From Novosphingobium sp. (lineage in GTDB: Bacteria; Pseudomonadota; Alphaproteobacteria; Sphingomonadales; Sphingomonadaceae): a stretch of DNA of 64,000 nucleotides. The stretch is taken from assembly GCA_026400375.1 (NCBI GenBank), contig JAPLPG010000239.1, forward strand, positions 1 to 64,000, given 5' to 3'. Below, in pieces: positions 1 to 64,000 of the stretch. The position numbers and the translations under genes were made by a program. The stretch's first letter is position 1, and every line of letters begins with the position of its first letter. The notes beneath the pieces are model-generated. The model searched no databases, was not told the DNA's origin, and saw nothing but the letters and a program-made list of their open reading frames with translations.

Positions 1-5
1 CCGGG

Positions 6-227
6 ATGCTTGGCCTGGTCCTGTTGATCATGACCGTGATGGGCGTGACCAATCACATGGGCTGGGAGATGTTCCCCCGCTGGATCGTTCATGCCCGCGC
101 AGGGAACTGGCTGATAACGGCGAGCCATCACAGCCGCCATCACGATCTTTACCGCTGCAACTACGGTCTCTATTTCCGTTTCTGGGACCGGATCTGCGGC
201 ACCGACAAGGGACTTTCTGCCCCATGA
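6..227 (+). CDS. C-terminal part of fatty acid hydroxylase / sterol desaturase family protein (probably continues upstream of the window)
   Basis: ASHHSRHHDLYRCNYGLYFRFWDRICGTD: histidine-cluster C-terminus typical of the family; ORF begins at window edge. Confidence 0.7.
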   Translation: MLGLVLLIMTVMGVTNHMGWEMFPRWIVHARAGNWLITASHHSRHHDLYRCNYGLYFRFWDRICGTDKGLSAP

Positions 228-673
228 AGCGCACGCATTGCCTGTTGCCCCTGCTGCTCGCCCCATTGGTCGCCCCACTGATCATGGCCAACGCGCCTGC
301 ACCCACGACGATCACCGTCGATGTCGTGGGCCTGCGCAACACCACCGGGCTGGTGTACTTGTGCATGAGCGCCAGCCCCGCGCTGTTCCCGGAAGGGTGC
401 GACAAGGATCCCAACCGGCGCATCGCCAAGGCCAAGGCCAGCGAAGCCGGCACGCTGGTTATCCGCGATGTCATGCCCGGACGCTATGCCATCGTCCTGT
501 TGCACGATGAAAATTCCAACAACAAGATGGACAAGCGGCTGTTCCTGCCAAAAGAGGGCTTCGGCTTCTCACGCGACGCACCGGTAAAAATGTCGGCCCC
601 CAAATTCGATGCGGCAGCGTTTGAGGTTACCGGCGCGCCGCTGCGCATGAAGATGAAAGTCCGCTACCTGTAG
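224..673 (+). CDS. DUF2141-type secreted protein
   Basis: Signal peptide followed by VDVVGLRNTTGLVYLCMSASPALFP...PGRYAIVLLHDENSNNKMDKRLF...EGFGFSRDA, typical of DUF2141. Confidence 0.75.
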   Translation: MKRTHCLLPLLLAPLVAPLIMANAPAPTTITVDVVGLRNTTGLVYLCMSASPALFPEGCDKDPNRRIAKAKASEAGTLVIRDVMPGRYAIVLLHDENSNNKMDKRLFLPKEGFGFSRDAPVKMSAPKFDAAAFEVTGAPLRMKMKVRYL

Positions 674-1956
674 TGAATAGACCGCCTGTCCAGACCCGCC
701 CCGGGGACCCGCCGGGCCCGCCGCCTGCTTCCTCCAGCGCCTTTGCGCCGTTCCGCTATCCCGCATTTCGCGCGATCTGGACCGCCAACCTGTTTTCCAA
801 CGTCGGGGCGATGATCCAGTCGGTCGGCGCAGCCTGGCTGATGACCGAACTGACCAGCAGCCACGTGCTGGTGGCATTGGTGCAGGCCTCGGCCACGATC
901 CCGATCCTGCTGCTGGGCCTGTTTGCCGGGGCGATTGCCGACAATTTCGACCGGCGCCGGGTGATGCTGGCCGCGCAGACCGGCATGCTGGTCGTCTCGG
1001 CGGTTCTGGCCACGCTGTCCTACACCGGCAACGTCGGGCCGTGGTCGCTGCTTGCGCTGACGCTGATGGTGGGCATGGGCACCGCGCTCAATGGCCCGGC
1101 ATGGCAGGCCTCGGTACGGTTGCAGGTGGGGCCTGCCGATCTGCCGCAGGCGATCTCGCTCAACGCCATATCCTTCAACCTGGCGCGCAGCGTCGGCCCG
1201 GCGCTGGGCGGCATCCTGATTTCGCTGTGGTCCACCAGCCTCGCCTTTGCGCTCAATGCGATCAGCTACGTCGGCATGATCGTGGTGCTTTGGCTGTGGC
1301 GCCCTGCCGAGACGGCACCCCGGCGCGAACCGATGCTGGCCGCGATCGGGCGCGGATTGCGCTTCTGCGCGGGATCGCCGCCGATCCTCAAGGTGCTGGG
1401 GCGCGGCCTGCTGATCGGCTTTGGCGCGGCCGGACTGCAGGCCCTGATGCCCAGCATCGCGCGCGACATGCTGCACGGTTCAGAACTCGACTATGGCCTG
1501 ATGCTGGGCGGCTTCGGCATCGGCTCGATCCTCACCGCCTTCGGGATTTCCAGGGTGCGGCGGCGCTTTGGCAGCGAAGCGGTGGTGACCGGGGCGACAA
1601 TGGTCTTTGCCGGCGCGCTGCTGCTGATGGCGTCGGCCACCAGCATCCCGATGGCGGTGGTCGCCACGTTCCTTGGCGGCATGGGCTGGGCCAGCACGAT
1701 GACCAGCCTCAACGTCGCGATGCAGTTGCGCAGCCCCGAAGACATCCTTGGGCGGTGCCTGTCGGTCTATCAGGCAGTCACCTTCGGCGGCAGGGCGCTG
1801 GGCGCGTGGACCTGGGGCGCGGTGGCCGATGCCACCAGCCTGCAAACCGCCTTGCACGGCGCAGCCATCTGGCTCATCGCGTCGCTCGCCATGCATTTCC
1901 TTGCGCCGATGCCCACGCGCGAGGAAGGCCGGCTGGATAGCGTTCCGGCCCCGTAA
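673..1956 (+). CDS. MFS transporter (enterobactin-exporter-like MFS_3)
   Basis: FRYPAFRAIWTANLFSNVGAMIQSVGAAWLMTELT N-terminus; 12 TM-like hydrophobic segments. Confidence 0.85.
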   Translation: MNRPPVQTRPGDPPGPPPASSSAFAPFRYPAFRAIWTANLFSNVGAMIQSVGAAWLMTELTSSHVLVALVQASATIPILLLGLFAGAIADNFDRRRVMLAAQTGMLVVSAVLATLSYTGNVGPWSLLALTLMVGMGTALNGPAWQASVRLQVGPADLPQAISLNAISFNLARSVGPALGGILISLWSTSLAFALNAISYVGMIVVLWLWRPAETAPRREPMLAAIGRGLRFCAGSPPILKVLGRGLLIGFGAAGLQALMPSIARDMLHGSELDYGLMLGGFGIGSILTAFGISRVRRRFGSEAVVTGATMVFAGALLLMASATSIPMAVVATFLGGMGWASTMTSLNVAMQLRSPEDILGRCLSVYQAVTFGGRALGAWTWGAVADATSLQTALHGAAIWLIASLAMHFLAPMPTREEGRLDSVPAP

Positions 1957-1976
1957 CCTACCGGAGGACCCTGACC

Positions 1977-2849
1977 TTGATCGATTCGCGCCCGCTCCGC
2001 TCCGTCCTCTACATGCCCGCCAGCAACGCCCGTGCCATGGCCAAGGCCCGCACGCTCGATTGCGATGCGGTCGCGCTCGATCTGGAAGACGCGGTGGCCC
2101 CTGAAGCCAAGGCCGATGCCCGCGCCGCGCTGGTGGAGCAAGCCCAGGCCGGCGGCTTTGGCCACCGCCGCCTGTTTGCGCGGATCAACGCGCTGGCAAC
2201 GCCCTGGGGGCATGACGATCTGGCGGCGCTGGCTGCTGCCCCGCTCGAGGCGGTGCTGGCCCCCAAGGTTGACGATGCCGCCGATATTGTCGCGCTGTCT
2301 GCGGCCATGGACGATGCCGGGTTCGCGGCAGAGGTGGCGCTGTGGGTGATGATCGAAACGCCGCGCGCCGTGCTGGCGCTGGAACGCATCGCCGCCTGTG
2401 CCACCACCACGCGGCTGCGCGGCTTCGTGCTGGGGCTCAATGATCTGGCCAAGGACAGCGGCATCGCGCAGCTGCCGGGCCGCACCGCCTTCGTGCCGGT
2501 GCTGACCATGGCGGTGCTGGCCGCGCGTGCCCACGGCTTGCTGATCCTCGATGGCGTGTGCAACGCGATCGACGATCAGGCCCTGCTCGAGGCCGAATGC
2601 CAGCAGGCCTGCGATTCGGGCTTCGATGGCAAGACGCTGATTCACCCCGCGCAACTTGATGTCTGCAACCGCGTGTTTGCCCCTTCGGCCAGCGACATTG
2701 CGCAGGCCCAGGCCATCGTCGCCGCCTTTGCCGACCCCGCCAACGCGGGCAAGGGGGCCTTGCGCATAGAGGGAAAAATGGCCGAACTCCTGCATCTGGC
2801 GCAGGCAGAGCGGCTGCTGGCAAAGGCTTCGGCAATAGCGCAGCGTTAA
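1977..2849 (+). CDS. HpcH/HpaI aldolase / CoA ester lyase (citrate lyase beta-like)
   Basis: RSVLYMPASNARAMAKARTLDCDAVALDLEDAVAPEAK...KTLIHPAQ. Confidence 0.85.
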   Translation: MIDSRPLRSVLYMPASNARAMAKARTLDCDAVALDLEDAVAPEAKADARAALVEQAQAGGFGHRRLFARINALATPWGHDDLAALAAAPLEAVLAPKVDDAADIVALSAAMDDAGFAAEVALWVMIETPRAVLALERIAACATTTRLRGFVLGLNDLAKDSGIAQLPGRTAFVPVLTMAVLAARAHGLLILDGVCNAIDDQALLEAECQQACDSGFDGKTLIHPAQLDVCNRVFAPSASDIAQAQAIVAAFADPANAGKGALRIEGKMAELLHLAQAERLLAKASAIAQR

Positions 2850-2862
2850 CGCCCCGGAAGGC

Positions 2863-4338
2863 TTGTTGGCGCAACTTAAACACTTCTTCACCAAGTTGCG
2901 CCAGACAGTCCCCAGACACTTAGGGGACCGGGTGGGTTTGATGGATACTTTGCGCGGAATTGATCGGGAAAACAGCGTCGAGAGCGAGCTCGATCTTTCG
3001 GGCTACGAAGACGACGTGGCCAGCGAGCCGCCGCCGCAGGACGTTGGCCAGGACGAGCGCCGCATGCAGGTGCGCGCCTACAATTACTGGGCCAGCCAGC
3101 TTGGCAATCATGCCTTCCCGCTGGTCGATGCGCTGCTCGGCGGCGATTATCCCGATTTTGCCGACAACATCGTGCTCCTGCATTTCGATGCCGGAATCGA
3201 AGACCCGGCAATCACCTTTCTCGGCACGAAGCTGGCGGAAGAGTGCGGCACCGAATGTTCGATCGAACGGCTGAGCCAGGTTCCCGGACGCTCCTTGCTG
3301 TCGCGCATCACCGATCACTACATGCAGATCATCGCCAATCAGGCGCCGATCGGTTTCGAAGCGGAATTCGTCAACCAGCATGGCCGCACGATCCTCTATC
3401 GCGGCATCCTGCTGCCGTTCTCGTCGGACGGCGCGACGATCGACTACATCATGGGCGCGATCAACTGGAAGGAACTGGCAGATCAGGCCACGACCGACGA
3501 ACTGCTGCTGGAAATCGGGCAGGCGCTGGAAACCTCGCCGATCCGAAAGCAGCCGCGCCGCCCGCTGATCGAAGCGGCAGATGCCTGGGCCGATGGTCCG
3601 ACCTCGCTTCACGCCAACCTGCACGATGCCAATCTGCACGATTTCGGCACGTTCGACAGCCGCGCCCTGCCTGAACCGGTCTTCGCGCTCGATGACGATA
3701 TTCTGGCGCTGCCCGTCAGCGCCGTCGAGCCCGAACCCGAGGCACTGGCCGACTGGCTCGCCTCGGCGCGTGAACTGGCCCTGGCCGCAAATTCCAGCGA
3801 GGACCGCACGCGCGCCACGCTCTATGCCGCCATCGGCCGCGCGTGGGACTTTGCCTTGGCCGCGCAGGCAGAGCCGGAAGACTTTGCCGAACTGCTTGAA
3901 GACGCTGGCCTTACCATGCAGGACCGCGCGCCAATGACCCCGGTGGTCAAGCTCGTGTTCGGCGCGGATTACGACAAGACCCGGCTTACCGAATATGCCG
4001 CTGCCCTGACCCATGCCCAGCGCATCGGCCTGGGGCAGGGACAGCTTGCGGCCTATCTTTCCGATGCGCCGGGCGGCCTGAAGGGCGTCATCAACACCGA
4101 ACGCCGCCTGCGCCGCGAAGAAGCGGGCAAGGCCCTGGCGCGCGGCGGTCCCGAAGCGCTGGTCGAATCGCTGCGCGCACTGCCCCTGCGCAATGTCGCC
4201 GATGTGGCCCCGGCCGAAGGCGAGGAATTTGCGCTGGTCATGGTGCGTCGCCTCGAATCGGGTGAAATCGTCGCACTGGGCGAAGTCGCAGGCGATTCCG
4301 CGCTGTTCGAAAAGGCCGCCCGTAACCTGATCGGCTAG
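2863..4338 (+). CDS. Hypothetical protein with PAS-like region
   Basis: Long ORF with good codon structure; start could be TTG 2863 or ATG 2941; PAS-like segment around residues 90-200. Confidence 0.6.
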   Translation: MLAQLKHFFTKLRQTVPRHLGDRVGLMDTLRGIDRENSVESELDLSGYEDDVASEPPPQDVGQDERRMQVRAYNYWASQLGNHAFPLVDALLGGDYPDFADNIVLLHFDAGIEDPAITFLGTKLAEECGTECSIERLSQVPGRSLLSRITDHYMQIIANQAPIGFEAEFVNQHGRTILYRGILLPFSSDGATIDYIMGAINWKELADQATTDELLLEIGQALETSPIRKQPRRPLIEAADAWADGPTSLHANLHDANLHDFGTFDSRALPEPVFALDDDILALPVSAVEPEPEALADWLASARELALAANSSEDRTRATLYAAIGRAWDFALAAQAEPEDFAELLEDAGLTMQDRAPMTPVVKLVFGADYDKTRLTEYAAALTHAQRIGLGQGQLAAYLSDAPGGLKGVINTERRLRREEAGKALARGGPEALVESLRALPLRNVADVAPAEGEEFALVMVRRLESGEIVALGEVAGDSALFEKAARNLIG

Positions 4339-4418
4339 AGCCAGATGGCTCCAGAGCCTGACGTCATCCGGCTCTCGGCCACTTCCCCGCCGGGCACCGC
4401 CCTGCTAGCCCTTGCCTG

Positions 4419-5375
4419 ATGACAGGAACGGCAAGAGGCAAGCGACGCATGGGTTGGATCGGCTGGACGGTGCTGGCCCTCGTCCTGCTGGGCGCTGTCG
4501 GCGTCCATGCCTTCCGCCGTGCGTTGGAAAACAACGCGGTTGCCGTGCTCGACTGCGCGGACAAGCTGCTGAACGGGGGCGACGGCGCGATCCGGCAGGT
4601 GGCCGATCTGCGCTATGGCAAGGAGCCTGCCCAGAAGCTCGAAATGTTCGTGCCGCAAGGCGCGAAGGGCCCGTTGCCCGTCCTCGTGTTCGTTCATGGC
4701 GGCAGCTGGGCGGGCGGCGATCCGCACGATTACCGCTTCATCGCCCGCACGTTCTGCGCCCAGGGCTATGCCGTGGTGCTGGCAGGCTACCGTCTCTACC
4801 CGCAGGCGCGCTTCCCGGCGATGCTCGAAGATGGCGCGGCGGCGGTTCGCTGGGTCCATGACCATGCGGCACGGCTGGGCGGCGATCCTTCGCGGATTGC
4901 CCTGATGGGGCATTCCGCCGGCGCCTACAACGTGGCCATGCTCACGCTCGATCCGCAGTGGTTGCAGCGCGTCGGCCTGGATGACAGCGCCATTCGCGGC
5001 ACCGTGGCGCTGGCAGGGCCGTTCGATTTCCTGCCGCTCGACAGCGACGCCACGATCAATTCCTTCGGCAACGCGCCCGATCTTGCGGCCACCCAGCCGG
5101 TCAACTTCGTTCGCCGCACCGCCCCTCCGCTGCTGCTGGTGACAGGCGACGCCGACACGCGCGTCAAGCCGCGCAATTCCCGGCGGCTGGCCCAGCTTCT
5201 GTCCGATGCGGGCGTGCCCAGCCAGCCGATCGAGCTAGAAGGCGTGACGCACGAGAAGATCATCATGATGTTCGCACGGCCGTTTTCGCGCGACCGCCGG
5301 GCCATCGCTGCCGTGCTGCCGTTTCTGGACCGGGTGACCGCAGCTTCAGTTGCGGTTCAGGCGGCAGGGAGATAG
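4419..5375 (+). CDS. Alpha/beta hydrolase (esterase/lipase)
   Basis: VFVHGGSWAGGDPHDY and GHSAGAYN nucleophile elbow. Confidence 0.85.
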   Translation: MTGTARGKRRMGWIGWTVLALVLLGAVGVHAFRRALENNAVAVLDCADKLLNGGDGAIRQVADLRYGKEPAQKLEMFVPQGAKGPLPVLVFVHGGSWAGGDPHDYRFIARTFCAQGYAVVLAGYRLYPQARFPAMLEDGAAAVRWVHDHAARLGGDPSRIALMGHSAGAYNVAMLTLDPQWLQRVGLDDSAIRGTVALAGPFDFLPLDSDATINSFGNAPDLAATQPVNFVRRTAPPLLLVTGDADTRVKPRNSRRLAQLLSDAGVPSQPIELEGVTHEKIIMMFARPFSRDRRAIAAVLPFLDRVTAASVAVQAAGR

Positions 5376-5384
5376 TCCGCACCT

Positions 5385-6749
5385 GTGAATTCCCTCATCG
5401 CCCGCGTTCTGGCCCTTGTTGCCGCACTGTCGCTCTGCCTCCAGCCTGCGACCGCGCAGTCGGTGCTGCGCGATGCCGAAACCGAAGCGATGTTCCGTGA
5501 AGCGTCCGCGCCGATTTTCAAGGCGGCCGGGTTCAACCCCGATGCCATCGATGTGGTCCTGCTCAACGATGGCTCGATCAACGCCTTCGTGGCGGGCGGG
5601 CAGGCGATCTACGTCCATTCGGGCCTGATCGGCGCGGCTGACAGCGTCAACGAACTGCAAGGCGTGATCGCGCACGAGCTGGGCCACATCACCGGCGGCC
5701 ACGTGATCCGTTTCGATGAAGGGCTCAAGCCTGCCACCGGCATCACCGTGCTGTCGCTTCTGCTCGGCGGTCTGGCGGCCGCCGCAGGATCGGCCGATGC
5801 GGCGATGGGCGTGTTCATGGCCGGGCAGCAGGCGGCAATGGGCAAGTTCCTGGCCTTCAGCCGCGCGCAGGAATCCTCGGCCGATGCCGCCGGGGCCGAT
5901 TTCCTGTCGAAGGCCGGGATTTCCGGTCGCGGCTCGATCGAATTCTTCAAGAAGCTGCAGAATCAGGAATTTCGCTACGGCTACAGTTCGCGCAGCAATC
6001 CCGATGCCGAATTCTATCGCACCCACCCGATGACGTCGGATCGCCTGACCACGCTGATGGACACCTATTCGCAGGACCCGGCGTGGAATACCCCGCCGCC
6101 GGCCGAACTGCAGGCCCGGTTCCTGCGGGTGAAGGCCAAGCTTTACGGATACCTTGCCGAACCGCAGGACACCTTGCGCGCCTATCCCGAATATCTGACC
6201 GACGTGCCCGCCCGCTATGCCCGCGCCTATGCCTTCCACAAGGAAGCGCTGGTCGACAAGGCGCTGGCCGAAACCCGGTCCCTGATCGCCAGCGATCCGC
6301 AGAATCCCTATTTCCTCGAGCTTGAAGGCCAGATCCTGCTCGAATCCGGCCGTCCGGCCGAAGCGCTCGGCCCGTTGCGCACGGCCACGGCGCTGACCGG
6401 CAACTCCCCGCTGATCGCCACCACCTTCGGCCACGCGCTGATCGCCACCGAGGACAAGGACAACTTCGCCGAAGCCGAAAAGGTGCTGCGCGCCTCGGTG
6501 GTGCGCGATCGGGAAAACCCGTTCACGTGGTACCAGCTGGGCGTGGTCTATGAAGCCAAGGGCGATATCCCCCGCGCGCGCCTCGCCAGTGCCGAACAGC
6601 AGCTGATGAACATGCAGCTGGGCAACGCCGTGCGCAGCGCCGAAGCCGCCGAAGCCGCCCTGCCCAAGGGCACGCCCGATTGGCTGCGCGCGCAGGACAT
6701 CGCCATGTCCGCCCGCGCAATGATGGAACGCCAGCGCAAATCGCGCTAG
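5385..6749 (+). CDS. M48 family metalloprotease with C-terminal TPR region (BepA/YfgC-like)
   Basis: VIAHELGHITGGH (HExxH) after a signal peptide; TPR-like C-terminus. Confidence 0.88.
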   Translation: MNSLIARVLALVAALSLCLQPATAQSVLRDAETEAMFREASAPIFKAAGFNPDAIDVVLLNDGSINAFVAGGQAIYVHSGLIGAADSVNELQGVIAHELGHITGGHVIRFDEGLKPATGITVLSLLLGGLAAAAGSADAAMGVFMAGQQAAMGKFLAFSRAQESSADAAGADFLSKAGISGRGSIEFFKKLQNQEFRYGYSSRSNPDAEFYRTHPMTSDRLTTLMDTYSQDPAWNTPPPAELQARFLRVKAKLYGYLAEPQDTLRAYPEYLTDVPARYARAYAFHKEALVDKALAETRSLIASDPQNPYFLELEGQILLESGRPAEALGPLRTATALTGNSPLIATTFGHALIATEDKDNFAEAEKVLRASVVRDRENPFTWYQLGVVYEAKGDIPRARLASAEQQLMNMQLGNAVRSAEAAEAALPKGTPDWLRAQDIAMSARAMMERQRKSR

Positions 6750-6759
6750 GCCTTGCGCG

Positions 6760-7557
6760 ATGACCGACACTCCACCCCGCCGCTTCGGCCTGTTTGCCGC
6801 AACCGCCGCCGTGTTCGCCCTTGCCGGGGCGGGCGGCGGATGGTGGTATGCCAGCCACCAAGCCACGGCCCAGCCCGGCGAAGACGCCCAGCTCGAAGCG
6901 ACGCTGGCCGGTGCCGGCATCAGCAGCAAGGAGCGCGCCGCCATCGAAGGCCTGGTGCGCAACTACATCCTCGAAAACCCGGAAGTCCTGCCCGAGGCCA
7001 TGGAACGCCTGCAATCGCGTGAATCGCAGGCCCGCGTCGCCCCGATCCGCGGTGCACTGGAAACGGCGTTCCCCGGCGCCGTGCTGGGCAATCCGAACGG
7101 CAAGGTCACGCTGGTCGAATTTACCGATTTTGCCTGCACCTATTGCCGGCAAAGCGTGAAGTCGCTCGAAACGCTGATCGCGAAGAACCCCGACCTGCGC
7201 GTGGTGGTGCGCGAACTGCCGATCATCGCGCCCGAAAGCGCGCCTGCCGCACGCATGGCGCTCGCCGCTGCGGCGCAGGGCAGGTATCCCGCCTATCACA
7301 AGGCCATGTTCGAAGGCGCACGGCCATCCGATGCCAGCATTGCCGCTGCCGCCGGAGCCGCCGGGCTCGACATGACAGCGGCCAGCGCCTTTGCCGCCCG
7401 CCCGGCCGTGGAGGACGAACTCAAGCGCAATCTCGAATTCGCGCGCGAGCTTGGCATCAATGGAACCCCCGCGTGGATCGTTGGCGGGCGCATCATCAGC
7501 GGCGCGGTCCCGCCCGAAGAATTGCAATCCGCCATCGACGCCGCCCGCAAAGGTTAA
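6760..7557 (+). CDS. DsbA family thiol-disulfide oxidoreductase
   Basis: VTLVEFTDFACTYCRQSVKSLETL, CxxC active site, GINGTPAWIVGGRIISGAV. Confidence 0.88.
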   Translation: MTDTPPRRFGLFAATAAVFALAGAGGGWWYASHQATAQPGEDAQLEATLAGAGISSKERAAIEGLVRNYILENPEVLPEAMERLQSRESQARVAPIRGALETAFPGAVLGNPNGKVTLVEFTDFACTYCRQSVKSLETLIAKNPDLRVVVRELPIIAPESAPAARMALAAAAQGRYPAYHKAMFEGARPSDASIAAAAGAAGLDMTAASAFAARPAVEDELKRNLEFARELGINGTPAWIVGGRIISGAVPPEELQSAIDAARKG

Positions 7558-7611
7558 CGCGCGCCAGCGGCGCACTAGCCTAGCCCGCTCCAACAGGTTA
7601 CAACCCATACC

Positions 7612-8754
7612 ATGGCAGCCTTGCCGTTCAGACCCACGCCGTTCTTCGGCAACAAGAATCGCGCGTTCTGGCGCCTGCAGTTCCTCGGCTGGGGCGGCGC
7701 GATGCTGCTGCGCGCGATGTCCTCGATCGCTAATGGCCAGCCGTGGTCGTTCCTGGTCATCGTCGTCATCGCCACGATCACCGGCTTCTCGATCTCGCTG
7801 ATCCTGTCGGTGATCTACCGCGCGCTGATCAACCGGCGGCCCCTGCTCACCTGGGGGGTCACCTCGCTGGCCCTGTCCACCGCCGTCGGCCTCTATGCCT
7901 TCATCGATTCGTGGGTGATCAGCCTGTATCGGCAGGGTGACGATGCCAGCTTCGCGCAGTTGTTCCTCGGCGTGTTCTACCTCGATCTGACCCTGCTCAT
8001 TTCGTGGACCGGGCTGTATTATGCGATCAACTTCTTCCTTCAGGTGGAAGAACAGAACGACCAGTTGATGCGGCTCGAGGCGCAGGCCACCAGCGCCCAG
8101 CTGGCCATGCTGCGCTACCAGCTCAACCCGCATTTCCTGTTCAACACGCTCAATTCCATCTCCACGCTGGTCCTGCTCAAGCAGACCGAGCCAGCCAACG
8201 CCATGCTCTCTCGCCTGTCCTCGTTCCTGCGCTACACGCTGGTGAACGAGCCGACCGCGCGCGTCACCGTGGCGCAGGAGATCGAGACGCTGAAGCTCTA
8301 CCTCGATATCGAACGCATGCGCTTTGAAGAGCGGCTGCGCACCGACTTCCGCATCGACGATGCCGTGCGCAATGCCCTGATGCCGTCGCTGCTGCTTCAG
8401 CCGCTGGTCGAAAACGCGATCAAGTACGCGGTCAGCCCGCTGGAATATGGCGCGGAAATCACGGTCGAGGCGCAGCTCATCGGCCCGATGCTGCGGGTCA
8501 TCGTATCGGACACCGGGCCGGGCTTGCCAGCGGGCACCGATCCTTCAAGCGTATTCGGCGCAAGCAGCGACAGCACCGGCATCGGCCTTGCCAACATTCG
8601 CGATCGCCTGCTGCAGGCCTATGGAGAGAACCAGCGCTTCGATATTTCCAACCGTCCCGAAGGCGGGTTTCAGGTCGTTCTGGAACTGCCGTTCGAGGCC
8701 AAGGCCGATACGCCTGCCATCATGGCGCGCAGGCCGATCGGCGTGCCGGCATGA
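7612..8754 (+). CDS. LytS/YehU-type sensor histidine kinase
   Basis: LRYQLNPHFLFNTLNSISTLV (His_kinase domain) and GTGIGLANIRDRL ATPase motif. Confidence 0.9.
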   Translation: MAALPFRPTPFFGNKNRAFWRLQFLGWGGAMLLRAMSSIANGQPWSFLVIVVIATITGFSISLILSVIYRALINRRPLLTWGVTSLALSTAVGLYAFIDSWVISLYRQGDDASFAQLFLGVFYLDLTLLISWTGLYYAINFFLQVEEQNDQLMRLEAQATSAQLAMLRYQLNPHFLFNTLNSISTLVLLKQTEPANAMLSRLSSFLRYTLVNEPTARVTVAQEIETLKLYLDIERMRFEERLRTDFRIDDAVRNALMPSLLLQPLVENAIKYAVSPLEYGAEITVEAQLIGPMLRVIVSDTGPGLPAGTDPSSVFGASSDSTGIGLANIRDRLLQAYGENQRFDISNRPEGGFQVVLELPFEAKADTPAIMARRPIGVPA

Positions 8755-8875
8755 CCTGCCGCACGGCCCGGCCCCGCACTCCGGGAACCGAATGCCGGCT
8801 GCATCGTCCTTCAATCAGCAAAGCTCCAACGGGGGCTGAATCACGGGGGCACAACGTGATGACCAAAGGATTCGC

Positions 8876-9673
8876 ATGACCATCCGCACCATCCTCGTCG
8901 ACGACGAGAAACTGGCCATTCAGGGCCTCCAGCTTCGCCTGCAGGCGTTCCCCGATATCGAGGTGATCGATACCTGCTCGAACGGGCGCGAGGCCATCCG
9001 CAAGATCAAGACCGAAAAGCCCGACCTCGTGTTCTGCGATATCCAGATGCCCGGTTTCGACGGTTTCTCCGTGGTCAAGGGCGTGATGGAAATCGATCCG
9101 CCGCTGTTCGTCTTCGTCACCGCCTATTCCGAACACGCGATCAAGGCGTTCGAGGCCAATGCCGTCGACTACCTGCTCAAGCCGGTGGAGGAAGACCGCC
9201 TGGCCGATGCGCTCGATCGCGCGCGCACGCGCCTGTCGGAAAAGCGCGGACGGGAAGAGGCCGACAAGCTCAAGAGCGTGCTGGCCGAAGTCGCCCCCGG
9301 CGCCATGCCTGAAATGGACGACGAGGAGGAGCCTGCCGCGGGCCGCTTCGAAAAGCTGATCAACATCAAGGACCGCGGCAAGATCTTCCGCGTCGATGTG
9401 GACACGATCGAACGCATCGAGGCTGCGGGCGATTACATGTGCATCTACACCGGCGACAATTCGCTGATCCTGCGCGAAACGATGAAGGACCTCGAACGCC
9501 GGCTCGACCCGCGCGTGTTCCAGCGCGTGCACCGCTCCAAGATCGTCAACCTCGATCAGGTCCGCCAGGTCCGCCCGCACACCAACGGCGAATGCTTCCT
9601 CGTGCTCGATTCCGGCGCCGAAGTGAAAGTCTCGCGCTCCTACCGCGATGTGGTGGCGCGCTTCGTCCATTGA
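8876..9673 (+). CDS. LytTR family response regulator
   Basis: IRTILVDDEKLAIQGL...DLVFCDIQMPGFDG receiver domain plus LytTR C-terminus (FQRVHRSKIVNLDQV). Confidence 0.92.
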   Translation: MTIRTILVDDEKLAIQGLQLRLQAFPDIEVIDTCSNGREAIRKIKTEKPDLVFCDIQMPGFDGFSVVKGVMEIDPPLFVFVTAYSEHAIKAFEANAVDYLLKPVEEDRLADALDRARTRLSEKRGREEADKLKSVLAEVAPGAMPEMDDEEEPAAGRFEKLINIKDRGKIFRVDVDTIERIEAAGDYMCIYTGDNSLILRETMKDLERRLDPRVFQRVHRSKIVNLDQVRQVRPHTNGECFLVLDSGAEVKVSRSYRDVVARFVH

Positions 9674-9701
9674 TGTGCTGACTGCGCAGCAGTCGTTCTG
9701 T

Positions 9702-9793
9702 TTCACGCAGAGGCGCGGAGAAGAAAACGGAGACGCAGAGGCGTTGCACGACACCGTCTGCGCCTCTCCTTCTTCTCTGCGCCTCTGCGTGAA
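9702..9793. repeat. Intergenic long inverted repeat
   Basis: TTCACGCAGAGGCGCGGAGAAGAAAA ... TTCTTCTCTGCGCCTCTGCGTGAA. Confidence 0.85.
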
Positions 9794-9856
9794 CCATTCT
9801 TTCGAAGGCCTCCGGCACAATACCCCGGTGCCACAACACCCCTGCCCTTTGCACAA

Positions 9857-9940
9857 CCCCGCTCATGCTGAGCTTGTCGAAGCATGCCAGAGCCGTTAGC
9901 GGCAAACATGCGTCCTTCGACAGGCTCAGGACGAGCGGAG
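9857..9940. repeat. Bipartite REP-type inverted pair, copy A
   Basis: GCTCATGCTGAGCTTGTCGAAGCATG and CATGCGTCCTTCGACAGGCTCAGGACGAGC; same element as 32923..33005. Confidence 0.85.
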
Positions 9941-9947
9941 TGGTTTG

Positions 9948-10826
9948 ATGTCCGATTTCTCCATCCCCGGCTTCGACCTGAAAGCCTTCGTCGCGGCCAC
10001 GCTGGCCGAAGATCTGGGCGAAGGCCTGCCCGGCGGCGGGCATGACGTGACCTGCGAAAGCGTGATCCCGGCCGATGCGCGCTTTACCGGGGTGATGGAC
10101 AGCCGCGATGCGATCACCGTCTGCGGGCTGCCGATTGCCGCGGCGTTCTTCCGCGCGCTCGATCCTGACATGACCATCGAAATTCTGGCGGAAGAAGGCG
10201 CGCGCGTGGCGCCCGGCTCGGATCTGATGCGGTTGGAAGGCAATGCCCGCGCCATGCTGACGGCAGAGCGCAGCGCGCTCAACACCGTGCAGCACCTGTC
10301 GGGCGTGGCCACGCTCACCCGGCAATATGTCGATGCCATTGCGGCATTCGGGAGTGCAAGCCACGCCAGACTGCTCGACACGCGCAAGACCATCCCCGGC
10401 CTTCGTCACCTGGAAAAGTACGCGGTGCGCACCGGCGGCGGCATGAACCACCGCATGGGCCTGTGGGATGCCGCGATGATCAAGGACAACCACGTGCTTG
10501 TCGCAGGTGGCGTGGCCGAGGCGGTGCGCCGCGCACTGTCGGCAGGCGTCAGGGACGTGATCTGCGAAGTGGACCATATCGAACAGATCGAACCCGCGCT
10601 GGCCGCAGGGGCCACGCGCCTGCTGCTCGACAACATGGGGCCTGATCTGCTGCGCCAGGCCGTGGCGCTCGTCGCCGGCCGCGTGCCGTGCGAGGCTTCG
10701 GGCGGCGTCAGGCTCGATACCATCGGTGCCATCGCGGCTTCGGGCGTGGAGTATGTTTCGGTCGGCCGCCTCACGCAAAGCGCGCCTGCGGCCGATATCG
10801 GGCTCGACTTCACGCCGCTGGGCTGA
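9948..10826 (+). CDS. nadC: Nicotinate-nucleotide diphosphorylase (carboxylating)
   Basis: ERSALNTVQHLSGVATLTRQYVDAI, LLDTRKTIPGLRHLEKYAVRTGGGMNHRMGLWDAAMIKDNH. Confidence 0.96.
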   Translation: MSDFSIPGFDLKAFVAATLAEDLGEGLPGGGHDVTCESVIPADARFTGVMDSRDAITVCGLPIAAAFFRALDPDMTIEILAEEGARVAPGSDLMRLEGNARAMLTAERSALNTVQHLSGVATLTRQYVDAIAAFGSASHARLLDTRKTIPGLRHLEKYAVRTGGGMNHRMGLWDAAMIKDNHVLVAGGVAEAVRRALSAGVRDVICEVDHIEQIEPALAAGATRLLLDNMGPDLLRQAVALVAGRVPCEASGGVRLDTIGAIAASGVEYVSVGRLTQSAPAADIGLDFTPLG

Positions 10827-10838
10827 AAGAACGGGCCG

Positions 10839-11240
10839 ATGACAGTCACACGCCCCACCATCGTCCGCCTGTTCGAAGGCGGCGTCATTCTCAGCCAGCT
10901 GCTGCGCATCGTCAACGTGGCCGCCCACGTCGGCCCGATGGCCACGGCGCTGCAGGCACCGCCCCTGCAGATCATGATCGGGCCGGTTGCCAATGCGATG
11001 ATCGCCATCGGCCTTGCCCTGGTGATCGCGCGCGGGCGCATGGCCATGGCGCGCTGGTGCCTTTCGGTGGTCGTGGCGCGCGATGTGGTGGGCCTGGCGG
11101 GCATTCCGGTGGTCGCCACGATGATTGGCATACCCTTTGCCATCGTTTCGGCCATCGCCATCGTGCTGATGCTGGCGGCAGGCGTGCTGATGTGGCTGCC
11201 CGCCTTCACCGCCTGGCTGGCCGCGCGCAAGGAAGGCTGA
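10839..11240 (+). CDS. Hypothetical membrane protein
   Basis: ORF between nadC and RNase T2 with about 4 hydrophobic segments. Confidence 0.6.
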   Translation: MTVTRPTIVRLFEGGVILSQLLRIVNVAAHVGPMATALQAPPLQIMIGPVANAMIAIGLALVIARGRMAMARWCLSVVVARDVVGLAGIPVVATMIGIPFAIVSAIAIVLMLAAGVLMWLPAFTAWLAARKEG

Positions 11241-11243
11241 CCG

Positions 11244-11942
11244 ATGCGCAGCGCTTTCATCCCGCTGCTGATCGCCCTGACCACGCCGGCCGCCGCACAG
11301 GGCTGGCAGTGCCAGGTTCCGCCCCAGCTGACCGTGCCGCCCCTGCCCGAACCGGACGAACCCGCCCGCGCCGCGCCGATCACCGGCTATACCCTGGCCA
11401 CCAGCTGGTCGCCCGAATTCTGCCGCACGCGCAAGGTCGATCCGCGCCATGCCACGCAATGTTCGGGCCGGCAGGGGCGCTTCGGCTTTGTTCTCCACGG
11501 TCTGTGGCCAGACGGCAGGAACGGCCAGTATCCGCAATATTGCCCCTCGCGCCGCCTGCCCGATGCCCAGACCCTGCGCCGCAACTTCTGCACCACGCCT
11601 TCGGCCGATCTGATGATGCACGAATGGGCCCGGCACGGCACCTGCATGAGCGCGGACCCGGCCGCCTATTTCGACAAGGGCCGCGCCCTGTTCCAGACCG
11701 TGCAGTTCCCCGACATGGCCCGCCTTTCGCGCACCGAAGGGCTGGACGCGGGCAAGGTCCGCCAGGCCATGGCGCTGGCCAACCCGCGCTTGCGGCCAGA
11801 CATGTTCCGCCTGCTGCTCGGCCGCGATGGCTGGCTGCGCGAAATCCATGTCTGCTATTCGCGCGCCTTCAAGCCGATGCGCTGCCCCATCGGCAGCGGC
11901 CCGCCCGATACGGTGCCGGTGAAGATCTGGCGCTCGTTCTAG
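11244..11942 (+). CDS. Ribonuclease T2 family protein
   Basis: GFVLHGLWPDGRNGQYPQYC and MHEWARHGTCM (CAS-1 and CAS-2 motifs). Confidence 0.92.
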   Translation: MRSAFIPLLIALTTPAAAQGWQCQVPPQLTVPPLPEPDEPARAAPITGYTLATSWSPEFCRTRKVDPRHATQCSGRQGRFGFVLHGLWPDGRNGQYPQYCPSRRLPDAQTLRRNFCTTPSADLMMHEWARHGTCMSADPAAYFDKGRALFQTVQFPDMARLSRTEGLDAGKVRQAMALANPRLRPDMFRLLLGRDGWLREIHVCYSRAFKPMRCPIGSGPPDTVPVKIWRSF

Positions 11943-11997
11943 GCCCACGCACCGTTCACAACGCGGCCCGCCCATACGGCCGCTCTCACCCCCGTCT

Positions 11998-12090
11998 CGT
12001 CATCCCGGGCTTGACCCGGGATCCCGCTTCCTTCCTGGCCAAAGCTGAAACCGCAACATAGCGAGGCCCCGGGTCAAGCCCTGGGCGACG
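11998..12090. repeat. Intergenic inverted repeat (CCCGGGCTTGACCCGGGATC family)
   Basis: CGTCATCCCGGGCTTGACCCGGGATCCC paired with GGCCCCGGGTCAAGCCCTGGGCGACG. Confidence 0.8.
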
Positions 12091-12160
12091 AAAGAAGAAG
12101 GAGGAGTCTCGCCCTCCAAAACCCGTTCAGGCCGAGAAGTCTTGTAGCGGGATTGTGGGC

Positions 12161-12616
12161 TTACCGCCGTTCGCGAAAGAACCCTCGCAGCAGTTCCGCC
12201 GCCTCCGCCTCGCCCATGCCGGAATAGACCTCGGGCCGGTGCAGGCAGGTAGGCTGGTCGAACACGCAAGCCCCGTGCTCCACCGCGCCGCCCTTGGGAT
12301 CGCTCGCCGCGTAATAGACCCGCGCGATGCGGGCATGGACGATGGCCCCTGCACACATCGCACACGGCTCAAGGCTCACCCACAAGTCGCAGCCCTCAAG
12401 CCGCTCCCGCCCCAGCGCAGCGGCAGCAGCACGAATCGCCAGCACTTCGGCATGGGCGGTCGGGTCGCACATGGCTCTGGGCTGGTTATGGGCGGCAGCA
12501 ATCACCTTGCCGTCGCGCACCACCACCGCGCCAATCGGCACTTCACCCGAATCTGCCGCACGCCGGGCTTGCTGGAGCGCCATGCGCATGGGATCGGGCA
12601 GAGGCCAGCGGGTCAT
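12161..12616 (-). CDS. tadA: tRNA-specific adenosine-34 deaminase
   Basis: DPTAHAEVLAIRAAA and SLEPCAMCAGAIVHARI zinc deaminase motifs. Confidence 0.92.
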   Translation of the reverse strand: MTRWPLPDPMRMALQQARRAADSGEVPIGAVVVRDGKVIAAAHNQPRAMCDPTAHAEVLAIRAAAAALGRERLEGCDLWVSLEPCAMCAGAIVHARIARVYYAASDPKGGAVEHGACVFDQPTCLHRPEVYSGMGEAEAAELLRGFFRERR

Positions 12617-12736
12617 GCCGCGGGGTATAAGGACCCCCGTGTCGCTTTCAACTTCCGAATCCTTGACTTCGCCGGTTGAATCGATAAGAGCCGCGCCTTC
12701 CTGATAGCGTTTATCGAACACAAGCGAGTTTTAGCC

Positions 12737-13021
12737 ATGTCGCGTATCTGCGAACTGACCGGTAAGGGCCGCCAAGTCGGTCACAACGTAAGCCACGCCA
12801 ACAACAAGACCAAGCGTCTGTTCCTGCCCAACCTGCAGAACGTCACGCTGATGAGCGAGAAGCTGGATCGCAGCTTCAAGTTCCGCGTTTCGACGCATGG
12901 TCTGCGTTCGGTGGAGCACAACGGTGGTCTCGACAACTGGCTGCTCAAGCAGGCCGACACCAAGCTGTCGTCGCGCGCCCTCAAGGTGAAGCGCGATCTG
13001 GTCAAGGCGAACGCCGCCTAA
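12737..13021 (+). CDS. rpmB: 50S ribosomal protein L28
   Basis: [36 protein letters not shown]. Confidence 0.97.
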
Positions 13022-13048
13022 CCTTCTGCCGCAAGGGACGCAGCACCA

Positions 13049-13081
13049 GGGCCCCCTTCCCATGTGGAACGGGGGCCTTTG
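13049..13081 (+). terminator. Rho-independent terminator after rpmB
   Basis: GGCCCCCTTCC-CATGT-GGAACGGGGGCC followed by TTTGT. Confidence 0.75.
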
Positions 13082-13131
13082 TCGTGCGCGATTGACACGC
13101 CGACATTAAGCCCGGAACCCCGAAGAAGGCG

Positions 13132-14160
13132 TCAGCGCCCCAGCCGGGCCGGATCGAATCGCAGTTGCAGCAGGCGGGTTTCCTGAAACGCCGAATCGTT
13201 GGCATCGCTGATCAGCCACAGCGCCAGGTCATGGTCCTCCGCGCTACGCACCAGGGCCATGCCTTCCCAGTTTTCGCGGATCGAACGGCCATCGAGCCGC
13301 GCCAGCTCTTGCGTGGGCAGGGGGTGCTGCGGGCGCAACGCGGCAAGATCTGCCAGCATGATCCGCGCTTCGAAGTGCGGGGGAAACAGCACCAGGCGGC
13401 GCACCAGGATCAGCACGCGTCCATCGGGCAGGGTGGCCGCATCCACCGGATCGAAGCCGGGCGGAATGGCCAACGTGAACTTTCGCGCCCTCGATTCGCC
13501 GGGATGTCCGGCAAAGATCAGGCCGAGGTGCAGATTGCCTTCGCCGCCATCGCAGGTTTCGCACAGCGTGATCCAGCGCCCGTCGTTCAGCCGCGCCATC
13601 GCTTCGGGGCCGCCGTTGCGCGGCCAGTTGTGCATTGCCCCTACTTTCACGACATGCGCCAGCGCCGGCGCCGTGCGGATGCCGGCCGTGCCGCCAAAGT
13701 CGACGCGGGCCAGTTCGTTCCAGTATTCCAGGCCCAGCCATAACGCGCCAGTTGCAGGGTCCCGCACCGCCGATTCGATATCAAAGCCGAAGTCGAGACG
13801 TTTCATGCCCTTGCGGCGCTTGCCGATCATCCGGGGTATCGCAGCCGGCTGCCATCCCGTGCGGACCGGCAGATCGATCATCAATGAACGGTTGCGATCG
13901 CTGATCGCGCGCAAGGCCGCGCCTTCGGCCTCCGGCACCAACGCCGAAAATCCCCCGAACCGGCGGTCGGCACCGGTCAGCCGCCATATCCCGGCAAGGG
14001 CAAAGGGTCCCAGGGCCTGCCGCTCGGCAAGGGTCGCCGCAGGAGCGAGGTCGTCGATCCGCATCCGGTTGTCATGACGCCGTGGGTCCACACGCGGCGC
14101 GGCCCAGGTCAGCCAGACGAGCGGCAGAAGCAGGAGGGCAAGGACGGTCCGTTGGCGCAC
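13132..14160 (-). CDS. Esterase-like activity of phytase family protein
   Basis: Signal peptide, GGFSALVPEAEGAALRAISDRN, RENWEGMALV...DLALWLISDAND. Confidence 0.75.
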   Translation of the reverse strand: MRQRTVLALLLLPLVWLTWAAPRVDPRRHDNRMRIDDLAPAATLAERQALGPFALAGIWRLTGADRRFGGFSALVPEAEGAALRAISDRNRSLMIDLPVRTGWQPAAIPRMIGKRRKGMKRLDFGFDIESAVRDPATGALWLGLEYWNELARVDFGGTAGIRTAPALAHVVKVGAMHNWPRNGGPEAMARLNDGRWITLCETCDGGEGNLHLGLIFAGHPGESRARKFTLAIPPGFDPVDAATLPDGRVLILVRRLVLFPPHFEARIMLADLAALRPQHPLPTQELARLDGRSIRENWEGMALVRSAEDHDLALWLISDANDSAFQETRLLQLRFDPARLGR

Positions 14161-14238
14161 GGCGCTGCGTTGGCAGATTGCTCTTGACGGTCAACCGCCA
14201 ATGCCGCGCTGCAGCAAAAAGAGTTCAGGCCCAGGCCT

Positions 14239-14754
14239 TCACGCCGGCCGGAACTTCAAAGCCAGCCCATTGATGCAATAGCGCAGCCCGGTGGGAGCGG
14301 GGCCATCGTCGAACACATGGCCGAGGTGCCCGCCGCACTGGTTGCAGTGCACTTCGGTGCGGGTCATGCCCAGCGACCGGTCGGTGGTGGTGCCCACAAC
14401 GCGCGGCAGGGGCTTCCAGAAGCTGGGCCAGCCGGTGCCACTGTCGAACTTGGTCGAAGACGCGAACAGCGCCGTGCCATCGGCCGCGCAAGTGAACACG
14501 CCGTTGCGCTTTTCCTTGTTCAGCGGCGACGTGAACGGCCGCTCTGTGCCTTCCTCGCGCAGGATGCGGAACTGGTCGGGCGTCAGCACCCGGCGCCATT
14601 CCGCTTCGGTCTTCGTGATCGGGAAAGTGCCCTTGGCTGCGGGCTTGGCGCTGCAGGCCGAAGCCAGCGGCATCATTGCGCCCGCTCCCAGCAGGGCGAT
14701 GAAGCGGCGACGATCCTGCGCGAATCGGCTTAACGGGGCAAATCGGTTCATCAT
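14239..14754 (-). CDS. msrB: Peptide-methionine (R)-S-oxide reductase, exported
   Basis: KFDSGTGWPSFWKPL, EVHCNQCGGHLGHVFDDGP...RYCINGLALKF; N-terminal Tat/lipoprotein-like leader. Confidence 0.93.
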   Translation of the reverse strand: MMNRFAPLSRFAQDRRRFIALLGAGAMMPLASACSAKPAAKGTFPITKTEAEWRRVLTPDQFRILREEGTERPFTSPLNKEKRNGVFTCAADGTALFASSTKFDSGTGWPSFWKPLPRVVGTTTDRSLGMTRTEVHCNQCGGHLGHVFDDGPAPTGLRYCINGLALKFRPA

Positions 14755-14908
14755 AAACCTCGGGTGTCCTGCTGATAGGCCGGGAGGCGAAACCTCGGGG
14801 GGGCGGTGGCCCACCAGCAGGACTCGGGCAAGCATAGCCCGTCCTGCTCCGGCAATCGTGACGCACGTCATAGCAAAGCGACCTGTCTGCCAGATTACCG
14901 CGCAACCC

Positions 14909-16258
14909 CTATCGTTTTTCGAGCACGACCTCCAGCTTGCGGAAGCCGTGCACGAAGTTCGCGCGCACGCGCTCCACCGCTCCGGCCTCCTCTCCGGCAA
15001 CGCGCACGCGCATCCGCCGTTCGTGCATTTCTTCCAGCAGAAGGCGCAATTGCAGTTCGGCCAGCCGCGCGCCCACGCACCGGTGCACGCCATAGCCGAA
15101 CGACAGGTGCCGCCGCGCGTTGGGCCGATCGACGATCAGCTTGTCCGGGTTTTCGAACACCGTCTCGTCGCGATTGGCCGAAAGATACCACAGCACCAGC
15201 TTGTCGCCCGCCTTGATCGCCTGCCCGAACAGGTCGGCATCGGCCGTCGCGGTGCGGCGCATGTGCGCCAGCGGCGTGACGAAGCGCAGGCATTCCTGCA
15301 CCGCGTTGGGGATCAGCGCCGGGTCCCGCTCCAGCAGGTCGCGCTGGTCGGGGAACTGGTCGAGCGCGTGGACGATGCCCGACATGGTGTTGCGCGTGGT
15401 ATCGTTGCCGCCCACGATAAGCAGCACCAGATTGCCCATGAATTCCTGCGGGCTCATATGGTTCATGGCCTCGGAATGGATCATCATCGAGATCAGGTCG
15501 CCGGTCGGCTCGGACCGCATCCGCTCGCCCCACAGCCGCTGGAAATAGTGCGCCATCTCGCCCAGGAAGCCAAAGCGCATGTCCGAAAGCTCGCGCGCCA
15601 GCACCAGCTCGACATCGCCCGCCCAGTCCGACCAGAACGTCAGCAGCCGCCGGTCGGCCCAGGGAAAGCCGAACAGCAGCGCCAGCATGCCGGTGGTCAG
15701 TTCGATCGAGACCTTGTCCACCCAGTCGAACTTTTCGCCCCACGGCAGCGAATCGAGCACATCGCCGGTGCGGCGGCGGATTTCCGCCTCCATCGCGGTC
15801 ATCTTGGCAGGCGTGAAGGCAGGCGCCACGGTGCGGCGCTGGCCGGTGTGTTCGGGCCGGTCCATCGCGATGAACATCGGCAGCTGCCGTTCGGCCAGCA
15901 GCGCCGGATCGGTATCGGCCGGCGGATCGCCGATGGTGATGCCGCCATGCTTCCACGATGACGAGAACAGCTCGGGCAGCGCCTCCACGTGGCTGATCGC
16001 CTTGTGGTTCACCACGTTCCAGTACGCGCCATAGGGCGATTCGGGCACGAAGTTGACCGGCGCCTGTTCGCGCATCTGCGCAAAGATCGGCTGCCAGCGA
16101 TCCTCGACATAGATGTCCGACCGGCTGACGTCCCACGGATGCGTGTGGGCCGGCGCAGCTTGCGGATTGTCACGCAACCAGGCGGAGAAAGCCTCGATCG
16201 CGGTGGGCGCGCTGCGATAGGTGAACTGCGGCGCTTCGGGGGCAAGCTGCGTGGCCAT
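14909..16258 (-). CDS. Cytochrome P450
   Basis: LLIVGGNDTTRNTMSG I-helix and HLSFGYGVHRCVGARLAELQL heme-binding loop. Confidence 0.95.
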   Translation of the reverse strand: MATQLAPEAPQFTYRSAPTAIEAFSAWLRDNPQAAPAHTHPWDVSRSDIYVEDRWQPIFAQMREQAPVNFVPESPYGAYWNVVNHKAISHVEALPELFSSSWKHGGITIGDPPADTDPALLAERQLPMFIAMDRPEHTGQRRTVAPAFTPAKMTAMEAEIRRRTGDVLDSLPWGEKFDWVDKVSIELTTGMLALLFGFPWADRRLLTFWSDWAGDVELVLARELSDMRFGFLGEMAHYFQRLWGERMRSEPTGDLISMMIHSEAMNHMSPQEFMGNLVLLIVGGNDTTRNTMSGIVHALDQFPDQRDLLERDPALIPNAVQECLRFVTPLAHMRRTATADADLFGQAIKAGDKLVLWYLSANRDETVFENPDKLIVDRPNARRHLSFGYGVHRCVGARLAELQLRLLLEEMHERRMRVRVAGEEAGAVERVRANFVHGFRKLEVVLEKR

Positions 16259-16335
16259 GGTCATCCTCTCTCACGGGCCGCGGCTTTGCGCACGGTCCCT
16301 TTCACAATGACAAGCTGCCACAACCTACACCAATG

Positions 16336-17565
16336 TCAATAAGCCTTTGCACGTTTGAAGACGCGCGCCCACACGCTCTTGCTCCCGGTTGCCGGGCCGG
16401 ACTTCATCACCGTGCGCCGGAACAGCTGCGCGCCCGATCGCACGATCACGATCACCCACAGCATCTGCCAGCCCAGCGCCGCAACGTGCGGCCACACTTG
16501 CGGATACTGCGCCGCCCGCGCCAGCATCGCATAGGGCGAACTCACCGGGAAACCGATGGACAGCCATTCGACCCAGGTGCCGGGCATCGACAGCGCGTAG
16601 CTGGAAAAGAAGAACACCATCAGCTGGAACATCGATACCGGCATCGACAGCGTCTGCACCTCGCGCACGGTCGTGGCCATGCCGCCGATCGACAGGAACA
16701 GCGATCCCATCAGCAGATAGGCCATCGTGAAATAGACAAAGCCCAGCGTCAGGAACAGCGGCCAGCCCACTGCCGGGACAGACATCGCCGGCAGGCTCCG
16801 GCCCCCGGCGAGCACGATGGCACCGCCCACGCCGCCCCACACCGCAATGCCGACCAGGCTGACGGCCAGCATCGCAAACAGCTTGCCCATGAACATCGCG
16901 TCCATCGGAATCGCGGCGGCCAGCACCTCGATGATCTTGTTGGCCTTCTCCTCGACGAGGTTGGACAGCACCATCCCCGCCAGCAGCATGGTCAGCAGGA
17001 ACAGCACCACCTGCGATCCTTGCGCGGTGAATATCTGCCCGGTCTTCACCTTGGCCACCGACGTGGCCACTTCGGCCACCGCAACATCGGGATATGCGGT
17101 CGGCGTGGCCGACCGCGCCCGCGCGGCAAGGTTCGATACGATCCCCACCCACTGCCGCGCCCGTTCGCGCGGGGCGGTCATCAGCGGGGCCTCCAGCGTG
17201 CCGCTGACCACGGCAGACACCGGCGTATCGCCATTGGCCAGCGCCGCCCGGGCATCGATCGCCGCGCCCGGCGTCGCGCCTTTCAGCACCACCATTTCGG
17301 GGATCATCCCCGGCACCCGCCCGTCCAGCTCCTCGCGCGCGGCCAGCATCGCCTGCGTATCGCCCGCGCTCATCGCAAGGCCGATGGTCGGCCGGTCGAC
17401 ATTCTCCTGCACCCGGCCGCCGATGCTGCCCGCAAGGCCTCCGACCAGCACCGGAAACACCGGCCCGATCAGAAAGAAGATGAACGTCTTGGAAAAGACC
17501 ACCGCCACGAAATCGCGCCGCGCGATCACCAGCATGGCGCGCAACTTGTCGCCGAACGTGCTCAT
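16336..17565 (-). CDS. ABC transporter permease (NatB/YhaP-like)
   Basis: Multi-TM ABC-2 permease; overlaps the ATPase gene. Confidence 0.85.
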   Translation of the reverse strand: MSTFGDKLRAMLVIARRDFVAVVFSKTFIFFLIGPVFPVLVGGLAGSIGGRVQENVDRPTIGLAMSAGDTQAMLAAREELDGRVPGMIPEMVVLKGATPGAAIDARAALANGDTPVSAVVSGTLEAPLMTAPRERARQWVGIVSNLAARARSATPTAYPDVAVAEVATSVAKVKTGQIFTAQGSQVVLFLLTMLLAGMVLSNLVEEKANKIIEVLAAAIPMDAMFMGKLFAMLAVSLVGIAVWGGVGGAIVLAGGRSLPAMSVPAVGWPLFLTLGFVYFTMAYLLMGSLFLSIGGMATTVREVQTLSMPVSMFQLMVFFFSSYALSMPGTWVEWLSIGFPVSSPYAMLARAAQYPQVWPHVAALGWQMLWVIVIVRSGAQLFRRTVMKSGPATGSKSVWARVFKRAKAY

Positions 17566-18551
17566 TTCGCCTCTCCCGGGCTTTCCTCAAGCGCTCTTGC
17601 GGCGGCCTCTCCGGCAATCGCCACGAAGGCATCGTGCAGGCCCGCACGCTCGATCGACAAGCTCAATATCCCGGCATCGCCCTCGATCAGCGCGCGCAAC
17701 AGCGGCTCCACTCCGGTTTCAGGCAAGGTGAAATACCAGAACGCCCCCTCGTGCCGCGCATCAGCGGGCAGCGCTGCGCGCCACACGCCATCCTGCGCGC
17801 GCGTTTCCAGCCGCACTTGCGGGCGCAGCTGGTCGCGCGCCAGATCGACGGGGCCGGCGAAAGGCACCTTGCCGCCGGCGATGATGGCGATCTGGTCGCA
17901 CAACCGCTCGGCATGGGCGATCACGTGGGTGGAAAAGATCACCGTGGTGCCGCGCGCCGCCAGATCGCGGATCATCCGCTCCAGCTTGCCCTGGTTCAGC
18001 GCGTCGAGGCCGGAGAACGGCTCGTCCAGCACCACCAGATCGGGTTCGTGGACCAGCGTGCCCAGCAACTGCACGGTCTGCGCCATGCCCTTGGACATCT
18101 GCCGGATCTGCCGCTCGGCGGCATAGCCAAGGCCGTGCGCCTCCAGCATCTCCCGCCCCTTTCGCCGCCCTTCCTTCAGCGGCATCCCGCGCAGCGCGGC
18201 CAGAAATCCGATCGCCTCATAGGCCTTCATCGCCGGATAGAGCCCGCGCTCTTCGGGCAGGTAGCCGATGCGCCGGGCCACGTCGGTCGGCCGCTCTGCC
18301 CCCAGCACGCGGCGATAGCCCTGGTCCGGATCGATGATGCCCAGCAGCATCCGCAGCGTGGTGGTCTTGCCCGCCCCGTTCGGCCCCAGAATGCCATAGA
18401 TCGCGCCCTTGGGCACGGCGATGTCCACGCCATCGACAGCGGTAAAGCCATCGAACCGCTTTACCAGCCCCCGCGCTTCTATGGCGAGTTCCACGCCGCC
18501 TGCGTCAACCGCATTGCCCGACACAGGCCAATCCCCTAGCTCGATCTTCAT
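17562..18551 (-). CDS. ABC transporter ATP-binding protein (NatA-like)
   Basis: GILGPNGAGKTTTLRMLLG, LVVLDEPFSGLDALN. Confidence 0.92.
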   Translation of the reverse strand: MKIELGDWPVSGNAVDAGGVELAIEARGLVKRFDGFTAVDGVDIAVPKGAIYGILGPNGAGKTTTLRMLLGIIDPDQGYRRVLGAERPTDVARRIGYLPEERGLYPAMKAYEAIGFLAALRGMPLKEGRRKGREMLEAHGLGYAAERQIRQMSKGMAQTVQLLGTLVHEPDLVVLDEPFSGLDALNQGKLERMIRDLAARGTTVIFSTHVIAHAERLCDQIAIIAGGKVPFAGPVDLARDQLRPQVRLETRAQDGVWRAALPADARHEGAFWYFTLPETGVEPLLRALIEGDAGILSLSIERAGLHDAFVAIAGEAAARALEESPGEAK

Positions 18552-18596
18552 GGATCATCGCCTAGCGATAGGCGATGAACGAGCGAGGCAGCAAGT

Positions 18597-19694
18597 TTGG
18601 TTAACGCAGGCGTTACGAATCTAGAGGATCGGCTGAAGGCGCAAGCCGCAGCGCTGGGCTTTGCCGCCTGTGGCATCGCGCCTGCCACCGATGATCCGGT
18701 GCGCGCGCAGCGGCTCGAACAGTGGCTGGGCGATCAGCACCACGGCACGATGGAATGGATGGAAACCCGCCTCCACCATCGGCGCGGCCCGCAATCGCTG
18801 TGGCCGCAGGCGCAAAGCGTGATCGCGCTGGGCATGAGTTACGCCCCCGCCGCCGATCCGCGCACGCTGGAGGCCCACCCCGATCGCGCGCGCATTTCGG
18901 TCTATGCGCAAGGGTCGGATTATCACGATGTGGTAAAGCGCAACCTGAAGGCGCTCGCCCGCTGGATCGTGGCCGACCAGCCGGGCGCCGAAGTGAAGGT
19001 CTTTGTCGATACGGCCCCGGTCATGGAAAAGCCGCTGGGCGAACTGGCCGGAATCGGCTGGCAGGGCAAGCACACCAACCTGGTCAGCCGCACACATGGC
19101 TCCTGGCTGTTCCTTGGCGCAATCTACACCACGCTTGAGCTTGCGCCTGACGCACCCCATGCCGACCGCTGCGGCTCGTGCACCGCCTGCCAGGTGGCCT
19201 GCCCAACCGACGCCTTCCCCGCGCCCTACCGGCTCGATGCGCGGCGCTGCATCTCGTACCTGACGATCGAACACAAGGGCCCGATCCCGCACGAATTCCG
19301 CGCCGCGCTGGGCAACCGCATCTATGGCTGCGACGATTGCCTGGCCGCCTGCCCGTGGAACAGCTTTGCTGCCGCCGCGCAGGCCAATCGCGCCTTTCTG
19401 CCCCGTGCCGAGCTTTCCGCGCCAAGGCTGGCCGAATTGCTGGCGCTTGACGATGCCACCTTCCGGCAGGTGTTCAGCGGTTCGCCGATCAAGCGCATCG
19501 GCCGCAATCGCTGGGTGCGCAACTGCCTCTATGCCGCAGGCAACAGCGGCGATCCGGCGCTGCTCGCGCCGGTCGAAGCGCTTCTGGCCGACCCCGATCC
19601 GGTGGTGGCCGAAGCCGCCGCATGGGCGGCCGAGCGGCTGCGCGGCGCAGTTGCCCGCAACCCCGCTTGCCCCGCCGCCGCCGCCGCGCCATGA
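18597..19694 (+). CDS. queG: Epoxyqueuosine reductase
   Basis: [16 protein letters not shown] and [11 protein letters not shown] ferredoxin motifs; [14 protein letters not shown]. Confidence 0.94.
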
Positions 19695-20434
19695 CAGGCG
19701 GCATGACCGCCGTTCAACGCTTCACCCTGCCCTCCGGCCTGCAAATGGCCTACCGCCATCTTCCCGGCAGCGGCCCGACCATAGTGTTCCTGCCCGGCTA
19801 CATGTCGGACATGGCAGGCAGCAAGGCGCAGGCGGTCATGGCCTGGGCAGAGCAACGCGGCCGCGCCTGCCTGCTGCTCGACTATACCGGCTGCGGCATG
19901 AGCGATGGGGATTTCGCCGATGGCCGCCTGTCCGCATGGCGCGACGATGTGGTCGCGCTGATCGATCACCTTGGCATCGAAGCGGTGCAGCTTGTCGGCT
20001 CCAGCATGGGCGGCTGGCTGATGCTGCTGATCGCGGAAGAACTTGGCACCCGTGTCACCGCGCTTGTCGGCATCGCGCCCGCGCCCGATTTCACCGAATG
20101 GGGCCTGTCCCAATCGCAGCGCATCGCCCTGGCTGCCGGGCGCACGATCTTCGAAGACAATCCTTACGGCCCCGAACCCACGCCGACACATGCCGGGTTC
20201 TTCTCCGATGCCGAACGCCATCGCCAGCTTGGCGGGGACATCGCGTTCGATGGCCCGGTGCGGCTGCTGCACGGGCAGGCCGATGCCGATGTGCCGTGGG
20301 ACGTGTCGCTGCGCCTGTCGCGGGCCCTGCGTTCATCCGATGTGCAGGTCCATCTGATCAAGGACGGCGATCACCGGCTCTCGCGCCCCGCCGACATTGC
20401 CCTGCTGCTGCGCGAACTGGCCAATCTCGGTTAA
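19691..20434 (+). CDS. Alpha/beta hydrolase
   Basis: [27 protein letters not shown]; overlaps queG stop by 4 nt. Confidence 0.88.
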
Positions 20435-20457
20435 ACGCCTTGAAGGATAAACCGCCA

Positions 20458-21390
20458 ATGTTCGACCTGCCCGCCCCCCAGTTTGCGCAGGTAATTGCCA
20501 CGGAGCAGGCCCAGCAGGTGTCGCTGATGCAGATCGGGCCCGCCACCATGCCGATGCGCCCGTCCGACCTGCCCATCCCGCGCCGCCGCAACCCGGACCA
20601 GCAGCGCGAGACAGAGCGCGAGGCCGGGCTGCAGCGTCCCGACCTGCCCGATCAGGACCGCCTGGCGCAATGCCTGGCCAAGGCGCAGACCAATCCCGAT
20701 GCCGCGCTGGTAGAAGCGCAGACCTGGCTGGGCGAAAGCCGCGACTCCGGCCAGCAGGTGCGCGCCAACCAATGCCTTGGCATGGTGCGTTCGGGCATGG
20801 GCGATTTCACAGGCGCGCTCGAAGCCTTTGCGCAGGCGGTGGCGGGCGTTCCCAAGGAACAGGAAGTGGCCGCGCTGCCGCTGATGGCGATGGCGGGCAA
20901 CGCCGCGCTGGCCGCTGGCAAGCCCGACGAGGCGCTGGGCTGGCTCGACCGTGCGGTGGCCGTGCAAGGCACCACTGACAACGCCGCGCTGGCCGATATC
21001 CAGATCGACCGTTCGCGCGCGCTGGTGGCGCTTGGCCGCAATGCCGAAGCGGCGTCTGCCCTGGATGACGTGCACCGGCTGGCGCCCGAGGGGGCCGAAG
21101 GCTGGTTGCTGTCGGCCACCCTCGCCCGGCGCGGGGATGATCTGCCGCGCGCGCAAAGAGACATTGAAATCGCGGCGAAATACGATCCGCGCGACCCCCG
21201 GATCGGGCTGGAAGCCGGCCTTATCGCGGTGCTGTCCGGTCGCGACGAGGCTGCGCGCAAGTCGTGGGAATCGGTCGTGGCGGTCGACAGGGACGGTGAG
21301 GCGGGAAAGGTTGCAAAAAGCTACCTTGAACAGCTTGGGGCCGCGCCTACATCGGTGGCATCTCCAACAACCGAAAAGCCAGGCCCATGA
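20458..21390 (+). CDS. TPR-containing hypothetical protein
   Basis: MFDLPAPQFAQVIATEQAQQ...; TPR-like alanine-rich helical repeats. Confidence 0.65.
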   Translation: MFDLPAPQFAQVIATEQAQQVSLMQIGPATMPMRPSDLPIPRRRNPDQQRETEREAGLQRPDLPDQDRLAQCLAKAQTNPDAALVEAQTWLGESRDSGQQVRANQCLGMVRSGMGDFTGALEAFAQAVAGVPKEQEVAALPLMAMAGNAALAAGKPDEALGWLDRAVAVQGTTDNAALADIQIDRSRALVALGRNAEAASALDDVHRLAPEGAEGWLLSATLARRGDDLPRAQRDIEIAAKYDPRDPRIGLEAGLIAVLSGRDEAARKSWESVVAVDRDGEAGKVAKSYLEQLGAAPTSVASPTTEKPGP

Positions 21391-22379
21391 AACTCTCCGT
21401 CCTCGATCTTGTCAGCGTGGTCGAGGGTGGGACGGCGAAGGCCGCGCTCGACAATTCCGCCGCTGCCGCCCGCGTGGCCGAGGAATGCGGCTTCCAGCGC
21501 TACTGGGTGGCCGAACATCACGGGATGGAGGGCCTTGCCGGAGCCGCCACGGCGGTGGCGCTGGCGCATATCGGGCAGGCCACGTCGACGATCCGCATCG
21601 GCGCGGGCGGGATCATGCTGCCCAACCACAATCCCCTTGTCATTGCAGAACAATTCGGCACGCTCGATGCGCTCTATCCGGGCCGCGTCGATCTCGGGCT
21701 GGGCCGCGCGCCGGGCGCCGACCAGCGCATCATGCGCGCGCTGCACAAGGACACCAACCGCGCGGCCGAGGACTTTCCGCAGGACGTGGTGGAATTGCGC
21801 GCCCTGTTCGCGGGCGATCCCCGCGTGCCGTTGCAGGCCTTTCCGGCCAGCGGCGCGAAAGTGCAGATGTGGATCTTGGGGTCGAGCCTGTTCGGCGCGC
21901 AGCTGGCGGCCATGCTGGGCCTGCCCTATGCCTTCGCTTCGCACTTCGCGCCCGATCACCTTGATGCGGCGCTGAAAATCTACCGCGAGCGGTTCCAGCC
22001 CTCGGACACGCTCGATGCGCCTTATTGCGCGGCGGCGATCAATGTCGTGGCCGCCGATACCGATGCGGAGGCGCAACTGCTCGCCTCGTCGATGGACCAA
22101 GCGTTCGTGGCGCTGCGCACCGGGACTCCGGGCAAGCTGAAGCCGCCGGTGCCGGGCTATCGCGAATCGCTGCCGCCCCAGGCCCATGCCATGCTTGACC
22201 ATGTGCGGCAGGTGAGCGCTTGCGGATCGGTGGAGACGGTCCGCGCCGGGCTGCAGGCCTTTCAGGCGCGTACCGGGGCAGACGAAGTGATTGTTGCAGC
22301 ATCGATTTTCGATCAGGCGGCACGGCTGAAATCGCTGCGGCTGACGGCCGAGGCCGCGCGTGAACTGGTGCATTCCTGA
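21387..22379 (+). CDS. LLM class flavin-dependent oxidoreductase
   Basis: FQRYWVAEHHGMEGLAG...RIGAGGIMLPNHNPLVIAEQFGTLDALYPGRVDLGLGRAPG. Confidence 0.93.
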   Translation: MKLSVLDLVSVVEGGTAKAALDNSAAAARVAEECGFQRYWVAEHHGMEGLAGAATAVALAHIGQATSTIRIGAGGIMLPNHNPLVIAEQFGTLDALYPGRVDLGLGRAPGADQRIMRALHKDTNRAAEDFPQDVVELRALFAGDPRVPLQAFPASGAKVQMWILGSSLFGAQLAAMLGLPYAFASHFAPDHLDAALKIYRERFQPSDTLDAPYCAAAINVVAADTDAEAQLLASSMDQAFVALRTGTPGKLKPPVPGYRESLPPQAHAMLDHVRQVSACGSVETVRAGLQAFQARTGADEVIVAASIFDQAARLKSLRLTAEAARELVHS

Positions 22380-22382
22380 ACT

Positions 22383-22421
22383 GCACCTAGATGCACCTAA
22401 ACGCACCTACGCGCACGTGCC
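22383..22421. repeat. Four 10-bp phased direct repeats
   Basis: GCACCTAGAT GCACCTAAAC GCACCTACGC GCACGTGCC. Confidence 0.7.
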
Positions 22422-22562
22422 GACACGCAAGCGCAATGGTGCGGCACCATTATCCGCCCAAAAGGTTACAACCGCAGGTTAAGCCGTTCGCGCCAGTGAA
22501 CCGGACTTGTGGCGTCGTGACGGCTGGATTAGCATCTGGAATAATGATACAAGTCCGTATTC

Positions 22563-22595
22563 TATAATTACAAGAGAGGGAAATATTCCTCTCTC
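22563..22595 (+). promoter_or_regulatory. Candidate -10 box (TATAAT 22563-22568) and leader hairpin upstream of NAD-GDH
   Basis: TATAATTACAA then GAGAGGGAAATATTCCTCTCTC near-perfect hairpin about 20 nt before the ATG at 22617. Confidence 0.4.
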
Positions 22596-22616
22596 GCTGG
22601 AGAGCCGGAAATCGCC

Positions 22617-25600
22617 ATGGCGTCAACGTCCGCAACCGTTCCCGAAACCATCGAGCCGCACATCGACGGATTGTCCTTCGCGCTGGCCGAACGCTTCGCC
22701 GCCGCGCTCCTGCCCGACGAGGCGCGCGATTTCGATCACGCCCGCCTTGCCCAGGCCGCCAGCTTCGCCGCCGGGGCCGCTGCGCTGCGCCAGGGCAGCG
22801 ATCCTGCCATCGCGATCGAAAGCGTCAGCGGATCGGGCAGCGCCGGGCGCCACTTGCGCATTGCGGTGATCAACGACGACATGCCGTTCCTGGTCGATTC
22901 GATCACCTCTGCCGTGACCGCGCAGGGGCTGACCATCGACCGGCTGGTCCACCCGGTGGCGGCCGTGCGCCGCGATGCGCAAGGGCGGCTGACCGCGCTT
23001 CCGGCAGGCGATGCCAGCGGGGAGCGCCGCGAATCGATCGTCTACCTGGAAACCGAGCGCGCCGATGCCCGGCAGCGCCGGGCGCTGGCAACAACGCTGG
23101 AGGAAACGCTGGCCGACGTGCGCGCCGCCGTGGCCGATTGGCCGGCGATGCAGGCGGCGATGCGCGAGGATGCGGGCAGCCTGGCCGATCCGGAAGGCGC
23201 GGCGCTGCTGCGCTGGCTGGCCGACGGTATGCTGACCCAGCTGGGCTGCGTGACCCGGCTGCGCGATGGCACCGAACAGCAGGCCCTGGGCATCTGCCGC
23301 GCCAGCGGGCGCAGCCTGCTGGCCGCGGCATCCTATGACAGCGCCTTTGCCTGGTTCGAAAGCGGCAATGGCCGCGCGCCGCTGATCGTCAAGGCCAACC
23401 GGATTGCCAATGTGCACCGCCGCGTGCCGCTCGACCTGTTCATCGTGCCGCGCATCGAGGGCGGCAAGGTGGTGGCGCTTTGCGTCCATGCCGGCGTGTG
23501 GACCAGCGCGGCGTTGGCCGCAGCGCCGGATCGCATCCCCCGCCTGCGCACCCAGCTGTCCGAGCTGATGGACAAGTTCGGCTTTTCGCCCGGAGGCCAC
23601 GCCGCCAAGGCGCTGGTCCATGCGATGACCGCACTGCCGCACGATCTGCTGGTCAGCTTTGCCGAGGCGGATCTGGAGCGCGTGGTCACCGCGACGATGA
23701 GCCTGGTGGACCGCCCGCGCCCGCGCCTGGCGCTGGTCGAAGCGCCGCTGGCCCGCCACATGTTCGCCTTTGTCTGGCTGCCGCGCGACGTGCTTTCGAC
23801 CGAGGTGCGCCAGGCGATCCAGGCCATGCTGGAGGCGGCAACCGGCGCGCAGGTGATCGACTGGGCGCTGCAGGTCGAGGCCAGCACGCTGGCCATGCTG
23901 CGCTTCGTGCTGGATGTGCGCGAACAGCACGTGACCGCCGACGAGGACGCGCTGGACCTGCAGCTGCAAGCGATGGTGCGCGGCTGGGCAGGCGCGGTGG
24001 AAAGCGAACTGGCCAAGGCCGAAGACCCCTCGCGCGCGGCGGCGATTGCCGCACGCTATGCCGATGCCTTTCCGATTGCCTACCGCAATGCCTCTGGCCC
24101 GGCGGAGGCGGCCAGCGACATCCGCATCCTGCGCACGCTGGCCGGGACGAAAGCCCCGCGCCGCGCCGCGCGCCTGCACCGCAACGCCAGCGAACTGGCG
24201 CTGCGGCTGAAGCTGTACCAGCGCGAGGGCGCGATCGTGCTGTCCGATGCGGTGCCGGTGCTGGAGAACTTCGGCTTTCGCGTGCTGGAGGAACTGCCGA
24301 CCCCGCTGGATGGCGGAAGGCTGGGCTTCATCCACGATTTCCTCGTCTCGCACCCGGCAGACAGCTCGGTGGAGGACCTGCTCGCCCGCGCCGACGCCAT
24401 CGAAGGATCGCTGGCTGCGGTGCTGAATGGCGCGGCCGAGGACGATGCCTTCAACCGGCTGATCGTGGCCACCGGCCTGACCGCGACCGAAGCCAACTGG
24501 CTGCGCGCATTCTATCGCTACTTGCGGCAGGCGGGCATGACATTCGGCATCGCCACCGTGGTGGAAGCGCTGAAGAACGCCCCTGCGGTGACGCGCGGGC
24601 TGATCGACGCCTTCGTGGCGCGGCATGACCCGGCCTTTGCGGGCGACCGCGACGCGGCCTTTGCGCAGGCCGAGGAGCGCATCAAGGCAGGCCTTGCCGG
24701 CGTGGCCGCAATCAACGACGACCGCCTGCTGCGCCAGTTCCGCGCGCTGGTGGGCGCGATCCTGCGCACCAATGCCTTTGCCCCGGCAGCCGCCGAGGCG
24801 CTGGCGTTCAAGATCGATTCGGCGCAAGTGCCCGGCCTGCCCAAGCCGCTGCCGTGGCGCGAGATCTTCGTCTATTCACCCCGCGTCGAAGGTATTCACT
24901 TGCGCGCCGGGCCGGTGGCGCGCGGGGGCCTGCGCTGGTCCGATCGGCGCGACGATTTCCGCACCGAAGTGCTGGGCCTGATGAAGGCGCAGCGGGTGAA
25001 AAACGCGGTGATCGTGCCGACCGGGGCCAAGGGCGGGTTCTATCCCAAGCAATTGCCCGACCCGGCGAAGGACCGCGAAGGCTGGCTGGCCGAGGGCAAG
25101 GCAAGCTATCAGGTGTTCATCCGCACGCTGCTTTCGCTGACCGACAATATCGTCGAAGGCGCGGTGGTTCACCCCGACGCGGTGGTGGTGCGCGATGGCG
25201 AGGACCCCTACTTCGTGGTGGCGGCCGACAAGGGCACGGCGACCTTTTCCGACGTGGCCAATGCCATTGCGCAATCGCGGGACTTCTGGCTCGACGATGC
25301 CTTCGCCAGCGGCGGATCGAAGGGATACGACCACAAGGCGATGGGCATCACCGCCAAGGGCGCGTGGCTTTCGGTCCGGCGGCACTTCCTGGAACTGGGC
25401 GTGGACGTGCAGGCAGAGCCGGTGCGCGTGGCGGGCTGTGGCGACATGTCGGGCGACGTGTTCGGCAATGGCATGCTGCTGTCCAAGGCGCTGAAAGTGG
25501 TGGCGGCGTTCGACCATCGGCACGTGTTCCTTGATCCCGATCCCGATCCGGCGAAAAGCTGGGAAGAGCGCGCGCGCATGTTCGCGCTGCCGCGATCGAG

Positions 25601-27299
25601 CTGGGACGATTACGACAAGAACCTGATTTCCGCAGGCGGCGGCGTGTTTCCGCGCAGCATGAAGGCCATCCCGCTATCGCCGCAAGTGCAGGCGATGCTG
25701 GGGCTGGACGTGGCGGAGATCGATCCGGATTCGCTGATCACCGCGATCCTGCGCGCGCAAGTGGACCTGATGTGGTTTGGCGGCATTGGCACCTATGTGA
25801 AGGCCAGCACCCAGAACAACGCCGATGTGGGCGATCCTTCGAACGATTCGGTGCGCATATCGGCCAATGAAGTGCGCGCCAGGGTGATTGGCGAAGGGGC
25901 CAACCTTGGCACCACGCAAGCCGCGCGCATCGAATTTTCCTTGAACGGTGGCCGGATCAACACCGACTTCATCGACAATTCGGCAGGCGTCGATTGTTCG
26001 GACAACGAGGTGAACATCAAGATTGCGCTGGCCGCGGCCAAGCGGGCCGGCACCCTGACCGAAGAGGCGCGCGTCGACCTGCTGGTATCGATGACCGACG
26101 ATGTTGCGCATCTGGTGCTGGAGGACAACCGGCTGCAGGCCCTGGCGCTGTCCATCGCCGAGCGCGGCGGGGGGGCGGCCATGCCATCGTGGTCCCGCCT
26201 GATCGACGTTCTGGAGGAATCAGGCGATCTTGATCGCAAGACCGAAGGGCTGGCGGGGGCAGAGGACCTGGCCCGCCGGGCGGCGGCCGGACAGGGCCTG
26301 ACCCGGCCCGAACTGGCGGTGCTGCTGTCCAGCAGCAAGCTGGTGCTGCAGCGCGCGCTGGAAGAGAGCACGGTGGTGGACGACCCGGTGCTGGAGGTAG
26401 AGCTGATTGCCGCCTTCCCGCCGCAGATGCACGAGGCTTTCGAGACCGAGATCACCCACCACCGCCTGCGCCGAGAAATCATCGCGACGAAGCTGGCCAA
26501 CCGCGTGATCAACCGGCTTGGCCCGATCATGCCCTTCGAACTGTGCGAGGAGGAAGGCGTGGCGCTGGCGCAAGTCGTCGCAGCGTTCGTGGCGGCCGAA
26601 CGGTTGCTCGATCTGCGCAGGACCTGGGACCTGCTCGACACCGCAACGATGCCCGAACCGTTGCGGCTGGCGCTGTTCGAGCGCGTGGCGTGGGGCATGC
26701 GCGGGCACATTGCCGATGTGCTGCGGGCAGGCCACGGATCGCTGCAGCCGGGGGACCTGATCGAGGACCTGTTCGGTGGCGTGGGCCTGCTTTCGCACAC
26801 GGCAGCGCAGTTGCTGCGCGGTGAGGCACAGGAACAGGCGCGGATGATGGCCGACGAGCTGGCGGCGGCAGGAGCGCCTGCGGAAATCGCGGCGCGGCTG
26901 GTGCACCTTTACGACATGGACGGCGCGGTAGGCCTCGCGCATCTGGCGGGCGAACTGAACGTGGATGCCGCCGCGCTGACCGGGGCCTTTGCCGATCTGG
27001 GCGCGACGCTGGGGCTGGACTGGGCGCAGCAGGCGGCGCGGCGGATGAACCCGTCCGATCCGTGGGAGCGGCTGCTGGTGGCCGGGCTATCGCGCGATTT
27101 CGAACAGATGCGGCTGGATTTCCTGGCGCGTTCGAACGGGGCATCGCCCGACCGGTTCGTGGCCGACTGGCTGGGCGCGAACGGTGCAGCGGTGCAGCAG
27201 TTCCGCAGCCTGATCGCACGGGCGCAGGCGGCCCCTGCTGTGGCCCCCGCCATGCTGGCGCAAGTGGCCAGCCAGGCGCGGACGCTGCTGGGGCGGTAG
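22617..27299 (+). CDS. NAD-specific glutamate dehydrogenase, large type
   Basis: 1560 aa; GGLRWSDRRDDFRTEVLGLMKAQRVKNAVIVPTGAKGGFYPKQ, VRVAGCGDMSGDVFGNGMLLS, DLMWFGGIGTYVKAS, IGEGANLGTTQAARIEF. Confidence 0.96.
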   Translation: MASTSATVPETIEPHIDGLSFALAERFAAALLPDEARDFDHARLAQAASFAAGAAALRQGSDPAIAIESVSGSGSAGRHLRIAVINDDMPFLVDSITSAVTAQGLTIDRLVHPVAAVRRDAQGRLTALPAGDASGERRESIVYLETERADARQRRALATTLEETLADVRAAVADWPAMQAAMREDAGSLADPEGAALLRWLADGMLTQLGCVTRLRDGTEQQALGICRASGRSLLAAASYDSAFAWFESGNGRAPLIVKANRIANVHRRVPLDLFIVPRIEGGKVVALCVHAGVWTSAALAAAPDRIPRLRTQLSELMDKFGFSPGGHAAKALVHAMTALPHDLLVSFAEADLERVVTATMSLVDRPRPRLALVEAPLARHMFAFVWLPRDVLSTEVRQAIQAMLEAATGAQVIDWALQVEASTLAMLRFVLDVREQHVTADEDALDLQLQAMVRGWAGAVESELAKAEDPSRAAAIAARYADAFPIAYRNASGPAEAASDIRILRTLAGTKAPRRAARLHRNASELALRLKLYQREGAIVLSDAVPVLENFGFRVLEELPTPLDGGRLGFIHDFLVSHPADSSVEDLLARADAIEGSLAAVLNGAAEDDAFNRLIVATGLTATEANWLRAFYRYLRQAGMTFGIATVVEALKNAPAVTRGLIDAFVARHDPAFAGDRDAAFAQAEERIKAGLAGVAAINDDRLLRQFRALVGAILRTNAFAPAAAEALAFKIDSAQVPGLPKPLPWREIFVYSPRVEGIHLRAGPVARGGLRWSDRRDDFRTEVLGLMKAQRVKNAVIVPTGAKGGFYPKQLPDPAKDREGWLAEGKASYQVFIRTLLSLTDNIVEGAVVHPDAVVVRDGEDPYFVVAADKGTATFSDVANAIAQSRDFWLDDAFASGGSKGYDHKAMGITAKGAWLSVRRHFLELGVDVQAEPVRVAGCGDMSGDVFGNGMLLSKALKVVAAFDHRHVFLDPDPDPAKSWEERARMFALPRSSWDDYDKNLISAGGGVFPRSMKAIPLSPQVQAMLGLDVAEIDPDSLITAILRAQVDLMWFGGIGTYVKASTQNNADVGDPSNDSVRISANEVRARVIGEGANLGTTQAARIEFSLNGGRINTDFIDNSAGVDCSDNEVNIKIALAAAKRAGTLTEEARVDLLVSMTDDVAHLVLEDNRLQALALSIAERGGGAAMPSWSRLIDVLEESGDLDRKTEGLAGAEDLARRAAAGQGLTRPELAVLLSSSKLVLQRALEESTVVDDPVLEVELIAAFPPQMHEAFETEITHHRLRREIIATKLANRVINRLGPIMPFELCEEEGVALAQVVAAFVAAERLLDLRRTWDLLDTATMPEPLRLALFERVAWGMRGHIADVLRAGHGSLQPGDLIEDLFGGVGLLSHTAAQLLRGEAQEQARMMADELAAAGAPAEIAARLVHLYDMDGAVGLAHLAGELNVDAAALTGAFADLGATLGLDWAQQAARRMNPSDPWERLLVAGLSRDFEQMRLDFLARSNGASPDRFVADWLGANGAAVQQFRSLIARAQAAPAVAPAMLAQVASQARTLLGR

Positions 27300-27306
27300 G
27301 GAGCAA

Positions 27307-27343
27307 AGAAGTAGTGGCCGTGATTCGCGGCCGCTACTTCTTC
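27307..27343. terminator. Candidate bidirectional terminator between convergent genes
   Basis: AAGAAGTAGTGGCCG-TGATTCG-CGGCCGCTACTTCTT inverted repeat; overlaps the stop region of the minus-strand gene. Confidence 0.6.
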
Positions 27344-28548
27344 AACCCTGCGATGATTGCGTGGAAGCCTGTGACCGTTTCGTCCACTACGCCTGCCGGT
27401 TCCGGATTGGGGAAATGGCTGAGCTTGACGATCACGGTGTTGCTCGCCGGGTTCACATAGATGAACTGACCGGCCAGCCCGATGGCCGAATAGGCGCCGG
27501 GTTCGTCGTCCAGCTTCCAGATCTGGAAGCCATAGGCATCGCGCGTGGGCTTGGCGGCGTTGGGCGCGAAGGGCACCATGGTGGTGGCCTGTTCGATCCA
27601 GCTTGCCGGAACGACCTGCCGCCCGTTGGCGCCCCCCAGATTCACTCGGCCCTTGTTCAGCAGCATCAGACCGATGCGGCCGAAATCGCGCAGCCGGGCG
27701 TTATAGCCCATGCCTGACAGTTCGCGGCCCACACCGACGGGGCCATCGGCAATGAAGAAGCCGTCCGCTTCCGCGCCCATTGGTTGCCACAGGCGGCGGC
27801 TCATGTAAGCGGCCAGCTTCTCGCCCGTTGCGCGTTCCAGCACCCAGCCGAGCACCGCGGTATCGAGTGTGGCATAGTTGAAGCGACTACCGGGGGTGGT
27901 GGCCCTGCCGATGGTGCGGGCGCGATCGGCAAAGCGTTCGGTGTTGGCCACGATCGCGTTCATGTGGATCTGCGCGGCCAGGCTGGGGTTCGCGCCGAAA
28001 TCGTAGCGTTCTTCGTAGGCGACGCCCGAGCGCATCTGCAGCACGTGGCGGATCGACACGCCTTCGTAGCCGCCGCCGTTCAGTTCGGGCACGTACTTGC
28101 TGACGGGATCGTCGATCGAGGCGATCTTGCCATCCTCGAGCGCAAGGCCGACGAGCAGCGCGGTGATGGTCTTGGCCATCGAGAACGAGATGAAGCGGTC
28201 TTCGGGCGTGGTGCGGTTGCGATAATCCTCGAACACCACCTTGCCATCGTGGATCACCAGCAGCGCATTGGTGAAGGTGCGCCGCGCCCAGCCATCGTAA
28301 TCGGCGGGCATGGCGGCTGCCGGGCCGGTGGCGAGCGGCCAGGTCTCGGGCCCCCGGGCCACGGTGCGGGTTTCGAAGATCTGTGCGGAATTGCGGAAAT
28401 TGAAGCTGTTGATATCGGCATCGAGCCAGTGCTGGCGCATGGCGATGACCGGGTCCTGCGGCGTGGGTGCCGGGCTTTGCGCACTGGCTGGCAGGCACGT
28501 TGCCGCCAGCGTGGCTGCGATCAAGCGTCTCGCGAATGTCATGCGCAT
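27334..28548 (-). CDS. Serine hydrolase / beta-lactamase-related protein
   Basis: ISFSMAKTITALLVG (SxxK), YATLDTAVLGWVLERATGEKLAAYM, secretion signal. Confidence 0.9.
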   Translation of the reverse strand: MRMTFARRLIAATLAATCLPASAQSPAPTPQDPVIAMRQHWLDADINSFNFRNSAQIFETRTVARGPETWPLATGPAAAMPADYDGWARRTFTNALLVIHDGKVVFEDYRNRTTPEDRFISFSMAKTITALLVGLALEDGKIASIDDPVSKYVPELNGGGYEGVSIRHVLQMRSGVAYEERYDFGANPSLAAQIHMNAIVANTERFADRARTIGRATTPGSRFNYATLDTAVLGWVLERATGEKLAAYMSRRLWQPMGAEADGFFIADGPVGVGRELSGMGYNARLRDFGRIGLMLLNKGRVNLGGANGRQVVPASWIEQATTMVPFAPNAAKPTRDAYGFQIWKLDDEPGAYSAIGLAGQFIYVNPASNTVIVKLSHFPNPEPAGVVDETVTGFHAIIAGLKK

Positions 28549-28714
28549 CTGTCCCGTCTCCCGGTCGATATTGTGTTATGTGGCATAGCATATCGCAGTG
28601 ATGCTGGTGCGCAAGGGGGGATCGTTGCCGGGCCGCAACGGACTTTTTGCCGCTGATCGGTTGACGCTACGGCGCTTTTGGCCAAACGGCTGTTGAAAGC
28701 CGGGAGGATTCGAC

Positions 28715-29944
28715 ATGGAACATGCAGACGTCATCATCGTGGGGGCAGGCCACGGCGGCGCGCAGGCGGCGATTGCGCTGCGCCAGAACGGCTTTGAAGG
28801 CCGCGTGCTGGTGATCGGGCGCGAGCCGGAAATCCCCTACGAACGCCCGCCGCTGTCCAAGGAATACCTCGCGCGCGAAAAGACGTTCGAGCGCATCTGC
28901 ATCCGTCCGGCGCAGTTCTGGGTGGACAAGGCCATCGAGATGAAGCTGTCGAGCGAGGTTGTGGCGATCGACCCTGCGGCGCACACGGTGAAGCTGGGCG
29001 ATGGGTCGGAGGTCGGCTATGGCAAGCTGATCTGGGCGACCGGCGGCGATCCGCGCCGGCTATCGTGCATGGGCGCCGATCTGGTGGGCGTGCACGCTGT
29101 GCGCACGCGCGAAGATGCCGACCGGCTGATGCGCGAACTGGATTCAGGTGCGAAGCGCGCGGTGGTGGTCGGCGGCGGCTACATCGGTCTGGAAGCCGCA
29201 GCCGTGCTGACGAAGTTCGACGTCTCGGTCACGCTGCTGGAAGCCCTGCCCCGCGTGCTGGCGCGAGTGGCCGGAGAGGCGCTTTCGGAATTCTACCAGG
29301 CCGAACATCGCGCCCACGGCGTGGACTTGCGCACTGGCGCGGCGATGGACTGCATCGAGGGTGACGGCACGAAAGTGACCGGCGTGAAGATGCAGGACGG
29401 TTCGGTGCTGCCCGCCGACATCGTGATCGTGGGCATTGGCATCATTCCCTGCATCGGGCCGCTGCTGGCCGCTGGCGCAGCGGGCGGCAACGGCGTGGAC
29501 GTGGACGAATTCTGCCGCACGTCGCTGCCCGACATCTATGCCATCGGCGATTGCGCGGCCCATGCCAACGACTTTGCCGATGGCGCGGTGATCCGGCTGG
29601 AATCGGTGCAGAACGCCAACGACATGGCAACGACTGCGGCCAAGGACATCTGCGGCGCGCCGGTGCCCTACAAGGCGACGCCGTGGTTCTGGTCGAACCA
29701 GTATGACTTGCGCCTGCAGACGGTGGGGCTTTCGACCGGCCATGACAACGCCGTGCTGCGCGGCGATCCGGCGACGCGATCGTTCTCGGTCGTGTACCTG
29801 AAGGGCGGCAAGGTGGTGGCGCTCGATTGCGTGAACATGGTCAAGGACTATGTCCAGGGCAAGAAACTGGTCGAATCCCGCGCCCAGATCGCGCCCGAAC
29901 TGCTGGCCGATGCGGCGGTGCCGTTGAAGGACCTGATCGGCTGA
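28715..29944 (+). CDS. FAD-dependent oxidoreductase (ferredoxin/rubredoxin reductase-like)
   Basis: [68 protein letters not shown]. Confidence 0.92.
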
Positions 29945-30139
29945 TCAGCCATCGCGCTGGAAGATCTCCTCGATCGGCAGTTCGAACAGGTCGGCGATGC
30001 GGAAGGCGAGCGGTAGCGACGGGTCGTACTTGCCGGTTTCGATGGCGTTGACCGATTGACGGCTGACGTCGAGACGGGCGGCGAGATCGGCCTGGCTCCA
30101 GTTGCGCATCGCGCGCAGGACCTTGAGGCGGTTGTTCAT
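29945..30139 (-). CDS. XRE family HTH regulator (short)
   Basis: MNNRLKVLRAMRNWSQADLAARLDVSRQSVNAIETGKYDPSLPLAFRIADLFELPIEEIF. Confidence 0.92.
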   Translation of the reverse strand: MNNRLKVLRAMRNWSQADLAARLDVSRQSVNAIETGKYDPSLPLAFRIADLFELPIEEIFQRDG

Positions 30140-30561
30140 TCCGCGTTCCCCGCGCGCCGTTCGAGCACGGCGTTGATCGCGCCGCCAAGGCCGAGACCTG
30201 CGAACCAGAAGAACGTGGCGCCGAAACCGCCATCGCCTGGCGCGATAAGATCGAAGTTCTGCAGCCATTCGCGCACGCTGGTGACGACCAGCGCAAAGCC
30301 CGTGGCGAACAGCGTCTGGCGGACCAGCAGCATGCGCAGGTATTCATCGGTCTGTTCCACCAGCAGGCGCATGACCGCCCACACGACACCAATGATCGGC
30401 ACCGCCGGCAGCAGCGCCAGCACGTAGGCGAGAACGCCCTGGCCAAGGCCCTGCCTGAACATCCACTTCGAGAAGATGAGCAGGCCGACATAAGCAGACA
30501 TCAGCACCAGCAGCCTGAGCGTGTAGCGCCGCGTTGCGGGATTGGGGTGATTGCACAGCAT
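30136..30561 (-). CDS. Hypothetical membrane protein, overlapping the XRE gene
   Basis: About four TM segments; 4-nt overlap with the XRE start. Confidence 0.75.
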   Translation of the reverse strand: MLCNHPNPATRRYTLRLLVLMSAYVGLLIFSKWMFRQGLGQGVLAYVLALLPAVPIIGVVWAVMRLLVEQTDEYLRMLLVRQTLFATGFALVVTSVREWLQNFDLIAPGDGGFGATFFWFAGLGLGGAINAVLERRAGNAE

Positions 30562-30564
30562 CGG

Positions 30565-30653
30565 GTCAAGCCTCCTTGATTGGATGACAAGCTTACTTGA
30601 CCAAACTGGGCGGCATGTCAAGCGTCATTGTCATAAAGGGTATGACACTTGAC
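30565..30653. promoter_or_regulatory. Cluster of TCAAG/CTTGA half-sites and a perfect dyad upstream of the XRE module
   Basis: TGTCATA-AAGGG-TATGACA (30629-30647) plus repeated GTCAAG/CTTGAC half-sites. Confidence 0.5.
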
Positions 30654-30920
30654 CTGACGCTGTAATGACTCGGCAGGAAATCTTCGCTATGGCAGGCGGC
30701 ATGCCGTACCGGTCCAATCCCACACGAACCACTACCCCCGTGCGGCGGGGGCGGTTGCTGCCGGGCTGAGCCTGGCTGCGATGCCGCCGCCCGGTTCGGG
30801 CGGATGAGCGCATCGCCCCCGAACTGGCCGATTTCCCGATGCGCGCCCTTCCGGTGTCGCCGTTCCTGTGGCAAGGCACCGGCGCAATCGCGTCAGCCAG
30901 ACGCCATCAGAGAGTGCCCG

Positions 30921-32912
30921 ATGTCCGAACTGCTGAAGATCACCTTGCCCGATGGTTCCGTGCGTGAAGTTGCGCCCGGCACCACTCCGGCCGACATTGC
31001 CGCCGCGATCGGCCCCGGCCTTGCCAAGGCGGCGCTGGCGGCGCGGGTCGATGGCGAACTGGTGGATCTTTCGAAGCCCTTTGCCGCCGACGCACAACTG
31101 GCGCTGGTGACCGCCAAGGATGAGGCCGATGCGCTGGAACTGGCCCGGCACGACTTTGCCCACATTCTGGCCGAAGCCGTTCAGGCGCTGTTCCCGGGCA
31201 CGCAGATCACCTTTGGCCCCAGCACGGACGACGGTTTCTATTACGATTTCGCGCCCGCCGAACGCCCGTTCACCGAAGAAGACCTGCCGGCGATAGAGGC
31301 GCAGATGCGCAAGATCATCGGCGCGAACAAGCCGCTGCGCCGCGAGGTGTGGAGCCGCGAGCAGCTGATTTCGCGCTGGAAGCAGCAGGGTGAGAGCTTC
31401 AAGGCGGAATGGGCGGCGGAACTTCCCGGTGACGAGCCGCTGACGGTGTACTGGTCGGGCGACGACTGGCTCGACATGTGCCGCGGGCCGCATCTGCCCT
31501 CTACCGGCAAGCTCGATCCCGCCGCATTCAAGCTGATGCGTGTCGCGGGTGCCTATTGGCGCGGCGACCAGAACAACGCGATGCTGAGCCGCATCTACGG
31601 CACCGGCTGGCTCAACAAGAAGCAGCTGGATGCGCACCTGACGCGGCTGGAAGAAGCGGCCAAGCGCGACCACCGTAAGCTGGGCGGCGAAATGGACTTG
31701 TTCCATCTGCAGGCCGAAGCCCATGGCAGCGTGTTCTGGCATCCCAAGGGCTATGTCATCTGGCGCGAGCTGGAAGCCTACATGCGCCGCGCCATCGACG
31801 GCGCGGGCTACCGCGAGGTGAAGACCCCGCAAGTGATGGACGCGCGCCAGTGGGAGCAGTCCGGCCACTGGGGCAAGTATCGCGAAAACATGTTCGTGAT
31901 CCCCGATGAAGTGCCCAACGTGGACGACGAAGGCCCGGTCATCAGCGGCGAGGCCGACTGGATGGCCTTGAAGCCGATGAACTGCCCGGCGCACGTCCTG
32001 ATCTTCCGGCAGGGGCTGAAGAGCTATCGCGATCTGCCGCTGCGCCTGTACGAGAACGGCTGCTGCCATCGCAACGAACCGCATGGCGCGCTGCACGGGC
32101 TGATGCGCGTGCGCCAGTTCACGCAGGACGATGCGCACATCTTCTGCCGCGAAGACCAGATCGTGGACGAAGTGCAGGCCTTCTGCGAACTGGCCGACCG
32201 CATCTACAAGCACTTCGGGTTTACCTATTCGATCAAGCTGGCACTGCGCCCCGAAAAGCGGTTCGGCAGCGAAGAGATGTGGGACAAGGCCGAGAGCGAA
32301 TTGCGCGCGGCCGTGGTGCGCGCCGGCCTTGCGACCGAGGAATACGGCTGGGAGGAACTGCCCGGTGAAGGCGCGTTCTATGCGCCCAAGCTGGAATGGC
32401 ACCTGACCGACGCGATCGGCCGCACCTGGCAGGTCGGCACGATCCAGTCCGACCGTGTCCTGCCCGAGCGGCTCGATGCAAATTACGTGGCAGAGGACGG
32501 CGACAAGCATCGCCCGGTGATGCTGCACCGCGCGATCTTCGGCAGCTACGAACGTTTCATCGGCATCCTGATAGAGCATTTTGCCGGGCGTCTGCCGGTG
32601 TGGCTCGCCCCGGTGCAGGCGGTGGTGGCAACCATCGTTTCGGACGCGGACGACTATGCCAGTGACGCGCTGGCACGGCTGAAGGCTGCGGGCATCCGCG
32701 CGACGAGCGATCTGCGCAACGAGAAGATCAACTACAAGGTGCGCGAGCATTCGCTGCAGAAGGTCCCGTACCTGCTGGTGGTGGGCAAGCGCGAGGCCGA
32801 GGAAGGCACCGTGGCGATCCGCATCCTGGGCGAGCAGCACCAGAAGGTGATGCCGCTGGACGAGGCGATTGCCCTGCTGCGGGGCGAGGCGCTGGCCCCG
32901 GATTTGCGGTAA
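30921..32912 (+). CDS. thrS: Threonyl-tRNA synthetase
   Basis: TGS domain N-terminus, DDGFYYDFAPAERPFTEEDLPAIE, MNCPAHVLIF, RNEPHGALHGLMRVRQFTQDDAHIF. Confidence 0.98.
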   Translation: MSELLKITLPDGSVREVAPGTTPADIAAAIGPGLAKAALAARVDGELVDLSKPFAADAQLALVTAKDEADALELARHDFAHILAEAVQALFPGTQITFGPSTDDGFYYDFAPAERPFTEEDLPAIEAQMRKIIGANKPLRREVWSREQLISRWKQQGESFKAEWAAELPGDEPLTVYWSGDDWLDMCRGPHLPSTGKLDPAAFKLMRVAGAYWRGDQNNAMLSRIYGTGWLNKKQLDAHLTRLEEAAKRDHRKLGGEMDLFHLQAEAHGSVFWHPKGYVIWRELEAYMRRAIDGAGYREVKTPQVMDARQWEQSGHWGKYRENMFVIPDEVPNVDDEGPVISGEADWMALKPMNCPAHVLIFRQGLKSYRDLPLRLYENGCCHRNEPHGALHGLMRVRQFTQDDAHIFCREDQIVDEVQAFCELADRIYKHFGFTYSIKLALRPEKRFGSEEMWDKAESELRAAVVRAGLATEEYGWEELPGEGAFYAPKLEWHLTDAIGRTWQVGTIQSDRVLPERLDANYVAEDGDKHRPVMLHRAIFGSYERFIGILIEHFAGRLPVWLAPVQAVVATIVSDADDYASDALARLKAAGIRATSDLRNEKINYKVREHSLQKVPYLLVVGKREAEEGTVAIRILGEQHQKVMPLDEAIALLRGEALAPDLR

Positions 32913-32922
32913 TGCGTCGCGG

Positions 32923-33005
32923 GCATGCTTCGACAAGCTCAGCATGAGCGGGGATAGTGGGTCTGAAATCCAAACCCGCTCGTCCTGAGCTTGTCGAAGG
33001 ACGCG
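32923..33005. repeat. Bipartite REP-type inverted pair, copy B
   Basis: CATGCTTCGACAAGCTCAGCATGAGCGGGG ... CCCGCTCGTCCTGAGCTTGTCGAAGGACGCG. Confidence 0.85.
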
Positions 33006-33017
33006 TGATGCGCCTTG

Positions 33018-33074
33018 CCGATGGTGCCCCTCCACCACCCTTCGGGCGGTCCCCCTCCCCGTATCGGGGAGGAT
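33018..33074. repeat. Intergenic repeat (GATGGTGCCCCTCCACCA family)
   Basis: GATGGTGCCCCTCCACCACCCTTCGGGCGGTCCCCCTCCCCGTATCGGGGAGGATGAT; related to 39156..39291. Confidence 0.75.
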
Positions 33075-33819
33075 GATGCTCGGCCTCCCTCTCCTCTCGC
33101 TTGGCCTGTGCGCGCTGGCCGCCTTCGTTGCCGCTTTCGTGCGCGGGCTGGCGGGGTTTGGCATGGCCATCCTGCTGGTGCCGCTGATCGGGCTAGTGAT
33201 CCCGCCGGGCGAGGCGGTGGTGGTTTCCAACATGCTGGCGCTGTTCATCGGGCTGGTCGGCGCGCGCAAGGTGTGGGCCGCGGGCGAGAAGAGCGCAGGC
33301 GTGATCGGCGGGGCGGCGATGCTGCTGACGCCGGTGGGCTTGCTGGCGCTGTTTGCCACGCCGCCGGAAGTGGCGCGAGTGCTGATCGCGCTGGTGGCCA
33401 TCACGGCGTTCGTGATGGTCCTGCTGCCCGCGCGGACCGGCCATGTGCCGGGATCGCTGGAAACCGGACTGACCGGCGCGGCGGCCGGGCTGCTGACGGG
33501 ATTTGCCGGAATGCCGGGGCCGCCGGTGGTGCCCTATTACTTGCGCCGCCCGATCCCGCGCGACGTGGCGCGGGCATCGATGCTGACGGTGTTCCTGCTG
33601 ACGTCGATTGCCAGCACCGCAGCGGCGCTGGCATTGGGGCTGGCGTCATGGCGCGATGCGCTGTTCGCGTTGCTGCTGTTCGGGCCGGTGCTGGCAGGCA
33701 ATTATCTGGGAGCCCTTGCCTTTGGCAAAGTGAGCGATCCGCTGTGGCGCGGGTTCGTGGGATTCCTGCTGGCGATGTCGGCGCTGATGGCGGTCTTGCG
33801 GCTGATAACGGCAAATTAA
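33073..33819 (+). CDS. TauE/SafE family sulfite exporter
   Basis: FVRGLAGFGMAILLVPLIGLVIPPGEAVVVSNMLALFIG; hydrophobic throughout. Confidence 0.88.
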   Translation: MMLGLPLLSLGLCALAAFVAAFVRGLAGFGMAILLVPLIGLVIPPGEAVVVSNMLALFIGLVGARKVWAAGEKSAGVIGGAAMLLTPVGLLALFATPPEVARVLIALVAITAFVMVLLPARTGHVPGSLETGLTGAAAGLLTGFAGMPGPPVVPYYLRRPIPRDVARASMLTVFLLTSIASTAAALALGLASWRDALFALLLFGPVLAGNYLGALAFGKVSDPLWRGFVGFLLAMSALMAVLRLITAN

Positions 33820-33870
33820 GCGGTTTCCCTTAAGTCAGGCAGCGATTGGACGCTTGAGGGACCGATACGC

Positions 33871-34815
33871 ATGACCTTGCATTTCCGCGCTCTGGCCGCA
33901 CAGGCCGCCGAAGACAGCGCGATTTCCGCACAGGAAATCCTGGCGCTGCGCCGCGCTGCGTGGCCCGATGGCAAGATCGATCCCGAAGAGGCCGAGGCGA
34001 TCTTCATCCTCAATGACCAGATCGAAACGCCGACCCGCGAATGGTCGGATTTCTTCATCGAGGCGCTGGTGGAGTTCACTGTCAACGGCACCGAGCCGCG
34101 CGGCCATGTCTCGGAAGAAAACGCACGCTGGCTGATCGAGCGCGTTTCGCACGATGGCAAGGTTGAAAGCCTGACCGAGCTGGAACTGCTGGTCTGCGTG
34201 CTCGAAAAGGCGCTGTCTGCGCCCGATGCGCTGCGCCTGTTCGTGCTGCAGCAGATCGAACAGGAAGTGCTGACCGGCGAAGGACCGACGCGCTGTGGCG
34301 GCCGGTTGCAGGCAGGCGCGATTTCCGCCGCCGAATGCACGCTGATCCGCCGCACGATCTTTGCCGCGGGCGGGGATCGTCCGGCAGGGGTCAGCCAGCG
34401 CGAGGCCGAGATGCTGTTCCGCCTGAAAGATGCAACGCTGGGTGCGGACAATGCCCCGGCATGGGAGCGCCTGTTCGTGCAGGGCGTGGCCAATTATCTG
34501 CAAGGCTGGAATGGCACCGCCAGCGTGACGCGCGAACGCGCGGGCGAACTCGAAGCCTTCATGAACGACCGCAGCAGCAGCATGGGCCGCTTCTTCGGGC
34601 GCATGGCCCGGACCGACGCGAGCGGATTTGCCGACGCGCTTCGTGAAGTGGGTTTCGGGCGCAAGCAGCCTGAGCGTGACATTGCCGGTGAAGCGGCGCG
34701 CGATCACGCGGTCAGCGATGCCGAAAAGCTGTGGCTGGAAGCGCGGATCGATGCCGATGGGCAGATCGATCCGCTGGAAAAGGCGCTGCTGCGCTTTCTG
34801 GTGCAGGACGCCTGA
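33871..34815 (+). CDS. Hypothetical protein with TerB-like helical segments
   Basis: Repeated D-G-(K/Q)-I-D-P-x-E motifs: WPDGKIDPEEAEAIF and DADGQIDPLEKALLRF. Confidence 0.55.
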   Translation: MTLHFRALAAQAAEDSAISAQEILALRRAAWPDGKIDPEEAEAIFILNDQIETPTREWSDFFIEALVEFTVNGTEPRGHVSEENARWLIERVSHDGKVESLTELELLVCVLEKALSAPDALRLFVLQQIEQEVLTGEGPTRCGGRLQAGAISAAECTLIRRTIFAAGGDRPAGVSQREAEMLFRLKDATLGADNAPAWERLFVQGVANYLQGWNGTASVTRERAGELEAFMNDRSSSMGRFFGRMARTDASGFADALREVGFGRKQPERDIAGEAARDHAVSDAEKLWLEARIDADGQIDPLEKALLRFLVQDA

Positions 34816-34937
34816 TCTCAGGCCTCAGAAACCCACCCCCAACCCCTCCCGCATGCGGGAGGGGGGCGAGACCTTTTGCGCGCAGGGAGATTGGTTGCAG
34901 CGGGGTAGGTTTCCCAATCTAACAAAAAGCCGCTGTC

Positions 34938-36275
34938 TCAGGCGGTGGCGGGCGCGCCTTTCTTGGCAGGACGGTACTTTGCCCCATCGCTGGCAAATTC
35001 GGCATGCCCAAGCGTGCCAAGATAGCGCTTGAGGTTTGACGTCAGCCGCCGGTCGGCCAGCGCGCCGATCACCGGCAGCTTGTTTGCAGCGGTATAGGCG
35101 CGCATCCGCCCGACCACGTGGGCACCGACCGCCGCCGCGCGGGCCCGGTCCAGCGGCGTCACGCGCACGCCGAACTGGCGGGCGCGGGCTTCCTTGCCGT
35201 CACAGAAGTTCTGCAGGAAATAGAGCTTGGCGAAGCTCTTTTCGAACCGTTCGCGCAGCGCGCCCGCGGGGTTGGAAGTATCGCCCAGTTCCGCCTCCAG
35301 CGTGGCCTTGAGCAGTGCGCCGCATGTTGCCGGATCGAAGCCGCTGCGCAAGGTGAGCATGCGCGCATTCCAGAAATCGACGATGTCCTGCGGATTGTCG
35401 CCCAGCAGGTCCTGCGGCAGGCCCAGCAGGAAGCAGCGATAGCGCGACAGTTCAACCTGTGCGCGCTCATCGGCGTTGAAGGTCTTGCGGCCTTCCTTCA
35501 GTGCGCCCGCCGACAGGAAGAAATCGCCGATCAGGCCCGCGGGCATCTGGTCCACCTGCGGGATCGGGATGCCGAACACCTGCTGGTCCCAGCGCCCTTG
35601 GGACAGCACGTTGAAGCGCACCATCGAATGCATCAGCCGCACCATCGCGGCTGCCTTGAAGCCGGGGCCGTGGCGCTGCAGTGCGCCGGGCAGCGTGCTG
35701 GTGCCAAAGAAGGTGGCCGTTTCCTTGATGCGCCGTGCCGCCGTCTTGTGAGTCAGCGTGCCGGTCAGCGCCATGGGCAGGGCGGCGTACTTGTTCATGA
35801 ACGTGGCGATGAACCCGCCGCGGATGGCCCAGGGCGCGAAATTGGCCATGGCATTGCGTTGCAGCCGCGCCCCGCGCTCGATCAGGGCCATGTCCACCCA
35901 GGGCGGCGTGTCTTCCATCGCGCGGATGAAGCGCACCAGTTCGGATGGAGCATCGGGTTGCGCGTCAACGCCCTTGTCGCAGGCCGTGGCCAGCATTTCG
36001 ACAAGCGGGCGAAAGCCGTATTGCGGCATCAGCGCGGCATAGGGATCGGCCACGGTATCGCCAAGCATGGTGTAGAGCGCCATGCGGGCCATCAGATATT
36101 CATTGGCCAGCAGGCGCGGCGCATCGGCGGCAAAGCGGCCGCGCAGTTCGGAAAGATGGGGCTCGCCTGTCAGCAGGCGTTCTGGCCGGGCGGCAAGATC
36201 GATGCTGCCGTACATGGCCGGATTGTCGGTCCGTTGGCTGGCGACCTTGCGGCGCAGGTCATCAAGGCTGGGCAT
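34938..36275 (-). CDS. Oxygenase MpaB family / DUF2236-like protein
   Basis: GALQRHGPGFKAAAMVRLMHSMVRFNVL; conserved internal His/Arg helix. Confidence 0.7.
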   Translation of the reverse strand: MPSLDDLRRKVASQRTDNPAMYGSIDLAARPERLLTGEPHLSELRGRFAADAPRLLANEYLMARMALYTMLGDTVADPYAALMPQYGFRPLVEMLATACDKGVDAQPDAPSELVRFIRAMEDTPPWVDMALIERGARLQRNAMANFAPWAIRGGFIATFMNKYAALPMALTGTLTHKTAARRIKETATFFGTSTLPGALQRHGPGFKAAAMVRLMHSMVRFNVLSQGRWDQQVFGIPIPQVDQMPAGLIGDFFLSAGALKEGRKTFNADERAQVELSRYRCFLLGLPQDLLGDNPQDIVDFWNARMLTLRSGFDPATCGALLKATLEAELGDTSNPAGALRERFEKSFAKLYFLQNFCDGKEARARQFGVRVTPLDRARAAAVGAHVVGRMRAYTAANKLPVIGALADRRLTSNLKRYLGTLGHAEFASDGAKYRPAKKGAPATA

Positions 36276-36350
36276 CGCGCACCTCCGCTGGCTTGCCTGA
36301 CCGATCAAGCCTGCAATCGGGCGCGGTGACAAGCGCCCGTAGGTGCCGGT

Positions 36351-36716
36351 TCAGACGGTGAAGCTCTCACCACAGCCGCAGGCGCCCTTGGCATTGGGGT
36401 TCTGGAACACGAAACCGGCGGTGAAATCGTCCTCCTGCCAGTCCATCGTGCTGCCGATCAGATAAAGCACCGAGGCGCTGTCGATGAAGAACAGGCCGCC
36501 AGGGGTTTCGATCCTTTCGTCGAGCGGATCGGCCTGCGTCACATAATCGACCGAATAGGCGAGGCCCGAGCAGCCCCGGCGCGGGGTGGACAGCTTGACG
36601 CCGATGGCCTCTGCCGGGGCAGTTTCCATCAGGTGCGTCACGCGCGCCTCTGCACTCGGCGTCAGGATGACGGCGGCGGGGCGGGGGCGGCGGGTTTTCA
36701 CTTCAGTGGTGGTCAT
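36351..36716 (-). CDS. sufA: HesB/IscA-type iron-sulfur cluster assembly protein
   Basis: KLSTPRRGCSGLAYSVDYV and NPNAKGACGCGESF. Confidence 0.93.
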   Translation of the reverse strand: MTTTEVKTRRPRPAAVILTPSAEARVTHLMETAPAEAIGVKLSTPRRGCSGLAYSVDYVTQADPLDERIETPGGLFFIDSASVLYLIGSTMDWQEDDFTAGFVFQNPNAKGACGCGESFTV

Positions 36717-36739
36717 GGTGACACCTATATGGGGAGCGT

Positions 36740-37222
36740 TCAGAGCATTCCCAGTTCAAGCTTGGCCTCGTCGCTCAGCTTGGCCGGGTCCCATGCCGGG
36801 TCCCAGACAAGGTTCACTTCGGCATCGCGTACGCCGGGCACCGCAGATACGCGCAGTTCGACCTCGCCCGGCATCGTTTCAGCCACCGGGCAGTGCGGGG
36901 TCGTCAGCGTCATCGAGACGGTGACGTCGGCGTCGGGAGAGACTTCGACGCCATAGATCAGGCCGAGATCGTAGATGTTGACCGGGATTTCGGGATCGTA
37001 GATCTCCTTCAGCGCGGCAATCACGCCTTCGTAGATGTCGCCGCCTGGTTCGGAAGGCGAGGTTGCGGCCGGCCTGGCGGCGAGGAAGCCTTCGAGATAG
37101 TCGCGCTGTCGCCCGGTGTTTTCAGGCGTGGTGTCCTCGACCACGTCTTCCACGAAGGCGCGCTTGGGCGGGGCCACGGCCTCGACCTCTTCAACCGCGA
37201 ATTTGGGTTCGTTCTCGCTCAT
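36740..37222 (-). CDS. sufT: SUF system Fe-S assembly protein, DUF59/MIP18-like
   Basis: ALKEIYDPEIPVNIYDLGLIYGVEV...MTLTTPHCPVAETMPGEVELRVSAVPGV. Confidence 0.92.
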   Translation of the reverse strand: MSENEPKFAVEEVEAVAPPKRAFVEDVVEDTTPENTGRQRDYLEGFLAARPAATSPSEPGGDIYEGVIAALKEIYDPEIPVNIYDLGLIYGVEVSPDADVTVSMTLTTPHCPVAETMPGEVELRVSAVPGVRDAEVNLVWDPAWDPAKLSDEAKLELGML

Positions 37223-38430
37223 CCGAAGATCCTCTTGGTCCTCTCGATGCCGCGCACCAACGCGGCAATGTCGCTGTCATCGCTGTAGATGCCGAAGCTG
37301 GCGCGGGCCGTGGCGGGCAGGCCCAGATGCCCCATCAGGGGTTGGGCGCAGTGGTGCCCGGCGCGAATGGCCACGCCTTCCTCGTCCAGAATGGTGCCCA
37401 GATCGTGCGGGTGCACGCCTTCCATCGCAAAGCTCAGGATGCCGGCGCTGTCTTCCGGTCCGAACAGGCGGATGGAATTGAACGCCTGCAAGGCTTGACG
37501 CGCCTTGGCCACCAGTGCGGATTCGTGCGCGTGGATGCTGGCAAGGCCCTGCGCGGTTACGAAATCGGCCGCTGCGCCAAAGCCGATCGCCTCGACGATG
37601 GCAGGCGTCCCGGCCTCGAACCGCTGCGGCGCAGGGGCATAGGTGGTGCGTTCGAACGAAACCTTGTCGATCATCGCGCCGCCGCCTTGCCACGGCGGCA
37701 TGGCATCGAGGATGGCGGCCTTGGCCCAAAGCGCGCCGATGCCGGTGGGGCCATAGAGCTTGTGCGCGGAGAAGACGTAGAAATCGGCGTCGAGCGCCTT
37801 TACGTCCACCGTCAGCCGCGCGACCGACTGGCAGCCATCGAGCAGGATCTTCGCGCCGACTGCATGCGCCAGCGCCACGGCGCGCGGGGCATCGAGCACC
37901 GAGCCGAGCACGTTGGAGACATGCGCGAAGGCCACCAGCTTGTGCGCGGGCGTGAGCATGCGTTCAGCCGCATCGAGATCGATATGGCCATCAGCGGTGA
38001 TCGGACACACATCGATCTCCACCCCGGTGCGATCACGCAGCATCTGCCAGGGCACGATATTGGCGTGATGTTCCAGCGTGGAAATGAGGATGCGGTCACC
38101 GGCCTTGAGGTTTTCCTGCCCCCAGGTCTGCGCAACGAGATTGATCGCCTCGGTCGCGCCGCGAGTGAACACCAGTTCGTTTTCAGTGCCGCCGATCAGC
38201 GCGGCAACCTTGCGACGGGCAGCTTCGAAAGCCAGCGTCATGTCGGCCGAGCGGGCGTAGACGCCGCGATGGACCGTGGCGTAATCGCTGCCGAGCGCGC
38301 GCGTCATCGCATCGATCACCCCTTGCGGCTTCTGCGCGGTGGCGGCGGTATCGAGATAGTGCCAGCGGGTGCCGTCCGGGTTGATCAGGCCGGGCCATTC
38401 GGCCGTGCGGGCAAGCGTTTCGACCGTCAC
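37219..38430 (-). CDS. sufS: Cysteine desulfurase SufS
   Basis: YLDTAATAQKPQGVIDAM, VFTRGATEAINLVAQTWG, FYVFSAHKLYGPTGIGALW, IRAGHHCAQPLM; GTG start overlaps sufD stop. Confidence 0.95.
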   Translation of the reverse strand: MTVETLARTAEWPGLINPDGTRWHYLDTAATAQKPQGVIDAMTRALGSDYATVHRGVYARSADMTLAFEAARRKVAALIGGTENELVFTRGATEAINLVAQTWGQENLKAGDRILISTLEHHANIVPWQMLRDRTGVEIDVCPITADGHIDLDAAERMLTPAHKLVAFAHVSNVLGSVLDAPRAVALAHAVGAKILLDGCQSVARLTVDVKALDADFYVFSAHKLYGPTGIGALWAKAAILDAMPPWQGGGAMIDKVSFERTTYAPAPQRFEAGTPAIVEAIGFGAAADFVTAQGLASIHAHESALVAKARQALQAFNSIRLFGPEDSAGILSFAMEGVHPHDLGTILDEEGVAIRAGHHCAQPLMGHLGLPATARASFGIYSDDSDIAALVRGIERTKRIFG

Positions 38431-39155
38431 AGCATCGCCTCCAGCGCCTTGAGCGCGGTTTCGGTCAGCGCTTCTTCGTCCGCCGCGCCAACGAAAGCTT
38501 CGGCGATGAACGCCTGGAGCATCAGCTTCTTGGCCTCGGCCGGCGGCAGGCCGCGCTGGGCGAGGTAGAACAGGCTTTGCGGATCGAGTTCGCCGACAGC
38601 GCAGCCATGAGCGCACTTCACGTCGTCAGCATAGATTTCGAGTTCGGGGCGGGCATTGGCAGTGGCGGTGCGATCCAGCAGCATGGCACGGATCGATTGC
38701 GACCCGTCGGTGCCGATCGCCCCGCGCGCCACGGCAACCTTGCCGAGGTAGGTGCCGGTGGCATGGCCGCCAAGGACCGAGCGCACGACTTGCGTCGACA
38801 CCGCGTCAGGCTCGGCATGAGAGACTTGCGTGACGATCTCCACCGTCTGGTTGCCGCCGGCGATCTGCGCTGCGCCAAGGTGGAACCGCGCGGCCTTGCC
38901 CAAGGTTACAGTCACGGCGATGCGGCCATAGCCGGACCCCGCGTTCAGCACCCGCAGATCAAACTGTGCGCCCTCTTCCAGCGTGATCGAGATATCGCGC
39001 GCGGCGTCGTTCGCGCCATCGAGGATCACGGCGAGCGCGCCCTGTTCCCCCGCTGCGACGTGTAAGTCCTGCCCCGGCACCGGCCACAACGGTTCCAGCG
39101 CGGCAAGGTCGGCGTAGCGATAGGCCTCGTCCCGCCGGGTGGGGAGAGTGGTCAT
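38427..39155 (-). CDS. sufD: Fe-S cluster assembly protein SufD
   Basis: ARPELEIYADDVKCAHGCAVGELDPQSLFYLAQRGLPPAEAKKLMLQAF. Confidence 0.94.
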   Translation of the reverse strand: MTTLPTRRDEAYRYADLAALEPLWPVPGQDLHVAAGEQGALAVILDGANDAARDISITLEEGAQFDLRVLNAGSGYGRIAVTVTLGKAARFHLGAAQIAGGNQTVEIVTQVSHAEPDAVSTQVVRSVLGGHATGTYLGKVAVARGAIGTDGSQSIRAMLLDRTATANARPELEIYADDVKCAHGCAVGELDPQSLFYLAQRGLPPAEAKKLMLQAFIAEAFVGAADEEALTETALKALEAML

Positions 39156-39291
39156 AATTCCTCCCCGGCATGGGGAGGGGGACCAGCGAAGCTGGTGGAG
39201 GGGCACGCGCGGGCAGGGCGCGCCAAATCGATGGTGCCCCTCCACCATCCTGCGGATGGTCCCCCTCCCCCGAGGGGGAGGAACTGGTCGA
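39156..39291. repeat. Intergenic inverted repeat inside the suf operon
   Basis: ATTCCTCCCCGGCATGGGGAGGGGGACC...GGTGGAGGGGCA and TGCCCCTCCACCATCC...GGTCCCCCTCCCCCGAGGGGGAGGAA. Confidence 0.85.
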
Positions 39292-39297
39292 GCGTGG

Positions 39298-40044
39298 TCA
39301 TGCTGCAACCGCCTCGTAGCCATGCTCTTCGAGTTCCAGCGCCAGTTCGGGGCCGCCGCTGCGGACGATGCGGCCACCGGCCAGCACGTGAACGAAATCG
39401 GGCTTCACGTAATCGAGCAGGCGCTGGTAGTGGGTGATCAGCAGCACGGCCTTGTCGGGCTTGCGCATGATCGCGTTGATGCCTTCGCCGCAGATGCGCA
39501 GGGCATCGATGTCGAGACCGGAGTCGGTCTCGTCAAGGATGGCGATCTTGGGATCGAGAATGCCCATCTGGACCATTTCTGCGCGCTTCTTTTCGCCGCC
39601 CGAAAAGCCGACGTTCACCGGACGCTTGAGCATCTCCATGTCCATGCGCAGCAGCGCGGCCTTTTCCTTGGCAAGCTTGAGGAATTCGCCGCCCGAAAGC
39701 GGTGCCTCGCCCCGGCCCTTGCGCTGGGCATTGGCGGATTCGCGCAGGAACTGGACGAACGACACGCCGGGGATCTCGACCGGATACTGGAAGCCGAGGA
39801 ACAGGCCTGCGGCGGCGCGTTCGTGCGGTTCGAGTTCGAACAGGTCGGTGCCATCGAGCGTGGCCGTGCCGCCGGTCACGTCATAGCCGGGACGTCCGCC
39901 GAGAGTGTAGCCCAGCGTCGACTTGCCCGCGCCGTTCGGCCCCATGATCGCGTGGATTTCACCCGCATTTATGGTGAGCGACAGGCCCTTGAGGATCTGC
40001 TTGTCGGCGACGGTGGCGGAGAGGTTTTCGATTGTGAGCATCAT
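39298..40044 (-). CDS. sufC: Fe-S cluster assembly ATPase SufC
   Basis: IMGPNGAGKSTLGYTLGGRPGYDVTGG, FSGGEKKRAEMVQM, ILDETDSGLDIDAL. Confidence 0.97.
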   Translation of the reverse strand: MMLTIENLSATVADKQILKGLSLTINAGEIHAIMGPNGAGKSTLGYTLGGRPGYDVTGGTATLDGTDLFELEPHERAAAGLFLGFQYPVEIPGVSFVQFLRESANAQRKGRGEAPLSGGEFLKLAKEKAALLRMDMEMLKRPVNVGFSGGEKKRAEMVQMGILDPKIAILDETDSGLDIDALRICGEGINAIMRKPDKAVLLITHYQRLLDYVKPDFVHVLAGGRIVRSGGPELALELEEHGYEAVAA

Positions 40045-40358
40045 TCAACCCTTATTTTGGGCTTCTTAGGGATATTCGGCGGGTTCATTTTTCGTCTAAA
40101 CTCCGCGAGGTTCTTCTTCTCCTCTTCGGTTAGACGATTGCCTTTTTGACGGGTGACTCTGCGCCGCCATTGACCCCAATAAGCTCCAGCAACGTATGAA
40201 AAAGAAGCAGCAAGCAGGTCGCTAAATATCCACCAGCCTGCGACAAGTCCTGTTTGGTAGAGTGAAGCCGCGACACAAGAAACCAAGATCACGCAGATTG
40301 CCCGGTCCAGCCGAAACTGACCTAGTATCCCGCCTAAAAAGGCTAAAATCATCGACAT
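40041..40358 (-). CDS. Hypothetical small membrane protein within the suf operon
   Basis: Two to three TM segments and basic C-terminus; overlaps sufC start. Confidence 0.7.
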   Translation of the reverse strand: MSMILAFLGGILGQFRLDRAICVILVSCVAASLYQTGLVAGWWIFSDLLAASFSYVAGAYWGQWRRRVTRQKGNRLTEEEKKNLAEFRRKMNPPNIPKKPKIRVE

Positions 40359-40826
40359 TTAGTAAGTCTTCCGACGGCGAGAGGAGGCGCGCAACTCGTC
40401 GTAGCGGGCCTTCATCTCGCGCAGCACGGCGGCGCAGGCACCTTCGGGGTCGCTCAGGACTTCGGCGGCGTCATAGCGCAGCACCTTGAGGCCCACTTCA
40501 GCAAGGCTGGCATCGCGACGGCGCTCAATCTCTGGCGCGTCGCCCCGCTCGATGGCGACTACCAGCTTCAAGGGCTGGCAGGCGAAATCGACGAGCGCCG
40601 AGCCGATCACGGCGTGGCGCTTGAATTTGTATTTGCCGAGATCTTCCTTCGCCAATTCCGCAGCCAAAGCTAGATGTGCCTCGTCCGGCTCGCGGCGCAA
40701 CTGGCGCGCGCGGTCGTGAATGGCATCGAGGCGCGAGCCGGAAATCGCCCAGCCGCGACCCTTCTTCTGGATCTTCGGCGCCTCGGCACGCTCGCTGGCG
40801 GGGCGGATGGTAAGCGTCTTCTTCAA
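40359..40826 (-). CDS. DUF559 / Vsr-like endonuclease domain protein within the suf operon
   Basis: [63 protein letters not shown], degenerate DUF559 pattern. Confidence 0.75.
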
Positions 40827-42304
40827 CCGACTGATCCTTCAAGGCTGATGCCGAGCAGCTTCTGCGCCTCGACCGCGAATTCCATCGGCAACTGCTTGAG
40901 CACATCGCGGGCGAAGCCGTTGACGATCAGGGCGACGGCGCTTTCCTGGTCGAGGCCGCGCTGCATCGCGTAGTAGAGCTGATCGTCGCTGATCTTGCTG
41001 GTGGTGGCTTCGTGTTCGATCGTGGCGCTGGGGTTGCGCACTTCGATGTAGGGCACGGTGTGCGCGCCGCAGTCTGCGCCGAGCAGCAGGCTGTCACACT
41101 GGGTGAAGTTGCGCACGCCTTCGGCCTGCGGGGCCACGCGAACGAGGCCGCGATAGGTGTTGTTCGATTTGCCCGCGCTGATGCCCTTGGACACGATGGT
41201 GGAGCGGCTGCCCTTGCCATTGTGGATCATCTTGGTGCCGGTATCGGCCTGCTGATGGTTGTTGGTGACAGCGACCGAGTAGAACTCGCCGACCGAATCC
41301 TCGCCGTTCAGCACGCACGATGGATATTTCCACGTGATGGCAGAGCCGGTTTCCACCTGCGTCCACGATACCTTGGAGCGGGCACCCTGGCACAGTGCGC
41401 GTTTGGTCACGAAGTTGTAGATGCCGCCAAGACCCTCGGCATTGCCCGGATACCAGTTCTGCACGGTGGAATACTTGATCTCGGCATCGTCCATCGCCAC
41501 CAGTTCGACCACCGCGGCGTGAAGCTGGTTTTCATCGCGCATCGGCGCGGTGCAGCCTTCGAGGTAGGACACGTAAGCGCCCTTTTCCGCCACGATCAGC
41601 GTGCGTTCGAACTGCCCGGTGTTTTCGGCGTTGATGCGGAAATAGGTGCTCAGTTCCATCGGGCAGCGCACGCCTTCGGGGATGTAGACGAAGGTGCCGT
41701 CCGAAAAGACCGCGCAGTTGAGCGTGGCGAAGTAGTTGTCGTGCATGGGCACGATCTTGCCGAGCCACTTGCGCACCAGATCGGGATATTCGCGCACCGC
41801 TTCGGAGATCGAGCGGAAGATGACGCCGGCCTGTTCCAGCTCCTTGCGGAAGGTGGTGGCGACAGAAACGCTGTCGAACACGGCATCCACCGCCACCTTG
41901 CGCGCGCCTTCGACGCCGGCGAGCACTTCCTGTTCGGCCAGCGGAATGCCCAGCTTTTCATAGATGCGCAGGATTTCGGGATCGACCTCGTCAAGGCTGC
42001 CGAGCTTGGGCTTGGCCTTGGGCGCGGCCCAGTAATAGGCGTCCTGATAATCGATCGGCGGCACGTTCAGCTTGGCCCAATCGGGCGTGGGCATGGTCAG
42101 CCAGTGGCGATAGGCCTTCAGCCGCCATTCGAGCATCCACTCCGGCTCGTCCTTCTTGGCCGAGATATAGCGGACGGTATCTTCGGACAGGCCTTTGGGG
42201 CCGTATTCCTGCTCGATGTCCGATGACCAGCCATGTTCGTAATCGGCGACCCTTGCGGCGGCATCATGTGCGGCCTGATCCTTCAGCTGTACGTTATCAG
42301 TCAT
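40823..42304 (-). CDS. sufB: Fe-S cluster assembly protein SufB
   Basis: [77 protein letters not shown]. Confidence 0.98.
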
Positions 42305-42756
42305 GCCATAACCTCCGCCCCCAGAGCCGCGGACGCCAGGGGGGGCGTGGCAGCAGGACGGGACAATTGGGTGAGCGGGATACCGGCAAGCGCGCCGCGC
42401 AGGGCGGCGTCAACCGCAGGCCAGTGCGGACGGACGGTGCAGGCGCTTTCGAGCGTGCAATCATGGCGGCCATGATCGCTGCACGGGGTTAGCGCAATAG
42501 GGCCTTCGACCGCCTCGACAATATCGGCCAGCGTGATCGCCGCAGCCGGGCGCGCGAGTTTCAGGCCACCACGCGCGCCGCGCACCGATTTGAGCAGGCC
42601 GGCGGCAGACAGCTTGCTCACCAGTTTCTGCACGGTGGGGGCAGGCAGGCCGGTTTCATCGGCCAGTTGCTGGGCCGAAACGCGCGCGTTGCCGCAATGG
42701 CGCGCAGCGGCGCTCATCGTGACGACGGCATAATCGGCCATGCTGGAAAGGCGCAT
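42301..42756 (-). CDS. Rrf2 family SUF operon regulator
   Basis: [20 protein letters not shown]...[35 protein letters not shown]; three Cys in C-terminal half. Confidence 0.92.
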
Positions 42757-43190
42757 CGGCAGGGTTTCCGGGTGAGCGATCTGCAAATCAGACCGAATCG
42801 TTCCGGTTATCTAGGCGCGGTCACCGACAGGCGCAAGGGCGACAAAAAAAGGGCGGCCGCGCTCCTTGAAAGGATCATCGGCCGCCTTGAAGTCGAGAAC
42901 CCAGCACATCGCTGCACCGAGCCCTTCGGGTCGCAGCGCCTTCCTAGCAGAAGCCGCTATCCTGAATTGTATGGATTCGACAAACTGGGTGACAATCGCG
43001 CAACATAAAGCTGCATTCAATTACAAATGCCGTCATTTTCGACAGATTCAAACTTGGCCGCGGCGGATAATAGTCCCAAGGATGGTGCACCGGAGTGCGG
43101 CCCAGCCAACGATGCCCGACTGTTGCTGACCAAGGCCCTGACTGGCTCCGAATCGCCATTATCCGATCGCAGAACCGGAACCGCTTGCTT

Positions 43191-44246
43191 GTGACGCCTT
43201 ACTCCTTATTGCGCCCGTTGATATTCCGTATCCCCGCCGAGCCTGCCCATCGCCTGACGATCAAGGCGCTGGCCCTGAATCAATCGGGAAACCCGGCTGG
43301 CGGTGCCAGCACGCCGGGCCTGGCGCAACGCGTGGCGGGGATCGCCTTTCCCAACCCCGTTGGCATGGCCCCCGGCTTTGACAAGAACGCCGAGGTCCCC
43401 GACGCGATGCTGGGCATGGGCTTCGGCCATGTCGAGGTGGGCACGGTCACCCCGCTGCCGCAGGAAGGCAATCCCAAGCCGCGCCTGTTCCGGCTGGTGG
43501 AGGACCGCGCGGTGATCAACCGCATGGGCTTCAACAACGAAGGCGCGCAGGCCGTGGCCAATCGCCTGATCCGGCGGCGGGAAACCGGGCCGCGCGGGCT
43601 GCCCGGGATTGTCGGCGTGAACATCGGCGCGAACAAGGATTCGGCCGACCGCATCGCCGATTATGCCCAGATGACGCGGTTGATGGCCCCGCTGGCGTCC
43701 TATCTCACCGTCAACATATCATCGCCCAACACGCCAGGCCTGCGCGCGCTGCAGGATGAAGGTGCGCTTTCGGCATTGCTTGATGCGGTGATCGAGGCAC
43801 GCGGCAACATCAACGTGCCGATCTTCCTGAAGCTGGCGCCCGATCTGGAACCGGCGGACATCGACGGGATCTGCAGGATCGCGCTGGAAAAGCAGCTGGC
43901 CGCGCTGATCGTGTCGAACACCACGGTCACGCGTCCGGCGCTGGCATCGCGCCACGCCGCAGAAGCTGGCGGCCTGTCGGGTGAGCCTTTGCGCGCATTG
44001 GCGCTGCAGCGGCTGCGCGATTTCCGCAAGGCCAGCGGCGGCGCGATACCGCTGATCGGCGTGGGCGGAATCGCCACGGTCGAAGATGCCTGGGCCCGCA
44101 TCCGCGCCGGCGCCAGCCTGGTCCAAATCTACAGCGCGATGGTGTTCGAAGGACCCGGACTTGCCCGGCGCATCGTGGCAGGCCTTGAAAAAAAGGTGCG
44201 CGAAGCGGGTCTGACGTCCATTGCCGAGGCTGTCGGCAAGGAATAG
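43191..44246 (+). CDS. pyrD: Dihydroorotate dehydrogenase (quinone)
   Basis: GIAFPNPVGMAPGFDKNAEVPDAMLGMGFGHVEVGTVTPLPQEGNPKPRLFRL; NRMGFNNEG; ISSPNTPGLRALQ. Confidence 0.95.
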   Translation: MTPYSLLRPLIFRIPAEPAHRLTIKALALNQSGNPAGGASTPGLAQRVAGIAFPNPVGMAPGFDKNAEVPDAMLGMGFGHVEVGTVTPLPQEGNPKPRLFRLVEDRAVINRMGFNNEGAQAVANRLIRRRETGPRGLPGIVGVNIGANKDSADRIADYAQMTRLMAPLASYLTVNISSPNTPGLRALQDEGALSALLDAVIEARGNINVPIFLKLAPDLEPADIDGICRIALEKQLAALIVSNTTVTRPALASRHAAEAGGLSGEPLRALALQRLRDFRKASGGAIPLIGVGGIATVEDAWARIRAGASLVQIYSAMVFEGPGLARRIVAGLEKKVREAGLTSIAEAVGKE

Positions 44247-44256
44247 CGTCGGGCGG

Positions 44257-46023
44257 ATGAACGCTCTTTCCCTGCTTCGTGCCCTGCCGTTTTGTGCAGC
44301 CCTGATTCCTGCGGCATGCGTCCCGCCGCCCGCCACATCGATAAGCGCGCCAGATCCCGCCCCGGTTGCGTCGGCTGCCGATGGCGTGCCGATCGATGGC
44401 CCCGGCCTCGTATCTGCCGCCGATACGCGCGCGGCGCAGGCCGGCGTCCAGATGCTGCGGCTGGGCGGAAGCGCTACCGATGCCGCGATCGCCACGATGC
44501 TGGCGCTGACCGTGGTCGAGCCGCAAAGTTCGGGCATCGGCGGCGGCGGGTTCCTGGTGCTGGGAGACGCGGCCGGCCAGGTGGAAACGATCGACGGGCG
44601 CGAAACCGCGCCGAAGGCGGCGACGCCGAAATGGTTCTACGTCGACGGCAAGCCGCTGGTCTGGCCGAATTCGGTGATCGGCGGGCGCAGTGTCGGCGTG
44701 CCCGGCAACTTGCGGCTGGCGGCAATGGCCCACAACGACAAGGGCAAGCTGGCGTGGCGCACCCTCTTTCAGCCCGCCATCCGGCTGGCGCGCGACGGGT
44801 TCGAGATCACGCCGCGAATGCGCGCCATCCTTGCCTCGGCCAACCGCACTGGCGCGTTCGATCCTGCGGCCCGCGCGCTATTCTATGACGCAGCCGGAGA
44901 GCCGCTGCCGGTGGGCACGCTGGTGCGCAACCCGGCGCTGGCGGCAACGCTGGAAACCATTGCCGCGCGCGGGGCAGACAGCTTCTACACCGGCGACAAT
45001 GCGATGCTGCTGGCCAGCAAGGTCGGCACCGCGCCGCAGAATCCCTCGCCACTGACGACGGCAGACCTTGCGGCCTACAAGGCGGTGAAACGCCCGGCGG
45101 TGTGCGGGCAGTATCGCCAGTATCGGGTCTGCGGGATGGGGCCGCCCAGTTCGGGCGCGACCACCGTCTATGCGATCCTGAAACAGCTGGAACGGTTCGA
45201 CATGAAGGCGCTCGGCCCGGCCAGCCCGGTGGCATGGCACCTGATCGCCGAATCACAGCGGCTGGCCTATGCCGACCGCGAACAGTATCTGGCCGACAGC
45301 GATTTCGTGCCCGTGCCGGTGGCCGGGCTGATCGACCCGGCCTATCTTGCCGCACGATCGGCGCTGATTTCCGACAAGGCCACGATGCAGACCGCCCTGC
45401 CCGGCACGCCCGCCGGGGCCAGGCTGGCGTTTGCCCGGCCTGCACCGCAGGAAGAACATGGCACCACCCACTTCGTGACGGTGGACCGCTGGGGCAATGC
45501 CGCGACGTATACCTCGACGATCGAGGGGCCCTTCGGATCGGGGCTGATGGTGGGCGGCTACTACCTCAACAACGAGCTGACCGACTTCAACATCGTGCCC
45601 GACAAGGACGGCGAGCCCACCGCCAACCAGGTGGAAGGCGGCAAGCGTCCGCGCAGCTCGATGGCGCCCACGCTGATCTATGGCCCGGACGGCAGCTTGC
45701 GCCTCGCCGTCGGCGCGGCTGGCGGCGCGACGATTCCGGCACAGGTGGTCAAGGCGATTATCGGCGTGCTCGACTGGGACCTGTCGGCGCGCGAAGCGAT
45801 TGCGCTGCCGGTGATCTATGCGCCGGGCAATGCGGTTTCGGTGGAAAAGGACACGAACCTGGAAGCGATGATCCCGGCGCTGCAGGCCCTTGGCCATGCG
45901 CAAGTTGCCGCGCGCGCGCCATCGTTCAAGGCCAACGCGATCGAACGGGTGCGCGTGGGCGGCCGGTGGGTCTGGCGCGGTGCGGCCGATCCGCGCAGCG
46001 AGGGTGCAGCGGTCGCGCCGTGA
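44257..46023 (+). CDS. ggt: Gamma-glutamyltransferase
   Basis: LTVVEPQSSGIGGGGFLVL; GTTHFVTVDRWGNAATYTSTIEGPFGSGLMVGGYYLNNELTDF. Confidence 0.95.
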   Translation: MNALSLLRALPFCAALIPAACVPPPATSISAPDPAPVASAADGVPIDGPGLVSAADTRAAQAGVQMLRLGGSATDAAIATMLALTVVEPQSSGIGGGGFLVLGDAAGQVETIDGRETAPKAATPKWFYVDGKPLVWPNSVIGGRSVGVPGNLRLAAMAHNDKGKLAWRTLFQPAIRLARDGFEITPRMRAILASANRTGAFDPAARALFYDAAGEPLPVGTLVRNPALAATLETIAARGADSFYTGDNAMLLASKVGTAPQNPSPLTTADLAAYKAVKRPAVCGQYRQYRVCGMGPPSSGATTVYAILKQLERFDMKALGPASPVAWHLIAESQRLAYADREQYLADSDFVPVPVAGLIDPAYLAARSALISDKATMQTALPGTPAGARLAFARPAPQEEHGTTHFVTVDRWGNAATYTSTIEGPFGSGLMVGGYYLNNELTDFNIVPDKDGEPTANQVEGGKRPRSSMAPTLIYGPDGSLRLAVGAAGGATIPAQVVKAIIGVLDWDLSAREAIALPVIYAPGNAVSVEKDTNLEAMIPALQALGHAQVAARAPSFKANAIERVRVGGRWVWRGAADPRSEGAAVAP

Positions 46024-46170
46024 TCTGCCCTCCACCGATTGGCCGACCGGCTGACCACCTGGCCGGCTGACACAGGTTGCCGTAACGGCAGCGCGTGACT
46101 AGGTTCCCTTGAAACGACCGGAGCGGTCCGGAGCGACCGCCCGGCAAGCCATTGGGCCGAGGAAACAGAC

Positions 46171-47220
46171 GTGCAGCTTACCGATTTCGCAGGCTTCCCC
46201 AATCTCGTTGCGATGTTCCTGGACCGCGCAGACCATCGCGGCGACAATCCGTTCCTGTGGGCCAAGAAGCAGGGCAGCTGGCAATCGATCAGCTGGGCCG
46301 AAGCCGCGCGGCAGGTGTGCGTGCTGGCCGAATCCCTGCGCAAGCTGGGGCTGAACCCGGGCGACCGGGTGGCGCTGGTTTCCGAAAACCGGCCCGAATG
46401 GTGCATTGCCGACCACGCGATCATGGCCGCAGGGCTGGTGACGGTGCCGACCTACGTGACCAATACCGAGCGCGACCACCTGCACATTCTGGAAAACTCC
46501 GGCGCGCGGGCGGTGATCGTATCGACCGCCAGGCTTTCCCAACCGCTGCTGCCCGCCGCGCTGGCCGCGCCATGCGTGGAGCATGTGATCGGCATGGAGC
46601 CGATGCGCCAGATGCAGGCGGGCAAGCTGGCGTTCCACGACTGGCAGACCTTGACCGCCAGTGACGGGGATGGTGGCGATGGCGTGGCGGCCCGACGCGC
46701 GGTGGATGCGCGGCTGGCGGCAATGGGACGAAACGATCTGGCCTGCATCATCTATACCAGCGGCACCGGCGGTTCCCCACGCGGGGTTCGGCTGCACCAT
46801 GGATCGATCCTGTGCAATGTCGAAGGGGCAGCCTACATCCTGGCCGAGGATCTGGGCTGGGGCGACGAGGTGTTCCTGTCGTTCCTGCCGCTGTCCCACG
46901 CCTATGAGCATACTGGCGGACAGTACCTGCCGATCGGCATGGGCGCGCAGATCTATTATTCGGAAGGGCTGGAAAAGCTTGCATCCAACATCGAGGAAGT
47001 GCGCCCGACCTTCATGGTGGTGGTGCCGCGCCTGTTCGAAGTGCTGCGCACGCGCATCATCAAGCAGGTGGAAAAGCAGGGGAAGGTGGCCAACTACCTG
47101 ATGGACCGGGCGCTGGGCATCGGCGGGCGCAAGGCTGCGGGCAAGGGCCGGATCATCGACCTGCCAATGAGCCTGATCCTCGACCGCACGTTGCGGCCCA
47201 AGATCAAGGCGCGATTGTGA
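46171..47220 (+). pseudogene. Long-chain acyl-CoA ligase (AMP-binding), 3' truncated at the prophage boundary
   Basis: CIIYTSGTGGSPRGVRLHHGS and FLPLSHAYEHTGGQY present; ORF ends after DRTLRPKIKARL with no adenylation C-terminal subdomain; phage-like DNA follows. Confidence 0.85.
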
Positions 47221-47586
47221 CGGGACGAGAGTGATTGGAGTGGCGGGGATATGCGGGGAGATGTGGGGAGATCGGTGAAAATCGAGGGTTTTCGGGGGTT
47301 TCTTCGGTGGGTGGGCCGACTGGGCGGCGCGGATGAGTGTTTAGAGTGGGTGGGCATTTAGACGATGAAAATGGCTTGTTGGGCGCTCAGCGCATCGTGA
47401 GAGGGGATTTTGAGAGGGTGCCTCTTAAAGCCCATAAAATGGGCGTTTGAGCGCCTTTCATGCGCTCAGCGACCCGGTTCGCGGCGGTAGATGCCCAAAA
47501 AGTGAGCAGGCCGGATTGTCGCAGTTAAGATTTTGACGAAGTGCCCGGTTTTCGGGCGTTTTGCGTGAAGGCAAAGCACGCAGGCC

Positions 47587-47610
47587 CTGTCGAACTGCGA
47601 CAGCTTTTTT
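47587..47610 (+). terminator. Rho-independent terminator near prophage left end
   Basis: CTGTCG-AACTG-CGACAG followed by CTTTTTTC. Confidence 0.75.
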
Positions 47611-47623
47611 CCCGTCTCCTGCC

Positions 47624-47929
47624 CTATCGGCGTCGATTGATGGTGTCAGTAATTGCGGCTGCCGAGACCAAGATGATGCCTGATAACCACAGAAAACAAC
47701 CGCCCATAAACTGCACTGCGCGCATGTTCTGATCTTCAATCTCTGAGGCTGATGTCGCTAAGATCGAGCTGCCCAAAAGGATCGCAGCGCAAACAAGCAT
47801 CAGCAGACCCGGTAGGCGAAGGCGACTGGGTTTTGGCGCAAGGTCAAGTTCATCCGCTTCTGGCCAGGCAAGCCACCCGACCAACACAATTGCCAAAGCA
47901 AGGATGCCAAATACGACCGCCTCGGACAT
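47624..47929 (-). CDS. Small membrane protein downstream of repressor (lysogenic conversion or exclusion candidate)
   Basis: Three hydrophobic segments; ATG overlaps repressor stop. Confidence 0.75.
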   Translation of the reverse strand: MSEAVVFGILALAIVLVGWLAWPEADELDLAPKPSRLRLPGLLMLVCAAILLGSSILATSASEIEDQNMRAVQFMGGCFLWLSGIILVSAAAITDTINRRR

Positions 47930-48615
47930 CACAGTCTCCTAACCACTGCGATCACGCGGCCAAAGATGTTGAGCTCGCCGTCGTAGGCAGTTTCTGGTGC
48001 AACGTTTGGATTGTCCGAGAGCATCTTCACGCCTCCATCCGGCATTGGTCTCAGTCGCTTGATCACGGCAGTGTTGCCGTAGTAGGCGGCCCAACAAAGA
48101 TCGCCGTCGTAAACCTCACGCTGGCCGCGATCGATGAGCACTACATCCCCATCGCCAATCGTCGGGTACATGGAGTCGCCGCGCCCTCGCGACCAGCAAA
48201 GCATGTTCGGGGGATGCGGCGTTATCATTCGGAGCCAAGATCGGGGAAAGTCCAGAGCCTCAGCCTGATCCTCAAAAATCTCAGTATCGATGATCGACGC
48301 GCCCATGCCGAAGCTCAAGTCAATCATGTGAATGGGAACCATGTCGTCATCGTTAGACGGTGCTTGGACTGGCTCCTGCGAAACCGGTGCGGGCAGCGAC
48401 CCTTCAAGCAGGGTATGATCGTCGGTTTCTTCCAAGAGATACTCTGGCGTCGTTCGCAAAACCCGGGCGATTGAATGCAGGTGCAAAGTGTTCCGCGTCT
48501 TGCCCGTCATCATGCTTGATATCGTCGGCTGAGCCACGCCCGCGCGGCGAGCAAGCTCAGCACCAGACATATCCAGCAGCTTCAGTCTTGCCCTGATCCG
48601 GTCACCTAATGCCAT
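47929..48615 (-). CDS. Prophage repressor, XRE HTH plus S24 LexA-like domain
   Basis: MSGAELARRAGVAQPTISSMMTGKT HTH; RGDSMYPTIGDGDVVLIDRGQREVYDGDLCW...AVIKRL. Confidence 0.94.
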   Translation of the reverse strand: MALGDRIRARLKLLDMSGAELARRAGVAQPTISSMMTGKTRNTLHLHSIARVLRTTPEYLLEETDDHTLLEGSLPAPVSQEPVQAPSNDDDMVPIHMIDLSFGMGASIIDTEIFEDQAEALDFPRSWLRMITPHPPNMLCWSRGRGDSMYPTIGDGDVVLIDRGQREVYDGDLCWAAYYGNTAVIKRLRPMPDGGVKMLSDNPNVAPETAYDGELNIFGRVIAVVRRL

Positions 48616-48637
48616 CCCGATTACCTATCGGCGCTTC

Positions 48638-48689
48638 TATAATAGCGCTCTATTAAAGTTTTGATTGCAAGCTATCGAAGAATTGATAG
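48638..48689. promoter_or_regulatory. Candidate repressor/Cro operator region
   Basis: TAATAG-CGCT-CTATTA (48640-48655) overlapping TATAAT (48638-48643); CTATC-N8-GATAG (48672-48689). Confidence 0.55.
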
Positions 48690-48699
48690 ATTGCCACAC

Positions 48700-48945
48700 A
48701 TGGCTATCAGCAACCCACCACTCGAAGCACTACGGCGGCTTGAAGCTGCCGCAGGATCGCAAAGCGCGCTGGCCCGTGCGCTGGGAGTTTCCCAGCCAAC
48801 GGTCTGGCACTGGCTGAATGTCAGCCGTCGCCTCCCAGCAGAGAAGGTACTCAAGGCAGAGCGCCTTTATGGCGTTTCACGGCATGAGCTGCGGCCTGAC
48901 ATCTACCCTGTCGAGCGCCGCCGTGCGCGGAAGGCGGTGGCGTGA
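48700..48945 (+). CDS. Cro/YdaS-type HTH protein
   Basis: AAGSQSALARALGVSQPTVWHWLNVSRRLPAEKVLKAERLYGVSRHELRPDIYP. Confidence 0.9.
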   Translation: MAISNPPLEALRRLEAAAGSQSALARALGVSQPTVWHWLNVSRRLPAEKVLKAERLYGVSRHELRPDIYPVERRRARKAVA

Positions 48946-48957
48946 TGGCTGCCGATA

Positions 48958-49413
48958 TCAGTCGTCCTCGTTTTGCAGGCCTTCGCCTAGTGGGTCAGTG
49001 CCATCCTCGTAAGGCCAGAACGGGGGATGAAGCTCAACGAACCGCAGATAATCGTTTGCTGCCTGCTGGGTCAGGCGATGATCGGGCATCTTCAGATAGT
49101 GAAGATCAGCCATTTCCTTGGCATGAAACAGCCAATGCACCGCGCATTGAACACGCTGAATTGCGCAAAGCAGAAGGCTGTGACGCAGCAATTGACTGGG
49201 GGCGTCTTGAACTGCCTGCTCTCGTGCCTTTGGCGGCAGCCCGATCAGTTCAAGCAACAGCTCGTCATTCCGAAGCGCAAACTGGCGGATGCCCTCCCGG
49301 CCTAAAAGTTCGCAGCTGTGTTTCAGGGCCTCCATGTCTTCGCGTTCGATGGCAGCTCTCCACCACTGAAGCTGGCGACCAACCTGGGCAATGTTCCGAT
49401 CAAGGTCCGACAT
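48958..49413 (-). CDS. Hypothetical protein, antisense within the phage early region
   Basis: 151-aa ORF with well-formed helical protein composition; overlapping plus-strand ORFs look non-coding. Confidence 0.65.
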   Translation of the reverse strand: MSDLDRNIAQVGRQLQWWRAAIEREDMEALKHSCELLGREGIRQFALRNDELLLELIGLPPKAREQAVQDAPSQLLRHSLLLCAIQRVQCAVHWLFHAKEMADLHYLKMPDHRLTQQAANDYLRFVELHPPFWPYEDGTDPLGEGLQNEDD

Positions 49414-49508
49414 ACTGTTCCTTTGGCGCTGCGAATCAATTTCGCTGGTTTCGCTGCCTGGATACCGAAGCCTGCCTTTCTGCTCATCGTTTAAGTGAGA
49501 CCGAATAA

Positions 49509-50591
49509 ATGACTGTGACTACCCATACCCCGGCAGGCGGCGAAGTGTTGCTGCTGCCTGTGAGCGAGATCGACCCGGACGGGATCGAGCGCATCGGGTT
49601 TTTTCATGACAAAGAAGTGGCCACGCTGGCCGATCTGATCAGCAGCGACGTGCAGCTTGAGCCCATCGTGATTGCCGCGCCTGCGCCACGATCAAAAGAC
49701 CGGCGCTGGCGGCTGGTAATCGGGCGGCATCGGCTTGCCGCGTGTGCGATGCTGGGCATCGAGGTGCTGGCGCGGGTGGTGACCGGCACCAATGACGAGC
49801 TGCTGCGGATGCAGACGGCAGAGCAGCTTGACCGGCGCGATATGACAGTGCTGGAGCGCGCGGCCTTTGTGGGGCGGCGGGCTGAAATCATCCGTGAACG
49901 CTTGATGAAAGAAGCGGGTGCCGACAACGATCAGAGCCTAGGCGGTCGCCCGAAAAAACTATGGACAGATTTGTCCATAGTTTCTGAAGACGGTCTCTCA
50001 GACGCGGATAAAGCCCTTCTGGCGAAGCTGCCAAAGCAGGCAGGCCTCGCTCCGCAGCCACTGACGGGCGTGCCGAAGGAAGAGGTCGAAGCGGACGTTG
50101 CTGCCGTGGCCGAACGGTATGGCTGGCGCGCGGAAGTTGCGGGTGAGTTCAACCTGCACTTCAAGAAAATGGACCGCCTGCTGACGATCTATCGCGGGCT
50201 GATCAAGCCGCTGCGCGCCGAATGCGAGGCGATTGCGCAGTGCCGCATTGCCAACAATGCCGACGGACTGCTGCAACTGGCGGGCAAGGCCGAAGCGGTG
50301 CGGCGCGTGGCGCTGGGCTGGCTGGCGCAGAACCCGGATGCAAAGACTGCCGAGGAAGCGCTGGTGGCGCTGGGCCTGTCCAGTTCCAAGGGCGCGCGCG
50401 AGGCCGACCGGCTGGAAGGCGAAAGCAAGTTTCTGACGCGGGCGGAGAGCAACCTTGCGCGGCTGACGCCCGGCACTTGGACAAGCTGGGCACCGAAGCT
50501 GGCCGAAACGATCAAGCCATCGGCGCTGCTGGCGGTGCGTGATGCCATCGACGCGCGGATCGCGGCGCTGGCCGCGAAGGGTGGCAAGTGA
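49509..50591 (+). CDS. ParB-like nuclease domain protein
   Basis: VSEIDPDGIERIGFFHDKEVATLADLISSDVQLEPIVIAAPAPRSKDRRWRLVIGRHRLAACAMLG. Confidence 0.85.
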   Translation: MTVTTHTPAGGEVLLLPVSEIDPDGIERIGFFHDKEVATLADLISSDVQLEPIVIAAPAPRSKDRRWRLVIGRHRLAACAMLGIEVLARVVTGTNDELLRMQTAEQLDRRDMTVLERAAFVGRRAEIIRERLMKEAGADNDQSLGGRPKKLWTDLSIVSEDGLSDADKALLAKLPKQAGLAPQPLTGVPKEEVEADVAAVAERYGWRAEVAGEFNLHFKKMDRLLTIYRGLIKPLRAECEAIAQCRIANNADGLLQLAGKAEAVRRVALGWLAQNPDAKTAEEALVALGLSSSKGAREADRLEGESKFLTRAESNLARLTPGTWTSWAPKLAETIKPSALLAVRDAIDARIAALAAKGGK

Positions 50592-50908
50592 TGGCAAAGC
50601 GCAACAGGATCGTCGCGCCGCCACAGCCCGCATGGGACTGGTTCTGCAAGCAGCCGCATGCCGCGCGCCAAGCGGCCATCCGTCGCCATACCGCGATCGA
50701 GAAGGTCCGCGCGCTGCAGGACAACGGATACACGCTGAGCGCAGCGATTGCGGTCGTTTCGGTGGAGCATGGCGTGTCCACGGTTACGCTGTGGCGCTGG
50801 CACCGGCTGACGCGCGGTGTGGTGCACAGCGACCGGCGCGCGCAAATGGCGGCGCTGTGCCTGCGCCCGCGCAAGGCTGCGCACAAGTTCGGTGCAGATG
50901 CGGAATGA
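50591..50908 (+). CDS. Small HTH-containing phage protein
   Basis: HTAIEKVRALQDNGYTLSAAIAVVSVEHGVSTVTLWRWHRLTRGV, similar to the DNA-binding domain of Mu-type transposases. Confidence 0.7.
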   Translation: MAKRNRIVAPPQPAWDWFCKQPHAARQAAIRRHTAIEKVRALQDNGYTLSAAIAVVSVEHGVSTVTLWRWHRLTRGVVHSDRRAQMAALCLRPRKAAHKFGADAE

Positions 50909-51210
50909 TCGGCCTGACGCCCCGGCAAGCTGATCTGCTGCGGTTCATCCGTGGCTATCAGATTGCGCGTGGCGGGGTTTCGCCATCGGTGCGGGAATGC
51001 CAGCGCGGGCTTGGCCTGAATAGCACCCAGAGCATCCACCGCATGATGGTGTGCCTGGAAGAGCGCGGGGCGATGCGGCGGGCGCGCAACTGGGCGCGCG
51101 CGATCGAAGTGCTGATGCCTGTGCCGGTTCCTTCGATCAATGGATCGCCGCTTTACGTGGTGCCGATGGTCGGCGTCCGTGCCGTTCGTTTTAGTGAGGA
51201 GCGTTTGTGA
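50905..51210 (+). CDS. LexA-type winged-helix DNA-binding protein (no protease domain)
   Basis: GLTPRQADLLRFIRGYQIARGGVSPSVRECQRGLGLNSTQSIHRMMVCLEERGAMRR. Confidence 0.8.
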   Translation: MIGLTPRQADLLRFIRGYQIARGGVSPSVRECQRGLGLNSTQSIHRMMVCLEERGAMRRARNWARAIEVLMPVPVPSINGSPLYVVPMVGVRAVRFSEERL

Positions 51211-51617
51211 TGGTTGCACTCAGCTTCAAGGGCCAATTTGCCGAGCCTATCCTGAACGGCACAAAGCGCCAGACAGTGCGGGTGCAGCGCAAGCGCCCAC
51301 CGCGCGTGGGTGAGCGGCTGCAGCTGTATGTCGGCATGCGCACCAAACAGTGCCGCAAGATCATGCCTGATCCGATCTGCACCGAAGTGTGCCTGATCAT
51401 GATCACGGTGGATACCAGCCACCCAGAACTGATCGCGGGAATCACGTTCGATAATCGGACGCACCTTGGCAACGAAGCCATCGAAAGCTTCGCCGTGGCC
51501 GATGGCTTTTCGGCCAGCGATAACTGCAGTGCGCGCCGGGCCATGGGCAACTTTTGGATGCGCCACCACGGGCCGGGCGAGTTCATCGGCCATTTGATCC
51601 GTTGGGAGGCCAAGTGA
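51210..51617 (+). CDS. ASCH-like domain protein
   Basis: MVALSFKGQFAEPILNGTKRQTVRVQRKRPPRVGERLQLYVGMRTKQCRKI. Confidence 0.6.
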   Translation: MVALSFKGQFAEPILNGTKRQTVRVQRKRPPRVGERLQLYVGMRTKQCRKIMPDPICTEVCLIMITVDTSHPELIAGITFDNRTHLGNEAIESFAVADGFSASDNCSARRAMGNFWMRHHGPGEFIGHLIRWEAK

Positions 51618-51850
51618 TGGTCCAGTCTCTCGCAGAGCGATTCCGTGCTGCGCGGGTGGCCTTTGAAGCGGCGCAGCGGATGGGATGCACACCGCGCGAG
51701 GCTGCTGCGCGCCTGCGCTGGCAGGAAACCGATCGCCGCCTGCGGGCGCGCAAGGCGATGATGGACAGCAGCGCGCGGCCTGCCGTGACCCGCGAGGTCG
51801 AGCAGCCCGAAGAACCGGCGCTGTGGTGGCAGCGGGGAGATATGGCGTGA
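51617..51850 (+). CDS. Small hypothetical phage protein
   Basis: Start/stop overlaps with neighbours in a compact operon. Confidence 0.6.
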   Translation: MVQSLAERFRAARVAFEAAQRMGCTPREAAARLRWQETDRRLRARKAMMDSSARPAVTREVEQPEEPALWWQRGDMA

Positions 51851-52155
51851 GAGACGAATTTCACCCTTCTCAGGAGCTACTGAGAGAGGCGCACGCGATT
51901 GTCGACAGTGACGAAGTGCTGCGCGTCTACACGGCATCGGAGTGGGACGAACTGAGCGAGGACGGCCAAGTCTGGATCGCAGCGATCGTGAAGCTGGCGC
52001 AGGATCGGGCGCGCGGCGTGAGCGCCGAAATTGTCACTCTGCCGGTGTTGCCGATCAGGCTCGTGAATGTGCCGCGCCGGTCGGAAGACCCGCGTTTGGC
52101 GCGGGGCAATGACAATTCCCGCACCGGTCCTGACCTTTTGGGGGATGGGCTGTGA
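51847..52155 (+). CDS. Small hypothetical phage protein
   Basis: GTG start overlapping previous stop; VRDEFHPSQELLREAHAIVDSDEVLRVYTASEWDELSEDGQVWIAAI. Confidence 0.6.
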   Translation: MRDEFHPSQELLREAHAIVDSDEVLRVYTASEWDELSEDGQVWIAAIVKLAQDRARGVSAEIVTLPVLPIRLVNVPRRSEDPRLARGNDNSRTGPDLLGDGL

Positions 52156-52421
52156 GCCGCTGGCGCGACGCCGCGCGGGCATTGATTGCGGTGCTGACGC
52201 GGGATTTACCTGCGGATGCCAGCTTGAAGGACCGGCGCAAGGCGCTGTGGGGCAAAGGCTATCCTGCGCATCAAGGCACCGTGTGGGGCCGGAAGGTGTG
52301 GGGGCAGGAAGTGCGCAAGTATCTTGCCAGCAACGGCGATTCGACCGCGCGCGTTTCGAACCGCCCTGTCGCATGGCCGGAGCATGTGCATTTCCCGTTC
52401 CGTGAGGGCACCGATGCCTAA
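52152..52421 (+). CDS. Small hypothetical phage protein
   Basis: 4-nt overlap with previous gene; MSRWRDAARALIAVLTRDLPADASLKDRRKALWGKGY. Confidence 0.6.
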   Translation: MSRWRDAARALIAVLTRDLPADASLKDRRKALWGKGYPAHQGTVWGRKVWGQEVRKYLASNGDSTARVSNRPVAWPEHVHFPFREGTDA

Positions 52422-52869
52422 GGCGCGGGCGCATCCTGACCAGTTGGCGCTGAACCTCAGCACGCCGACCATGCTGACCGGCCCTGCCGCGTTGGCGGGG
52501 CTGGATGCGCGAGTCTGCCGCACGGTGGGCACCATTCTGGCTAGTGATGGCAGGCCGCGCGAGGTGATCGCGGCGGAACTTTCGGTTCTGCTGAACGACG
52601 AAGTGAGCAAGCCGATGCTGGATGCCTATTCCAGCCCGGCACGGATGGACCATAAAGTGCCGGTAAGCCGGTTCCTTGGCCTGCTGGCGGTGACGGCGCG
52701 CGTCGATCTGATGAGCCCGCTGGTGCGCGAGATCGGGGCGACGCTGCTGATCGGCGAGGAAGTGAAAACCGCGCGGCTGGGCCATCTGCGCCAGCAGGCG
52801 CGCGAGATCGCCACCGAAATTCGTGAACTTGAGCAGTCGGCTCCAATGATCCGGGGGAATTTGCGTTGA
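52414..52869 (+). CDS. Hypothetical phage protein preceding the transposase
   Basis: ATG overlaps upstream stop; 151 aa helical protein; overlaps transposase start. Confidence 0.7.
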   Translation: MPKARAHPDQLALNLSTPTMLTGPAALAGLDARVCRTVGTILASDGRPREVIAAELSVLLNDEVSKPMLDAYSSPARMDHKVPVSRFLGLLAVTARVDLMSPLVREIGATLLIGEEVKTARLGHLRQQAREIATEIRELEQSAPMIRGNLR

Positions 52870-54863
52870 GCGCGGCAGAGGTCATCTACCCAGAACAGTT
52901 CGCGCAACCTGCAGCTGGGCCGAAGGAATGGTTTTCGGCTGCCGATCTTGCCGATCTGCGCCTGCCGGGCCTGCCTGCCGAAGTGCGTTCGGTGCAGCGT
53001 AGGGCGGTGGACGAACGCTGGGGCGAGCGCCGCAATCTGGCAGGCGAACTGCTGGCCCGCCCGCGCGGCGCGCGCGGCGGAGGGCTGGAGTTCCATCTGG
53101 AAGTGCTGCCGATTGCAGCGCGGCAGGAGCTGATCCGGCGCGGGATCAGCTCAGAAACCGCCGAAGCAGCGGCAGCACTGAGCGAAGCCGAAGAGCTTTG
53201 GGAATGGCTGGGCCATCAACCTGACAAGGTGCGTGCAGAAGCGCAGAAGCGCCTTGATGCGGTGAGCGAGGTCCACCTGCTGCACGGGCAAATGAAAGTG
53301 GCCAAGGGCATTGCCGTTCGCGAAGTGGCAGCCAAGCACCGCGTCAGCCAGGCCACGCTGTGGAACTGGTGCAAGGCGGTGATTGGTGTGGAGCGCAAGG
53401 ACTGGCTGCCTGCGCTGGCCCCGCGCCGCAAGGGTGGCGGCAAGGTTGCCGATATTCCCGACGAGCTGTGGCAGTTGTTCAAATCAGACTGGCTGCGGCT
53501 TAGCCAGCCTCCCATCGCTGCCAGTTACAAGGTGGTGAAGCGCCGGGCGAAGGCGATGGGCGTAACGCTGCCAAGCGTGCGCGCGTTTCAGCGCAGGATA
53601 GAGCGCGAGATCGACCCGTATGTGGTGATCCTTATGCGCGAAGGCCGGGAGTCGCTGGAACGCCACGTGCCATCGATCCGGCGCACGGTGACCGATATCA
53701 GCGTGATGGAATGGGTGAACATCGACGGACACGTGTTTGACGTGAAAGTGAAGCACCCTGACACCGGCAAGGATATCAGGCCAACGCTGGTGGCCATTCA
53801 GGACGTGCGCAGTTCAAAAATCCTCGCTTGGCGGGTGGGCGTGAGCGAAAGCGCGGCGACGGTGCGGTTGGTGTTTGCCGATTTGATCCGCGAGTGGGGC
53901 ATCCCCGCCGATATCATCTTGGACAATGGCCGTGGCTTTGCAGCGAAGTGGCTGACGGGCGGCGCATTGACGCGATACCGGTTCAAAATCCTGCCCGAAG
54001 ACCCGCAAGGGCTGCTGGTGCAGTTGGGCGTGAACATCCACTGGGCGACGCCGTTTCACGGTCAGGCCAAGCCGATTGAACGCGCCTGGGGCGACCTGTG
54101 CAACTACATTGCGAAGAGCGCCGAGGTGGACGGCGCGTACACCGGCAATTCCCCGGTCAACAAGCCCGCCAACTATGGCAGCCGCGTGATGGAGTGGGAT
54201 GAATTCTGCGCGCTGGTGGACCGGGAGATTGCCGAACACAACGCCAGTGAAGGTCGCGCGGGCCGTGATTACAAGGGCCGCAGCTTTGACCAGGTGTTTG
54301 CAGAAGGGTGGGCCGATGCGGCGGTCAAGCAACCGAGCCGCCAGCAGCTGCGCGACAGCCTGCTGGCCGTAGAGCGCAAGCGTGGCAATACCAAGGATGG
54401 CGAAATCAGCCTGTTTGGAAACCGATATTGGTCAACAGAGTGCCGCCAGATCGCGGGCAAGTATGTGACCGTGCGGTTTGACCCTGACGATCTGCACACT
54501 GAGGTCCATATCTATGGCGAGAACGGGGCCTACCTGTTCAGCGCGCCGGTCTTGGCAGACTACGGCTTCAAACAGACCGAAGGGTCCAAGGTTGTGCAGA
54601 AGCGCCGCGCGCATGTGCGGAAACTGGCGAAGACGATGGCGGAAGCACAGGAACTGCTCGATCCGTCCGAAGTGGCACGGATCAAGGCCGGTGTGCCGGT
54701 GGCTGAACCGAAAAGCGTGGGGAGGCCCGGCGCATCGATCGGCGTCATCACGCGCAAATCATCGGCAGTGCCGAAGCCCGAGCCGCATGCACCGGAAAAA
54801 CAAGTCAGAGCATCTGCATCAAGAGTTTTTGCCGCGCTGGGAAAGCCCCGGCTGGTGAAATGA
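52866..54863 (+). CDS. Mu-type DDE transposase (MuA-like)
   Basis: N-terminal HTH segments; catalytic region VNIDGHVFDVKV (D), ADIILDNGRGFAAKW (D), FHGQAKPIERAWGDL (E); Mu C-terminal domain. Confidence 0.95.
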   Translation: MSAAEVIYPEQFAQPAAGPKEWFSAADLADLRLPGLPAEVRSVQRRAVDERWGERRNLAGELLARPRGARGGGLEFHLEVLPIAARQELIRRGISSETAEAAAALSEAEELWEWLGHQPDKVRAEAQKRLDAVSEVHLLHGQMKVAKGIAVREVAAKHRVSQATLWNWCKAVIGVERKDWLPALAPRRKGGGKVADIPDELWQLFKSDWLRLSQPPIAASYKVVKRRAKAMGVTLPSVRAFQRRIEREIDPYVVILMREGRESLERHVPSIRRTVTDISVMEWVNIDGHVFDVKVKHPDTGKDIRPTLVAIQDVRSSKILAWRVGVSESAATVRLVFADLIREWGIPADIILDNGRGFAAKWLTGGALTRYRFKILPEDPQGLLVQLGVNIHWATPFHGQAKPIERAWGDLCNYIAKSAEVDGAYTGNSPVNKPANYGSRVMEWDEFCALVDREIAEHNASEGRAGRDYKGRSFDQVFAEGWADAAVKQPSRQQLRDSLLAVERKRGNTKDGEISLFGNRYWSTECRQIAGKYVTVRFDPDDLHTEVHIYGENGAYLFSAPVLADYGFKQTEGSKVVQKRRAHVRKLAKTMAEAQELLDPSEVARIKAGVPVAEPKSVGRPGASIGVITRKSSAVPKPEPHAPEKQVRASASRVFAALGKPRLVK

Positions 54864-54935
54864 GTTGGTGCGCGGGGCGGCCTAGGAAACTGACCCCGCG
54901 CACCTGTCCCCCAAACAGAGACAGGAGTGTCTAGC

Positions 54936-55859
54936 ATGGAAGCGAGTACGGATAGAAACCCGTTTATCGAGGAACAGCGCCAGTGGCTGGTGCGGTTCAA
55001 GGAAGAGGCGGATTTCAGCTGGCCACAACTGGCCAAGCGGATCGGCAGGCCTGCGGGCACGCTGAGCCAGTTCGGCAGCGCCAAGGGTTACAACGGCGAC
55101 GAACTGGGCGTGGCCGAGAAAGTGAACGCCTTCCGCCAATCGCTTGAAAAGCAGCGTGCGCTGGCGGCGGAACTGCCCGAAGTGCCGGGATTTTTCCGCA
55201 CTGAAACGACAGACAGGCTGGAATACATGCTGCGGTTTGCGCAGATGGGACAGATGGTGGCGGCGGCGCTGGAAGCCGGATGCAGCAAGACTGAAACCGC
55301 GCAGGCCTATACCCGTAAAACGCCCAACGTGTTCTATGTAGAGCTGCGCAAATCCGCTGGCGTCACGAACAACATGCTCAAGATGGTGCTTGAGGCGATG
55401 GGCGTGAAAGACCCGAAGGGCGGCACGTTCGACATGTCTGCGCAGGTTTGCGAAATCCTGCGGAAATGCAGCAAGCCGCTGATCATCTTCGACGAAGCGC
55501 AGCATCTTACCGAGGCGTCGCTGGAAGAAATCCGCAGCTGGCCCGACACCCTCGACGGTGCCCGCGCCGCGATTACCGGGATCGCTTTCTTCGGCAACAT
55601 CGGCATTCTGCAGAAGCTGGCGCGCTATGCCCAGCTTTCGAGCCGCATCCGTCTGCGGCACGAACAGCGCACACCGATGCCTGCCGATATCGAGGCGCTG
55701 GCCGATGCGTGGGGTGTCAGCGACGAAGCGAGCCGGAAGCAGCTGCACGTCGTTTGCAGCCGTCTGGGCGGGCTGCGCACTGCGGAGGACGTGCCGCTCG
55801 CTCTCGACCATCTGGAAGACGCATGGGCGGAACTCGATTTCCGGGCGGTGGCAGCATGA
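54936..55859 (+). CDS. MuB-like AAA ATPase / transposition target protein
   Basis: N-terminal HTH (SWPQLAKRIGRPAGTLSQFGSAKGYNGD); Walker B KPLIIFDEAQHL; atypical P-loop EAGCSKTETA. Confidence 0.9.
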   Translation: MEASTDRNPFIEEQRQWLVRFKEEADFSWPQLAKRIGRPAGTLSQFGSAKGYNGDELGVAEKVNAFRQSLEKQRALAAELPEVPGFFRTETTDRLEYMLRFAQMGQMVAAALEAGCSKTETAQAYTRKTPNVFYVELRKSAGVTNNMLKMVLEAMGVKDPKGGTFDMSAQVCEILRKCSKPLIIFDEAQHLTEASLEEIRSWPDTLDGARAAITGIAFFGNIGILQKLARYAQLSSRIRLRHEQRTPMPADIEALADAWGVSDEASRKQLHVVCSRLGGLRTAEDVPLALDHLEDAWAELDFRAVAA

Positions 55860-56299
55860 GCGGCCCCAAGATCGGAGTGCCGCTGATGGACGGCGTGGCC
55901 TCGCTCATGATGGATGCTCTCAGGCATGCTGCCGAACACGCTGCCGAACGCTGCGAGCACAACCTGACGGTTTCGGTGAGTCTGCGCCCCGGTGGCTTTG
56001 TGGTGATGGGCCGCGTGGAGCTTGCGCTGGTGGGCTATAACTACGAGTTGGCAGTGCCTTATGTCACGATGGAGGTTGAACCGACGGCGCTGCTCGTGGG
56101 GGTCGAGAAAGTCGCGGACTTGTTGCAAGAGCGTCGCCGTTCACTCGGAATGCTCACAGTGACCGTCTCGCCTGCTGGCCAAAAGCCTGAGGTTAACCTG
56201 ACTGAGCACAGTCACTGGAGCTATTTCGACAAGGCGGTGCGCGCGTTTGCCGTGCTGGCGATCGTGGTCTGCATTCCGCTGGCGGGAGGGCTGTTCTGA
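55856..56299 (+). CDS. Hypothetical phage protein with C-terminal TM
   Basis: Overlaps MuB-like stop; hydrophobic AFAVLAIVVCIPLAGGLF tail. Confidence 0.65.
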   Translation: MSGPKIGVPLMDGVASLMMDALRHAAEHAAERCEHNLTVSVSLRPGGFVVMGRVELALVGYNYELAVPYVTMEVEPTALLVGVEKVADLLQERRRSLGMLTVTVSPAGQKPEVNLTEHSHWSYFDKAVRAFAVLAIVVCIPLAGGLF

Positions 56300-56616
56300 T
56301 GGACATCAAGCCCAAGTTCACGCCTGGTCCCTATCGGATTGATGACCATTCTGACGATTGCTTCGAAATCGTCGGTCGGCCCACATGGCCTTGCACCCGC
56401 TTCGGAGTGAAGGGCGAATGGGGGATTGCGAGAACCGACGATCTGATGTGCGATTACCCCGAAGAAGCAGCTGCGAATGCGCGCCTTTTGGCAGCATCGC
56501 ACCAACTCTTTTGGTTTGTTGCAGCGGTCGCCAAGAAAAATCCTGTGTTCGCGAATTCGCGCGAAAAGGAGCGCATTGCGGAAGCGCGTCGCCTGATCAA
56601 ACAGGTGCTATCATGA
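56299..56616 (+). CDS. Hypothetical phage protein
   Basis: MDIKPKFTPGPYRIDDHSDDCFEIVGRPTWPCTRFG...AANARLLAAS, typical of small phage-encoded proteins. Confidence 0.65.
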   Translation: MDIKPKFTPGPYRIDDHSDDCFEIVGRPTWPCTRFGVKGEWGIARTDDLMCDYPEEAAANARLLAASHQLFWFVAAVAKKNPVFANSREKERIAEARRLIKQVLS

Positions 56617-57029
56617 TCGGCGGCGCACCCTTCTGGCGGGATGGCGATCAGCGCCAGTCTTCGCTGCCCGCGCTACGGCCTGTTGCCGACAGGCCGGTGT
56701 GGGTTTCGCCTTCGCGCGTGATCGCGTTTGTCTGCCTGTTCTACCGGATCGAGGAAGCGGCGTTCTTTGCGCATCGCCGTGCCGACGAACTGGTGGCGGC
56801 GCGGGCGCTGGTGGTGTGGCTGTTGCGGCAGGTTCCGGCACAGCCGATGAACTATTGCCAGATTGGCCGCGCCATCGAGCGGGACCGCACCAGCGTGATG
56901 CACCTGCACAAGCATGTAATCCGGCTGCGACTGCAGGACCGCGCGTTCAAGCGCGTGGCCGAGGCCATGCGGTTCCACTTCACGCACATCTATTCCCATA
57001 TCGGAGGGCCTGATCATGCCAGCCTTTAA
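56613..57029 (+). CDS. DnaA domain IV-like DNA-binding phage protein
   Basis: ALVVWLLRQVPAQPMNYCQIGRAIERDRTSVMHLHKHV resembles the DnaA duplex-DNA binding signature region. Confidence 0.6.
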   Translation: MIGGAPFWRDGDQRQSSLPALRPVADRPVWVSPSRVIAFVCLFYRIEEAAFFAHRRADELVAARALVVWLLRQVPAQPMNYCQIGRAIERDRTSVMHLHKHVIRLRLQDRAFKRVAEAMRFHFTHIYSHIGGPDHASL

Positions 57030-57729
57030 TGCAGTGCAGGCCGCGCCTGCCAAGTTCGACGCATCGCAGCGCCGCCGCAGGTCGATGCTGGCGAAGGTTC
57101 ATATCGCCATCAAAGACCTGCGCATGGCCGAAGACGATTATCAGCAGATCGTCTTCGACAAGACAGGCAAGACGAGCCTTGAGGGTGCAACCGAGGCCCA
57201 GATCGGCAAGGTGCTCGACGTGATGAAAGCCAAGGGGTTCAAGCCGCTTCCGGGCAAAAACAAGGTGGCGACGCATCCGATGGCGCTGAAGGCGCGGGCA
57301 ATGTGGGAGTCGCTGTATCATCTGGGGGCGATCCGCAATCCGGCCTATGAGGCGCTGGAAGGCTGGGCGTGTCAACGGTTGGGTTGCGCCAAGCTGCAGT
57401 GGGCGAGGCAATCCGATGCCACCCGGATCATCGAGCCGCTGAAGGACTGGGCAAAGCGCGAAGGCTGGTTGCAACACAATCCGGCCACGGGACGAGCCTT
57501 GAGCCCGATCGAACTGAGAGCTTCGCTGTGCAGTGCCATCCTGCTCAAGTTGAAGGACGAAGGCGTGGTGCCGGGTGACTGGCTGTTGCACCATGCCGCA
57601 TGGCAGCTTTGCGGCATCGAGAACGCCAAGGCCGATCCGTGGACGGCCAGCGACTACGACCGCCTTGCCGCTGCACTGGGTGACAGGCTGCGTGCGCACA
57701 AAGCTGCAACAGGAGGTGCCCGTGGCTAA
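57016..57729 (+). CDS. Mu gp16/GemA family regulatory protein (DUF1018)
   Basis: LAKVHIAIKDLRMAEDDYQQIVFDKTGKTSLEGATEAQIGKVLDVMKAKGFK. Confidence 0.9.
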   Translation: MPAFNAVQAAPAKFDASQRRRRSMLAKVHIAIKDLRMAEDDYQQIVFDKTGKTSLEGATEAQIGKVLDVMKAKGFKPLPGKNKVATHPMALKARAMWESLYHLGAIRNPAYEALEGWACQRLGCAKLQWARQSDATRIIEPLKDWAKREGWLQHNPATGRALSPIELRASLCSAILLKLKDEGVVPGDWLLHHAAWQLCGIENAKADPWTASDYDRLAAALGDRLRAHKAATGGARG

Positions 57730-57946
57730 GATCGCAACTGCATTCGCCGACAATCGCGGTAACCTGCATCCGACGGCTGAGGCTGCGGTTCTTGCAGACC
57801 TGACCGTGATCCTTGGCCGCGTTGGCGCAGAAAGTTCGCTGACTGCCGGGCTTGCCCAGCGCATCATCGAGAAGCGCGCCGACATCGAGGCGGTGTTTGC
57901 CGACCTCGACGCAATGACGGGAGGCGAACATGCGCAAGCAGCGTAG
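57722..57946 (+). CDS. Small hypothetical phage protein
   Basis: GTG start overlaps gp16 stop; VAKIATAFADNRGNLHPTAEAAVLADLTVILGRVG. Confidence 0.6.
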   Translation: MAKIATAFADNRGNLHPTAEAAVLADLTVILGRVGAESSLTAGLAQRIIEKRADIEAVFADLDAMTGGEHAQAA

Positions 57947-58055
57947 CCCCGAGTATCGGGCTTTCAAGCGCCGCATCTGGATGTGCATCTATGCTTTCGT
58001 GCTGCTGGAGCTGATCGCCATCGGCGGCATTTTGCATCTTGGGGGCGTGCTGTGA
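57930..58055 (+). CDS. 41-aa single-TM phage protein
   Basis: MRKQRSPEYRAFKRRIWMCIYAFVLLELIAIGGILHLGGVL; overlapping starts/stops on both sides. Confidence 0.5.
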   Translation: MRKQRSPEYRAFKRRIWMCIYAFVLLELIAIGGILHLGGVL

Positions 58056-58351
58056 CGCGCCCGGTGAAGCACAAGCCGGTAGAGATATCGAACCATGCCA
58101 TGATGCGCTGGCTGGAGCGCAGTGGTGTGGTCGATATCGAGGCAATGCGCACGGCATTGTCTGCGGCGCTGGATCGGGCGGTTGCAGCCAGCGCGGCAAT
58201 CGGCGGCGGCGAATGTCTGATCCTGTCGAATGGGCTGGTTTATGTCGTGAGGGACAATGTGCTGATCACGGTTGTTCCTGACAACGGGCGAGGAAAGCAC
58301 GCGCGCAATTTTACCCATCATGCCAACCGCCCGACCAACGGAAACGTGTGA
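58052..58351 (+). CDS. Hypothetical phage protein
   Basis: GTG start overlapping previous stop; HAMMRWLERSGVVDIEAMRTAL...VRDNVLITVVPDNG. Confidence 0.7.
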   Translation: MTRPVKHKPVEISNHAMMRWLERSGVVDIEAMRTALSAALDRAVAASAAIGGGECLILSNGLVYVVRDNVLITVVPDNGRGKHARNFTHHANRPTNGNV

Positions 58352-58725
58352 TGGATGAAGGGCGGCTTACCATCCAGCTACAGGCAATCCTGGGCATGGA
58401 AGGCTACGTCCGTTTTTGCCAGGCGCTGGGCGGCACGCGCGTTTATGTCTCGCACCGTTTCAGTGATGATCACGCCGCCGTGGAAGCGGTGGGCCGGGAA
58501 AAGGCTGACAAGCTTTCACGTGCCATGGCACCGGCCACGATCCGCGTCCCGCTCGCCCGGCGCGAACGGGCGCTGTTCTATCGCAATTTAGGCCTGTCTG
58601 ACGCCAAGATTGCCCTGCAGCTGGGCATCACCGAAAACGGCGTGGGCAAGTTGTTCAAACGAGAGCCGGACTTGCCAGACCGGCCCGGATCGGCCAAGAA
58701 CGGGGCGCAGCTAAGCCTGTTCTAG
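58351..58725 (+). CDS. Mor-like transcription activator
   Basis: GGTRVYVSHRFSDDHAAVEAVG...RERALFYRNLGLSDAKIALQLGITENGVGKLFKRE (Mor/C-type HTH). Confidence 0.8.
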   Translation: MDEGRLTIQLQAILGMEGYVRFCQALGGTRVYVSHRFSDDHAAVEAVGREKADKLSRAMAPATIRVPLARRERALFYRNLGLSDAKIALQLGITENGVGKLFKREPDLPDRPGSAKNGAQLSLF

Positions 58726-58743
58726 TGCGCTAACAGGACTTCA

Positions 58744-58770
58744 GGCCCGCTTCGGCGGGCATATTTTTTG
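58744..58770 (+). terminator. Rho-independent terminator separating early/middle from lysis genes
   Basis: GCCCGC-TTCG-GCGGGC followed by ATATTTTTTG. Confidence 0.88.
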
Positions 58771-58862
58771 CCCCCCACAGACGCGACAGTCGGCCTATCG
58801 AAGGGGCTGGCGGCAGGACTTGCGACGCTGGCCCCGATCCAGATTTGGACGGGGTTCGGGCC

Positions 58863-59432
58863 ATGACGGCGAATGTGAACAAGCTGATCGACCGGGTGAT
58901 CGGTGTGGAGGGTGGATACGTCAACCATCCTGCCGACCGGGGTGGCGAGACGATCTGGGGTATCACCGCGCAGGTCGCCCGCGCCTATGGCTACACCGGG
59001 CCGATGCGCACCATGCCGCGCCCGATCGCCGCAGACATCTATCGAAAGCGCTTTTGGGATGAGCCGGGCCTTGCCCGTGTGGCCGACCATGCGCCGCGCC
59101 TTGCCGCTGAACTGTTCGATACGGGCGTGAACATGGGCACCAGCGTGCCCGGCCAGTTCCTGCAGCGCGTGCTGAACGTGATGAACCGGCAGGGGCGCGA
59201 CTATCCCGACATTCCGGTTGACGGGCGCATCGGCACGATGACCATCGCTTCGCTGCGCGCCTTCTTAAGCGTGCGGGGAGCGCCCGGTGAGGAGGTTCTC
59301 ATCAAGGCCTGCGAGGCGCTGCAGGGCGCACGCTACATCGGCATTGCCGAGGGCCGCGATAGCCAGGAAGCGTTCGTCTATGGCTGGATGGCACATCGCG
59401 TGGGCAACACCATGCAGGGTGCCGCCAAGTGA
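58863..59432 (+). CDS. GH108 endolysin (N-acetylmuramidase)
   Basis: VIGVEGGYVNHPADRGGETIWGITAQVARAYGYTGPM. Confidence 0.94.
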   Translation: MTANVNKLIDRVIGVEGGYVNHPADRGGETIWGITAQVARAYGYTGPMRTMPRPIAADIYRKRFWDEPGLARVADHAPRLAAELFDTGVNMGTSVPGQFLQRVLNVMNRQGRDYPDIPVDGRIGTMTIASLRAFLSVRGAPGEEVLIKACEALQGARYIGIAEGRDSQEAFVYGWMAHRVGNTMQGAAK

Positions 59433-59722
59433 CGTTCTGGGACTGGCTCTACAAGGTTGGCCCAGGCTGGCCTTCGCAGCGCGGGTGGTATGCGCTGGCG
59501 CTGTGCCTGCAGACCAGCGTCATCGTCGTCATGCTGGCGCTTTACCCGGAACTTAGCAGCAATGAGTTCTTCAAGGTCATTGCCAATGCTGTGATCGTGA
59601 CGGGCTGGGTCGGCTACGCCGTGGCAGGCCGCGACAATACCGTTGACCGCGAACAGGTGGGCAAGGCCCAGGACATTGCCGCCAAGCTGCTCGATCAGCA
59701 GCGGACGGGAGGCGCGGCATGA
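59429..59722 (+). CDS. Putative holin / lysis-associated membrane protein
   Basis: Two TM segments, located between endolysin and spanin genes. Confidence 0.65.
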   Translation: MTFWDWLYKVGPGWPSQRGWYALALCLQTSVIVVMLALYPELSSNEFFKVIANAVIVTGWVGYAVAGRDNTVDREQVGKAQDIAAKLLDQQRTGGAA

Positions 59723-60336
59723 TCCGGGTTCTGAGAGGCCTGTGGCGCGGCGCGGGCATGAAGCCGATCCTTGGGCTGATTGGCATCATCGTGCTGCAGG
59801 CCGTGGCGATCTGGGCGATCACCGGCCAACGGACCCGGTTGCAACGCTGGCAGGACGATGTCGCGCAGGCCACGCGCGATGCCGCCGATCATCCCAAGCT
59901 GGCGACCAGCGCCGTGCCTCAGCAAATCCGCAATCTTGGCACTGCCATCACAAAAACGCGCAGCGCCATGTGGCAGGCCAAGGCCGAGGCCACGGCGGCA
60001 AAGCTGGCAGCTGACACAGCCAATGAAGCCCGCAGAAAGGATGCTGACTATGCGCTTTCCCCCGAACTGGAGCGCGGTTTGCGCCATGCCGATGCTTATG
60101 CTCGCGCTCAGCCTGTCACTGGCAGGATGCAGTGTGTTGCGCGAACCGGCGAAGTCGATCGAGGTGACGACAGGCGCGGCGATCTGCCCGGCACCGCCGA
60201 TCCCACCTCGGTCGCTGACGGACCCGGTGCCGAACCTGCCCTGGTATTCGTCCCCCGATCCGCGATCGACACCTGCACAACGTTGAAAGTCCGGCTCGAC
60301 AATGCCCATGACTGGGCAGTTGGTCGCGGCCAGTGA
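59719..60336 (+). CDS. Rz-like inner-membrane spanin
   Basis: N-terminal TM anchor LIGIIVLQAVAIWAI plus helical periplasmic region; overlaps holin. Confidence 0.7.
   Translation: MIRVLRGLWRGAGMKPILGLIGIIVLQAVAIWAITGQRTRLQRWQDDVAQATRDAADHPKLATSAVPQQIRNLGTAITKTRSAMWQAKAEATAAKLAADTANEARRKDADYALSPELERGLRHADAYARAQPVTGRMQCVARTGEVDRGDDRRGDLPGTADPTSVADGPGAEPALVFVPRSAIDTCTTLKVRLDNAHDWAVGRGQ
60050..60286 (+). CDS. Rz1-like outer-membrane lipoprotein spanin, embedded in Rz in another frame
   Basis: MRFPPNWSAVCAMPMLMLALSLSLAGCSVLREPAKS...CPAPPIPPRSLTDPVPNLPWYSSPDPRSTPAQR: lipobox LAGC and Pro-rich tail. Confidence 0.75.
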   Translation: MRFPPNWSAVCAMPMLMLALSLSLAGCSVLREPAKSIEVTTGAAICPAPPIPPRSLTDPVPNLPWYSSPDPRSTPAQR

Positions 60337-60563
60337 GAGTAACCGAACGCATGATCGAGGCGGCTGCCGAAATGGTGGACCGCGAGCGTGACAACGAGAT
60401 TGCCCGCATTCAGGCCGAGCTTGCCGAAGAGGGCGAAGACTTCTGCATCGAGTGTGACGATCCGATCACGCCTGCCCGCAAGGCGGCGCTGCCTTCGGCG
60501 GAGCGGTGCATCCATTGCCAGGCAGAACATGAAAGGAAGGCGCGTGCAGCTCGCCACGGTTAG
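60333..60563 (+). CDS. TraR/DksA C4 zinc-finger protein
   Basis: DFCIECDDPITPARKAALPSAERCIHCQ. Confidence 0.9.
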   Translation: MRVTERMIEAAAEMVDRERDNEIARIQAELAEEGEDFCIECDDPITPARKAALPSAERCIHCQAEHERKARAARHG

Positions 60564-60903
60564 TCAATGGGTTTCGATTGTGGCGCTGCTGATTAGCATC
60601 GGCAATGTTTTGTGGGCGTGGTTCTCTCGCCCGGCGCGCGATCTGGGCACCCGCCTTGATCAGCACCGCACCGAAACCGACAAGCGGTTCGATGAAACCG
60701 AGATGCGGATCGATACCGCCTATGAGGGGCTTAAAGGCCACGACCGGCGCATCCAGCGGGTTGAGGACGATCTGCGCCACTTCCCGACGAAGGACGATCT
60801 GCAGGAGCTGGAGGTCAAGGTGATCGCCATCAAGACCGAGCTGGATATCGTGGCCAAGGTGGTTGGCCGGATCGACGATTTTTTGCGGAGCACGAAACCG
60901 TGA
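60544..60903 (+). CDS. DUF2730-type phage protein
   Basis: N-terminal TM, then coiled coil LDQHRTETDKRFDETEMRIDTAYEGLKGHDRRIQRVEDDLRHFPTKDDLQELEVKV. Confidence 0.8.
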   Translation: MQLATVSQWVSIVALLISIGNVLWAWFSRPARDLGTRLDQHRTETDKRFDETEMRIDTAYEGLKGHDRRIQRVEDDLRHFPTKDDLQELEVKVIAIKTELDIVAKVVGRIDDFLRSTKP

Positions 60904-61211
60904 GCAGCTATGAACAGAAGTGTCAGGAAGACGCCCGGCTTGCCATTCTTGCCGAATTGGCAGCGCAGCGTGATGCCACGCTGAACAGCCGATCGTTGGC
61001 CACGCTGGTTGACCAGGTCGTGCCACGCAAGCCACCCGAATGGGTGGAGACCCAGATCGACTGGCTGGAGAGCATGGGCGCGATCAGCGTTACCCGTTCG
61101 AACCTGCCCGGCCTTGGCCCGGTGTCGATCGCCACGATCAAGCAGCTCGGGCGCAATCACGTTGACCGCCGTCTCATCATCCACGGCGTGACTGTTCCTG
61201 CAGACCTGTGA
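60900..61211 (+). CDS. Conserved phage protein (wHTH-like, VpaChn25-type)
   Basis: ARLAILAELAAQRDATLNSRSLATLVDQV...WVETQIDWLESMGAISVTR...VSIATIKQLGRNHVDRRLIIHGV. Confidence 0.75.
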   Translation: MSSYEQKCQEDARLAILAELAAQRDATLNSRSLATLVDQVVPRKPPEWVETQIDWLESMGAISVTRSNLPGLGPVSIATIKQLGRNHVDRRLIIHGVTVPADL

Positions 61212-61870
61212 TGAGCGAGGAAACGCCCTCCGGCCCACAGGCCAACCCGCAAGACAGCCGCCGCGCCGGTCGCGGGCGGCTCTCGTCGATCGAGATGCTG
61301 CCCGAGGAGTGCGACGAGGATATCGCCTGGGCCAATACCGAGCTGCGCGAAAAGAAGATGCCGCAGACCGAAATCCTGCGGCAGTTCAATGCGCGGCTTG
61401 CTGATCGCGGGCTGAAGGGCATCAGCAAGGGTGCCTTCAGCCGCTGGTCGGTGCGCGTGGCGATCGAGATGCGCAAGCTGGACGCGAGCCGCCAGATCAT
61501 GGACGTGGTGTTGCAGCGGCTTGAGCCGGGCGAGCGCAGCGACAGTATGATCGCGGCAACCGAGCTGCTGAAGTATCGCATCCTTGAACAGGTCATGGCC
61601 GAGGATGAGCCGGACCCCAAGCTGCTGCTGAACGCCACGCTGGCGCTGCAGCGCCTTTCAGCCACCGCCGCGCGCGAGGCCGAAGTGCAGCGCCGTGACA
61701 AGCGCGACCAGCAGGCCGAGGCAGAGCGGCAGGCCGAGCAGGACAAGCAGGCGCGGGCCGAAGCCGAGGCGGCGACTGCGGAGCAGGTTGCGAAGATCGC
61801 CAGCGAAGCGGGCCTCAATGCCGAGCGCATCGCCGCGATCCGGCGTGGCGTGCTGGGGTTGGCGGGATGA
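61211..61870 (+). CDS. DUF3486 family protein (Mu gp27-like, small terminase position)
   Basis: RAGRGRLSSIEMLPEECDEDIAWANTELREKKMPQTEILRQFNARLADRGLKGISKGAFSRWSV. Confidence 0.9.
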   Translation: MSEETPSGPQANPQDSRRAGRGRLSSIEMLPEECDEDIAWANTELREKKMPQTEILRQFNARLADRGLKGISKGAFSRWSVRVAIEMRKLDASRQIMDVVLQRLEPGERSDSMIAATELLKYRILEQVMAEDEPDPKLLLNATLALQRLSATAAREAEVQRRDKRDQQAEAERQAEQDKQARAEAEAATAEQVAKIASEAGLNAERIAAIRRGVLGLAG

Positions 61871-62175
61871 AGCGCCACGCCCCATCACGACGCGGCACCG
61901 GCAAGTTGGTGCGGTCACAGCTCCAGATTACGCCGGAGCTGCAGGCTTTCGCACGGGACAACTATCCGATCCCGGAAGGCGTGAAGGTGTGGCAGGCGTT
62001 CGCCTGGAGCGATACTGCCGGATATCGGCGTCGCGTGCGGTTCTATTGCGACGACGGGCTGCAGATCGACGGCACTTTCAGTGCTGCGCGAGCGGATGGC
62101 ACCGGCTTAATGGTGCAGTACATCGGCAACTTCCGCATGAAGTGGAACCTGATCGCGCGGAAGGAACCCGCGTGA
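61867..62175 (+). CDS. Hypothetical phage protein
   Basis: Overlaps DUF3486 stop; 102 aa, aromatic-rich C-terminal half. Confidence 0.65.
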   Translation: MKRHAPSRRGTGKLVRSQLQITPELQAFARDNYPIPEGVKVWQAFAWSDTAGYRRRVRFYCDDGLQIDGTFSAARADGTGLMVQYIGNFRMKWNLIARKEPA

Positions 62176-62510
62176 AAGCCATCGCCGCCATCGACTTCGC
62201 GTGCAATGACCCGAGCAACGGCCTGTTCAATGGCCGCGCCGGTTCGGCAATGTTCGGCGATGTCGAAATCGAGGCCCCGATCTGGGAGGGCTATCGGTTC
62301 TCCGAGCTGCAGATGGAGCCAGATTTTGCGATCCGGCTGCACAGGATGACCTTCAAGGTCAAGGGCAAGCGCGAGTGGGTCGGAAACTGGTGTTGGAACC
62401 GGTACTTCCTGCCCCGCGCCGACATGAAGCGACTGCTGTTCTGCCTGCGCCGCAATGGCTGGCGCGTCACCTGTGGGCCTTCGCATTTCTGTCAATGGTG
62501 GAACGCATGA
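62172..62510 (+). CDS. Hypothetical Trp-rich phage protein
   Basis: GTG start overlapping previous stop; MTFKVKGKREWVGNWCWNRYFLPRADMKRLLFCLRRNGWRVTCGP. Confidence 0.6.
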   Translation: MKAIAAIDFACNDPSNGLFNGRAGSAMFGDVEIEAPIWEGYRFSELQMEPDFAIRLHRMTFKVKGKREWVGNWCWNRYFLPRADMKRLLFCLRRNGWRVTCGPSHFCQWWNA

Positions 62511-62827
62511 CTGATCAGCAAGCGCCCAGCTGCTCCGACTGCACGTATTGCTCGCATGGTTGGTGCGTCCGTTCCATTGGGCGGCACTTCAGTGTGGGCA
62601 GCAACAGTTATCGCAGCCGGTTGAACGTGAGCTGCGCGCACGAGCGTTCCAGCGAGCGCACGTTGACTGGGCGCTGGAAGTGCGGGCCGAGCGGGCGCTA
62701 CTTCGAGTCGAACGGCATCGACCTGCCGATGCGAGGCATGACCGGCACCGTGATCATTGACGAAGCTGCAGCGTTCCCGCGCGTGCATGACACCGTGGCC
62801 GACAGCGACGGGGATGATGGCGCATGA
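62507..62827 (+). CDS. Hypothetical Cys-rich phage protein
   Basis: CSDCTYCSHGWCVRS (CxxCxxCxxxxC) ... CAHE ... WKCGPSGRYFE. Confidence 0.6.
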   Translation: MTDQQAPSCSDCTYCSHGWCVRSIGRHFSVGSNSYRSRLNVSCAHERSSERTLTGRWKCGPSGRYFESNGIDLPMRGMTGTVIIDEAAAFPRVHDTVADSDGDDGA

Positions 62828-63117
62828 AACTGCCCGATGATCTTCTTCTGTCTGCACTGGCCAAATGGAGGGATGATCTTGCCCAAGAGGCAGCCGCGCG
62901 CGGTGAAGAAATGTTCATGGGTCTTCCTGACATTTGGTACGGGAACCCGCACTGGTTTTGCATCAACGGTCACGTTTCGCAGGTGGTCCTTCGTCGTGAA
63001 GGCGGGCCGTCTCGTTGCTTGGCTTGCAGGGGTGTCGTTTTCATCGGACCCGCTCTGTCAGAAGAAGACTTTGCACCCGTGCTTGCTGAAATCGCACAAA
63101 GAGTAGCAGGCGCATGA
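62824..63117 (+). CDS. Hypothetical zinc-ribbon-like phage protein
   Basis: WFCINGHVSQVVLRREGGPSRCLACRGVVFIGP; 4-nt overlap with neighbours. Confidence 0.65.
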   Translation: MKLPDDLLLSALAKWRDDLAQEAAARGEEMFMGLPDIWYGNPHWFCINGHVSQVVLRREGGPSRCLACRGVVFIGPALSEEDFAPVLAEIAQRVAGA

Positions 63118-64000
63118 CCGGCGCTTTCAAGAAAGCGATGGCGGCAGGCGCAGCTATGGCGACTGTGCTGGCATCGGGCCAGCAGGGCGTGGAGCCGGTG
63201 CTGGCGCGCGATCCGGCGTTGTTGCCGCAGGAGTTGCCGCGCGGCGCGGAGATACCGCAGGACCTCGACCCGCTGGCCGACGGCGTTCTGATGAAACATC
63301 AGCGCGAGTGGCTGGAGGACAAGAGCGATCTGAAGATCGCCAAGAAGGGACGGCGCACCGGCATCACCTTTGCCGAGGAGCTGGACGATACGCTGATCGC
63401 CGCCGCTGCCCGATCGGCGGGTGGCGACAACGTGTTCTACATCGGGGACACGAAGGACAAGGGCCGCGAGTTCATTTCCTATGTCGCGCACTTTGCCAAG
63501 ACAGTGGCGAAGGAGCTGGCCGAGATCGAGGAGTTCGTCTTTGCCGACGAGCGCGTCGATGAAGCGACCGGCGAGGTCAAGACCCGCGATATCAGCGCCT
63601 TCCGCATCCGCTTTGCATCGGGCTTTCGCGTAGAGGCGCTGTCATCGCGCCCGGAAAATATTCGAGGGCTCCAGGGCGTTGTCGTGATCGATGAGGCTGC
63701 ATTCCACGACAACGTGCGCGCCGTGATCGACGCGGTGAACGCGCTGCTGATCTGGGGCGGCAAAATCCGCGTGATCAGCAGCCCCAACGGCGTGCTCAAC
63801 CCGTTCGAGGAACTGTGCAGCGAAGCGCTGGCAGGCAAGAACGGCTTCAAGGTGCATTTCATCCCCTTCTCAGCAGCGGTTGAGAACGGCCTGTTCCGCC
63901 GTGTCTGTCTGATGAAGGGCAAGACCTGGTCGCCCGAGGCCGAGGCGGAATGGGAAGCCAAAATCCGCAGCGCCTATGGCACGCGCACCGCGCAGATGCG
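63114..64000 (+). CDS. Phage terminase large subunit (Mu gp28-like), N-terminal part, truncated by window end
   Basis: MKHQREWLEDKSDLKIAKKGRRTGITFAEEL P-loop variant; RPENIRGLQGVVVIDEAAF Walker B; no stop before 64000. Confidence 0.9.
   Translation, partial: MTGAFKKAMAAGAAMATVLASGQQGVEPVLARDPALLPQELPRGAEIPQDLDPLADGVLMKHQREWLEDKSDLKIAKKGRRTGITFAEELDDTLIAAAARSAGGDNVFYIGDTKDKGREFISYVAHFAKTVAKELAEIEEFVFADERVDEATGEVKTRDISAFRIRFASGFRVEALSSRPENIRGLQGVVVIDEAAFHDNVRAVIDAVNALLIWGGKIRVISSPNGVLNPFEELCSEALAGKNGFKVHFIPFSAAVENGLFRRVCLMKGKTWSPEAEAEWEAKIRSAYGTRTAQM

Follow-up and report, generated by a model that had tools for sequence, protein, structure and literature searches.

A Mu-like transposable phage has almost certainly integrated, by strand transfer dependent on MuA and MuB, into a Novosphingobium gene for a long-chain acyl-CoA ligase, where it forms a prophage at positions 47216-84607. 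The window that we analyzed, a stretch of 64,000 nucleotides, corresponds to positions 1-64000 of a 116,133-bp contig (C260, the prefix used below for coordinates that run past it), and since it covers only the first 64 kb of that 116-kb contig, the missing half of the ligase could be retrieved beyond it. An earlier note, made from the window, had placed a Mu-like prophage inside the ligase gene; we now find both gene halves flanking the insert, and MuA and MuB genes within it. The junctions, the target duplication, the continuity of the gene, the end sequences common to sibling prophages, and the open frames of the genes for transposition and structure were all observed directly.

The split ligase gene and the limits of the prophage

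The left half of the gene lies in an open reading frame on the forward strand (46171-47220; 349 codons, ending ...LILDRTLRPKIKARL before the stop), which is truncated, because its profile match to PF00501 covers only profile positions 3-271 of 384. R348 is the last residue encoded by the host; codon 349 (TTG) consists of one host T and the first two phage bases, TG, and the truncating stop TGA (47218-47220) is phage sequence just within the prophage, in keeping with the earlier description of a frame that starts at 46171, reads normally, and then stops, with only phage DNA after it. In intact relatives, residue 349 is F (TTT/TTC). With the C-terminal lid domain separated from the rest of the enzyme, we infer that ligase activity is lost.

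Searching the entire genome for protein families located PF00501 positions 261-384 at C260:84543-84869, on the same contig and strand. As had been anticipated, the 3' half of the gene follows ...CA and GCGAT in frame from C260:84608; the separated part measures 262 aa (about 250 aa had been expected), matches AMP-binding and AMP-binding_C_3, and lies beyond an insert of 37.4 kb, within the roughly 45 kb downstream that had been allowed for. The in-frame continuation, predicted as GGRLKAMVSGGAPL, reads GGRMKAMVSGGAPL in translation after the right junction. Joining 46171-47215 to 84613-85400, so that a single GCGAT is kept, gives a reading frame of 1,833 nt (610 aa) whose sole stop is the terminal one, and whose near full-length alignments to 13 relatives, 77-88% identical in DNA, are free of gaps where the two halves meet. 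A matching ligase is present in 56 of 59 same-genus relatives, mostly in frames that stay open for some 600 codons or longer, and the nearest relative, 91% identical in protein to the left half, carries it intact within a 628-codon frame; prophage-free relatives thus keep an intact ligase, and the same truncated frame, which the earlier note had named as evidence against an insertion, did not turn up among them. The closest of the other AMP-binding genes in the host's incomplete genome is 28% identical.

The right junction reads CGCGCGTCA/GCGAT/TTGGCGGGCGGATGAAGGCC (with ...TTTCGGCGCGCGTCA as the longer phage side), and therefore the phage ends with CA at 84607 and GCGAT occupies 84608-84612, an exact second copy of the duplication predicted at 47211-47215. 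The prophage is accordingly C260:47216-84607, 37,392 bp long with TG...CA ends. A duplication of 5 or 6 bp is the defining scar of Mu-like transposable phages (PMC8705779), and the class criterion allowed for 6 bp instead of 5 bp in B3-type Mu-like phages. The direct repeat at the ligase locus is itself 6 bp, GCGATT, and because the phage begins with T, this locus taken alone leaves a one-base ambiguity, which three siblings settle: G212, G116, and G197 have TG ends and repeats of precisely 5 bp. DNA similarity to sibling G011 sets in precisely at base 1 of the ligase-gene prophage, and similarity to G212 ends precisely at the final base of the same prophage.

The right junction, the sibling ends, and the end model described below agree on the terminus at 47216 that had been put forward as the best guess. 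A TG is also found two bases further in, and a phage start at 47218 (TGACGG...) had been named as the alternative; this we consider excluded, since it requires a GATTG duplication that is missing at the right junction, where GCGAT follows the phage end, and since in the siblings the TG precedes the end motif by 8 nt exactly, a spacing that corresponds to 47216 here. The host genome is a draft of 338 contigs, so that a phage contig misjoined into the ligase gene has to be weighed, but such a chimera would not yield TG...CA ends, a two-sided 5-bp duplication, and end motifs at the exact joints, nor halves of a single gene flanking the insert in one frame, and we regard it as very unlikely.

Table 1. 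Features of the split ligase gene and its prophage (window positions, or contig positions where prefixed C260)
Feature	Position	Strand	Basis
Long-chain acyl-CoA ligase (AMP-binding), 5' half	46171..47215	+	348 codons + 1 base; PF00501; 91% identical relative
Left copy of 5-bp target duplication GCGAT	47211..47215	.	Junction reading; fits NYSRN
Prophage, within-window part	47216..64000	+	Both junctions read directly; sibling prophages match ends
Candidate transposase end site L1, GACGAGAGTGATTGGAGTGG	47224..47243	+	8 nt inside terminus; common to siblings; leave-out rank 1
Weak candidate second left-end site, CGGATGAGTGTTTAGAGTGG	47330..47349	+	Upstream of ATTTAGACGAT; self-match; low score
CI/LexA-like repressor	47929..48615	-	HTH_3 + peptidase S24
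Ner/Cro-like regulator	48661..48945	+	YdaS-type HTH
ParB-like protein, early region	49509..50591	+	phrog_3264
MuA-type DDE transposase	52866..54863	+	DDE_2, HTH_Tnp_Mu_2, Mu-transpos_C
MuB-type transposition ATPase, adjoining MuA	54927..55859	+	AAA_22, Phage-MuB_C; phrog_296
GemA	57016..57729	+	PF06252
Mor/C-like late transcription activator	58348..58725	+	phrog_836
Endolysin (glycosyl hydrolase 108)	58845..59432	+	Profile matches
Mu Gp27-like small terminase	61208..61870	+	PF11985; phrog_426
Large terminase	63114..64000, on to C260:64865	+	Open frame 583 aa; weak phrog_2 match, C-terminal part
Candidate right-end site R2	C260:84558-84577	-	End motif
Candidate right-end site R1	C260:84580-84599	-	End motif
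Right copy of GCGAT	C260:84608-84612 (outside window)	.	Junction reading
Ligase 3' half	C260:84608-85400 (outside window)	+	PF00501 match, right-junction sequence

Phage ends and target sites across the family

Alignment of the phage ends shows TG, six bases, and then a 20-bp motif near GACAAGACATTCTGGAGTAG, which is single at the left end and forms a tandem pair at the right end. Pairwise comparison of the ligase-gene prophage's own two ends did not reveal this motif, which emerged only via the siblings. Their position and conservation, by analogy with phage Mu, point to these motifs as putative transposase-binding sites. Sibling G212 has the same layout of a second left-end candidate ahead of ATTTAGACGAT, and three siblings have a further end-motif site, outside the training set, at 126-158 bp from their left end. 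Of the candidates in C260:44001-88000, a model built without the ligase-gene prophage places 47216 at the top and 84607 next; in 129,200 strand-bases of host DNA, the full end model gives zero above-threshold matches that have their TG. The TG precedes the motif by exactly 8 nt in the held-out Novosphingobium prophages G188, G172, G030, G195, G048, and G197, and exact 5-bp duplications were found in nine of ten held-out prophages from eight genomes in other genera of the bacterial family. The right end of sibling G489 was not obtained, and the model gave no convincing matches for the second MuA of G212 (G212b).

Counting the one in the ligase gene, 15 prophages of this phage family have exact 5-bp duplications, among them CTAGC (G212), TGCAG (G011), and TCCAC (G116), each with TG...CA ends, and GTCAC, which stands on both sides of the G197 prophage. 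Position 2 is a pyrimidine in 14 of the 15, and position 3 is G or C in 14. The full NYSRN pattern, the target consensus for Mu-like phages of Citromicrobium (PMC12486242), fits 8/15 duplications, GCGAT included, versus 0.188 expected per site (binomial tail 0.003). A prophage placed by a site-specific integrase, with GCGAT(T) serving as its short attachment core, would likewise be bordered by a short direct repeat on both sides, but the insert carries Mu-type transposase genes and its siblings occupy unrelated sites with differing 5-bp repeats, so that the probability of this origin appears close to negligible and Mu-type transposition remains our reading.

Several observations on insertion sites stand beside these results. 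GC-rich palindromic repeats of the CCCCTCCCGCAAGCGGGAGGGG type lie ~10-45 bp from the right junction in G212, G011, G116, and a second element of the same genome (C156), against a background in which 2.8% of host positions have one within 90 bp; they were not evident by eye in the right flanks of the other-genera prophages, nor at the ligase locus. We treat a target preference for such palindromes as a lead; Pseudomonas phage Ab30 has insertion hotspots beside REP-like palindromes (PMC5977238). The C156 element (L086, reverse complement 5159-19961) is Mu-like, 14,803 bp long, with both ends and the duplication ATGGG; it has a MuA (43% identical), a tape-measure-like ORF, and an ORF in the MuB position. 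Among its genes none for a terminase, portal, or capsid was recognized, and it looks like an internally deleted prophage. On one contig of G397 (~3017-3092 kb), two near-alike Mu-like prophages, flanked by the duplications TTCCG and ACGTG, run in opposite directions, their right ends near each other, and a third lies at ~1.75 Mb.

Tentatively, and with somewhat less than even confidence, we propose that the Mu-like phages of Sphingomonadaceae have in common an end-recognition sequence not described before (TG and six bases ahead of ~GACAAGACATTCTGGAGTAG, doubled at the right end) that would reveal exact ends and duplications in any genome, and that some of them settle by intergenic palindromic repeats, as is reported of Ab30.

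Gene content and known relatives

From left to right, genes for an S24-type repressor, a Ner/Cro-like protein, a ParB-like protein, MuA, MuB, GemA, a late activator, and a GH108 endolysin are followed by those for a Gp27-type small terminase, the large terminase, a Mu portal, a gpF-like protein, a protease/scaffold, and a gpT capsid protein, and then by tail genes, among them that for a tape measure of 1188 aa, and by the gene for the last large protein, of 1077 aa. This arrangement, with early genes on the left and head and tail genes on the right of a 37,392-bp element, fits the Mu-like layout (near 36-41 kb). The G+C content is 62.6% in the prophage vs 65.9% in the host part. The Pfam DDE_2 profile is matched in MuA over positions 3-221 of 221, and alignment to the Mu transposase structure 4fcy shows that the D, D, and E of the catalytic triad are all kept. 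The examined frames are open, and the prophage therefore looks complete; it may still be inducible.

No Mu-type contractile tail genes were recognized among the prophage genes scanned; the tape measure has a weak phrog_24 match, the remaining tail genes belong to generic or unknown tail families, and these matches suggest a siphovirus morphology. The gpF-like minor head protein (C260:66608-67864) has a C-terminal PBECR3 domain, a predicted nuclease (barnase/EndoU/colicin/RelE-like) fusion. The 1077-aa protein at the right end (C260:80946-84179), which has a weak, sub-cut-off match to the endosialidase beta-barrel domain PF12195, is possibly a receptor-binding or tail-tip protein.

Escherichia phage Mu is alike in its MuA and MuB, GemA, Gp27, Mu portal, and gpF- and gpT-type head, and it too has TG...CA ends, a 5-bp duplication, and two adjacent right-end sites. 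Unlike Mu, the ligase-gene prophage has a different end-site sequence, an S24-type repressor, and no recognized Mu tail genes; the MuA proteins of Mu_3F6 and D108 are about 33% identical to its own. The nearest MuA homologues in the phage collection are <40% identical: Thiobacimonas vB_ThpS-P1, Pelagibaca vB_PeaS-P1, Rhodovulum vB_RhkS_P1, and Sinorhizobium Aussie and StopSmel (38-40 kb) have MuA homologues, which are only 35-38% identical to that of the ligase-gene prophage. Both vB_ThpS-P1 and vB_PeaS-P1 combine ParB, MuA, MuB, and a Mu-type head with a siphovirus shape. StopSmel likewise has TG ends, the right one reading TGTAGC, but its end motif has a different core, TTCCGGAAT.

Closest are the prophages of Novosphingobium G212 (sp. 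NDB2Meth1) and G188, with MuA 71-72% identical and the end motif in common, although their insertion sites are elsewhere; the G212 prophage is 41,093 bp long, and its structural genes are only partly alike at the DNA level. Citromicrobium belongs to the same order as Novosphingobium. Its phages phiA, phiB, and phiC likewise have an alphaproteobacterial host, transposase-mediated integration, and 5-bp NYSRN duplications (PMC12486242), in a different host genus; phiA enters one 40-bp zone, whereas the family of the ligase-gene phage sits at scattered sites. No study devoted to Mu-like phages of Novosphingobium came up in a literature search.

Mode of insertion and its consequences

In phage Mu, MuA cuts the 3' ends and, with MuB, attaches them to target phosphates that stand 5 bp from each other; repair then makes a second copy of those 5 bp. 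The anatomy at the ligase locus agrees with this expectation. If this enzymology carries over, as the analogy with Mu leads us to infer, MuA would have linked the phage 3' ends, with MuB assisting, to target strands whose cuts were staggered by 5 bp, and gap repair would then have copied GCGAT onto both sides of the insert. The ligase is cut after codon 348, and the phage provides the truncating stop codon. The interruption of the ligase is an ordinary, routine Mu-type integration. Mu-like transposable phages are already known, and the end model is a modest extra.

The base-exact prediction made from raw sequence was borne out by data beyond the window, and exact ends are now given for a Mu-like phage group in Novosphingobium. 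With duplications recovered in most held-out prophages, the end model allows a family-wide survey of insertion sites. On the host side, the case shows that a ligase which most relatives conserve can be disrupted in at least some of the population.
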